DNA from: a virus
DNA: 28,123 nucleotides
IMG/VR virus record: IMGVR_UViG_3300044835_000071
Coordinates: 1-28,123 of that record
Direction: 5' to 3' (one strand)
The first letter of the stretch is position 1. Each line of letters begins with the position of its first letter. The notes below the pieces were generated by a model. The model saw only the letters and a program-made list of their open reading frames with translations, had not been told where the DNA came from and did not search any database. A program made the translations under genes and the position numbers. This document shows, piece after piece, positions 1 to 28,123 of this stretch.

Positions 1-241
1 GCTGTGGCTTGTTTGCACCTACCGGAGCCAGTGTGGTCAGGAAGTTGGCAGTGTTGTAAACAACACATGAGCCAACCACCGTGGAAACAACGCCTTGAAG
101 GTATATGAATTCGCCTTCTCCAAGCGTGGCATGAGCCGCCCGGATAACCTTGCCGAGCGGGTGGTTTTGGGTAGTATCGGTGGTGTCGATAGTCTGAACG
201 CCAGCCGTAGGATTCACAGGAATCCAATTTGCAACAGTCAT
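1..241 (-). CDS. Putative virion protein, partial (runs off left edge)
   Basis: Eighty codons of the N-terminal end are visible; the rest lies beyond position 1. The start is the ATG at 241, preceded by AAGGAG with about 8 nt spacing. The protein begins MTVANWIPVNPTAGVQTI and is rich in Thr, Val and small residues, with no signal peptide or recognisable motif. It is the next gene after the major capsid protein in the same leftward operon, 26 bp downstream of it, a position often held by head-completion, decoration or unknown virion proteins. I do not recognise the family. A virion role is inferred only from position. Confidence 0.6.
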   Translation of the reverse strand, partial: MTVANWIPVNPTAGVQTIDTTDTTQNHPLGKVIRAAHATLGEGEFIYLQGVVSTVVGSCVVYNTANFLTTLAPVGANKPQ

Positions 242-267
242 AGTGTATACTCCTTAAAAATCGTATG

Positions 268-1251
268 TTAAGCCTTCATAACGCCTTGTAGACTGCGGTT
301 GCTGCAAACAAGGTTGCCCTGCCACAAGAACGGGATAATTACCGCGTCTTGGTTTAGGGAAATCTTGTCGTCAAGGCGCTCAAGGTTTGCATCTTTATGA
401 ACGCAGATTTCAAGAAAATCTGTATTCAGGAAGTACATGTGGGAAGCGGGGACGCCGCCGCCTTTCGTACCGCCATCAAAGAATACATCAGCTGACTTGT
501 ACTTAAGTGACATAAATCCGCCCTGTGCGTCGTCAGAAGTAGTATAGCGCTTGTACTGGGTTAATGATTCCTCGTAAAAATCGTAGTAATCATTACTCGA
601 CACGATTATGTCGGGAACGTCACTGCCGCGTGTCAGCTGATACCAGAGGTTGTTCATCTGGGTCTGAATCGTCGTAGTTCCCATCGTTACCGCACCGCCG
701 CCCTGAATGGGAGCCGCTGCCGACTGCACGCCATTCTTCCACCACGTATAGGTAGTCGAATTGATACCCCCGACAGTTCCGGTTCCTGCGTCCGCAACGA
801 TAGCCTGCAAGCCGTTGATCTGGTTGCTTGCCGTTCCATCGGAATAAACGTCAGTTGACATATCATTGGCGAAGGTACGCAGTGCGTTCTTCACCCGGGC
901 TTCCACCAGCGGAATGATGCGCTCTTTGCCGGAGTTGTTCCGGATTTCAGTGCCGGACGCCGAGACATGAATGGCCGCATTCTTCCAAGCATAGTTGGCT
1001 GCTGTTAATACGTCGCTAGGCGAAATATTAAGGGTGTCGTAACCGCTATACCGTTGATATGTCGAGTTTTCGGTGTAATCAAGTGGTCGAACAATTTCCC
1101 AACCGCCATCGAGCAGGTTGATCTTACCCTTTTTGTATAGTCTGCGGTATAAAGCATTATTATTACTAACATTATCCGCAACCATGTTCGGATGATTCCG
1201 AAAGGTTGTAGTAACCAACGCTGTGAACGTGGCATTAGGTGATACAGTCAT
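268..1251 (-). CDS. Phage major capsid protein
   Basis: 327 aa, the usual length for an HK97-fold shell protein. It has no membrane segment or signal peptide. The N-terminal part (MTVSPNATFTALVTTTF...NNALYRRL) is followed by a Gly/Asp strand region (about 45-75) and a central helical segment with 'ARVKNALRTFANDMSTDVYSDG' type sequence. The C-terminal half contains 'DIIVSSNDYYDFY' and 'DAVIIPFLWQGNLVCSNRSLQGV', the pattern typical of phage capsid proteins encoded next to a long Ala/Glu-rich scaffold. The start at 1251 is preceded by AAAAGG about 9 nt upstream. The gene lies 29 bp downstream of the putative scaffold, as expected for stoichiometric head assembly. The family is called from overall pattern and context; no profile search was possible. 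Confidence 0.85.
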   Translation of the reverse strand: MTVSPNATFTALVTTTFRNHPNMVADNVSNNNALYRRLYKKGKINLLDGGWEIVRPLDYTENSTYQRYSGYDTLNISPSDVLTAANYAWKNAAIHVSASGTEIRNNSGKERIIPLVEARVKNALRTFANDMSTDVYSDGTASNQINGLQAIVADAGTGTVGGINSTTYTWWKNGVQSAAAPIQGGGAVTMGTTTIQTQMNNLWYQLTRGSDVPDIIVSSNDYYDFYEESLTQYKRYTTSDDAQGGFMSLKYKSADVFFDGGTKGGGVPASHMYFLNTDFLEICVHKDANLERLDDKISLNQDAVIIPFLWQGNLVCSNRSLQGVMKA

Positions 1252-1280
1252 AGTCGTTACCTTTTAAATTATGGGTTGAA

Positions 1281-2348
1281 TTATGCTGCACCGTGCAAGC
1301 GGTCGTATTCCCTCGTCATGGACTCTCTTACGTTCGTAGCTGCCGGTACACCGCCATTGAGCGAGCCTTTGGTACTCAATTGAGTACCAGCGGCTTTCTG
1401 TGCTTTCTGAGCGGCTGCTTTTGCCTCGGCAACCCGTTTGGCTTCTACCGCCTTCCTGTCCGTTTCGGCCTTGACAGCTTTTTCGGATTCGATCTTGGCT
1501 AATACCGTCGGGTTGACTCTGCAAGCGCGGTCATAAGCATCCTGCATGTCTGATGCAATGCCAGCATTCATCAATGCCGCCATGTCATTCCTGACATCTT
1601 CAAAATGCTCGTGGCCCGGTGCTGATTTGAACGCCGTAATCTGGCGGGTAATATCAGCGTGCTGCTGGGTTTGGATGGTCTGTTTGAGGGAGTTTACTTC
1701 CTGCATGATTGGTGCATATTCCGGGTTGACCTGCTGAGCAGGGACCGGGTTTAGGTTTTTCAGGTCAATCCCGCGTTGAGAGGCGAACCAAGTCAAAAAC
1801 TCCTGCGGCTTCGTGGCGGCGAAGTCGGATAAGGCAAGGAGCTGGCTCACGGCCTGCTGCTCATTCATACCCTGCATCGCCCAAGCCTGACGGCGCGGGG
1901 CAATAACCTGTTCGATAGGCTCTAACTGGCGTTTCAGATTGGCCGCTTCCTGGGCCTTCTCAGTGAACCCCTTGTCATACTCGCTCTCGCGTGCCAGCAG
2001 GACTTCCTGCGCGTCACGAGGGAGAGCGGCAAACTTGGTTTTCCACTCGGCAGACCATTTGACCGGCGGCTGAATAGGCTGTGCCTCCTGCACAGGTTCA
2101 GCTTCTGGTTTTTGCCCTTGGTCTGTATCTTCTAATGCCGGAGTTTCCTCTACGGCCTCTGTTTCTAGCTGTGTTACGGTTTCGTCCTTTGGCTTGAAGC
2201 GTCCTTTTTCGTCCCGGCCCGCATTGTCTGCGATTTTCTCTAGCGGATCAGTGACGTTCTCATCTGGAGTTTCGTTGCTGATTTTGTCGAATTCCGCTTC
2301 GAGTGAAGCTCGGACTTCTTCGTTCTGGCTCTTTTCATCTACTGACAT
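1281..2348 (-). CDS. Putative capsid scaffolding protein
   Basis: 355 aa, highly charged and rich in Glu, Gln, Ala and Lys. The N-terminal 100 residues are acidic and probably disordered. The middle carries 'VKWSAEWKTKFAALPRDAQEVLLARESEYDKGFTEK', a motif seen in phage scaffold-like proteins. The region around 280-320 is a Lys/Ala coiled coil. The ATG at 2348 has AGGAATTT just upstream. It is directly upstream of the capsid gene in the operon, where scaffolds normally sit. It would act inside the procapsid and be lost on maturation. No protease domain is visible, so self-cleavage is not supported. The name rests on composition, motif and position. Confidence 0.75.
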   Translation of the reverse strand: MSVDEKSQNEEVRASLEAEFDKISNETPDENVTDPLEKIADNAGRDEKGRFKPKDETVTQLETEAVEETPALEDTDQGQKPEAEPVQEAQPIQPPVKWSAEWKTKFAALPRDAQEVLLARESEYDKGFTEKAQEAANLKRQLEPIEQVIAPRRQAWAMQGMNEQQAVSQLLALSDFAATKPQEFLTWFASQRGIDLKNLNPVPAQQVNPEYAPIMQEVNSLKQTIQTQQHADITRQITAFKSAPGHEHFEDVRNDMAALMNAGIASDMQDAYDRACRVNPTVLAKIESEKAVKAETDRKAVEAKRVAEAKAAAQKAQKAAGTQLSTKGSLNGGVPAATNVRESMTREYDRLHGAA

Positions 2349-2364
2349 AAATTCCTATTCGTTG

Positions 2365-2826
2365 TTAGACTTCGACATTGCGGGCAATGTGCATTACGGC
2401 CTCATGGGCGGTCCTGCTCAGGGATTCTTCAAAATTCCGCTCACGCTCCCTGCGGGAATCGCGGGTTTCTCCCGGCTCAAGGTTGCGGCAACCTTGCCGT
2501 TTCAGGTTCTCACGGTGGTCCTTGCGGCTTCCGATCCACTTCCCACTCACAGGGCAATCGTACCCGGCGATGTCGGGATTGATGTGGATAGTGCGGTCGG
2601 CTTTAATATTCACGGGCTCTGCTGGCTTCTCTTCAATTGAACCGACGAGGAATGGCCCTGTTCTGTCCATTCCTCCGTAAGCCTGAACAGCCTCATGGAT
2701 ATTAAGGCTAATAGTCGTCGCATCCCAACGCTCGTTTGTGGCGTCTATTATGCGGAGGGAACCCTGTAAGGCAACTTTATTTAGCTCGCATAATTTTTTG
2801 AGAGATTGAATGAATTCATTGTGCAT
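2365..2826 (-). CDS. Conserved phage protein with CPVSGKWIxSRxxHRExLKRxGC motif
   Basis: 153 aa. The central segment around residues 80-115 reads 'PDIAGYDCPVSGKWIGSRKD' followed by HRENLKRQGC, a compact motif I recognise from small proteins in head-gene clusters of many phages ('PYxSxVTGxxIxSRxxHRExLKxHG'). Its biochemical role is unknown to me. The N-terminal half is helical with no clear domain, and the C-terminus is an Arg/Glu-rich helix. It lies 16 bp upstream of the scaffold start in the same operon, consistent with head morphogenesis. The start at 2826 has only a modest ribosome-binding sequence (GAGAAA), so it is less certain. Confidence 0.65.
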   Translation of the reverse strand: MHNEFIQSLKKLCELNKVALQGSLRIIDATNERWDATTISLNIHEAVQAYGGMDRTGPFLVGSIEEKPAEPVNIKADRTIHINPDIAGYDCPVSGKWIGSRKDHRENLKRQGCRNLEPGETRDSRRERERNFEESLSRTAHEAVMHIARNVEV

Positions 2827-2886
2827 ATTGTGATTTCTCAGTCGGAGTAAAAATGTTCCTATAATTATGTTTTTCGTTATTTCTAC

Positions 2887-4005
2887 TTACATCATGTTTA
2901 TTGCATTAAAAATGGCCTGGGCATAATCGAGCTGGCCTTTTGCCGATGGATGACTGCTGTTTGAAAATGATCCAGTGGCATAAAGCCCTGCGGTAGTAGC
3001 AGCCGAGAAATCCCCCCATCGATTGTAAATATTAATCATCCTTAGATTATTCTGGGTAGCAAGCTGCTGCATGCCGCTCCAAAAAGTTGTCTGTGTGGCG
3101 TAAGGTATTCCGCTATTCACAGCATCCCAAGGTGCTCCAGTGAGGAGGATGCAATCGCTACCAGCATTCTTGATCGTGGTGATAAGCGTCTGCATGTTTG
3201 CCATATAGGTAGCAAGCGATACACTGGTATTGAAATCGTTGATGCCCAATTCAAGAATAGTTAAATCAGGCGCGACGGTGGCAAAGGAAAAGCCAGCAGA
3301 ATGCGCGTTTGCAAAAGTGGCCCAATTGCCTGAGGTCGAGCCCGACCAACCGCAATTCATGATATTCACCCTCGTTTTGGTGCTGTCCCATGCTTCCCAC
3401 CCGCATATATTAGCAAATCCTGAAACCCAATTGACGTTCAGTGTATTAGTTCCAAGCGTTCCGGTAAAGGTTGCAGAAGCATAGCCAACTGCTGCGCTCG
3501 CATCAATCAGAGTATTCGAGCCGCCATTGATATTCACATTGAAGGTGTTCGCGCCTCCAGTGGTGATATAGTAAAGGCGGAATGTGTCTACAGGATTGGC
3601 GGGGGTGAAGCTTACACCGCTAGTGGCATTAGGCATCTGAATCAGCGGGCCGCCAATGCATAGCTGGGTCACAAGAGCTTTCGCTATACCAGACATAACA
3701 ACACGGGGGTCGTTATTGTTTTGGAGCGAACCAGCGTTGTGAACTGCAAACTGGAAACCGCACGTTGAGTTGCACGATGCTAGAACCCCTCCGGCGCTCA
3801 GCTTGATTGCAAGCTGATTCGAAAAAGCCGGTGTATAATAATCAACGTTTGCAGCATCGCTGAAATCGCCCTGCGTATACGAATTCCCTGCGCACATGAT
3901 TCGGGCGTTGCGCGTACCAGCTCGCATGGCTTTCAATGCCGATTGATAAATTGGCAGAGGGGGAAGTCTAGGCTTTGCGATAACGTTGCGAAGTAATCTC
4001 GACAT
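2887..4005 (-). CDS. SGNH/GDSL-family hydrolase in the virion gene cluster
   Basis: 372 aa. Block I is 'CAGNSYTQGD' with the nucleophile Ser at residue 42. A block II Gly lies in 'NCGWSGST' (about 219). Block III is 'LELGINDF' (254-257), and the block V His is in 'SSHPSAKG' (His352). Residues about 95-205 are rich in Thr, Asn and Gly and look like an inserted beta-sandwich. Family enzymes hydrolyse O-acyl esters; in phages they often deacetylate surface polysaccharide. Oddities: block I has Asn instead of the usual Asp after Gly, and the residue three before the catalytic His is Asn349 instead of the usual Asp. No signal peptide is visible, fitting a virion-associated protein. The start at 4005 has AGGATTAACC upstream, inside the end of the preceding gene, 2 bp away. 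Confidence 0.75.
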   Translation of the reverse strand: MSRLLRNVIAKPRLPPLPIYQSALKAMRAGTRNARIMCAGNSYTQGDFSDAANVDYYTPAFSNQLAIKLSAGGVLASCNSTCGFQFAVHNAGSLQNNNDPRVVMSGIAKALVTQLCIGGPLIQMPNATSGVSFTPANPVDTFRLYYITTGGANTFNVNINGGSNTLIDASAAVGYASATFTGTLGTNTLNVNWVSGFANICGWEAWDSTKTRVNIMNCGWSGSTSGNWATFANAHSAGFSFATVAPDLTILELGINDFNTSVSLATYMANMQTLITTIKNAGSDCILLTGAPWDAVNSGIPYATQTTFWSGMQQLATQNNLRMINIYNRWGDFSAATTAGLYATGSFSNSSHPSAKGQLDYAQAIFNAINMM

Positions 4006-4007
4006 GG

Positions 4008-4580
4008 TTAATCCTGATAAATGACCGCTATTAGACCAATTGCAGAAGTTGACGCTAAGGTTTCGGCTCCGCGTATTACTATCACCGCGTATAAACTTGT
4101 AGACGCAGCACTTAATTTGAATGGGAGTCCGTTATTAGCCATTTGCAATGCCTGTGGAGTGCCGAGCGAAGTCAAATCGTTGCAATGAGCAACGCCGCAG
4201 AGAAATGGCAAATCGGCTACGTTAACCGCTAAAGCCGAATTGTCGGTGAACGTGCTATTAGTAGGCTGTGTATCAAAAATCAGCACGTCAAATTGGGCTG
4301 TTAATGCGGTTTTCAATGTTATCAATAGGTTTTGGATGGTGCCGCTTCCGTTGTTGACTCTGGCAGCTCCCGCTAAGGTTATTAACCCACCAACCACCAT
4401 ACCGGTCGTATAGGCACCTGCGGTAACTGCTGGGGCGGCTGTGAGATGGACGGTGCCAGGAGGTGCTACAGATCCAATGAGGTTTGTGCCAGTTGGAAGC
4501 GCTGCATCACTCGCCCAAACGAAAGGGGCTGAATTTGCTGCGGTATTTTGACCATTCGGGTTCGCGGGTGTAAATGCCAT
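4008..4580 (-). CDS. Putative phage head/decoration protein
   Basis: 190 aa, beta-rich and low in Lys/Arg. It carries 'GGLITLAGAARVNNGSG' and 'FDVLIFDTQPTNSTFTDNSA' and ends with 'SAIGLIAVIYQD'. This pattern recurs in small capsid-gene-cluster proteins of many phages that remain unnamed. No membrane segment or signal peptide is clear. The start at 4580 has AAGGATATTATAA upstream. It lies between two other small beta-rich genes and the SGNH hydrolase in a tight operon. A structural role, such as decoration or head fibre, is inferred from context. Confidence 0.6.
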   Translation of the reverse strand: MAFTPANPNGQNTAANSAPFVWASDAALPTGTNLIGSVAPPGTVHLTAAPAVTAGAYTTGMVVGGLITLAGAARVNNGSGTIQNLLITLKTALTAQFDVLIFDTQPTNSTFTDNSALAVNVADLPFLCGVAHCNDLTSLGTPQALQMANNGLPFKLSAASTSLYAVIVIRGAETLASTSAIGLIAVIYQD

Positions 4581-4591
4581 TTATAATATCC

Positions 4592-5011
4592 TTATATGAT
4601 TTGCCAGTTAGCGTTGTCGCTAACAAACGTTAATTCCTGATATTGAACGTTCAACGTTAACGATGTTGAACCGTCCATAGTCTGTGACGAAGTGGTGTTA
4701 ACAGTCACAGTATTCGTTCCGGTGCGTTTGACGATGTAAGTGGAGGTGTTGCCAACTGCGGTAGGGAACGTTAAAGTTGTGGTTCCCGATATAAGGTATA
4801 GATAGGTCGTCCCAGCGACAGCCGCCGCAGTGGTAGGGCTTGATATAGCGATTACGGTAGGCCCGGATGAGCTGCCGCCGCTTATAGGTACTTCACTTCC
4901 TTCTGGACCAACCAGAATCGCAGGCGTTTTAATACCTACACGCGCCCGGAGATATTTTTGCGAGTCCACAACCACATTGCTATTATCGAGTGATTTTATA
5001 TCTGCTGTCAT
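4592..5011 (-). CDS. Small beta-rich virion protein (possible fibre-like)
   Basis: 139 aa. The C-terminal half is Thr/Ser-rich with alternating hydrophobics ('GTTYLYLISGTTTLTFPTAV', then YIVKRTGTNTVTVNTTSS), ending in 'YQELTFVSDNANWQII'. This resembles the repetitive C-terminal ends of phage fibre or capsid-spike proteins, where 'ELTFVSDGTNW' type endings are common. The ATG at 5011 lies one base after the stop of a 16-codon ORF. The AAGAAGG inside that ORF would serve as ribosome-binding site. No enzymatic motif is seen. Function is inferred from composition and location. Confidence 0.6.
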   Translation of the reverse strand: MTADIKSLDNSNVVVDSQKYLRARVGIKTPAILVGPEGSEVPISGGSSSGPTVIAISSPTTAAAVAGTTYLYLISGTTTLTFPTAVGNTSTYIVKRTGTNTVTVNTTSSQTMDGSTSLTLNVQYQELTFVSDNANWQII

Positions 5012-5012
5012 A

Positions 5013-5063
5013 CTATTTGCCCTTCTTGCGAGTGCGGCGGCGAAGCTTGTTAGAGGATTTCAT
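5013..5063 (-). CDS. 16-aa basic mini-ORF coupled to both neighbours
   Basis: The ATG at 5063 overlaps the stop of the upstream gene as TGATG, and the TAG ends one base before the next start. The peptide is MKSSNKLRRRTRKKGK, 9 of 16 residues Lys or Arg. It could be a real tiny basic virion protein, a reinitiation relay, or an accident of an A/G-rich ribosome-binding region. The last codons (AAG AAG GGC AAA) contain the likely Shine-Dalgarno sequence of the next gene, which alone would explain part of the Lys content. Confidence 0.3.
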   Translation of the reverse strand: MKSSNKLRRRTRKKGK

Positions 5064-5389
5064 CAGCTACCTTTCCCAATCGTGAAATATATGTTACCGC
5101 TTGTAGATGAAGCGGGAATAGCCGCAACGTTGGTGATGCCAACAGGGCATGAAAATGCCTCTACGCCCAAGCTAGGTATTGGTATGTCAGCGGATGCCGT
5201 TGCCGTTACGCTGGAAGACGTCCCAAATTTAATATAGGCAACAACCGCAAGGTTATTGTAGACGCGGATGGTTTCATTCCCGTTCGAGGCCCTGGTAGGT
5301 AACGCCACCTGCGCACTCGTCCCACTGCTGGTATAGGATATATTCACCGTCTGTCCGTCATTGGGTTGGAATAAGTCAATAGCTGTCAT
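5063..5389 (-). CDS. Small beta-rich virion protein
   Basis: 108 aa: 'MTAIDLFQPNDGQTVNISYT' then Thr/Ser/Ala/Val-rich sequence with 'ETIRVYNNLAVVAYIKFGTS' in the middle and 'GNIYFTIGKGS' at the end. This resembles small minor capsid or head-vertex proteins of tailed phages, though I cannot name the family. Its ATG overlaps the stop of the portal gene as ATGA, so the two are probably translationally coupled. Its own stop overlaps the next mini-ORF start as TGATG. Confidence 0.6.
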   Translation of the reverse strand: MTAIDLFQPNDGQTVNISYTSSGTSAQVALPTRASNGNETIRVYNNLAVVAYIKFGTSSSVTATASADIPIPSLGVEAFSCPVGITNVAAIPASSTSGNIYFTIGKGS

Positions 5390-7671
5390 AGATTTCCTTT
5401 CGGTTGGATAGACGCGCCGTGTTCGGCCTTGGCGAGGTCGGCAACGAAGTTCACGCCGGTATTGAGTAGATCATGCCTCTGCTCCTGGGCTCGTGCTTGC
5501 GAGTCAACGTCAGCATCGGCCCGAATTTCCTGAAGCTTCGCGCCCGACTGCATGTGTATCTTTTCCATCTCAAGCTGGTGCGCTAATAGCATCTGCTTGG
5601 TCTTGGCCTCATGCTCCAATTCCATCGCACGGTCTTTACGGGCGGATTCCGTCCGTTGTTGCTCCGCGTCCTGCATGGCCTGAGCCTGCTGCGTAGCCAC
5701 CGCTACCTTGGCATCATTCTCAGCCCGGAATTGCTCAAGCTCCTTGGCATTCGCCAGCTTTTGCTGCTCAAGCTGCATCTGAGCCTGAACCTTTGCCATT
5801 TCAGGGTCCGGCTTCTGCTGCTGCGGCTGGCCAGTGTCCTGATCGATGGCGTCCTCCACTTCCCTGCCGAATTTGAAGCGGCGAACGGCGGAAAGCAGAA
5901 TCTTCTTTGCGGTATCAATCGAAAGCGCCCCGTTTTCTACGGCTGGGCCGACGCTCTCAACAAATCCGCCGATACCCTTAATCATTTCTGTGACCTGCTC
6001 CCTATCGCCTTCCTGATCGGCGGCAATCGTGGAATCGGTCTCGATGTCCACGCGGAATGAGCGGATAAGGTCGTTCTTGATAACGCCCATAACGTCTTCC
6101 CAGGTTGGCGAGTCCAGCAATTTCTGCTGTTCCGGCGTCGGCTGTGGGGGGGCTACTGGCGGTTGCCCCTGTAAAGGGGGGTGGGGGGCTAATTGTGACT
6201 GAAGCTGCTGTTTGTCCATCTCGGAAGGCAACTGGATGCCCGTCATCAGCGACAGGAGCTGCGGGGTGTAATTGTCCGCTATGATTTCCGCCTTTTTCCT
6301 GAGTAACCCGCGTATAAACCGCTGCACATCCCGTTGCCTCCTCTGGATTCTGCGGCTGCCCGTCTGAGCCTTCAGTTTCTGCGCCCCAAGCGTTTCATCA
6401 GGCTCGGTAGCGCCACGTAAAATGTCGGACATGCCGGTGATTTCATAGATAGTCTGCTTCACCTGTTCACGGTAGTCTAGGAGCTGCTTAAGCACAGCGG
6501 CTGCATCCGCTATGGGAAGCATCCACACCGCTTTATCAAGGCCTCCCATCTGCATTGCAGGAGCGGACGTGGAGGTTGGTATCATTTCATTATCAGCCGC
6601 TTTCAGCAGCTCTTTAAACTCTGTAATGGTGCTATCATATATGCCGCGCTGTTTAAGGGTCGTAACAAGCTTCGCTATGCGTCCGGTAACGCGGTCAAGC
6701 TCTTTTGCCTGATCTTTATACATTTCGTATTCGACCTGAGGAACAAGCGATGTAGATGTTTTAACCGCATATAGCGGACGCTCGCAATCAAAGAAGCCCT
6801 CAAGATTGAGTTTATCCTGCTCAACCTTCAGAAATTGGTCGGTGACGCTAGGGGCGAGAAATCTCACCTTTTTCCCGGTCTTATCCCAGATTTCCCAAAT
6901 CCTGACCCTTTTGAATACCGAAGGATTTTTATCGGCGCGTTCTTTCTCAACGCCCTCCATCACGATGTCGTAATCGACCTTGGAGCCGAAGCCGGGAAAT
7001 TGCTTCTCCACTTCATCGTGCGTTAGCTGGTGTTCGTAAGCAACCCACGGCACTTCCTTCCATGTGATGCCGGGGCCTCGCCTGAACCTGTCCCATGCCA
7101 CATGCTCGATATAACAGCGAGCATAGGTCATTTCCTCGTAAGTCTGGTCTGGTGATTCTGTAACATCATCAATGCCAGCGTCCACATCGGGAATATCGGC
7201 ATCAAGCGAAGAATCCGGCAACGGTTTTTTTTCAATGGTTGGCTCGAACCTGACACGCGCGACACCCCGTGATGGTATAAGATAATCAAGGATAATATTA
7301 TCAATTTCCTCGTCGAAATCATAGGAATTGATGCTATATTCCAACGCCCGTTCTATGATTTCGGCGGCAACCCTGCCAACGGGGTCGGAATCCTTGAACC
7401 GTCTGCGGACATCGAGGCGCGGCATAGTGTTGTAGAGTACCGGACGTATCGTTTCTACATTGGCCCAGTAAATATTAAATTTCCAGTCTGTCCGTTCGCC
7501 TTCGTCTCGGTAGCGGTCAATAGCCTTGTTAGCCTTATCACGCCATTTCTTCTCAACCTTGCTCGAAAGGTCTATTTCCATCTGCCAACGGGCAACCTCC
7601 CCAGCTTCGCCCCTACCAGCGTCCTCGGGCGTCTCTAGCTGGTTGGCTGCTCCCGTGTTAGTGTCATCCAT
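5386..7671 (-). CDS. Phage portal protein
   Basis: 761 aa, close to the size of P22-type portals. The dodecameric portal sits at one capsid vertex and is the channel for packaging and ejection. The N-terminal region has 'DKANKAIDRYRDEG...WKFNIYWANVETIRPVLYNTMPRLDVRRRF', a strong portal signature in podovirus-like phages. The middle holds the wing/stem region and 'QTIYEITGMSDILRGATEPDETLGAQKLKAQTGSRRIQRRQRDVQRF', also characteristic. The last 150 residues are Gln/Glu/Ala-rich coiled coil, comparable to a P22-like barrel. A Pro/Gln-rich linker lies near residue 500. It starts 12 bp after the terminase large subunit stop; the ribosome-binding site is weak (GAAAG). Confidence 0.88.
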   Translation of the reverse strand: MDDTNTGAANQLETPEDAGRGEAGEVARWQMEIDLSSKVEKKWRDKANKAIDRYRDEGERTDWKFNIYWANVETIRPVLYNTMPRLDVRRRFKDSDPVGRVAAEIIERALEYSINSYDFDEEIDNIILDYLIPSRGVARVRFEPTIEKKPLPDSSLDADIPDVDAGIDDVTESPDQTYEEMTYARCYIEHVAWDRFRRGPGITWKEVPWVAYEHQLTHDEVEKQFPGFGSKVDYDIVMEGVEKERADKNPSVFKRVRIWEIWDKTGKKVRFLAPSVTDQFLKVEQDKLNLEGFFDCERPLYAVKTSTSLVPQVEYEMYKDQAKELDRVTGRIAKLVTTLKQRGIYDSTITEFKELLKAADNEMIPTSTSAPAMQMGGLDKAVWMLPIADAAAVLKQLLDYREQVKQTIYEITGMSDILRGATEPDETLGAQKLKAQTGSRRIQRRQRDVQRFIRGLLRKKAEIIADNYTPQLLSLMTGIQLPSEMDKQQLQSQLAPHPPLQGQPPVAPPQPTPEQQKLLDSPTWEDVMGVIKNDLIRSFRVDIETDSTIAADQEGDREQVTEMIKGIGGFVESVGPAVENGALSIDTAKKILLSAVRRFKFGREVEDAIDQDTGQPQQQKPDPEMAKVQAQMQLEQQKLANAKELEQFRAENDAKVAVATQQAQAMQDAEQQRTESARKDRAMELEHEAKTKQMLLAHQLEMEKIHMQSGAKLQEIRADADVDSQARAQEQRHDLLNTGVNFVADLAKAEHGASIQPKGNL

Positions 7672-7683
7672 TCACAATTTCTT

Positions 7684-9294
7684 TCAATCATCATCGCGTT
7701 GCCGCGACTTGTTCCTGATATGGTTTTTAAGCATCTGTTCAATTGTCGGCGGCTCTGGCGGCTTCCATGCTACAGGCTGTTTTGGTTCTTCGCCCTTACA
7801 CATTTCCGCCAACATTCGGCCAAGTAGCGATAGGGCATCCACCTGGTCGTCGTGCTTGCCTGAATCGAACTTAAGCAGCTCTGTAACAAAATCCGGCACC
7901 CAATGCTTCCCGGTCGGCAAATAGACTTTGCCCTGAGCCATCCGGCCCCGGATGGCCTGAGCGCGGGCCTTCTTGTCGGTGACGCTGGGGAACTGCTTGC
8001 GGAAGCAGAATGCCTTGGTCTCTGCCTGCCGCTTCGTGATGAGCGGGTCCATGCTCCTGCGGATTTGTCCGGCCTCCTCCGCCCATTCCATGGGTTTGTA
8101 AAGAAGAATTAGTTCAATCAGGACTTCCACCCACTCCAGCGAATCGGTGCGGTCGCGCCACAATTCCACAAGGTAAATGTCATCATTCGGGTCAACACCA
8201 GCAACCAGATGTACGGTATAGTCACCGCCCTTGTCGGTGACTGCGTAATCTGACGAGCCATAATATCGCAAATGCCTTGGCAGCCGGTCATACCAACGCA
8301 GCCATTCCCGCTTGAAGTAATCCCCGTCTTCGGGCGCGGGCCGCTGCTGATATAGGGCAGACCAGTTCCTTCCGCTGGGGGTGCTCTGCGTGCGTTTGGT
8401 CTGCTCCCACCATTCTACCGGGAACCACTCGGTCCAAAGGTATTCGCCAAGCTTGCGGCCTATCGGGTCGTCTTCACGCTCGCATTGCGCCTGAATGCAG
8501 AGCACGTACCACTGTTCGCCGTCACGAGCCGTAATCCAACCGGATTCACCTGCGTACCCATCCGGCAATATCCCGCCCGAAAGGTCGTTTTCATGCCAGC
8601 GTGTATTTATCAGGATCTCCCAGCCGCTGGGCTTTATGCGGGTCTTGACTGAGCTGATATATTCTTCGCGGGTTTTAGCGCGTATCGTTTCGCTATCCGC
8701 ATCCTCACGCCCTTTAAACGGGTCGTCTATTATTGCGCCATCCGCCCTGTTGCCAGTAATGCCTGATAGTATCCCGCCGCACATATACGTGCTGCCGTTT
8801 TTCAGCGACCAGTCATCAACGGCGGCATTGTCTCCCGTCAAGGAAGTACCCATGATTTCCTGATAGGCTTTGCCCCGGATGATCTGGCGGCATTTGCGAC
8901 CGAATTTCTTGGCAAGGTCGCTGCCGTAAGTGACCATTATGATGTTCTTGTTGGCGTATCGCCCCATGAACCACGTTGGGAAAAGAACGCTGGCATAAGA
9001 GCTTTTCGCACTCCCCGGCGGCATGAGAATCATCAACCGCTTGATGCGGCTTTCTGCCACATCCTGTAACTTTTCGATCAAAAGACTGTGATGTAGGGCC
9101 GGACTGATGGTTTCGGGGTAAAACTGCTCGCAATCTTCATCATCGGTGACAGGAGCGCCCGGAAGGTCAATGGCCTTAACATACTCGGCTAGAGTTGCCT
9201 TGGCCTTCCTTCGCCTTTTCTCCTCCAGAAGCTCTAGTAGCTCTTCTCTATCAGTCCTTGGGAGCAAGCTCAGCGATTCTGCGGTTAATTTCAT
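7684..9294 (-). CDS. Terminase large subunit
   Basis: 536 aa ATPase-nuclease that packages DNA into the prohead. Walker A-like 'MPPGSAKS' is at residues 91-98. Walker B 'GAIIDDPF' is at about 187-193 with Asp190/Asp191. The coupling motif 'INTRWHENDLSG' is at 229-240. The RNase H-like nuclease domain shows Asp349 in 'SSDYAVTDKGGDYT', Asp358, and the terminal 'KHDDQVDALSLL' (480-491). All key acidic residues appear intact. The start at 9294 lies inside the small-subunit gene (44-nt overlap); the ribosome-binding site is weak, suggesting coupled translation. The portal follows directly. Confidence 0.93.
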   Translation of the reverse strand: MKLTAESLSLLPRTDREELLELLEEKRRRKAKATLAEYVKAIDLPGAPVTDDEDCEQFYPETISPALHHSLLIEKLQDVAESRIKRLMILMPPGSAKSSYASVLFPTWFMGRYANKNIIMVTYGSDLAKKFGRKCRQIIRGKAYQEIMGTSLTGDNAAVDDWSLKNGSTYMCGGILSGITGNRADGAIIDDPFKGREDADSETIRAKTREEYISSVKTRIKPSGWEILINTRWHENDLSGGILPDGYAGESGWITARDGEQWYVLCIQAQCEREDDPIGRKLGEYLWTEWFPVEWWEQTKRTQSTPSGRNWSALYQQRPAPEDGDYFKREWLRWYDRLPRHLRYYGSSDYAVTDKGGDYTVHLVAGVDPNDDIYLVELWRDRTDSLEWVEVLIELILLYKPMEWAEEAGQIRRSMDPLITKRQAETKAFCFRKQFPSVTDKKARAQAIRGRMAQGKVYLPTGKHWVPDFVTELLKFDSGKHDDQVDALSLLGRMLAEMCKGEEPKQPVAWKPPEPPTIEQMLKNHIRNKSRQRDDD

Positions 9295-9682
9295 CGTCCG
9301 ATTTGTTCTTTGTTTCTATCGGGCCTCCATTGGGACCGCTAAGCTCATTTTTATCAGTGATAAGCCCATGAAGCTTAGCCTTACCGAGAGTTGCGGAGAC
9401 CGCCGAAGATGGTTGCTCGGTTTTTATCGCCAACCATCTCGCTTGCTCAAGTTCCATGGTAAGAGAATCAACGGTTATTTTATGTCGCTCAATGGCTTCC
9501 TTACGTAACTGGTCAATCCTCGCGGCCACATCGGGGTTAGCCTGAAGTTTATACGCCTCGTTCCAAACTGTGGCGGGCTTCATATCTTCGGCTTCGTATG
9601 CTTGGCGGTAAGATTCTGATGCATTGCCGATTTCAACGAATATGCGGCAGAAGTTTTCTTGTTTTTGTGTAATTCCAGGCAT
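9251..9682 (-). CDS. Terminase small subunit
   Basis: 143 aa DNA-recognition subunit of the packaging motor. The N-terminus 'MPGITQKQENFCRIFVEIGN' followed by ASESYRQAYEA is the standard helix-turn-helix of the phage small terminase family (Terminase_2). A central helical oligomerisation region follows, with a Gly/Pro/Lys-rich tail. I chose the ATG at 9682 because the family domain begins there. A TTG at 9736 would add 18 hydrophobic residues not seen in the family, though it would leave only 3 bp to the NusG-like gene. Neither start has a strong ribosome-binding site. It overlaps the large-subunit start. Confidence 0.85.
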   Translation of the reverse strand: MPGITQKQENFCRIFVEIGNASESYRQAYEAEDMKPATVWNEAYKLQANPDVAARIDQLRKEAIERHKITVDSLTMELEQARWLAIKTEQPSSAVSATLGKAKLHGLITDKNELSGPNGGPIETKNKSDDEINRRIAELAPKD

Positions 9683-9739
9683 AGCGCCAATAAAAAATCC
9701 CAGTATTACCGGGGCAAGGCTGAGAGTTTTGGTCAATGG

Positions 9740-10285
9740 CTACCGCACGGCATGAGGGATGTTTTCCTTCGCCATACGTAGCATCTTTGGTTCACATATT
9801 ACCATTGATTCTCTACCCATGCAATTGAAAAGAACGCCTACCCTAAGCTCGCTATTCCATGCGCATGTAGCGGTATGCCCTTCGAAAGGCCCTGCAATAA
9901 ATTCAACCTTGTCATTCTTCTTAAAAGACAATGCGTCCTTGAACAAATCGAGGACGCCGCTATCCCGCAAATGCTCTACCCATCCACGCGGCAGGAGTGC
10001 GGGCCGCTCAAAGCGGGATGTCATCAGCCGCTTTACCCCGCGAGTGCCGGTGATGGGTAGCCACGAAAGCATGGTGGGGTCTATGGCAACAAAAAGATAC
10101 CCCGGAAACATCGGTACAATCTTCACCTCTTTACGGCGATGCTCCCTGAGGAGCGGCATGAAAACGTCGAACTGCTGCTGCCGAAGGTTGGCAACAGCAA
10201 TATCTTCCTCGCGGGGCTTGGTCTGCACCACGCACCAGCGTTTCTTGGGTTTGTCGATCTGCGTCAGCTCATCAGTCTCGGTCAT
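9740..10285 (-). CDS. NusG/RfaH-family transcription antiterminator paralogue
   Basis: 181 aa. The NGN domain starts at about residue 16 with 'KRWCVVQTKPREEDIAVANL' and runs through 'FDVFMPLLREHRRK' and 'VPMFPGYLFVAID'. A KOW-type domain follows at about 117-165 ('FKKNDKVEFIAGPFEGHTA'). NGN domains bind the RNA polymerase clamp helices and make elongation processive; specialised paralogues such as RfaH, LoaP and ActX act on particular long operons. The start at 10285 overlaps the upstream stop as ATGA and has GGAGAAGGGGA just upstream. It sits immediately before terminase and all virion genes, so late-operon antitermination is the natural inference. Host NusG would not be carried here, so this is an element-specific paralogue. 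Confidence 0.85.
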   Translation of the reverse strand: MTETDELTQIDKPKKRWCVVQTKPREEDIAVANLRQQQFDVFMPLLREHRRKEVKIVPMFPGYLFVAIDPTMLSWLPITGTRGVKRLMTSRFERPALLPRGWVEHLRDSGVLDLFKDALSFKKNDKVEFIAGPFEGHTATCAWNSELRVGVLFNCMGRESMVICEPKMLRMAKENIPHAVR

Positions 10286-10878
10286 TCCCCTTCTCCATCG
10301 TAGCCAATTGCTAACTGCCGCGAATTCTCTAATTGTCGTTGAGCATCGTTGTAACTGGCCATTTCTCCTTTTTGGCGAAGAATTGCAAGGTCTTCGCAAT
10401 TCCTAACGAATTGCTTTTCATCCCTATCAACGTAGACATTGGATTGTCTCATGCGGCGTTTGATCTCGATGTAAAGAGGCCAGTCGATTTTCGGGGGAGG
10501 AGGATTGATAATATTCTCGATGTCCAATGGGGTTGGAAGGTCTTTGCTGGTGTCCAAATGCTTGAAAAGGGCATCTATTATTCGCACCATAGCATAACCT
10601 TTGCGCTCAAAGTAGAGCAGGAATCCCTGAACGATTACGTCAAAATCCTGCCCCTGTTTGCCGTATTCCTTAAGCATCTGAAATACCTGCATCAAAGTTA
10701 CGGTGAAGCGAGCCTTATCGTCCTTGCTATATTTCCCCACGCTCGATTTTTCCGAGGACTCTATCGGCTGCAACTTGCCATTTTGAAGGGGGCTGACCAA
10801 CTCCCCCAGCGATTTGGGCTGTTCCAGCTTGAATCCCATTTTCTCCGCTTCGTCCATTGCCGTTTCGATAGTTTGCAT
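10282..10878 (-). CDS. Putative phage replication accessory (helicase-loader-like)
   Basis: 198 aa. The N-terminus is charged; the middle (about 60-110) is helical ('ARFTVTLMQVFQMLKEYGKQ'). The segment 'KDLPTPLDIENIINPPPPKIDWPLYIEIKRRM' is typical of phage proteins following a replication initiator in Alphaproteobacteria. The C-terminal helix ends 'QLENSRQLAIGYDGEGE'. The start ATG at 10878 has AAAGGAAACGACG upstream; a TTG at 10899 is less likely. It overlaps the upstream DUF1376 gene by 152 nt in another frame and the NusG-like gene by 4 nt. No Walker motif is present, so it is not a DnaC-type ATPase. Function is inferred from position; I do not recognise the family with certainty. Confidence 0.5.
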   Translation of the reverse strand: MQTIETAMDEAEKMGFKLEQPKSLGELVSPLQNGKLQPIESSEKSSVGKYSKDDKARFTVTLMQVFQMLKEYGKQGQDFDVIVQGFLLYFERKGYAMVRIIDALFKHLDTSKDLPTPLDIENIINPPPPKIDWPLYIEIKRRMRQSNVYVDRDEKQFVRNCEDLAILRQKGEMASYNDAQRQLENSRQLAIGYDGEGE

Positions 10879-11521
10879 CGTCGTTTCCTTTCGGTTCAAA
10901 AATATCAGTCCAGTTGCTTGTGATTGACTTCTCCAGAATCAGGGATGGGTCGTGGCCTTTGGCTCTCCATCTTTCCAGTTTGCCGATAATTAGCTTCTTG
11001 GCATTTTCTGTTGGCGGCGCGTCTTTCTCCTTTCGCATTTCCAAATAGCTTTCCCACATCTGCAATGGCAACCAGTCTGGTAAAGGGGTTGGGGTTATCT
11101 TATTACTTAACTTGGCTTTTGGCTTATGGTTTATGGATTGCATTGCCGTGGCACTGCTGCTGCATTGCTCTGGCATTGCCATGGCATTGGCTGTATTCCA
11201 TCTTTTCAATGCCTTAACTCGATTCTGTTCCTGCACAGATTGAATCCCAGAAAGCACCTTCTGTACCTTCCCATGTACCCATCTGCTGTGCTCATTCAAA
11301 TCGAAGAACGCGAATATTACCTCCTTGGATTTACCCCACGATTTATTGTCGAGACCTGTAATCCTCCTGAGCTGGGATTCGTCATTTGGTAAACCTTCGT
11401 GACCGATGCGGTAATGGACTGAAAGCAATCTAATGTAAGCCCCTAGCTCTGAAGGAGACAGATGCATCGTGTCCGTAATTAAATCCCCTATGTGCAACGG
11501 GATTGTATGAATTTTACTCAT
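10727..11521 (-). CDS. DUF1376/YdaU-like phage replication initiator
   Basis: 264 aa. Residues about 1-90 ('IPLHIGDLITDTMHLSPSEL' then GAYIRLLSVHY, with GLPNDESQLRRITG after) are the DUF1376 winged-helix domain found in phage replisome-organiser proteins of the YdaU type. The middle is low-complexity, with 'NAMAMPEQCSSSATAMQS' encoded by CAATGCCATGGC-like repeats. A second helical domain at about 145-205 has 'WESYLEMRKEKDAPPTENAKKLIIGKL' and ends 'WTDIFEPKG', as in lambda O-like primosome proteins. The tail is Gly/Asn-rich. The ATG at 11521 has AAGGAGG three bases upstream; the ATG at 11548 lacks one. It would open the origin and recruit the helicase. Confidence 0.7.
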   Translation of the reverse strand: MSKIHTIPLHIGDLITDTMHLSPSELGAYIRLLSVHYRIGHEGLPNDESQLRRITGLDNKSWGKSKEVIFAFFDLNEHSRWVHGKVQKVLSGIQSVQEQNRVKALKRWNTANAMAMPEQCSSSATAMQSINHKPKAKLSNKITPTPLPDWLPLQMWESYLEMRKEKDAPPTENAKKLIIGKLERWRAKGHDPSLILEKSITSNWTDIFEPKGNDDANYRNGNGRSGENGIQAGTAQIAGGVGQPPSKWQVAADRVLGKIERGEI

Positions 11522-11548
11522 GAGCCTCCTTCGGTGGCCATCCTTCAT

Positions 11549-11732
11549 GTGAAGGGGGGAAGGCGGTGAAGGGACCGCTTTTCGAGGATCAGTCTATCCC
11601 CCCTCGTAATCACTCCGGGTTTTAATCGGGTGATTATAACGCTACCACAACAGGAGGTATCTTTATAGCTTTTTAATACTAATTAGTAGTAACAATTATG
11701 GAGAATTTATCTCGGTTATGCCTTACCGAATA
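11549..11732 (-). promoter_or_regulatory. Candidate leftward promoter/operator region ahead of the replication-late operon
   Basis: This 184-bp gap lies between the early cluster and the replication initiator. On the leftward strand there is an exact TATAAT at 11638-11633 with no good -35, suggesting either a weak or an activated promoter. It is embedded in an inverted repeat TAATCAC (11607-11613) / GTGATTA (11630-11636). A perfect 12-bp palindrome TACTAATTAGTA lies at 11677-11688, and a second -10-like TATAAA is nearby. Promoter and operator function are inferred from these elements only. Confidence 0.4.
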
Positions 11733-11927
11733 TTAATCACGTTTTCTGTTGGGCTTCGGCGATGGTCGAACAGTATCGTCCTGCCTAAATGCCCCCGCAG
11801 CGGTGCGGGCCGGATAGCGGGTCACTGTGAGTCCGCTTTCATCGATGTAGGTTTCGCCTTTAAGAGGCACAGGATAAGCTTCGGCCTGCTTCTTCGCTAA
11901 TAACAACCGCACTAGCCTTTTTCGCAT
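11733..11927 (-). CDS. Small basic protein of unknown function
   Basis: 64 aa, rich in Arg, Lys and Pro: 'MRKRLVRLLLAKKQAEAYPV' then a segment 'GETYIDESGLTVTRYPARTA' and a basic tail PKPNRKRD. The start overlaps the upstream stop as TGATG, which supports a real coupled gene; its own ribosome-binding site is weak. No family is recognised. It is the last gene of the early leftward cluster. Confidence 0.5.
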   Translation of the reverse strand: MRKRLVRLLLAKKQAEAYPVPLKGETYIDESGLTVTRYPARTAAGAFRQDDTVRPSPKPNRKRD

Positions 11928-12169
11928 CAGTGCGGTGCCCTGACCTTGCCGGTGTAACGCTTTGGCTTGGGAGCTGGCGGTTCAATCGAGACCAGATACC
12001 CTACTCGTCCACGGGCACCGTTGAACGTATCCCATAGCGAGTAGATACGCGCTCCCTTGATGCCCTTGGCGTGCTCGATTGCTGCTTGCTGGGTCTTGAA
12101 GGTCTTTCCCAAATCGCCATAGAGGTGATTCAGCTCTTCGTTGCTCATGAGTCCGCTATCCCTTTTCAC
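11927..12169 (-). CDS. Small protein of unknown function (GTG start)
   Basis: 80 aa. The GTG at 12169 is preceded by AGGAGG with 9-nt spacing inside the end of the GapR gene, better than the ATG at 12148, which has only a distant AAGGG. The sequence 'YGDLGKTFKTQQAAIEHAKG' with a following 'ARIYSLWDTFNGARGRVGYLVSIEPP' looks like a compact alpha/beta fold; the tail is Pro/Lys-rich. No family is recognised. It overlaps GapR by 14 nt and is coupled to the next gene by TGATG. Confidence 0.6.
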   Translation of the reverse strand: MKRDSGLMSNEELNHLYGDLGKTFKTQQAAIEHAKGIKGARIYSLWDTFNGARGRVGYLVSIEPPAPKPKRYTGKVRAPH

Positions 12170-12464
12170 TCTCTTTCTCCTCCTGGTCGAACAGGTCGGG
12201 CGTCATGCCCAAAGCGTTCAGATAGGTGTCTAGGATGGTTTCGGCTTCCTCCCTCTCGCTGGCATCCATCCTGCGCATTTTGATGATGGTGCGAATGGCC
12301 TTAACATTAAATCCATTTCCCTTGGCCTCGCTAAAGACGTCGCGGATGTCCGCTGAAATTCCGGTCTTCTCTTCTTCTAATTTTTCCACGCGACTAATGA
12401 TGCCCTTTAGCTGCTCAACGGCTACCCCTCCGATCTTGCTCTTATTGTGCCCTATCTCGTTCAT
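12156..12464 (-). CDS. gapR: GapR-family (DUF2312) DNA-binding protein
   Basis: 102 aa. 'EQLKGIISRVEKLEEEKTGI' continuing through SADIRDVFSEAKGNGFNVKAIRTIIKMRRM and 'ILDTYLNALGM' matches the DUF2312 consensus closely: a long coiled-coil helix followed by short C-terminal helices. In Caulobacter GapR is a nucleoid-associated protein that binds overtwisted DNA ahead of polymerases and aids topoisomerases. The family is characteristic of Alphaproteobacteria. The usual length is about 90 aa; this copy has a short N-terminal extension and an acidic tail. The start ATG overlaps the stop of the 57-aa gene as ATGA. Location in an early phage cluster suggests a role during element replication (inference). 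Confidence 0.88.
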   Translation of the reverse strand: MNEIGHNKSKIGGVAVEQLKGIISRVEKLEEEKTGISADIRDVFSEAKGNGFNVKAIRTIIKMRRMDASEREEAETILDTYLNALGMTPDLFDQEEKESEKG

Positions 12465-12634
12465 ACAGCCACCACTATTTTAGCTTTCGGCAAAATGGCC
12501 TTAAGGCGTTTGGCTGCTCTCATGGCGCTTCCCTTATAAGCATACTTTTTATTCGTAAATAAGAACGCCTTTCCAGCGCTGCCTACAATTTCAATTTCCC
12601 ATTCCCCGAACCATTCCTGAACCCTGATCTTCAT
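12461..12634 (-). CDS. 57-aa small basic protein
   Basis: 57 aa, starting MKIRVQEWFGEWEIEIVGS and ending AILPKAKIVVAV, with a Lys/Arg-rich middle. The ATG at 12634 has AGGAGTAAGT upstream, a very good ribosome-binding site, and lies 2 bp after the previous stop. The stop overlaps the gapR start as ATGA. These signals make it a convincing gene despite its length. The pattern of a short beta-hairpin followed by a basic helix suggests a nucleic-acid-related role, but no family is recognised. Confidence 0.7.
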   Translation of the reverse strand: MKIRVQEWFGEWEIEIVGSAGKAFLFTNKKYAYKGSAMRAAKRLKAILPKAKIVVAV

Positions 12635-12636
12635 AC

Positions 12637-12801
12637 TTACTCCTGTTTTGGTTGTTTGACTTCCTGATTATCGGCCTCCCTTAGCAGGCTGAGTAGCCTG
12701 TCTAAGTAGTAGCTGGCGCTGCGGTCTTCTTTTTTTGCACGCTGCTCCAACCACTTAATATTTGAAACTTCTAAATAATATCCGTTTGTTGCTTTTGGCA
12801 T
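12637..12801 (-). CDS. Ribbon-helix-helix (Arc/CopG-like) small regulator
   Basis: 54 aa. 'NGYYLEVSNIKWLEQRAKK' followed by EDRSASYYLDRLLSLLREA has the strand-helix-helix pattern of Arc/CopG/MetJ repressors: a polar beta strand (about 7-12), helix 1 with WLE, the 'RSASYYL' turn, and helix 2. The ATG at 12801 fits the domain; the reading frame open upstream to 12894 is not domain-like. It is the first gene after a divergent promoter region with two TGAAAGAA direct repeats 10 bp apart, a typical ribbon-helix-helix operator arrangement. Autoregulation of the early switch is inferred. Confidence 0.65.
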   Translation of the reverse strand: MPKATNGYYLEVSNIKWLEQRAKKEDRSASYYLDRLLSLLREADNQEVKQPKQE

Positions 12802-12819
12802 TGAAAGAACCTGAAAGAA
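12802..12819. promoter_or_regulatory. Candidate operator: two TGAAAGAA direct repeats, 10-bp period
   Basis: TGAAAGAA occurs at 12802-12809 and 12812-12819, exactly one helical turn apart, between the leftward promoter and the start codon of the ribbon-helix-helix gene. Tandem short sites on one face are how such dimers usually bind. Function is inferred. Confidence 0.45.
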
Positions 12820-12823
12820 GTCG

Positions 12824-12852
12824 TTGACTACCAATAATAACTGTAATAGTCT
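12824..12852 (+). promoter_or_regulatory. Candidate rightward promoter overlapping the leftward one
   Basis: TTGACT (12824-12829), a 17-bp spacer, TAGTCT (12847-12852). The -35 is good and the -10 weak. It overlaps the leftward promoter face to face, so the two would compete; it would feed the recombination operon starting at 12882. Confidence 0.35.
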
Positions 12853-12863
12853 GTTCATGTCAA
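12834..12863 (-). promoter_or_regulatory. Leftward early promoter
   Basis: On the minus strand TTGACA (12863-12858), an 18-bp spacer, then TATTAT (12839-12834). The -35 matches consensus and the -10 differs at one base. It would start transcription near 12827, just upstream of the ribbon-helix-helix gene and gapR. Confidence 0.65.
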
Positions 12864-12881
12864 CAAGCAAAGGGAAGCAAT

Positions 12882-13148
12882 ATGTACGAAGCATCGGTTA
12901 CGTTCCATCAGGGCAGCGAACGGGAAAATGGCTACGAAGAAAACTTTGCCACCTTGAAAGAAGCTGTCGAGCAGATAGAGCATTGGGTGAAGGGCATGGG
13001 TCCACTCCCCAGGGCGTGGATTAACAATAAAGAGGTCACGATTCAGGCCGGACGAGTTGTCGACCAAACCGGCGAACCGCTCTGCACTAACGAAAAATGG
13101 CATGAGATATTTGCCAAGACTGACGAACAAATTAAACCATTAGCATAG
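12882..13148 (+). CDS. Small acidic protein of unknown function
   Basis: 88 aa. It opens 'MYEASVTFHQGSERENGYEE' and has 'LKEAVEQIEHWVKGMG' followed by 'AWINNKEVTIQAGRVVDQTG', a plausible alpha/beta fold. The ATG has AAAGGGAAGCAAT upstream. It is the first gene of the rightward recombination operon and is followed after 9 bp by the next gene. No family is recognised. Confidence 0.65.
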   Translation: MYEASVTFHQGSERENGYEENFATLKEAVEQIEHWVKGMGPLPRAWINNKEVTIQAGRVVDQTGEPLCTNEKWHEIFAKTDEQIKPLA

Positions 13149-13157
13149 CGAGGTTAT

Positions 13158-13343
13158 ATGCGAGTTACCCCGATTCAATCAATTCAGCCAATGAGCAACC
13201 CGCCTAAACAACAACAGCGTGCCGGAATTGGATTAAGGAGCAAAGATTTTGAGGTCTTTGACAAGGCAACTGGAAATTGGTTCGCCCTCCCAGAAAAGGA
13301 AGCCTTTGAATTTTACGACAAACTTAACAAGGAGGGAATATGA
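13158..13343 (+). CDS. Small protein of unknown function
   Basis: 61 aa with a Gln/Pro-rich N-terminus and 'FEVFDKATGNWFALPEKEAF', then 'EFYDKLNKEGI'. The start has GCGAGG upstream. The stop overlaps the next ATG as ATGA, supporting translation. No family is recognised; it is second in the rightward operon. Confidence 0.55.
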   Translation: MRVTPIQSIQPMSNPPKQQQRAGIGLRSKDFEVFDKATGNWFALPEKEAFEFYDKLNKEGI

Positions 13344-13516
13344 AGCATCCAAACAGAGTGCTAATGGTTTGGATGGCCGCTATAGTTATTAGTTCCGGAT
13401 TATGGGCAGCACTCGGGTATTTTGCATACCATGCCATCCCCGCTATCAAAGCGTCTCAGCACAAGCATGTTGCTGGCTACTACGAATACAGTCAGTTTGT
13501 TGGGAGGAATCCATGA
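13340..13516 (+). CDS. 58-aa single-pass membrane protein
   Basis: 58 aa: MKHPNRVLMVWMAAIVISS then a continuing hydrophobic stretch to about residue 33, followed by a short soluble tail ending YSQFVGRNP. The N-terminus is basic, so Nin-Cout orientation is likely. GGAGGGAAT directly precedes the ATG at 13340. ATGA overlaps link it to both neighbours (start 13340 within the upstream stop, stop 13516 within the next start). The coupled arrangement makes it a convincing gene. Role unknown; its place beside nuclease and annealase genes gives no clear function. Confidence 0.7.
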   Translation: MKHPNRVLMVWMAAIVISSGLWAALGYFAYHAIPAIKASQHKHVAGYYEYSQFVGRNP

Positions 13517-14313
13517 ACAGAGAACCCGTCGTCATACGCGCATCGAGCTTGCCACAATTGTTCGACTGCCCTGCACGCTGGGCATCGATTAATCTGGAGG
13601 GAAGGCGAATGCCATCTAACAGCAAAGCGATGCTTGGAAAGGCAGTCCATGCCAGCACAGCGGTTTACGATCAATCAACCATAGACGGCGCTGGCATCAC
13701 AATTGAGGAGTCTGCCGCTGCTGCGGTGGATGCTATCCACAAACCGAATGAGGAGGTCGATTGGGAGGACGAAAATCCTTCCGATGCCGAGAAAATAGCT
13801 ATCTCGCTTCATGGGAAATATTGCACGACGATTGCACCGACACAGAATTTTAGGGCCGTTGAAATTACCTGCGATAAGCTGGAAATCACCGATATTGCCC
13901 TCACCCTGACTGGCACGACCGACAGAGTATATGAGGTTAACGATGGTTTAGGCATAGGGGACATCAAGACTGGCAAATCCGCTGTGGCCTCCTCTGGCGA
14001 TGTCAATACCAAGGGCAATGCCTACCAGATGGGTGTCTATGAGCTACTAGCGGAAAAAGGCTCGGGGCTGCCGATAACGCAACCTGCCAGAATCTTCGGT
14101 TTAAACACAGCTAAGACTCCCGCATCACAGCGTACCGGCACAGGCCAGATTTCTGGTGCGCGCGACATTCTTCTCGGTGACGGCGAGTCTCCGGGTATTT
14201 TAGAAATGGCATCGAAACTAATACATGGCGGGGATTTTTACGGAAATCCGAAGTCGATGTTATGCCATGGTCGTTATTGCCCCATTTATGAAACCTGTAA
14301 ATTTAGAAAGTGA
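13513..14313 (+). CDS. PD-(D/E)XK exonuclease with Fe-S cluster Cys set (Cas4/RecB-like)
   Basis: 266 aa. Nuclease motifs: His46 in 'GKAVHA', Asp137 in 'TGTTDRV', Asp150 and Lys152 in 'GDIKTGK', and Gln172 in 'NAYQMGVYEL'. Cys19 plus Cys251, Cys256 and Cys262 ('CHGRYCPIYETC') match the split four-Cys arrangement that holds a 4Fe-4S cluster in Cas4 and AddB nucleases. It would resect DNA ends to produce single strands for the annealase encoded next. The ATG at 13513 has GGAGGAATCC upstream and overlaps the previous stop as ATGA. All key residues are present. Confidence 0.85.
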   Translation: MNREPVVIRASSLPQLFDCPARWASINLEGRRMPSNSKAMLGKAVHASTAVYDQSTIDGAGITIEESAAAAVDAIHKPNEEVDWEDENPSDAEKIAISLHGKYCTTIAPTQNFRAVEITCDKLEITDIALTLTGTTDRVYEVNDGLGIGDIKTGKSAVASSGDVNTKGNAYQMGVYELLAEKGSGLPITQPARIFGLNTAKTPASQRTGTGQISGARDILLGDGESPGILEMASKLIHGGDFYGNPKSMLCHGRYCPIYETCKFRK

Positions 14314-14318
14314 AACCG

Positions 14319-15311
14319 ATGAATCCAACAACTGAAAATGCCGCGCAGTCCACCTTGAAAAACCTTCGCGCACCCATTGAACGAATTGACAACCTTCCAT
14401 CTATAACTGTTGGCCTCACAAGCCTGCAAGGCTTTGAACTTGTACAGCGTGCAGCAAAATGCTTGGCTGCATCTAGCCTTGTGCCCAAGGACTATCAGAA
14501 CAATATTCCGAACTGTGTAGTTGCCCTGAACATGGCGGCTCGCGTTGGAGTTGATCCCTTAATGGTAATGCAAAATTTGGTCGTTGTGCATGGTAAGCCA
14601 ACTTGGTCATCGCAATTCTTGATTGCCACCGTTAATAGCTCGGGTAGGTTTTCCGCCTTGCGCTTTGAATTCTTTGGCGAAAAGGGAATGGATAGCTGGG
14701 GCTGCCGGGCATGGGCCATTGAGAAAGAAACCGGGGAAAAGCTAGTTGGAACGGATGTGGATATTGCCCTTGCTAAAGCAGAGGGCTGGTATAGCAAAAA
14801 CGGAAGCAAGTGGAAAACCATGCCGCAGCAAATGCTGATGTATCGTGCTGGTTCGTGGTGGACTCGGGTTTATGCCCCCGAACTATCTATGGGCCTTCAC
14901 ACAAGCGAAGAAATGCGTGATGTTATCGACGCTGAAAAGCTGGAGGACGGTAGCTATGGTGTAACGCTTAACGAACTTCGCAATCATGAACCTACCGATG
15001 CCGCTACCATCACTCCTGCTCACGACCTGGAAGCGGGCGAAATCATCGAGCCTCGAAAAGCTCTTGCTCCCACTTCGCTACCGGTGCTGAAAATGCCGGA
15101 CGATGAAACGAAAGCTGACTGGGAATCTTGGACCATGAATTTCCAAGCTCATGCGCTTGGCGCTTCGACCCTCGATGACCTCGATAAGCTGATGAAGCTA
15201 AACAAGTCTCAGTTGGGCAACTTGGAAAAGACCAACCCTCCCAAGCATGGCTGGTGCTTGGAGCAAGTGGAATCCCGCAAAAGTGCGGTATTAGGTAGCA
15301 TCGTCCCGTAA
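14319..15311 (+). CDS. recT: RecT-family single-strand annealing recombinase
   Basis: 330 aa. 'IPNCVVALNMAARVGVDPLM' with VMQNLVVVHGKPTWSSQFLIATVN, 'GCRAWAIEKETGEKL' and 'KWKTMPQQMLMYRAGSWW' then TRVYAPELSMGLHTSEEM are hallmarks of the phage RecT group common in proteobacterial prophages. It would coat single strands and anneal homologous DNA, working with the upstream nuclease. The C-terminal third is a separate charged domain. I prefer the ATG at 14319; a GTG at 14310 overlaps the nuclease stop. The 3' end (last nine codons) carries one copy of the exact 30-bp inverted repeat. Confidence 0.8.
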   Translation: MNPTTENAAQSTLKNLRAPIERIDNLPSITVGLTSLQGFELVQRAAKCLAASSLVPKDYQNNIPNCVVALNMAARVGVDPLMVMQNLVVVHGKPTWSSQFLIATVNSSGRFSALRFEFFGEKGMDSWGCRAWAIEKETGEKLVGTDVDIALAKAEGWYSKNGSKWKTMPQQMLMYRAGSWWTRVYAPELSMGLHTSEEMRDVIDAEKLEDGSYGVTLNELRNHEPTDAATITPAHDLEAGEIIEPRKALAPTSLPVLKMPDDETKADWESWTMNFQAHALGASTLDDLDKLMKLNKSQLGNLEKTNPPKHGWCLEQVESRKSAVLGSIVP

Positions 15312-15313
15312 GG
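15284..15313. repeat. 30-bp exact inverted repeat, left copy
   Basis: Positions 15284-15313 begin TGCGGTATTAGG and end CCCGTAAGG. The exact reverse complement is at 16664-16693. This copy covers the end of the recT-like coding region and its stop codon. It is preceded by CCGC-AAAAGT-GCGG, a small hairpin sharing its 3' arm with the repeat. Confidence 0.9.
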
Positions 15314-15353
15314 AATCACTGATTTTCGCGCCGCTTCTGCTATGCTCCTCCCT

Positions 15354-15572
15354 ATGGCAGACCCTCACGTATTAACCGCTTTGATTGCAAAATATGGACG
15401 CTTATCCGGCCAGCTTGTTGCCAATGAACAAGAAGCCCGAAAGATTGAGGCTGACCTGGCTGTACTGGATGCCACTATCAAATTGTTCAGGGAGGATTTT
15501 GACGTAGGCAGCATTCGTCTCAAGCGGCAATACAAACTCAACAGGCTAGTCGCTTCGTCAAATCGGAGATGA
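15354..15572 (+). CDS. Small coiled-coil protein
   Basis: 72 aa. 'MADPHVLTALIAKYGRLSGQ' followed by LVANEQEARKIEADLAVLDATIKLF is a helical coiled coil seen in short alphaproteobacterial proteins beginning 'M.DPHVLTAL'. The start at 15354 matches that pattern; an ATG at 15342 would add four residues. Neither has a clear ribosome-binding site. The stop overlaps the DUF6471 gene as ATGA. The pair resembles a small regulatory module, but function is unknown. Confidence 0.6.
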   Translation: MADPHVLTALIAKYGRLSGQLVANEQEARKIEADLAVLDATIKLFREDFDVGSIRLKRQYKLNRLVASSNRR

Positions 15573-15745
15573 AGCGAACCGGCGTTACTTACGAGGAATT
15601 AATTGACAGGCTTGCAAAAATGGGCTTGCACGAGACTAAGGCCAGCATAGCCAATATGCTAGGGCGGGGTTCGTTTCCTACCACCTTCTTTATAGCCGTC
15701 ATGAAGGCAATAGGCCGAGAGAACGTCAATATCAATGATATATGA
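15569..15745 (+). CDS. DUF6471-like small HTH-type protein
   Basis: 58 aa: MKRTGVTYEELIDRLAKMG, then 'ETKASIANMLGRGSFPTTFF' and AVMKAIG. This fits the DUF6471 pattern (GVTYxELxxRL...ETxxxIxNKxxRGxFxxxFFxxxxxAIG), which looks like a helix-turn-helix. The ATG at 15569 overlaps the stop of the coiled-coil gene as ATGA and follows CGGAG. Typical DUF6471 domains are slightly longer at the N-terminus. A DNA-binding role is inferred. Confidence 0.7.
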   Translation: MKRTGVTYEELIDRLAKMGLHETKASIANMLGRGSFPTTFFIAVMKAIGRENVNINDI

Positions 15746-15788
15746 CGATTTCGTTGGACATAATTACCGAATATGATAAATTGCCGAT

Positions 15789-15815
15789 CAGGAGCCACCC
15801 TTTGGGCGGCTCCTG
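15789..15815 (+). terminator. Strong hairpin, likely terminator at end of rightward operon
   Basis: CAGGAGCC (15789-15796) pairs with GGCTCCTG (15808-15815), with an inner CCC/GGG stem and TTT loop. It lies 43 bp after the DUF6471 stop. No T-tract follows, so intrinsic termination is not certain. Confidence 0.5.
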
Positions 15816-15851
15816 GCGACAGTCTTAACCGAGCCTATGCCCGGTCAGGTC

Positions 15852-15920
15852 TCATAAAATAGGCAGTTCACGAGCATAAAACCCTAAGGTTTTACCGTTT
15901 TCTGCCAACCCGATATTCAT
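15852..15920 (-). CDS. 22-aa mini-ORF with strong ribosome-binding site
   Basis: The ATG at 15920 is preceded by GGAGGCCCAAT; the peptide starts MNIGLAENGKTLGFYAREL and ends at TGA 15854-15852. It follows the structured palindromes on the leftward strand. It may be a tiny gene or chance; no family can be assigned. Confidence 0.3.
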   Translation of the reverse strand: MNIGLAENGKTLGFYARELPIL

Positions 15921-16073
15921 ATTGGGCCTCCTATTTGTCGTTTAGCAAGGCGCGGGGGATGCGCATCCCGCAAAAGATAAAGCATCCCCGCACCTCCTCA
16001 CCACATCACAGAGCAAACTCCGTAATCGGTAATTATTACGCCTCGCGCATGCGCGTCAGCGAATTCCTTGTTT

Positions 16074-16523
16074 CTACTCACTCAACTTCCCCTTGCCATA
16101 CATCAGACTTGTTTTCCAGATGTGAAGGCCCTTTTCAGTGAGAAGCCAAAGCTCGCCCTTTCTGTCTACTAGCCCCTTGTCTTTTAGACGATGGTAGGTC
16201 TTGCGGGCGGTCGTCAGGTCAGTGCCTGCTGCCTTTGCGGCAAGGGCATGGTCAGCCCCTTCGGGATGTTTGTCCAAGTATTGCACCAAGTTGATGAGTT
16301 CACCAGCCTCTCTGAAATAGCGATTACGCTGGTCTAGGTTGTCGCCGGTTGTCGTAGACTCTTTCCGAGCTGGGGATGCTTTTGGCGTATTACCCGACTT
16401 GGTATCCTTAGGCTTGCCATACTTCAGCACTACTGATTTAGCGGTGAGCAATTCTTGCAACTCAGTTTTTACACGCGTAATCGCATTGTTGATTTCTTCT
16501 AGTGTGATGAACTCTTCCGCCAT
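16074..16523 (-). CDS. Winged-helix DNA-binding protein
   Basis: 149 aa. The N-terminal 40 residues are a helical, probably coiled-coil segment ('ITLEEINNAITRVKTELQEL'). A Lys/Ser/Thr-rich linker follows. The C-terminal 70 residues form a winged helix: 'INLVQYLDKHPEGADHALAA' then KAAGTDLTTARKTYHRLKDKGLVDRKGELWLLTEKG, where the 'GLV.R...LWLLTEKG' part is the wing. The start at 16523 has AAAGGACG upstream. The gene stands alone, pointing left, between two rightward operons, and its start region carries nested palindromes, suggesting an autoregulated switch (inference). Confidence 0.7.
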   Translation of the reverse strand: MAEEFITLEEINNAITRVKTELQELLTAKSVVLKYGKPKDTKSGNTPKASPARKESTTTGDNLDQRNRYFREAGELINLVQYLDKHPEGADHALAAKAAGTDLTTARKTYHRLKDKGLVDRKGELWLLTEKGLHIWKTSLMYGKGKLSE

Positions 16524-16527
16524 ACAT

Positions 16528-16570
16528 CGTCCTTTCAAGCGTCCTCTGACAATTATCAGATGAAAGGACG
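16528..16570 (-). promoter_or_regulatory. Nested palindromes over the start region of the winged-helix gene
   Basis: An outer perfect inverted repeat CGTCCTTTCA (16528-16537) / TGAAAGGACG (16561-16570) encloses a near-perfect CTGACAATTATCAG (16546-16559). On the leftward strand GATAAT, a -10-like hexamer, lies within the inner palindrome. The outer arm next to the gene contains the ribosome-binding sequence AAAGGACG. It could be an operator, an RNA hairpin hiding the ribosome-binding site, or both. Confidence 0.5.
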
Positions 16571-16663
16571 TTGCGCAAGAGCTTTTTAGAACGACGGGTT
16601 TTCTGAGTGGACGGTGGACGAGCGTACTTTTGGGATCTGCGCTAAACTCGGATGTACGCCGTG

Positions 16664-16693
16664 CCTTACGGGACGATGCTACCTAATACCGCA
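16664..16693. repeat. 30-bp exact inverted repeat, right copy
   Basis: Reverse complement of 15284-15313. It lies in the non-coding stretch between the winged-helix gene and the 38-aa gene. The neighbouring bases (GCAAAAGTG, through 16699) equal the loop of the left copy's hairpin in flipped orientation. The rest of 16571-16727 shows no gene. Confidence 0.9.
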
Positions 16694-16727
16694 AAAGTGA
16701 GTTGGCCGCTAACGAAGGGCATTCCGT

Positions 16728-16844
16728 ATGAGCTGGGGCAAGCTATTGATTCTCGCGGCTGTCATCTATGAGGCTAATGGGTTTAAATACCAATCGTGGG
16801 TGTGCTTCATGCTTGGTGTAATCCTGTCGCTGTGCGGTGAGTAG
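16728..16844 (+). CDS. 38-aa small membrane protein
   Basis: 38 aa: MSWGKLLILAAVIYEANGF then a second hydrophobic segment 'WVCFMLGVILSLCGE'. The ATG at 16728 is preceded by GAAGGG with 8-nt spacing. The stop is 2 bp before the HNH endonuclease start, so the two probably share a message. Two short hydrophobic stretches suggest a membrane hairpin; a holin-like or toxin-like role is possible but not shown. Confidence 0.5.
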   Translation: MSWGKLLILAAVIYEANGFKYQSWVCFMLGVILSLCGE

Positions 16845-16846
16845 CC

Positions 16847-17350
16847 ATGTCGCAAAGGATCAGAACCGAAGATGAAATCTTTGAAGTGAGCTATGTAGTT
16901 AATCCAGAAACTGGGTGCTGGGAATGGACAGGATGGATTCATCCAAAGGGTTACGGCATCCTCACCAACCACAAGCTTGTAAAGACTCGCGCGCATCGAT
17001 TTTCTTATCGGAAGTATAGGGGACCGATTTCCGATGGAAAGATGGTGCTTCACCATTGTGACAATCGGAAATGCGTCTGCCCCGATCATTTGTACTTGGG
17101 GGACGCCCGGAAAAACATGGCTGATGCTCTGGCGAGGGGACGGCGAAAACATGTCCCCTCGAAGCTCACTTATTCGATGGTTTTGAACATCAGGGTGCTT
17201 TACGCGAGAGGCAGACACTCGATGCAAAATCTCGCGGATATCTACTTGGTCGATCAACAAACGATAAGCCTTTTGCTGAAGGGCAGAACACACGCAAAGG
17301 TTGCTTGCGCCGCGCAAGATTGCAACCGAAAAATTAGGGGAGAGATGTAG
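16847..17350 (+). CDS. HNH homing-type endonuclease with C-terminal HTH
   Basis: 167 aa. The N-terminal domain shows 'GCWEWTGWIHPKGYG', 'AHRFSYRKYRG' and 'MVLHHCDNRKCVCPDHLYLG' followed by 'ARKNMADALARGRR' (through residue 100), the standard HNH_3 pattern with His69/His70 and Asn90. Residues 104-148 ('SKLTYSMVLNIRVLYARGRH' plus SMQNLADIYLVDQQTISLLLKGRTH) form a helix-turn-helix often attached to free-standing phage HNH enzymes. These nick or cut DNA and promote their own spread. It starts 2 bp after the 38-aa gene. No adjoining intron or split gene is visible. Confidence 0.85.
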   Translation: MSQRIRTEDEIFEVSYVVNPETGCWEWTGWIHPKGYGILTNHKLVKTRAHRFSYRKYRGPISDGKMVLHHCDNRKCVCPDHLYLGDARKNMADALARGRRKHVPSKLTYSMVLNIRVLYARGRHSMQNLADIYLVDQQTISLLLKGRTHAKVACAAQDCNRKIRGEM

Positions 17351-17425
17351 CGACACTTTTTCACTACTTGCAGGACACCAGGTAGCCGCCTACAATTCCC
17401 CCAACTGAGCTAGGGGGCTTACTCA
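17351..17425 (+). promoter_or_regulatory. Structured leader upstream of the relaxase; oriT candidate
   Basis: It contains GTAG-CCGC-CTAC (17382-17393) and CCCCC (17398-17402) pairing with GGGGG (17413-17417). The second arm is the relaxase ribosome-binding sequence AGGGGG, so the hairpin could limit its translation. Relaxase genes often lie next to oriT, so this short structured stretch is a candidate; no nic consensus was recognised. Confidence 0.35.
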
Positions 17426-18424
17426 ATGATGCAAATTCAGCCTGCCGCTGCTCCTGAGTATTACCTGTCGCCTGACTACCGGACGGAGGGTGGAAAGCTC
17501 GAAGCCAGGTGGGGCGGCAAGGGCTCCCGGATGCTGGGTCAGGATGAGTTCGGCACCTTGTCTTTCCTTCGCTTGTCGAAGGGGCTGAATCCCGAGACTG
17601 GGACGAAGTTGACGGCTCGGTTGAAGGATAACCGCCGTTCGGCTTGGGATGTCACCATGACGGTTCCGAAGTCGGTTTCGATCCTCATAGAAGTGATGGA
17701 AAAGGCCGACGTAAAGAAAGCCCTGCTCGAAGCCAACGAATATGCGATGGGCAAGCTGGAAAAGCAAGCTCAGGTCAGGGTCCGAAAGGGTGGCGTCGAT
17801 GAGGATAGGCACACGGGCAATATCGCGTTTGCAACGTACTATCACGGCACAACTCGACCTGCTAAGGATGATTCACTGCCGGACCCGCATTCGCATCTTC
17901 ACAATTACCTCTTGAATCTCACCTACGACCGAAAAGAAAAGCAGTGGAAGGCTCTCCAAATCGGCAACATCGACCGACCGGGCATCGAAAAGGCTTTCCA
18001 TGATAGGCTGGCCAAGAATCTGAAATCGCTCGGGTACAAGCTCGATCAGAAGGGGAAGTATTTCGAGGTCCGTGGCGTGCAGCCTGAGACTATGGAATTA
18101 ATGTCTCGCCGCAACTTCGAGGTCGCCCGTTATAGCGATGAGAAGGGTTACAGGTCACCAAAGGCGAAGGCCAAACTCGGGCAATACACGCGCTCTCCCA
18201 AGGTCGGCGATATCTCGATGCAGGACGTCCGCAAGTATTGGGTCGTCAAGCTGGGCAGTAAGTTAGATGACTTACTGACCGTCTGCAAGAAGGCCAAGGT
18301 TGAGGTCAGTAAATCCCGCTGGCTCAACAACCTCAAGCAGCATTTTACAAGGCATCAATTCTCTGATATGGAGAAAGAAAGAGATAATGAGCAGCTTCGA
18401 TCCGGCGCAGCTATTGAGAGGTGA
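17426..18424 (+). CDS. TrwC/MOBF-type relaxase domain protein
   Basis: 332 aa. The N-terminal 'EYYLSPDYRTEGGKLEARWG' with GKGSRMLG gives candidate catalytic tyrosines Tyr12, Tyr13 and Tyr18. 'WDVTMTVPKSVSIL' (74-87) matches the conserved relaxase strand with Asp75. The metal-binding three-His motif is intact in 'DPHSHLHNYLLNLT' (His155, His157, His159). 'RPGIEKAFHDRLAKNLKSLG' continues the family pattern. TrwC/TraI proteins nick oriT, stay linked to the 5' end and are pumped out by a coupling protein. This one has no helicase domain, which in R388 or F adds 600 or more residues. The ATG at 17426 follows AGGGGG by 8 nt. Confidence 0.85.
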   Translation: MMQIQPAAAPEYYLSPDYRTEGGKLEARWGGKGSRMLGQDEFGTLSFLRLSKGLNPETGTKLTARLKDNRRSAWDVTMTVPKSVSILIEVMEKADVKKALLEANEYAMGKLEKQAQVRVRKGGVDEDRHTGNIAFATYYHGTTRPAKDDSLPDPHSHLHNYLLNLTYDRKEKQWKALQIGNIDRPGIEKAFHDRLAKNLKSLGYKLDQKGKYFEVRGVQPETMELMSRRNFEVARYSDEKGYRSPKAKAKLGQYTRSPKVGDISMQDVRKYWVVKLGSKLDDLLTVCKKAKVEVSKSRWLNNLKQHFTRHQFSDMEKERDNEQLRSGAAIER

Positions 18425-18806
18425 TCTGTCACACGTAAAGAAAGGCGACGACCAGGGCGACGGCATCGGCACGGACGAAAAGGGCCAGACCCCTATGCTA
18501 CGGCTCATCACCAGCAAACAGGGATTTCAATGGCTTCATTACGCAACGCTATCTTGGGGGGACCAATCGGAGGACGGAACTTGGTTTGATTTCTATTACA
18601 ACGGCCTCATTAAGTACGAAGGAAAATTAATAGTTGGTGATTGGCTAGTCAAGGTTAGGGGAACTGGACTGGAATTGATCTGTTACAAAATCTCCAAGCA
18701 CGTTCGCTCGCTCCTCAAGGTGGGCAGCACGGCGAACAGTCAGCAGCAGATTGTGGTGGAGTCGATATTGATTGAACCGACGAAGCTGGAAGGTCAGGAC
18801 GATTGA
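18387..18806 (+). CDS. Unknown protein coupled to relaxase
   Basis: 139 aa, beginning 'MSSFDPAQLLRGDLSHVKKG' with a beta-rich middle 'GTWFDFYYNGLIKYEGKLIV' then GDWLVKVRGTGLELICYKI. The start at 18387 overlaps the relaxase by 38 nt in another frame. No family is recognised. Linkage suggests a relaxosome accessory or a replication role, but this is position only. Its 3' end overlaps the convergent gene at 18794 by 13 nt. Confidence 0.55.
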   Translation: MSSFDPAQLLRGDLSHVKKGDDQGDGIGTDEKGQTPMLRLITSKQGFQWLHYATLSWGDQSEDGTWFDFYYNGLIKYEGKLIVGDWLVKVRGTGLELICYKISKHVRSLLKVGSTANSQQQIVVESILIEPTKLEGQDD

Positions 18807-18985
18807 TCGCCTTTAGATTTGGTGCTCTTGCGAGCAACAGCGGACTTTAACGCTCGTTCACACTGTATTTTTAGCATCTCCGTTAAGTGTTGTTGGTGAA
18901 CCTTGTATTCTGGGCAATGTCCGAACGATTCCCGGAGAACGCGAGTAGAGGAATCTATGGCTGCTTGCAGTTCTTGATTTGTCAT
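18794..18985 (-). CDS. Small helical protein, end of leftward operon
   Basis: 63 aa, helical: 'MTNQELQAAIDSSTRVLRES' and 'HQQHLTEMLKIQCERALKSA' then a Lys/Ser-rich tail. The ATG overlaps the stop of the upstream zinc-ribbon gene as ATGA, which supports it. No family is recognised. Confidence 0.55.
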   Translation of the reverse strand: MTNQELQAAIDSSTRVLRESFGHCPEYKVHQQHLTEMLKIQCERALKSAVARKSTKSKGDQSS

Positions 18986-19881
18986 GATTTCTCACCTTCT
19001 ATTTCATCGCCCTTCCGAGCCTCTTTAATTATTTGCCGCACACGACGCTCGTGTTGCTGGATGTCGTAAGATGACGTTTCAAATGGTTCGTCATTGATTA
19101 CCCGCCCCCGCCTCCATTGCTCGAATCGCTTCAGGATCGGCTGGAGGATGAATTTATCCAAGGCAAATTCCATCGCGTTGTAGACCGCTCCGGGAACGTT
19201 GCCATCGAGATTGCGACGTAGGCCCATTTCATACTCTGCGATGACTTGTGGGATAAAGTCTGTATTGAATTTGATCTGCCCATTCGTGGCCTGGTGGGTT
19301 AAGTGATCCAGCAAATCCCCTACAACGATTTCCCGCTCCGTTGCTTTGCTCAACGCTATAAGCAATTGCTTTATGGCTGATATTGAAAACAGGGCATCAC
19401 GTTCAAGCCCGCATTCTATGAGGCTACGGCAATCATCTGCCACGCAAAGTAGCTGCTCAATTTGAGACAACTCTACGGGCTGTTCAGTGGGGTAGACTTT
19501 CGGCTGTACAGTTTCCTCCGCTGGCAGCAATGCCGTCACCTTCCTGACCATCACCGAAAAGTTCACGGGTTCTGTGGCCATGATGACGCTGTTGATGGTG
19601 CGGGAAATCTTGGAAAATAAGCCAGGGCCTTTTCCTACTGTGTCCGTCGCTTCCATCACCGCTATTGCCATAACGGCTGGATTGGCCTTACTACTCCTAT
19701 ATTCTTCAGTTAGCGCGGTGTGGATTATTTGGTCTCGGGTCATGGCTTTAACTTCCTTCAATTCTGGTTGTTCTTCCCTGCACTTCGAGCACAGGCAGGC
19801 TTTTTCAGGATTGTCGTAGGCGTCGCAATCATAATCGGTATCGACTCTCCTGCCGCAAGATTTGCAATGGTCAAGGCTCAT
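18982..19881 (-). CDS. Zinc-ribbon protein of unknown function
   Basis: 299 aa. The N-terminus 'MSLDHCKSCGRRVDTDYDCD' with 'ACLCSKC' shortly after supplies CxxC...CxxC ligands for a zinc ribbon (about 6-32). The rest is mainly helical, with 'SQIEQLLCVADDCRSLIECG' and 'HERRVRQIIKEARKG' near the C-terminus. The ATG at 19881 fits the ribbon and follows AGGAAAG; the longer open frame to 19944 is unlikely. It lies in a leftward operon between a coiled-coil phage protein and a small coupled gene. No enzymatic motif is seen. Confidence 0.6.
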   Translation of the reverse strand: MSLDHCKSCGRRVDTDYDCDAYDNPEKACLCSKCREEQPELKEVKAMTRDQIIHTALTEEYRSSKANPAVMAIAVMEATDTVGKGPGLFSKISRTINSVIMATEPVNFSVMVRKVTALLPAEETVQPKVYPTEQPVELSQIEQLLCVADDCRSLIECGLERDALFSISAIKQLLIALSKATEREIVVGDLLDHLTHQATNGQIKFNTDFIPQVIAEYEMGLRRNLDGNVPGAVYNAMEFALDKFILQPILKRFEQWRRGRVINDEPFETSSYDIQQHERRVRQIIKEARKGDEIEGEKS

Positions 19882-19894
19882 AGGGGTTTCTTTC

Positions 19895-21076
19895 CTAGTA
19901 GCTGATTTTGACATGGGGGATAAGCCCCTTGGCAATGGCCGCAATTAGAGCCTTGGCAACTTCCGGTTTAACGTCCACTTCCTCTGAGTTGCAATGCTCG
20001 ATGATGGCATTCAAAGCCTCGTTGTTGATTTTCGCCATGTGCTTTTTGTCGGCCTCTCGCTTGGCGGCGGCTTCAGCTTCAGCTTTCTTTTCAGCCTCAA
20101 CCCGTTCCCTCTCTCTATGGACTGCGGCCTCTTCATCGCGCTTGGCCTGTTCGGCTGCCGCTACGCGTTCCCGTGTGGCTTTTTCGGCGGCTGCCTTCTT
20201 ATCAACTTCAGCTTTGACGATGGCTGCCGCTGCGTCTTCCTCAGCCTTCTTCGCCCGTACTATGGCCTGGTCCTTCTCACGCTGGATGCGGATTAGGTCC
20301 TGTTCCGCCTTGTCGGCTTCAGCTTTCAATCGGGTCGCTTCCGCTGCTGCTGCATCCTGCTCGGCCTTCACCCGTGCCGCTTGGGCTTCGGCTTCCTTGC
20401 GGGCCTTTTCCTCTGCTTCGGCCTTTGCTGTTGCGGCGGCTTCGGTTTTCAGGCGTTCCTCATGCTCGCGTTGCTTCCGGTCAGCCTCTTCCTGACGCAA
20501 CCGGGCCAGCTCCGCCTGTTCTGCTTCCCGTTTCTGTGCGGCTGCAAGCAGGGTTTTAGTCCGGCTGATTTCATCCACCGTGATCTTCGCAGCTCTTGCG
20601 TCAAACTCTTCCCATTTGCGGGGCGGAAGGTTTTCGAGGTGGTTCAGACGCTTGCGGATTTCCTCGGCGGTTTCGTGCTGCCCGTATCCCGGATGCTCTG
20701 GGATAGCAGCCAATGCCGCCTCATGGCCTGCAATCCGCTCCTTGTCGGCGTTTTCCCAATCCGAGAGCGGCTGGCGAACTTCCTTTTGGATCGCTTCGAG
20801 GGCATCCCAAGCCCGCGCACGCTCAACATCAACCGCCTTGATTTGCTTTTTCTGGTCTTCGGTGAGTTTCTTGCCCATTTCGTCCATTGCGGTCTTCGAC
20901 TTCGCTACTTTGAAAGCACGAGAGCGGATTTCATCGCGGCCCTTTTCGGTCGATATATCGCCCACTACTCCCATCACCTCAGTTCGGATTGCTTCGATAA
21001 CAGGGTCAAGTCCCTTGGGTGCGAAGTATTGGGCTAGATTTTTTTCTTCAATGAGGGCTAATGCGTTCTCGGTCAT
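19895..21076 (-). CDS. Long coiled-coil phage protein
   Basis: 393 aa. The N-terminal 120 residues are soluble ('NLAQYFAPKGLDPVIEAIRT', 'SRAFKVAKSKTAMDEMGKKL'), like the fold found in phage recombination-cluster proteins. Residues about 175-330 are almost continuous Ala/Glu/Lys/Arg coiled coil. The last 40 residues ('NNEALNAIIEHCNSEEVDVK' then ALIAAIAKGLIPHVKISY) match a tail I have often seen in phage proteins near RecT or Erf genes. The ATG at 21076 has AAGGAAGG upstream and overlaps the preceding stop as ATGA. Function unknown; a DNA-handling scaffold is a guess. Confidence 0.65.
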   Translation of the reverse strand: MTENALALIEEKNLAQYFAPKGLDPVIEAIRTEVMGVVGDISTEKGRDEIRSRAFKVAKSKTAMDEMGKKLTEDQKKQIKAVDVERARAWDALEAIQKEVRQPLSDWENADKERIAGHEAALAAIPEHPGYGQHETAEEIRKRLNHLENLPPRKWEEFDARAAKITVDEISRTKTLLAAAQKREAEQAELARLRQEEADRKQREHEERLKTEAAATAKAEAEEKARKEAEAQAARVKAEQDAAAAEATRLKAEADKAEQDLIRIQREKDQAIVRAKKAEEDAAAAIVKAEVDKKAAAEKATRERVAAAEQAKRDEEAAVHRERERVEAEKKAEAEAAAKREADKKHMAKINNEALNAIIEHCNSEEVDVKPEVAKALIAAIAKGLIPHVKISY

Positions 21077-21261
21077 AATTTTTCCTTCCTTTGGTTTGTT
21101 TTCATTTCCTTCTTCCGATTGGCAATCCAAGCCTTGCGGTAGGTGCGTTGGTACTCGCGGCTGCATGGGATGCAAGCCCCTGCGGCGTTCCGCTCACTTC
21201 CCCCGCATTTCGAGCAGGGGGATTTTGGGCGTCCAGGTTTGGGTTCGTTCGTCATGCCCAT
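21073..21261 (-). CDS. Small zinc-finger protein
   Basis: 62 aa. 'PCSKCGGSERNAAGACIPCS' has the CxxC-x10-CxxC spacing of a zinc ribbon, followed by a basic helix 'REYQRTYRKAWIANRKKEMK'. The start at 21261 overlaps the upstream stop as TAATG, and the stop overlaps the coiled-coil gene as ATGA. Probably nucleic-acid-binding; no named family. Confidence 0.7.
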   Translation of the reverse strand: MGMTNEPKPGRPKSPCSKCGGSERNAAGACIPCSREYQRTYRKAWIANRKKEMKTNQRKEKL

Positions 21262-21485
21262 TAGCAGTTTTTCATCTGCATCGACATGCGGAACGCTGCG
21301 TCTGCGGCTTGTGATGCGGCTTTCGTCTGAGCGGCGAATGGTGCATCATTCGCCCGGCTCCTCGCCCATGCTCGCATTGCGGCGGCATCCGTGTTGTCAT
21401 TTGCCTGCTCGAAGGCCATTTGGCTGTCGAACCAGTTTTGAAAGCATGTGGTTCGGGTGAAAGTCTGGGTTTGAGCGGTATTCAT
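21261..21485 (-). CDS. Small Ala-rich protein, first gene of operon
   Basis: 74 aa. The ATG at 21485 has GGAGGCTACA upstream; a start at 21497 is not supported. It contains 'FQNWFDSQMAFEQANDNTDA' and 'RANDAPFAAQTKAASQAADA'. No family is recognised. It follows a good promoter and is coupled to the zinc-finger gene. Confidence 0.6.
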   Translation of the reverse strand: MNTAQTQTFTRTTCFQNWFDSQMAFEQANDNTDAAAMRAWARSRANDAPFAAQTKAASQAADAAFRMSMQMKNC

Positions 21486-21515
21486 TGTAGCCTCCATTGT
21501 GTTGTTTGTATTTTT

Positions 21516-21544
21516 GTTTTACATTGTGTTTTTGCTTCGGTCAA
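21516..21544 (-). promoter_or_regulatory. Leftward promoter for the 21485-18794 operon
   Basis: TTGACC (21544-21539), a 17-bp spacer, TAAAAC (21521-21516) on the minus strand. It lies 31 bp upstream of the first ATG and just downstream of a terminator. Confidence 0.65.
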
Positions 21545-21550
21545 GCGGTA

Positions 21551-21567
21551 TTTGATGCGTCATCAAA
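21551..21567. promoter_or_regulatory. Candidate operator dyad TTTGATG-CGT-CATCAAA
   Basis: A perfect 7-bp inverted repeat with a 3-bp centre lies 6 bp upstream of the -35 of the leftward promoter, the usual place for an activator or repressor site. Confidence 0.45.
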
Positions 21568-21573
21568 CAAAAA

Positions 21574-21593
21574 ACCGCCTGTACTCAGGCGGT
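21574..21593 (-). terminator. Leftward intrinsic terminator
   Basis: Perfect 8-bp stem ACCGCCTG/CAGGCGGT with a 4-nt loop, followed on the minus strand by a run of six T. It ends the single-gene unit at 21626-21850. Confidence 0.85.
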
Positions 21594-21625
21594 CGTTTTC
21601 CGGTCGATTTTTTGCCTGACTCCGC

Positions 21626-21850
21626 CTATGGCCAGCTTTGAAACAGCGGGTCGTTACACTCGGTCTTGATGTTGAATACTGGCAGGATGCGGCCTGCGAG
21701 ACAGCTATTGTGCCACACGCCGACTGCTCCCGTGGTTCCGGGGTTCCAATAAAGGCGGATGTACTGGTCAACGGCGTCGGCGGTGTCTCTCCCGCCTAGC
21801 ATGACGTGCCAAGCGGTTCCGTCTGAAAAGGGAACGATGAAATGAAACAT
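21626..21850 (-). CDS. Small protein of unknown function
   Basis: 74 aa, beginning MFHFIVPFSDGTAWHVMLGG, with 'TADAVDQYIRLYWNPGTTGA'. CAGGAG lies 9 nt upstream of the ATG at 21850. It is a single-gene unit, bounded by hairpins on both sides. The fold looks alpha/beta; no family is recognised. Confidence 0.6.
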   Translation of the reverse strand: MFHFIVPFSDGTAWHVMLGGRDTADAVDQYIRLYWNPGTTGAVGVWHNSCLAGRILPVFNIKTECNDPLFQSWP

Positions 21851-21923
21851 GGGGCTTGCTCCTGATTGGCTAAGCATTTAGGTCAGTTTGCGAAATTGCG
21901 CAAGTTGACGATTTGCGAGGGAA

Positions 21924-21943
21924 AGGGCGGCTTTCGCCGCCCT
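21924..21943 (-). terminator. Leftward terminator-like hairpin after DUF932 gene
   Basis: Perfect 8-bp stem AGGGCGGC/GCCGCCCT with a 4-nt loop; on the minus strand it is followed by TTTCCC, a weak T-tract. It lies 8 bp past the DUF932 stop. Confidence 0.65.
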
Positions 21944-21951
21944 GTTCGCGT

Positions 21952-22752
21952 TCAAACCAGCTTCGCCATCTCTGCTGCCAGTGTCCAAAGCCCCCTATTG
22001 ATGGCCAAATCGCCCGTCACGCTCTTGACGGCCTTGGTGGTCACCTTCCGGCCCGTGGTCGCGGTCCCGCTGATGCCGCCCCGGATAAGCGATTCCTGAA
22101 TCACGTTCGTCGTCCGCCAAAGGTCGCGGCGGGCCTCGCCGTCGGTGTAATCGGCCTCCCTGCGGGCGGTGAGAAGGAAAGCGGGCTTGATGGCGACGTG
22201 CGGCTTAAGCTCTGCCGCTGCCGTGGCAAGTGCGAGCTGCTGCGGGCGGGAAAGGTCGATTCCCTTCCACTCGCCAACGTTCTGCATGGCCTGGGCGGTG
22301 ATGCTGAGCACTTCGCCCGTGGTGTCGATGATCTGCTGGCGGAGGTCGCGGCTGCCGCTGTGGCGGAGCGAGAAGCTGCCGTAATCCTCGGACTGGACGA
22401 TCATGCCGTTTGAGCAGACGAGGCGGAAAATCCCCGCGAAAAGCTTGTAAGCTGAGCTGCGGTCATGGGAGTTGACCAAAACCAGTTCTGGCACTTCGTC
22501 GTGAAGGGCCGGGGCGAGCTGGTCAACGTGGCGGAGTCGGATCATGTGCTTGGTGAAGGGGGCCTTGCCAGCGATGCGGGTGCGGGACTGGCTGGCTGTG
22601 ACGGGGTAAAACCCCTGATCCTGCATCATGCCAAGGATGTCGGCGGTCGCGACGAAGCGGTAATTGCTGCTGACGCTCTCCCAAGGGGTGGTGGCGAAGA
22701 TGCTGGGGACGGTCTGGCGGAGCTGGTCTTGGGTGAGGATGGCGGTGGTCAT
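21952..22752 (-). CDS. DUF932 phage/plasmid protein
   Basis: 266 aa. 'PWESVSSNYRFVATADILGM', 'HMIRLRHVDQL', 'ELVLVNSHDRSSAYKLFAGI' with FRLVCSNGMIV, and the helical 'FLLTARREADYTDGEARRDL' region are the standard signature of DUF932, a family found on phages and plasmids with unknown activity. The ATG at 22752 has AGGAAC upstream. The gene is visibly more GC-rich than its neighbours, suggesting separate acquisition. It is followed by its own terminator. Confidence 0.85.
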   Translation of the reverse strand: MTTAILTQDQLRQTVPSIFATTPWESVSSNYRFVATADILGMMQDQGFYPVTASQSRTRIAGKAPFTKHMIRLRHVDQLAPALHDEVPELVLVNSHDRSSAYKLFAGIFRLVCSNGMIVQSEDYGSFSLRHSGSRDLRQQIIDTTGEVLSITAQAMQNVGEWKGIDLSRPQQLALATAAAELKPHVAIKPAFLLTARREADYTDGEARRDLWRTTNVIQESLIRGGISGTATTGRKVTTKAVKSVTGDLAINRGLWTLAAEMAKLV

Positions 22753-22949
22753 GGGTTGGGTTCCTGCCTGCAAATTGAAAGGGCTGGGGATGCGGCACTC
22801 GCCGTCATTCACCTGCTTACAGGCAAGGAATTGAATAGAGCGGAAGTCACCCGTAATCGGGCTTGAGGGAGAAGTGGAATCTGCAAGTAGCGTACTCGCG
22901 GATGAAGATTACGCGCCACGACCTTGACGAAGCGTGTCTTATAGGCCGG

Positions 22950-23282
22950 TTAGTGAATCCGCCAATTTGTATCGTCACGGTTGCCTTTGCCCTCGTTATC
23001 GAAAGCACATAAGCATTGCCCGTTTGAAACTTCCAACGCCAAATGGGGATGCGTAATTCTTGGCTTGATATGGTCCGCATTCAGGATGGTTGGTTTTCCA
23101 TCCGGGCTGATGTCTCCAGCCTTCCTGCCGCAAAGATCACAACGGCCCTTGCTGGCTTTCATCACGTCGTGCGCCCAGCGTTTATGTTCTGGCGTGGAAA
23201 GCCATTCTGGACTTGAGACGAATGTAGTTGGGAAACGAGGCTTCTTCCGCTTGCGGATTATCCTGCGATAGAGGCGTCTCAT
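22950..23282 (-). CDS. HNH nuclease
   Basis: 110 aa. A basic N-terminus is followed by 'GRCDLCGRKAG' (Cys48, Cys51), 'LNADHIKPRITHPHLALEVS' with Asp70/His71 and Asn87, and 'CLCAFDNEGKGNRDDTNWR', the typical small phage HNH domain. The second zinc pair usually reads CxxCN; here it is C-A-F-D-N, so the last Cys is Asp95. The start ATG overlaps the upstream stop as ATGA. HNH proteins of this type are common in phages and can assist packaging or act as nicking enzymes. About 200 bp between its stop and the DUF932 start show no convincing gene. Confidence 0.8.
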   Translation of the reverse strand: MRRLYRRIIRKRKKPRFPTTFVSSPEWLSTPEHKRWAHDVMKASKGRCDLCGRKAGDISPDGKPTILNADHIKPRITHPHLALEVSNGQCLCAFDNEGKGNRDDTNWRIH

Positions 23283-23476
23283 CGCGAGCGGCCTATTTCA
23301 GATGTGTGGGCTTTGCCGTATTCATGCTGCTCGATATAGTCCTGATAGTCATTGAACAACGGATGAGGTCGGACACCATACTGTTTTAGTATTTCTGGGA
23401 TTGTAATTGGCCTCTTCTGGCATCGCCGCTTAGATTCTTTCCATTCCTCAGCGGTTAGTTTGATCGGCCCTATCAC
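23279..23476 (-). CDS. Small basic protein of unknown function
   Basis: 65 aa. 'EEWKESKRRCQKRPITIPEI' then 'YGVRPHPLFNDYQDYIEQHE'. It has ATGA overlaps with both neighbours, indicating coupled translation. No family is recognised; it precedes an HNH nuclease and may act with it. Confidence 0.55.
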   Translation of the reverse strand: MIGPIKLTAEEWKESKRRCQKRPITIPEILKQYGVRPHPLFNDYQDYIEQHEYGKAHTSEIGRSR

Positions 23477-23880
23477 CGACCCCGGCCTTTATCCTCGTTC
23501 GTCGTAACCATTGCCACATAGTTAATATCGCCATCGGCTTCACGCATTGTCTTTTTGTCCGCAATGAATAAGCTGGCATCCTGAGCGGGCGATTCATCAT
23601 CGAAGCCGTTCTTAACAGCTATACCCTGTTCTCTGGCGTTTAACGGCGGGTTGGCTTCGATGGCATAACTGGAATCATCCGAAGTGATAAGACGCCCTCT
23701 ACCGGATGCAACGCGGCCTGTGAAGGGTTTGCGGGATGTGTTCGGCTTTGGTTCTATCACCTCTTTTTCAGGCGGCGGAGCTTCCAGGCGTTCTTTGAGG
23801 GCCTTGAATTCTGGCAATTCAGCTAGCAGAGCGCCGCTTTCGTTGCTGCTAGTGCTGGTGAATCTCCGATCCCGCTTCAT
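23473..23880 (-). CDS. Hydrophilic protein of unknown function
   Basis: 135 aa, largely disordered in composition: Ser/Thr at the N-terminus, then 'RLEAPPPEKEVIEPKPNTSR' and 'TGRVASGRGRLITSDDSSYA'. The C-terminal part 'DASLFIADKKTMREADGDIN' with YVAMVTTNEDKG may be a short folded region. The ATG at 23880 has GGAG 5 nt upstream. It is the first gene of a three-gene unit with a strong promoter. No family is recognised. Confidence 0.55.
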   Translation of the reverse strand: MKRDRRFTSTSSNESGALLAELPEFKALKERLEAPPPEKEVIEPKPNTSRKPFTGRVASGRGRLITSDDSSYAIEANPPLNAREQGIAVKNGFDDESPAQDASLFIADKKTMREADGDINYVAMVTTNEDKGRGR

Positions 23881-23887
23881 ATTGTCT

Positions 23888-23904
23888 CCGGGTTGTTCGC
23901 CCGG
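23888..23904 (-). promoter_or_regulatory. Dyad at transcription/translation start (CCGGG-N7-CCCGG)
   Basis: CCGGG and CCCGG arms with a 7-bp centre lie between the -10 and the start codon; the GG of the ribosome-binding GGAG is part of one arm. The flanks (TTCCGGGC and AACCCGGAG) recur upstream of parB at 26572-26607. Confidence 0.45.
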
Positions 23905-23905
23905 A

Positions 23906-23934
23906 ATGGTAGCGCAGTTCCAAAATGTCGTCAA
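23906..23934 (-). promoter_or_regulatory. Leftward promoter for 23880-22950 unit
   Basis: TTGACG (23934-23929), a 17-bp spacer, TACCAT (23911-23906) on the minus strand; a likely start site near 23899 falls in the CCGGG dyad. Confidence 0.65.
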
Positions 23935-24020
23935 CAAAAAGATTAGCGAGGCATAGCCGAGCGCCCGGCCATATTTCAGACTGGGTTAGTTAAGCACCTG
24001 ACTGTCTGATCGTTGCCCTT

Positions 24021-24623
24021 TCAAACCCGCATCGGCATCTGCACGTACAGCATTCGCTCATTGTCACAGGTTACAACACAAGGATCGCTTGGGCTGCCGA
24101 TATGAAGCTTCACTCCGGCGCTGTACGCATCACTGAGCTTGCGGGCAGCTTTGCCAATATCCGCCAGATATAGGGCATTGAAACCAACCTCAGTTTCGCC
24201 TCGCTTGCTGGGGATTACGCGTTCGTAGTCAGGGTAATGGCCGTCAATCAACGTGAACACGGCGGTGTGGCTATCCGGCAAGAGTGTCAGTGCCACTTTT
24301 TCATCCGTGAAATCGAACCGCACCAGCTCCTTATCAGACCCCTTGGGCAGCTTGATTTTTCCAAGCCATTCCACAGCTGTGCGGGGGATGATCGCCCCTA
24401 AATCACCGTCAATCGGCTTCTCCTTGCTGGTGGTTTCGTCCTGAGGATAAAGCCATAGTCTTCCAATGCGATGCCCGTCCGTTGCCACGGCAAAAAGCTT
24501 TTGTTGTTTGGCGTGGATATAAACGCCGTTGAGGTAATAGCGGGTTTCTTCTTTTGACATGCAAAATGCCAATCCGTCAGCAATCTGCTTGGCTTCCTTG
24601 GCCTTCAAGTAAAATGTGGTCAT
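24021..24623 (-). CDS. dnaN: Two-domain beta-type DNA sliding clamp
   Basis: 200 aa. 'TRYYLNGVYIHAKQQKLFAV' with ATDGHRIG (about 28-54) is the hallmark of domain II of bacterial beta clamps. 'TLIDGHYPDYERVIPS' marks the domain II/III junction, and 'MLYVQMPMRV' the C-terminus. Host beta clamps have three domains and about 370 residues; the first is absent here. A ring of six domains would then need three subunits, as in T4 gp45 or PCNA, rather than two (inference). It would tether a polymerase to the element's DNA. The ATG at 24623 follows AAAGGA by 6 nt; longer in-frame extensions look spurious. Confidence 0.85.
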   Translation of the reverse strand: MTTFYLKAKEAKQIADGLAFCMSKEETRYYLNGVYIHAKQQKLFAVATDGHRIGRLWLYPQDETTSKEKPIDGDLGAIIPRTAVEWLGKIKLPKGSDKELVRFDFTDEKVALTLLPDSHTAVFTLIDGHYPDYERVIPSKRGETEVGFNALYLADIGKAARKLSDAYSAGVKLHIGSPSDPCVVTCDNERMLYVQMPMRV

Positions 24624-24670
24624 TTCGATTCCTTTCTGTACGTTATCTCGCGTTCTTGATGGTCGGTCAT
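24620..24670 (-). CDS. 16-aa mini-ORF bridging to the clamp gene
   Basis: MTDHQEREITYRKESK. Its ATG overlaps the upstream stop as ATGA and its TGA overlaps the clamp ATG as ATGA. AAAGG lies 7 nt upstream. It probably keeps ribosomes on the message up to the clamp start; whether the peptide matters is unknown. Confidence 0.35.
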   Translation of the reverse strand: MTDHQEREITYRKESK

Positions 24671-25026
24671 GCCGTAACCTTTGCGTTGGCAATGACAGCT
24701 CTTGCTTCATCGATGCTAAGCTGATGGGCTTTCCAATCATGGTCAACGATTGTCCCTTGCTCGTAGCATTGTTTGACCCCTTCCAGATCAGCGAGAGCGC
24801 ATCGTAGGGCCTGAAGTAATTTCGTGGTGGCTTCTAGCAATTCGGCACGTGCATCATCAATGCCTTTCTGAGCGGCTGAAATAATTGCCTCTCGCGTCTT
24901 GGCCATGGTGTAATTCTTCAGATTACTACCGCTGGGTTTCAATATTGCATCAGCCATCGCCTCAGCTTCCGGCGTGTATTTGGCGACTTGATTTTTGGTG
25001 GTGTTTGTGGTTTTAATATCATTCAT
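24667..25026 (-). CDS. Helical protein of unknown function
   Basis: 119 aa. 'YTPEAEAMADAILKPSGSNL' then 'EAIISAAQKGIDDARAELLE' and a long helix 'TTKLLQALRCALADLEGVKQ'. The start at 25026 has AAGGAATAGTGATT upstream. It is coupled to the clamp gene through a mini-ORF. No family is recognised; a replication accessory role is possible from linkage. Confidence 0.55.
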   Translation of the reverse strand: MNDIKTTNTTKNQVAKYTPEAEAMADAILKPSGSNLKNYTMAKTREAIISAAQKGIDDARAELLEATTKLLQALRCALADLEGVKQCYEQGTIVDHDWKAHQLSIDEARAVIANAKVTA

Positions 25027-25059
25027 AATCACTATTCCTTAAGCAGTTAGTGGTTTGTT

Positions 25060-25081
25060 GGGCCGGGGTCCACCCCGGCCC
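25060..25081. terminator. Strong GC hairpin between small genes and clamp operon
   Basis: Perfect 10-bp stem GGGCCGGGGT/ACCCCGGCCC with a 2-bp centre. On the plus strand TTTCTGTTT follows, but no rightward gene ends here. On the minus strand there is no T-tract. It may attenuate leftward transcription after 25110. Confidence 0.5.
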
Positions 25082-25109
25082 TTTCTGTTTAGCAGTTTGG
25101 TTATATCAG

Positions 25110-25262
25110 TCAAGCACTTATTTCAATAATATGTCCCCAGTCATTTGGCTTTCCGCTTCTGATTTTCTTGTCAAGCCATTTCTGGGCTTCGTCTTTCAAA
25201 TCGAAAACAGGACCTGGCTCTTCCCACGATGGGTAGCTGATGAAAACGGGCTGGTATTTCAT
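25110..25262 (-). CDS. 50-aa small protein
   Basis: 50 aa: MKYQPVFISYPSWEEPGPV, then 'DLKDEAQKWLDKKIRSGKPN' and a terminal 'GHIIEISA'. The ATG at 25262 follows GGAGGCTCT and overlaps the upstream stop as ATGA. The pattern strand-helix-strand suggests a small folded protein. No family is recognised. Confidence 0.65.
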   Translation of the reverse strand: MKYQPVFISYPSWEEPGPVFDLKDEAQKWLDKKIRSGKPNDWGHIIEISA

Positions 25263-25513
25263 AGAGCCTCCTGCACCATGTCGATAGAGAACCATGCCAT
25301 CTCTTCCAACTCCGTCCCTATGCGGATGTTCCGCTCGACCCCTTCGGCGATCTTCAGCCAATATTCGATGCTGCAAACCTCCTCGCAGCAAGCAACAAGC
25401 TCATCGCTCCCCCGGTTGGCTGGGTTTTCCCTTAACTTCCTGATGTGCTTCGTAAGAGAGCGGTGACGCCGCAATAGGCATTCGCTCAAGGTGTGGACTG
25501 GCTCGTAGGTCAT
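25259..25513 (-). CDS. 84-aa helical protein
   Basis: 84 aa: 'MTYEPVHTLSECLLRRHRSL' then TKHIRKLRENP and 'ELVACCEEVCSIEYWLKIAE'. The ATG at 25513 follows AAAGGAGACCCT. The frame is open to 25804, but that extension is Arg/Pro/Ala-rich and not protein-like. A 40-nt hairpin sits just upstream. Coupled to the 50-aa gene. No family is recognised. Confidence 0.6.
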   Translation of the reverse strand: MTYEPVHTLSECLLRRHRSLTKHIRKLRENPANRGSDELVACCEEVCSIEYWLKIAEGVERNIRIGTELEEMAWFSIDMVQEAL

Positions 25514-25530
25514 AGGGTCTCCTTTGGTTG

Positions 25531-25570
25531 TTAGGTTGCAGGTGAGGCAACGCCTCGTCCTGCAACCTAA
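25531..25570 (-). repeat. 40-nt near-perfect hairpin in the leader of the 84-aa gene
   Basis: TTAGGTTGCAGG (25531-25542) pairs with CCTGCAACCTAA (25559-25570), and inside it GAGGC (25544-25548) pairs with GCCTC (25552-25556): 17 base pairs around a 3-nt loop. On the minus strand it ends about 10 nt before the AAAGGAG site. No T-tract follows, so it is not a normal terminator. Confidence 0.75.
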
Positions 25571-25777
25571 TGGAGGCCATCCTAAGAGCGGGGGTGAGAC
25601 TGTCAATAGGTGGGGAGCGTAGCGCCCCCGTCTGCACTGAGCGGCAGCGAGGGAAGATGGGGTGCCTATTGATGGTCGAGGGGCGTTTAGGCCCCTACGA
25701 TAGGTTGACGCGCAGGCTTGGTGCGCAGCACGGAGCCGAATAGGCGAACCCATAGCGGGAACCGTAATCGCCCAATG
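25571..25777. other. Structured non-coding stretch
   Basis: No convincing gene. It contains TCAATAGG (25603-25610) / CCTATTGA (25665-25672), AGGGGC (25679-25684) / GCCCCT (25691-25696), and CGGAGCCGA (25731-25739), whose complement TCGGCTCCG is at 25812-25820 beyond the terminator. With the hairpin at 25531-25570 this is the most structured non-coding region of the window. Possible roles are a non-coding RNA, origin or centromere; none is shown. Confidence 0.5.
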
Positions 25778-25808
25778 AAAAACCCCTTGCACCTTGCGGT
25801 ACAAAGGG
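25778..25808 (-). terminator. Leftward intrinsic terminator after the XRE regulator
   Basis: On the minus strand CCCTTTGTACC (25808-25798) pairs with GGTGCAAGGGG (25793-25783), all 11 pairs formed including two G-U, closing a GCAA tetraloop, and is followed by TTTTT (25782-25778). The wobble pairs fit only the leftward RNA, showing its direction. Confidence 0.85.
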
Positions 25809-25858
25809 TAATCGGCTCCGTTCGTGAAAGGTTATTGCTCCTAACCAGTCAGGTTCGG

Positions 25859-26527
25859 TCAGTTACCACCGTCCTTACTAGTTTCCTTCGGCTTCGCAAT
25901 TTGCCTTGGTGATTGAAATGGCGTTCGTGTCTCGGCAATCACATCACCACCATTTCGTCGCCTTTCAGCCTCTTCTTTCATCTTCATAAGCTCTTCTAGA
26001 AGTGCCGGTCCAATACCCCGTCTTTTTGGCATTGATCGAATTATGTGTTTTAGTTCTTCATCATTAGGTGCATCAGATTTGTATGAGATGAGTGGAAAAT
26101 TTTCTGAGCCAATGAGCTTCTCCAGTTCCATGTATAGTCGCAGGATGTCGTCAAGATCCATTTCAATCGTGATCTTCGTGCTATTGGAAGGTTCCGCGCC
26201 TTTGATCTCCATGTCTCCCCCATCCGGTACGAGTTTTCGGAGAAAATCAAGGATTGCGTCGCACCGGTCTTGATCGCATTTGCTGAAATCAATATTTAAA
26301 ATCAATTGCATGTTAACGCGTTTGGAAATAGGTGCGACTATCTCTTCGATTTTAACCCCCAACGCGCCAGCGATACACTCAAGCGTAAGAACATGAAGAC
26401 CTTTGCCCCTCTCTGCGTTCCATATCGTACTTGTACTTACTCCCGCCTTCCTCGCCAAAGTTTCGGCATTCCAAGCCTTTTGCTTGCGGAGTTCCCGGAC
26501 CCTATCCCCGTTGGTCGTACTTGCCAT
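25859..26527 (-). CDS. XRE-family regulator with unusual C-terminal domain
   Basis: 222 aa. Residues 9-63 ('RVRELRKQKAWNAETLARKA' then GVSTSTIWNAERGKGLHVLTLECIAGALGV) are a clear HTH_3 domain. Residues about 73-135 form a compact alpha/beta region: 'MQLILNIDFSKCDQDRCDAI', 'MEIKGAEPSNSTKITIEMDL' then 'DILRLYMELEKL'. This is not the S24 peptidase of CI/LexA repressors; it loosely resembles small domains found in other bacterial signalling proteins. The tail is charged. It stands alone between its own terminator and the divergent parB gene, the position of a lysogeny or copy-control regulator (inference). The ribosome-binding site is weak (GGTAAG). Confidence 0.75.
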   Translation of the reverse strand: MASTTNGDRVRELRKQKAWNAETLARKAGVSTSTIWNAERGKGLHVLTLECIAGALGVKIEEIVAPISKRVNMQLILNIDFSKCDQDRCDAILDFLRKLVPDGGDMEIKGAEPSNSTKITIEMDLDDILRLYMELEKLIGSENFPLISYKSDAPNDEELKHIIRSMPKRRGIGPALLEELMKMKEEAERRRNGGDVIAETRTPFQSPRQIAKPKETSKDGGN

Positions 26528-26573
26528 TAACTTACCACAATCTTGCCACTTTCTTGGGATTCCCTAACTCCTT

Positions 26574-26612
26574 CCGGGCAATAGGATTCGATAGTCCTAA
26601 CCCGGAGGCACC
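26574..26612 (+). promoter_or_regulatory. Hairpin over the parB ribosome-binding site
   Basis: CCGGG (26574-26578) pairs with CCCGG (26601-26605), and inside it TAGGA (26582-26586) with TCCTA (26595-26599). The GG of the ribosome-binding GGAGG (26604-26608) is in the outer arm, so a folded leader would limit parB translation. The outer sequences match those at 23887-23906. Elsewhere in 26528-26573, GGGATTCCC is a further 9-bp palindrome. Confidence 0.5.
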
Positions 26613-27392
26613 ATGAAGCCGGAAAAGCTGGGCTGGTTCAAGTTCGACCCGAACCAGCCACGGAAGAATTGTACCGAAGAGGATCTGCTGGGGCTAGGCG
26701 CGTCTCTCAAGGCCCACGGGCAGATTCAACCCGTCGTTGCTCGTCCAGATGGAACGATCCTCTGCGGTGAACGCCGCGTCAGGGCCGCTCAACTGGTTGG
26801 CCTGTCTGAACTTACGGTCATTATCTCCGACCGCAAGCTCACTGACACCGAAGTCCGCCTGATGCAACTCGCCGAGAACATCCATCGGACTGACCTGTCC
26901 GGCTGGGAACGGTACGTCGCGTACTACGAAATCCTGACCCTCAACCCCGGCTGGCAGCAGAAAGACCTGGCCGATCACTTGAAGCTCAACGAAGGGACCG
27001 TTTCCCGTGCCCTCAGCGTGGCCAAATGTTCCAAGGAGTGGCAGGACGCCTTGAAGGCCGGGCAGGTCACGCTGACCCAATGCGCCAAGGCCAGTCAGAT
27101 GAGGGCCGACGAACAGGAGGGATATCTGGCTTCGATTTTGTCGGGGGCACCCAAGGAGGAGCAGGACAAAAAGGCACGCAATAAATCCGAAGCGGCATCG
27201 GTCAAGACCAACAAGAAGATCAAATGCCCGCTTCAATCGGGCGTGGTCATTCAGGCTGCCGGTGACGAGCTGTCGCTGGATGACTTTATCGAGGCATTGG
27301 CCGAGGCTCAGAAGCTGGCCAAGGCGGCATTGTCAAAGGGAATGACCGCTTCTACGGCTTGCAAAGTCTGGGCTGACATGGCGGCGGTGTAG
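26613..27392 (+). CDS. parB: ParB/Spo0J-family partition protein
   Basis: 259 aa. The N-terminal domain has 'NQPRKNCTEEDLLGLGASLK' and AHGQIQPVVARPDG, then the CTP-binding motif 'GERRVRAAQLVGL' (about 52-64), and 'LMQLAENIHRTDLSGWERYV' before a helix-turn-helix 'QKDLADHLKLNEGTVSRAL'. A Lys-rich linker (about 185-210) leads to a C-terminal helical region that may dimerise. ParB clamps slide from parS sites and, with ParA, segregate plasmids or chromosomes. No parA is visible beside it and no parS-like 16-mer was found. It is divergent from the XRE regulator and starts the rightward unit that leads into the coupling protein. Confidence 0.85.
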   Translation: MKPEKLGWFKFDPNQPRKNCTEEDLLGLGASLKAHGQIQPVVARPDGTILCGERRVRAAQLVGLSELTVIISDRKLTDTEVRLMQLAENIHRTDLSGWERYVAYYEILTLNPGWQQKDLADHLKLNEGTVSRALSVAKCSKEWQDALKAGQVTLTQCAKASQMRADEQEGYLASILSGAPKEEQDKKARNKSEAASVKTNKKIKCPLQSGVVIQAAGDELSLDDFIEALAEAQKLAKAALSKGMTASTACKVWADMAAV

Positions 27393-27431
27393 CCGCCTCA
27401 CTACCACTATCACCAATCACAGGACTCGTCA

Positions 27432-27866
27432 ATGAAGGAGATCGTGATAAGGCTCACAGTCATGGGCACACCCGTTATCATCATCGGCTTTGCCACATGG
27501 ATGATTTGGGCGCTCATGGCGAATTTCCTGAACGGGCTCTCCTACGTGCTGAGCAACACATCGAGACTCAGCAATCTGAGCAAACGCCTGACCGTGGATG
27601 ACATCGAACTTCTTGAGAAAATTCTCAAGAGGCTTCGTGAGAGTCAGGAATTCGGCAGGGAATTGGACACTATGAAATGGCCAGAGCGCCAAAGAACGGG
27701 GGTCAATTCACTATCCTCTTACATTCCGGGTGTCAAATGCTCAGACGTATCAACATCGCCACAATCTGCATCACAGCCTCTCTCGCGGGCCTTATCCTCT
27801 ACCAATTCCCCATCGCGTGGATTTTCTCCATTGCGATTCTTGCTGCGAATCTTAGTCGGAGGGTGA
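27432..27866 (+). CDS. Small membrane protein upstream of coupling protein
   Basis: 144 aa. One membrane segment (about 8-31, 'LTVMGTPVIIIGFATWMIWA' onward) is followed by a helical 'TVDDIELLEKILKRLRESQE' region. From about residue 82 the frame lies over the coupling-protein gene, and the Ser-rich tail looks like a by-product of that overlap. GAAGGAG lies close to the ATG at 27432 but partly inside it, so the start is not well fixed. A role as an accessory of the transfer apparatus is a guess from position. Confidence 0.5.
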   Translation: MKEIVIRLTVMGTPVIIIGFATWMIWALMANFLNGLSYVLSNTSRLSNLSKRLTVDDIELLEKILKRLRESQEFGRELDTMKWPERQRTGVNSLSSYIPGVKCSDVSTSPQSASQPLSRALSSTNSPSRGFSPLRFLLRILVGG

Positions 27867-28123
27867 CAACGCTCAATGCCTACGGCAGCAGCCGCTGGGC
27901 GGAACTCAATGACGTGATGCATCTGCGATCAGGTTACGGAGTTGTCATCGGGTACATGGGTGGCAGGATCAGCAAATTACAAGGATTGAAGGCGCTGTTT
28001 AATCGGCGTGATGGGGCAAGAAATTTCCTCGAATCCCTCCAGAAAAAACCTCCTGACAACCTCCTTAGGCTGACGGATGCGGTCCACACGCTCGTCATCG
28101 GTCCAACCCGCTCGGGCAAAGGC
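27677..28123 (+). CDS. VirD4/TraG-type conjugative coupling protein, partial
   Basis: 149 codons visible; runs off the right edge. From the internal Met at 27737, 'MLRRINIATICITASLAGLI' with LYQFPIAWIFSIAILAANL gives two membrane segments, as at the N-terminus of VirD4/TraG. 'YGSSRWAELNDVMHL' matches the family's 'GSARWA' block, and 'VHTLVIGPTRSGKG' at the end is the Walker A motif. These hexameric ATPases pass relaxase-DNA to a type IV secretion channel. The start could be 27677 or 27737, in the same frame; neither has a strong ribosome-binding site. Either overlaps the preceding ORF. Confidence 0.85.
   Translation, partial: MARAPKNGGQFTILLHSGCQMLRRINIATICITASLAGLILYQFPIAWIFSIAILAANLSRRVTTLNAYGSSRWAELNDVMHLRSGYGVVIGYMGGRISKLQGLKALFNRRDGARNFLESLQKKPPDNLLRLTDAVHTLVIGPTRSGKG

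What the first reader, a model, noticed from the sequence alone, without database searches (positions are those of the whole stretch)
17426..28123. Phage virion genes and conjugation genes on one contiguous element
Capsid, portal and both terminase genes (268-9682) share a 28-kb stretch with a MOBF relaxase (17426-18424), ParB (26613-27392) and the start of a VirD4/TraG coupling protein (27677 onward). Each is called from clear motifs seen in the sequence: HSHLH in the relaxase, GPTRSGKG in the coupling protein, both terminase active sites. Phage-plasmids with ParB are known; a virion-forming element that also has its own relaxase and coupling protein is unusual. It suggests two routes of spread, or a relaxase reused for rolling-circle replication.
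Basis: partly seen in the sequence, partly recalled or inferred. Interest (0 to 1): 0.72.

Follow-up and report, generated by a model that had tools for sequence, protein, structure and literature searches.

The report
Planctomycete phages carrying conjugation genes
This 28-kb virus fragment really does carry phage capsid genes together with a DNA-nicking relaxase and a conjugation coupling protein, and at least three prophages in a cultured planctomycete bacterium have the same combination, so a whole lineage of phages may have a second, plasmid-like way to process or move its DNA.

Summary
Capsid, portal and terminases (268-9736), a MOBF (TrwC) relaxase (17426-18424), ParB (26613-27392) and the start of a VirD4/TraG coupling protein (T4CP; ~27737 to the end) lie on one contig, an IMG/VR record cut at both ends. 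A misjoined assembly is unlikely. In the isolate planctomycete Zavarzinella formosa, six of eight MOBF relaxases lie in prophages with a gapR gene. Two are exactly delimited. Z8a (63.0 kb, 33-bp repeats at a tRNA-Met gene) has one integrase, T4CP, relaxase-helicase, portal, capsid and tail genes. Z4 (67.4 kb, 46-bp tRNA repeats) has myophage genes, relaxase, ParB, T4CP and integrase. Z3 is a siphophage version. The window shares TerS, GapR, HNH, relaxase, a 394-aa gene, ParB and T4CP with Z3, in nearly the same order, but has a podophage head. So a mobilisation backbone known from planctomycete plasmids recurs with different virion modules. Whether it conjugates is open: the window relaxase keeps its catalytic residues but lacks the helicase, no oriT was found, and no VirB4 was found in four planctomycete genomes. 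Best reading: an integrative, mobilisable temperate phage; relaxase-driven rolling-circle replication is the main rival.

The parts
2..241 (-). 3'-open virion gene downstream of the head gene; the module runs off the left end
   Evidence: similar ORFs next to the head gene in relatives, 53-60%
268..1251 (-). major head protein
   Evidence: phrog_9953 E 1e-92; 66% to L045, 57% to MW202489
1281..2348 (-). scaffold-like protein (inferred from position)
   Evidence: 41-44% to the same position in relatives
2887..4005 (-). GDSL/SGNH hydrolase in the virion module
   Evidence: PF13472 E 1.6e-14
5386..7671 (-). portal protein
   Evidence: phrog_12082 E 1.5e-164; 48% to L045
7684..9294 (-). terminase large subunit
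   Evidence: PF03237, PF17289; 59% to L051 and L056
9251..9736 (-). terminase small subunit (start probably 9682)
   Evidence: PF03592 E 4.4e-12; 47-55% to Z. formosa prophages Z8a, Z3, Z8b against 33-37% to head-protein relatives
9740..10285 (-). NusG/RfaH-like protein
   Evidence: PF02357 E 1e-16
10727..11548 (-). phage primosomal / replication-initiation O-like protein (DUF1376)
   Evidence: phrog_6451 9e-22, phrog_678 4e-21; PF07120
12156..12464 (-). GapR-like DNA-binding protein
   Evidence: PF10073 E 9e-31; 63-76% to GapR in six Z. formosa prophages, 59% to G014
13402..14313 (+). PD-(D/E)XK nuclease of the RecT module
   Evidence: PF12705 E 1.1e-15
14310..15311 (+). RecT-like annealing protein
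   Evidence: 53-55% to RecT of Burkholderia and Pseudomonas phages; PF03837 weak
15284..15313 (+). left arm of a perfect 30-nt inverted repeat
16664..16693 (-). right arm of the same inverted repeat
16847..17350 (+). HNH_3 endonuclease
   Evidence: PF13392 E 1.6e-8; 47% to Z3
17426..18424 (+). MOBF relaxase, catalytic domain only
   Evidence: PF08751 E 3.1e-50; TrwC and TraI structures E 1e-15; Tyr and HUH residues aligned
18387..18806 (+). small gene overlapping the relaxase end; Z. formosa and plasmid relaxase genes are also followed by a small gene, but no homology was found
19895..21079 (-). 394-aa coiled-coil protein, phage early gene
   Evidence: 42-43% to genes near gapR in Z3 and Z4
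21952..22752 (-). DUF932 protein
   Evidence: PF06067; 49-50% to genes behind the relaxase in planctomycete loci L208 and L227
24021..24623 (-). DNA polymerase III beta-like clamp
   Evidence: PF02767 E 9e-15; phage homologues
25859..26527 (-). XRE regulator, divergent from parB
   Evidence: PF01381; same position in L172 and L177
26613..27392 (+). ParB
   Evidence: PF02195; 41-47% to ParB in L185, L245, L172, L177, L186, L178
27737..28123 (+). VirD4/TraG-type coupling protein, N-terminal part with Walker A, cut by the contig end

Best explanation
The window is a fragment of an integrative, mobilisable temperate phage of a planctomycete. A mobilisation backbone known from planctomycete plasmids and islands (MOBF relaxase, ParB, T4CP; shown by homology and gene order) is joined to a phage genome (here podophage-type virion genes, RecT, GapR; shown). 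By analogy with delimited relatives, the element integrates at a tRNA gene through a tyrosine integrase (att sites and integrase shown for Z4 and Z8a, inferred here). After excision it can be packaged by its own terminase (inferred). Separately, the relaxase nicks an unidentified oriT and passes a strand to the T4CP for export through mating machinery supplied in trans and not yet recognised in these hosts (inferred, weakest step). The window copy has lost the relaxase's helicase domain, so another helicase would be needed.
For: Both gene sets on one contig. Z8a: 33-bp att repeats at 654 and 63,654, the latter the end of a tRNA-Met gene; one integrase, T4CP (PF02534 1.5e-64), relaxase-helicase, portal, capsid; a single 129-N gap at 56,382 in the first 60 kb. 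Z4: 46-bp repeats at the 3' half of a tRNA, no third copy, both gene sets inside. Z3: siphophage virion genes, relaxase-helicase, ParB, T4CP, integrase. Six of eight Z. formosa relaxases lie in gapR prophages. Seven window genes from 9.3 to 28.1 kb have homologues in Z3, mostly collinear. G014, an independent metagenomic siphophage, has a full relaxase-helicase plus TerS, TerL, portal and capsid. T4CP is kept, which rolling-circle replication would not need. Composition of the two halves correlates at 0.567, above the 95th percentile (0.551) of GC-matched pairs from different contigs.
Against: No VirB4 by two models in Z. formosa, a Gemmata strain or two more planctomycete genomes, nor in the window. 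No oriT: the hairpin+GATGTCTG motif found upstream of about 19 related relaxases is missing upstream of the relaxase in the window and in the Z. formosa phages. The window relaxase lacks the helicase and sits on a very long branch (2.9). Z3, Z4, Z8b, Z16 and Z1 contain scaffold gaps. No integrase or lysis gene within the fragment. No data on induction, particles or transfer.
Confidence: 0.5

Rival explanations
1. The element is a genuine phage with plasmid genes, but the relaxase acts as a replication protein: it nicks the excised circle and starts rolling-circle replication for maintenance or lytic growth, as relaxases of some ICEs do. The T4CP is accessory or vestigial.
For: HUH triad and both tyrosines kept while the conjugative helicase is gone. 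Three Z. formosa prophages and G014 have the relaxase near early genes such as gapR with no T4CP found nearby. No VirB4 in the hosts.
Against: T4CP is kept in Z3, Z4, Z8a and the window. The window also has a phage O-like replication gene. MOBF enzymes normally work with a helicase.
Confidence: 0.22
2. A natural fusion of a phage with a mobilisation island in which one half is now inert, for example a decaying relaxase in the window element.
For: Helicase loss and long branch; virion-less elements with the same backbone exist in Z. formosa (C4:717-744k), in G188 and G299, and as plasmids.
Against: The reading frame is open and catalytic residues are intact; repeated co-occurrence in at least two relaxase clades.
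Confidence: 0.18
3. The contig is a misassembly of a phage and a planctomycete plasmid.
For: No relative of the virion module among 50 records carries TrwC. A perfect 30-nt inverted repeat sits near the possible joint. No raw reads were available.
Against: Left-half TerS and GapR, and the HNH gene beside the relaxase, have close homologues in Z. formosa elements that also carry the right-half genes. The halves share composition. Isolate elements show the same union.
Confidence: 0.06
4. The coupling ATPase is a non-conjugative family member (HerA/FtsK-like).
For: Only the N-terminal part is present and it has no Pfam hit.
Against: It aligns over helices and Walker A with Z. formosa T4CPs that score PF02534 at 3.5e-72 and 1.5e-64, and parB precedes it as in plasmids.
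Confidence: 0.04

Closest known systems
Zavarzinella formosa DSM 19928 prophage-like elements (one listed in PMC7947584 as intact prophage NZ_JH636446.1:39426-61037)
   Same: Virion genes, GapR, MOBF relaxase; Z3 and Z4 also ParB and T4CP, Z8a also T4CP. The listed coordinates match the virion part of Z8a (scaffold identity inferred from order and coordinates).
   Different: Sipho- or myophage virion modules instead of podophage; where sequence is gap-free the relaxase has the helicase. The paper does not mention relaxase or conjugation.
Planctomycete plasmids pSINAC03 and PALBO2, and virion-less islands in Z. formosa, G188 and G299
   Same: MOBF relaxase, ParB and T4CP in similar order.
   Different: No virion genes found; relaxase includes the helicase.
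Phage-plasmids (P1-like and others)
   Same: Virion genes plus a plasmid partition gene.
   Different: [quoted passage not shown] P1-derived plasmids with mob genes appear to have lost transfer as phages (PMC10879196). The relatives here are integrated at tRNA genes.
Conjugative prophage Phi1207.3 of Streptococcus pyogenes
   Same: A prophage reported to move by a process that fits conjugation.
   Different: The paper names no relaxase; mechanism unexplained (PMC4260502).
Phage-ICE tandems in the TIGER/Islander resource
   Same: Phage and conjugation genes called in one island, under 0.1% of islands (PMC12424338).
   Different: Described as tandems; only one integrase was recognised in Z8a and Z4, and no third att copy was found in Z4.
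TrwC (R388) and TraI (F) relaxases
   Same: Catalytic domain homologous, Tyr and HUH residues kept.
   Different: Window protein stops before the helicase.

Membership tests
Phage-plasmid | Virion and packaging genes | tested here: met
Phage-plasmid | Plasmid partition and replication genes | tested here: inconclusive
   ParB present; no ParA or plasmid Rep recognised; phage O-like replication gene present
Phage-plasmid | Extrachromosomal lysogenic state | not testable with these tools
   Delimited relatives are integrated
MOBF relaxase | HUH metal triad and catalytic tyrosines | tested here: met
   H140, H157, H159, Y12, Y18 align with TrwC
MOBF relaxase | C-terminal SF1 helicase | tested here: not met
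   332 aa; no helicase homology behind it; present in Z3, Z8a, G014
VirD4/TraG coupling protein | Membrane helices and Walker A | tested here: met
VirD4/TraG coupling protein | C-terminal TraG/TraD region | not testable with these tools
   Cut by contig end; present in Z4 and Z8a homologues
Integrative conjugative element | Own VirB4 / mating-pair machinery | tested here: not met
   None in the fragment; none in four planctomycete genomes; the fragment is incomplete
Integrative mobilisable element | Integrase and att sites | not testable with these tools
   Not within the fragment; met in Z4 and Z8a
Integrative mobilisable element | oriT | tested here: inconclusive
   Family motif not found

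The most novel reading that the evidence does not exclude
Planctomycetota harbour a lineage of dual-route temperate phages: one integrated element that can leave in its own capsid or by relaxase and coupling protein, with virion modules (sipho, myo, podo) exchanged on a common mobilisation backbone, and with mating machinery not recognised by current VirB4 models.
Probability: 0.3. Interest if true: 0.88.

Novelty: new variant of a known kind. Interest (0 to 1): 0.72.

Why it matters
Phages and conjugative elements are usually treated as separate classes, sorted by whether capsid or relaxase genes are found. Here delimited integrated elements carry both, repeatedly, in a poorly studied phylum. 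If both routes work, host range and gene flow would not be limited by phage receptors. If only one works, the element shows how one mobile-element type converts into another. The cultured host Z. formosa makes it directly testable. The finding that planctomycetes hold many relaxase+T4CP elements but no recognised VirB4 raises an open question: how such elements move.

Tried and rejected
Chimera: tested by gene sharing, composition and isolate genomes; considered unlikely. Alphaproteobacterial host, suggested by GapR: dropped after GapR was found six times in Z. formosa. MT836143 as a phage with relaxase: its ORFs read as ordinary bacterial genes. G016 and G018 as phages: G018 encodes a VirB4-like ATPase and looks like a conjugative plasmid. 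G013 (P2-like): transfer genes lie beyond two integrase genes, so possibly a neighbouring element; not used. 'Split relaxase' in Z4, Z8b and Z16: explained by runs of N inside the gene. The 30-nt inverted repeat as an oriT: hairpin resemblance only, no support. Searches with single proteins (relaxase, T4CP, DnaN) found no relatives in IMG/VR. Head-protein relatives in planctomycete genomes: only weak hits. No paper on planctomycete prophages with relaxases was found in the held library, which misses most subscription journals.
Full report
WHAT THE WINDOW IS. The window is a complete IMG/VR virus record of 28,123 bases, classed as a linear fragment. Its left edge cuts a virion gene and its right edge cuts the coupling protein, so it cannot be extended with the data held here.

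OBSERVATION. Virion genes occupy 2-9736 on the minus strand: head protein (phrog_9953, 1e-92), portal (phrog_12082, 1.5e-164), TerL (Terminase_6N/6C) and TerS (Terminase_2). Annotated phages with a related portal include Myxococcus phage Mx8, and the head protein is 57% identical to that of phage ctMlz233, MW202489. An early region follows, with NusG-like, primosomal O-like, GapR, PD-(D/E)XK and RecT genes. Then come an HNH gene, a TrwC-type relaxase (3.1e-50), several early-type genes (DUF932, DnaN-like clamp), an XRE regulator, ParB and the coupling protein. The relaxase keeps Y12, Y18, H140, H157 and H159, which align with the TrwC tyrosines and histidines, and matches TrwC and TraI structures. 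It ends at 332 aa, without the helicase.

RARITY. None of 50 records with a related head protein carries TrwC; their ParB_N hits are in open frames of about 305-550 aa, unlike the 259-aa ParB here. Only one annotated phage record matched the relaxase, and its ORFs read as ordinary bacterial genes.

WHERE THE RIGHT HALF COMES FROM. The best plasmid matches of the relaxase include Runella pSP2_3 and three planctomycete plasmids. In pSINAC03 and PALBO2 a ParB gene lies a few genes before a VirD4-type gene. A scan of bacterial genomes returned 80 relatives, mostly Planctomycetota. Several share ParB at 6.7-8.7 kb behind the relaxase, with an XRE gene divergent from parB in L172 and L177, a T4CP in L185, L245 and L189, and DUF932 at 49-50% in L208 and L227. 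So 17.4-28.1 kb is a coherent mobilisation backbone.

IS THE UNION REAL? GapR, at first taken as an alphaproteobacterial sign, was found six times in the isolate Z. formosa DSM 19928, and six of its eight relaxases lie within about 24 kb of one of these. All six loci except Z4 carry siphophage virion genes homologous to the metagenomic phage G014; Z4 carries myophage-type genes. G014 itself combines TerS, TerL, portal, capsid and a full relaxase-helicase.

DELIMITED ELEMENTS. Z8a lies between 33-bp repeats at C8:654 and C8:63,654, the latter being the 3' end of an intact tRNA-Met gene. Within these 63.0 kb are one recognised integrase, a T4CP, a 1079-aa relaxase-helicase, GapR, TerS, portal, capsid, tail genes and a lysozyme-like gene (named from its sequence by eye), with a single gap of 129 N at 56,382 in the first 60 kb. 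Z4 lies between 46-bp repeats formed by the 3' half of a tRNA, 67.4 kb apart, with no third copy between them. It holds a myophage-type virion module, GapR, relaxase, ParB, T4CP and integrase. Its 596-N gap falls inside the relaxase gene, so the head and terminase genes and the relaxase domain are on one gap-free stretch (764,730-797,122). Z3 has a siphophage module and the same backbone, across two scaffold gaps. A published list gives a Z. formosa 'intact prophage' at NZ_JH636446.1:39426-61037 (PMC7947584). By position this is the virion part of Z8a, so the transfer genes fell outside the predicted borders.

LINK TO THE WINDOW. In Z3 the window finds TerS (55%), GapR (76%), HNH (47%), relaxase (40%), the 394-aa protein (42%), ParB (29%) and T4CP (32%), in nearly the same order and with the virion genes transcribed away from the transfer genes. 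TerS is closer to Z. formosa prophages (47-55%) than to the podophages that share the head protein (33-37%). Tetranucleotide usage of the two halves correlates at 0.567, against a 95th percentile of 0.551 between GC-matched pieces of different contigs, and planctomycete sequences rank high for both halves. This is supportive only, since the middle region correlates less well (0.42-0.46). Together these make a misassembly unlikely, though reads were not available.

HOW IT MAY WORK. Shown: gene content, att repeats of Z4 and Z8a at tRNA genes, conserved relaxase active site, retention of T4CP in four elements. Inferred: packaging by the element's own terminase, nicking at an oriT, export through a T4CP. 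Two facts weigh against simple conjugation. VirB4 models PF03135 and PF19044 found nothing in Z. formosa, a Gemmata strain, G188 or G299, while controls rang. No oriT was recognised: a hairpin followed by GATGTCTG lies upstream of about 19 related relaxases, mostly of Bacteroidota, Verrucomicrobiota and planctomycetes, but not in the window or upstream of the Z. formosa phage relaxases. The window relaxase also lacks its helicase. I therefore rate mobilisation in trans at 0.5 and relaxase-driven rolling-circle replication at 0.22.

HISTORY. In a quick relaxase tree the phage-borne relaxases fall in at least two places: Z3 and Z4 with plasmid pSINAC03 (support 100), and Z1, Z8a, Z8b, Z16 with G014 (94). 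The window is a long, unplaced branch. The careful tree did not finish, so this is provisional. It suggests repeated exchange between plasmids, islands and phages. Z3 and Z4 also share lysis-region genes, mostly at 94-98%.

NOVELTY. Phage-plasmids and conjugative prophages are known, but a relaxase or oriT is reported in only two P1-like phage-plasmids (PMC10879196), the Phi1207.3 paper names no relaxase (PMC4260502), and phage-ICE tandems are under 0.1% of islands (PMC12424338). A recurrent planctomycete lineage of this sort was not found in the library searched. I file it as a new variant of a known kind.

Noticed in passing
window 15284-15313 and 16664-16693: Perfect 30-nt inverted repeat, 1350 nt between arms, found in no other fetched locus; one arm overlaps the end of recT. 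Unexplained.
   Followed up: partly
upstream of relaxases in L017, L176, L179, L191, L203, L205, L206, L246 and others: Likely oriT family: 6-7-bp hairpin followed by GRGATGTCTG, typically 65-280 nt upstream of the relaxase; TGTCT resembles the R388 nic core (recalled, not tested).
   Followed up: partly
Z. formosa (G073), G475, G188, G299: Several MOBF relaxase and T4CP elements but no VirB4 by PF03135 or PF19044: mating machinery unknown or absent.
   Followed up: partly
Z. formosa C4:717-744 kb: A virion-less relaxase-ParB-T4CP element with a serine recombinase abuts Z4, apparently in tandem at the same tRNA-derived site.
   Followed up: no
Z. formosa Z3 (C3:798-799.5 kb) and Z4 (C4:752-753.3 kb): Lysis-region genes 94-98% alike (one small ORF 83%) between elements with different virion modules: recent exchange.
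   Followed up: no
IMG/VR records G016, G018 (L023, L025): Listed as viral but G018 has a VirB4-like ATPase and a MOBF relaxase: likely a conjugative plasmid; G016 has the same relaxase.
   Followed up: partly
IMG/VR record G013 (L020, L028-L030): P2-like prophage genes with T4CP, relaxase and helicase genes beyond two integrase genes; both the T4CP and the relaxase-helicase are split into overlapping frames.
   Followed up: partly
MT836143.1 (L018): GenBank 'Bacteriophage sp.' whose ORFs read as bacterial housekeeping genes; its relaxase hit is not evidence for a phage.
   Followed up: yes
window 9740-10285: NusG/RfaH-like gene next to the terminase genes, perhaps an antiterminator for late transcription.
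   Followed up: no
window 2887-4005: GDSL/SGNH hydrolase gene inside the virion module; absent from the head-protein relatives fetched.
   Followed up: no
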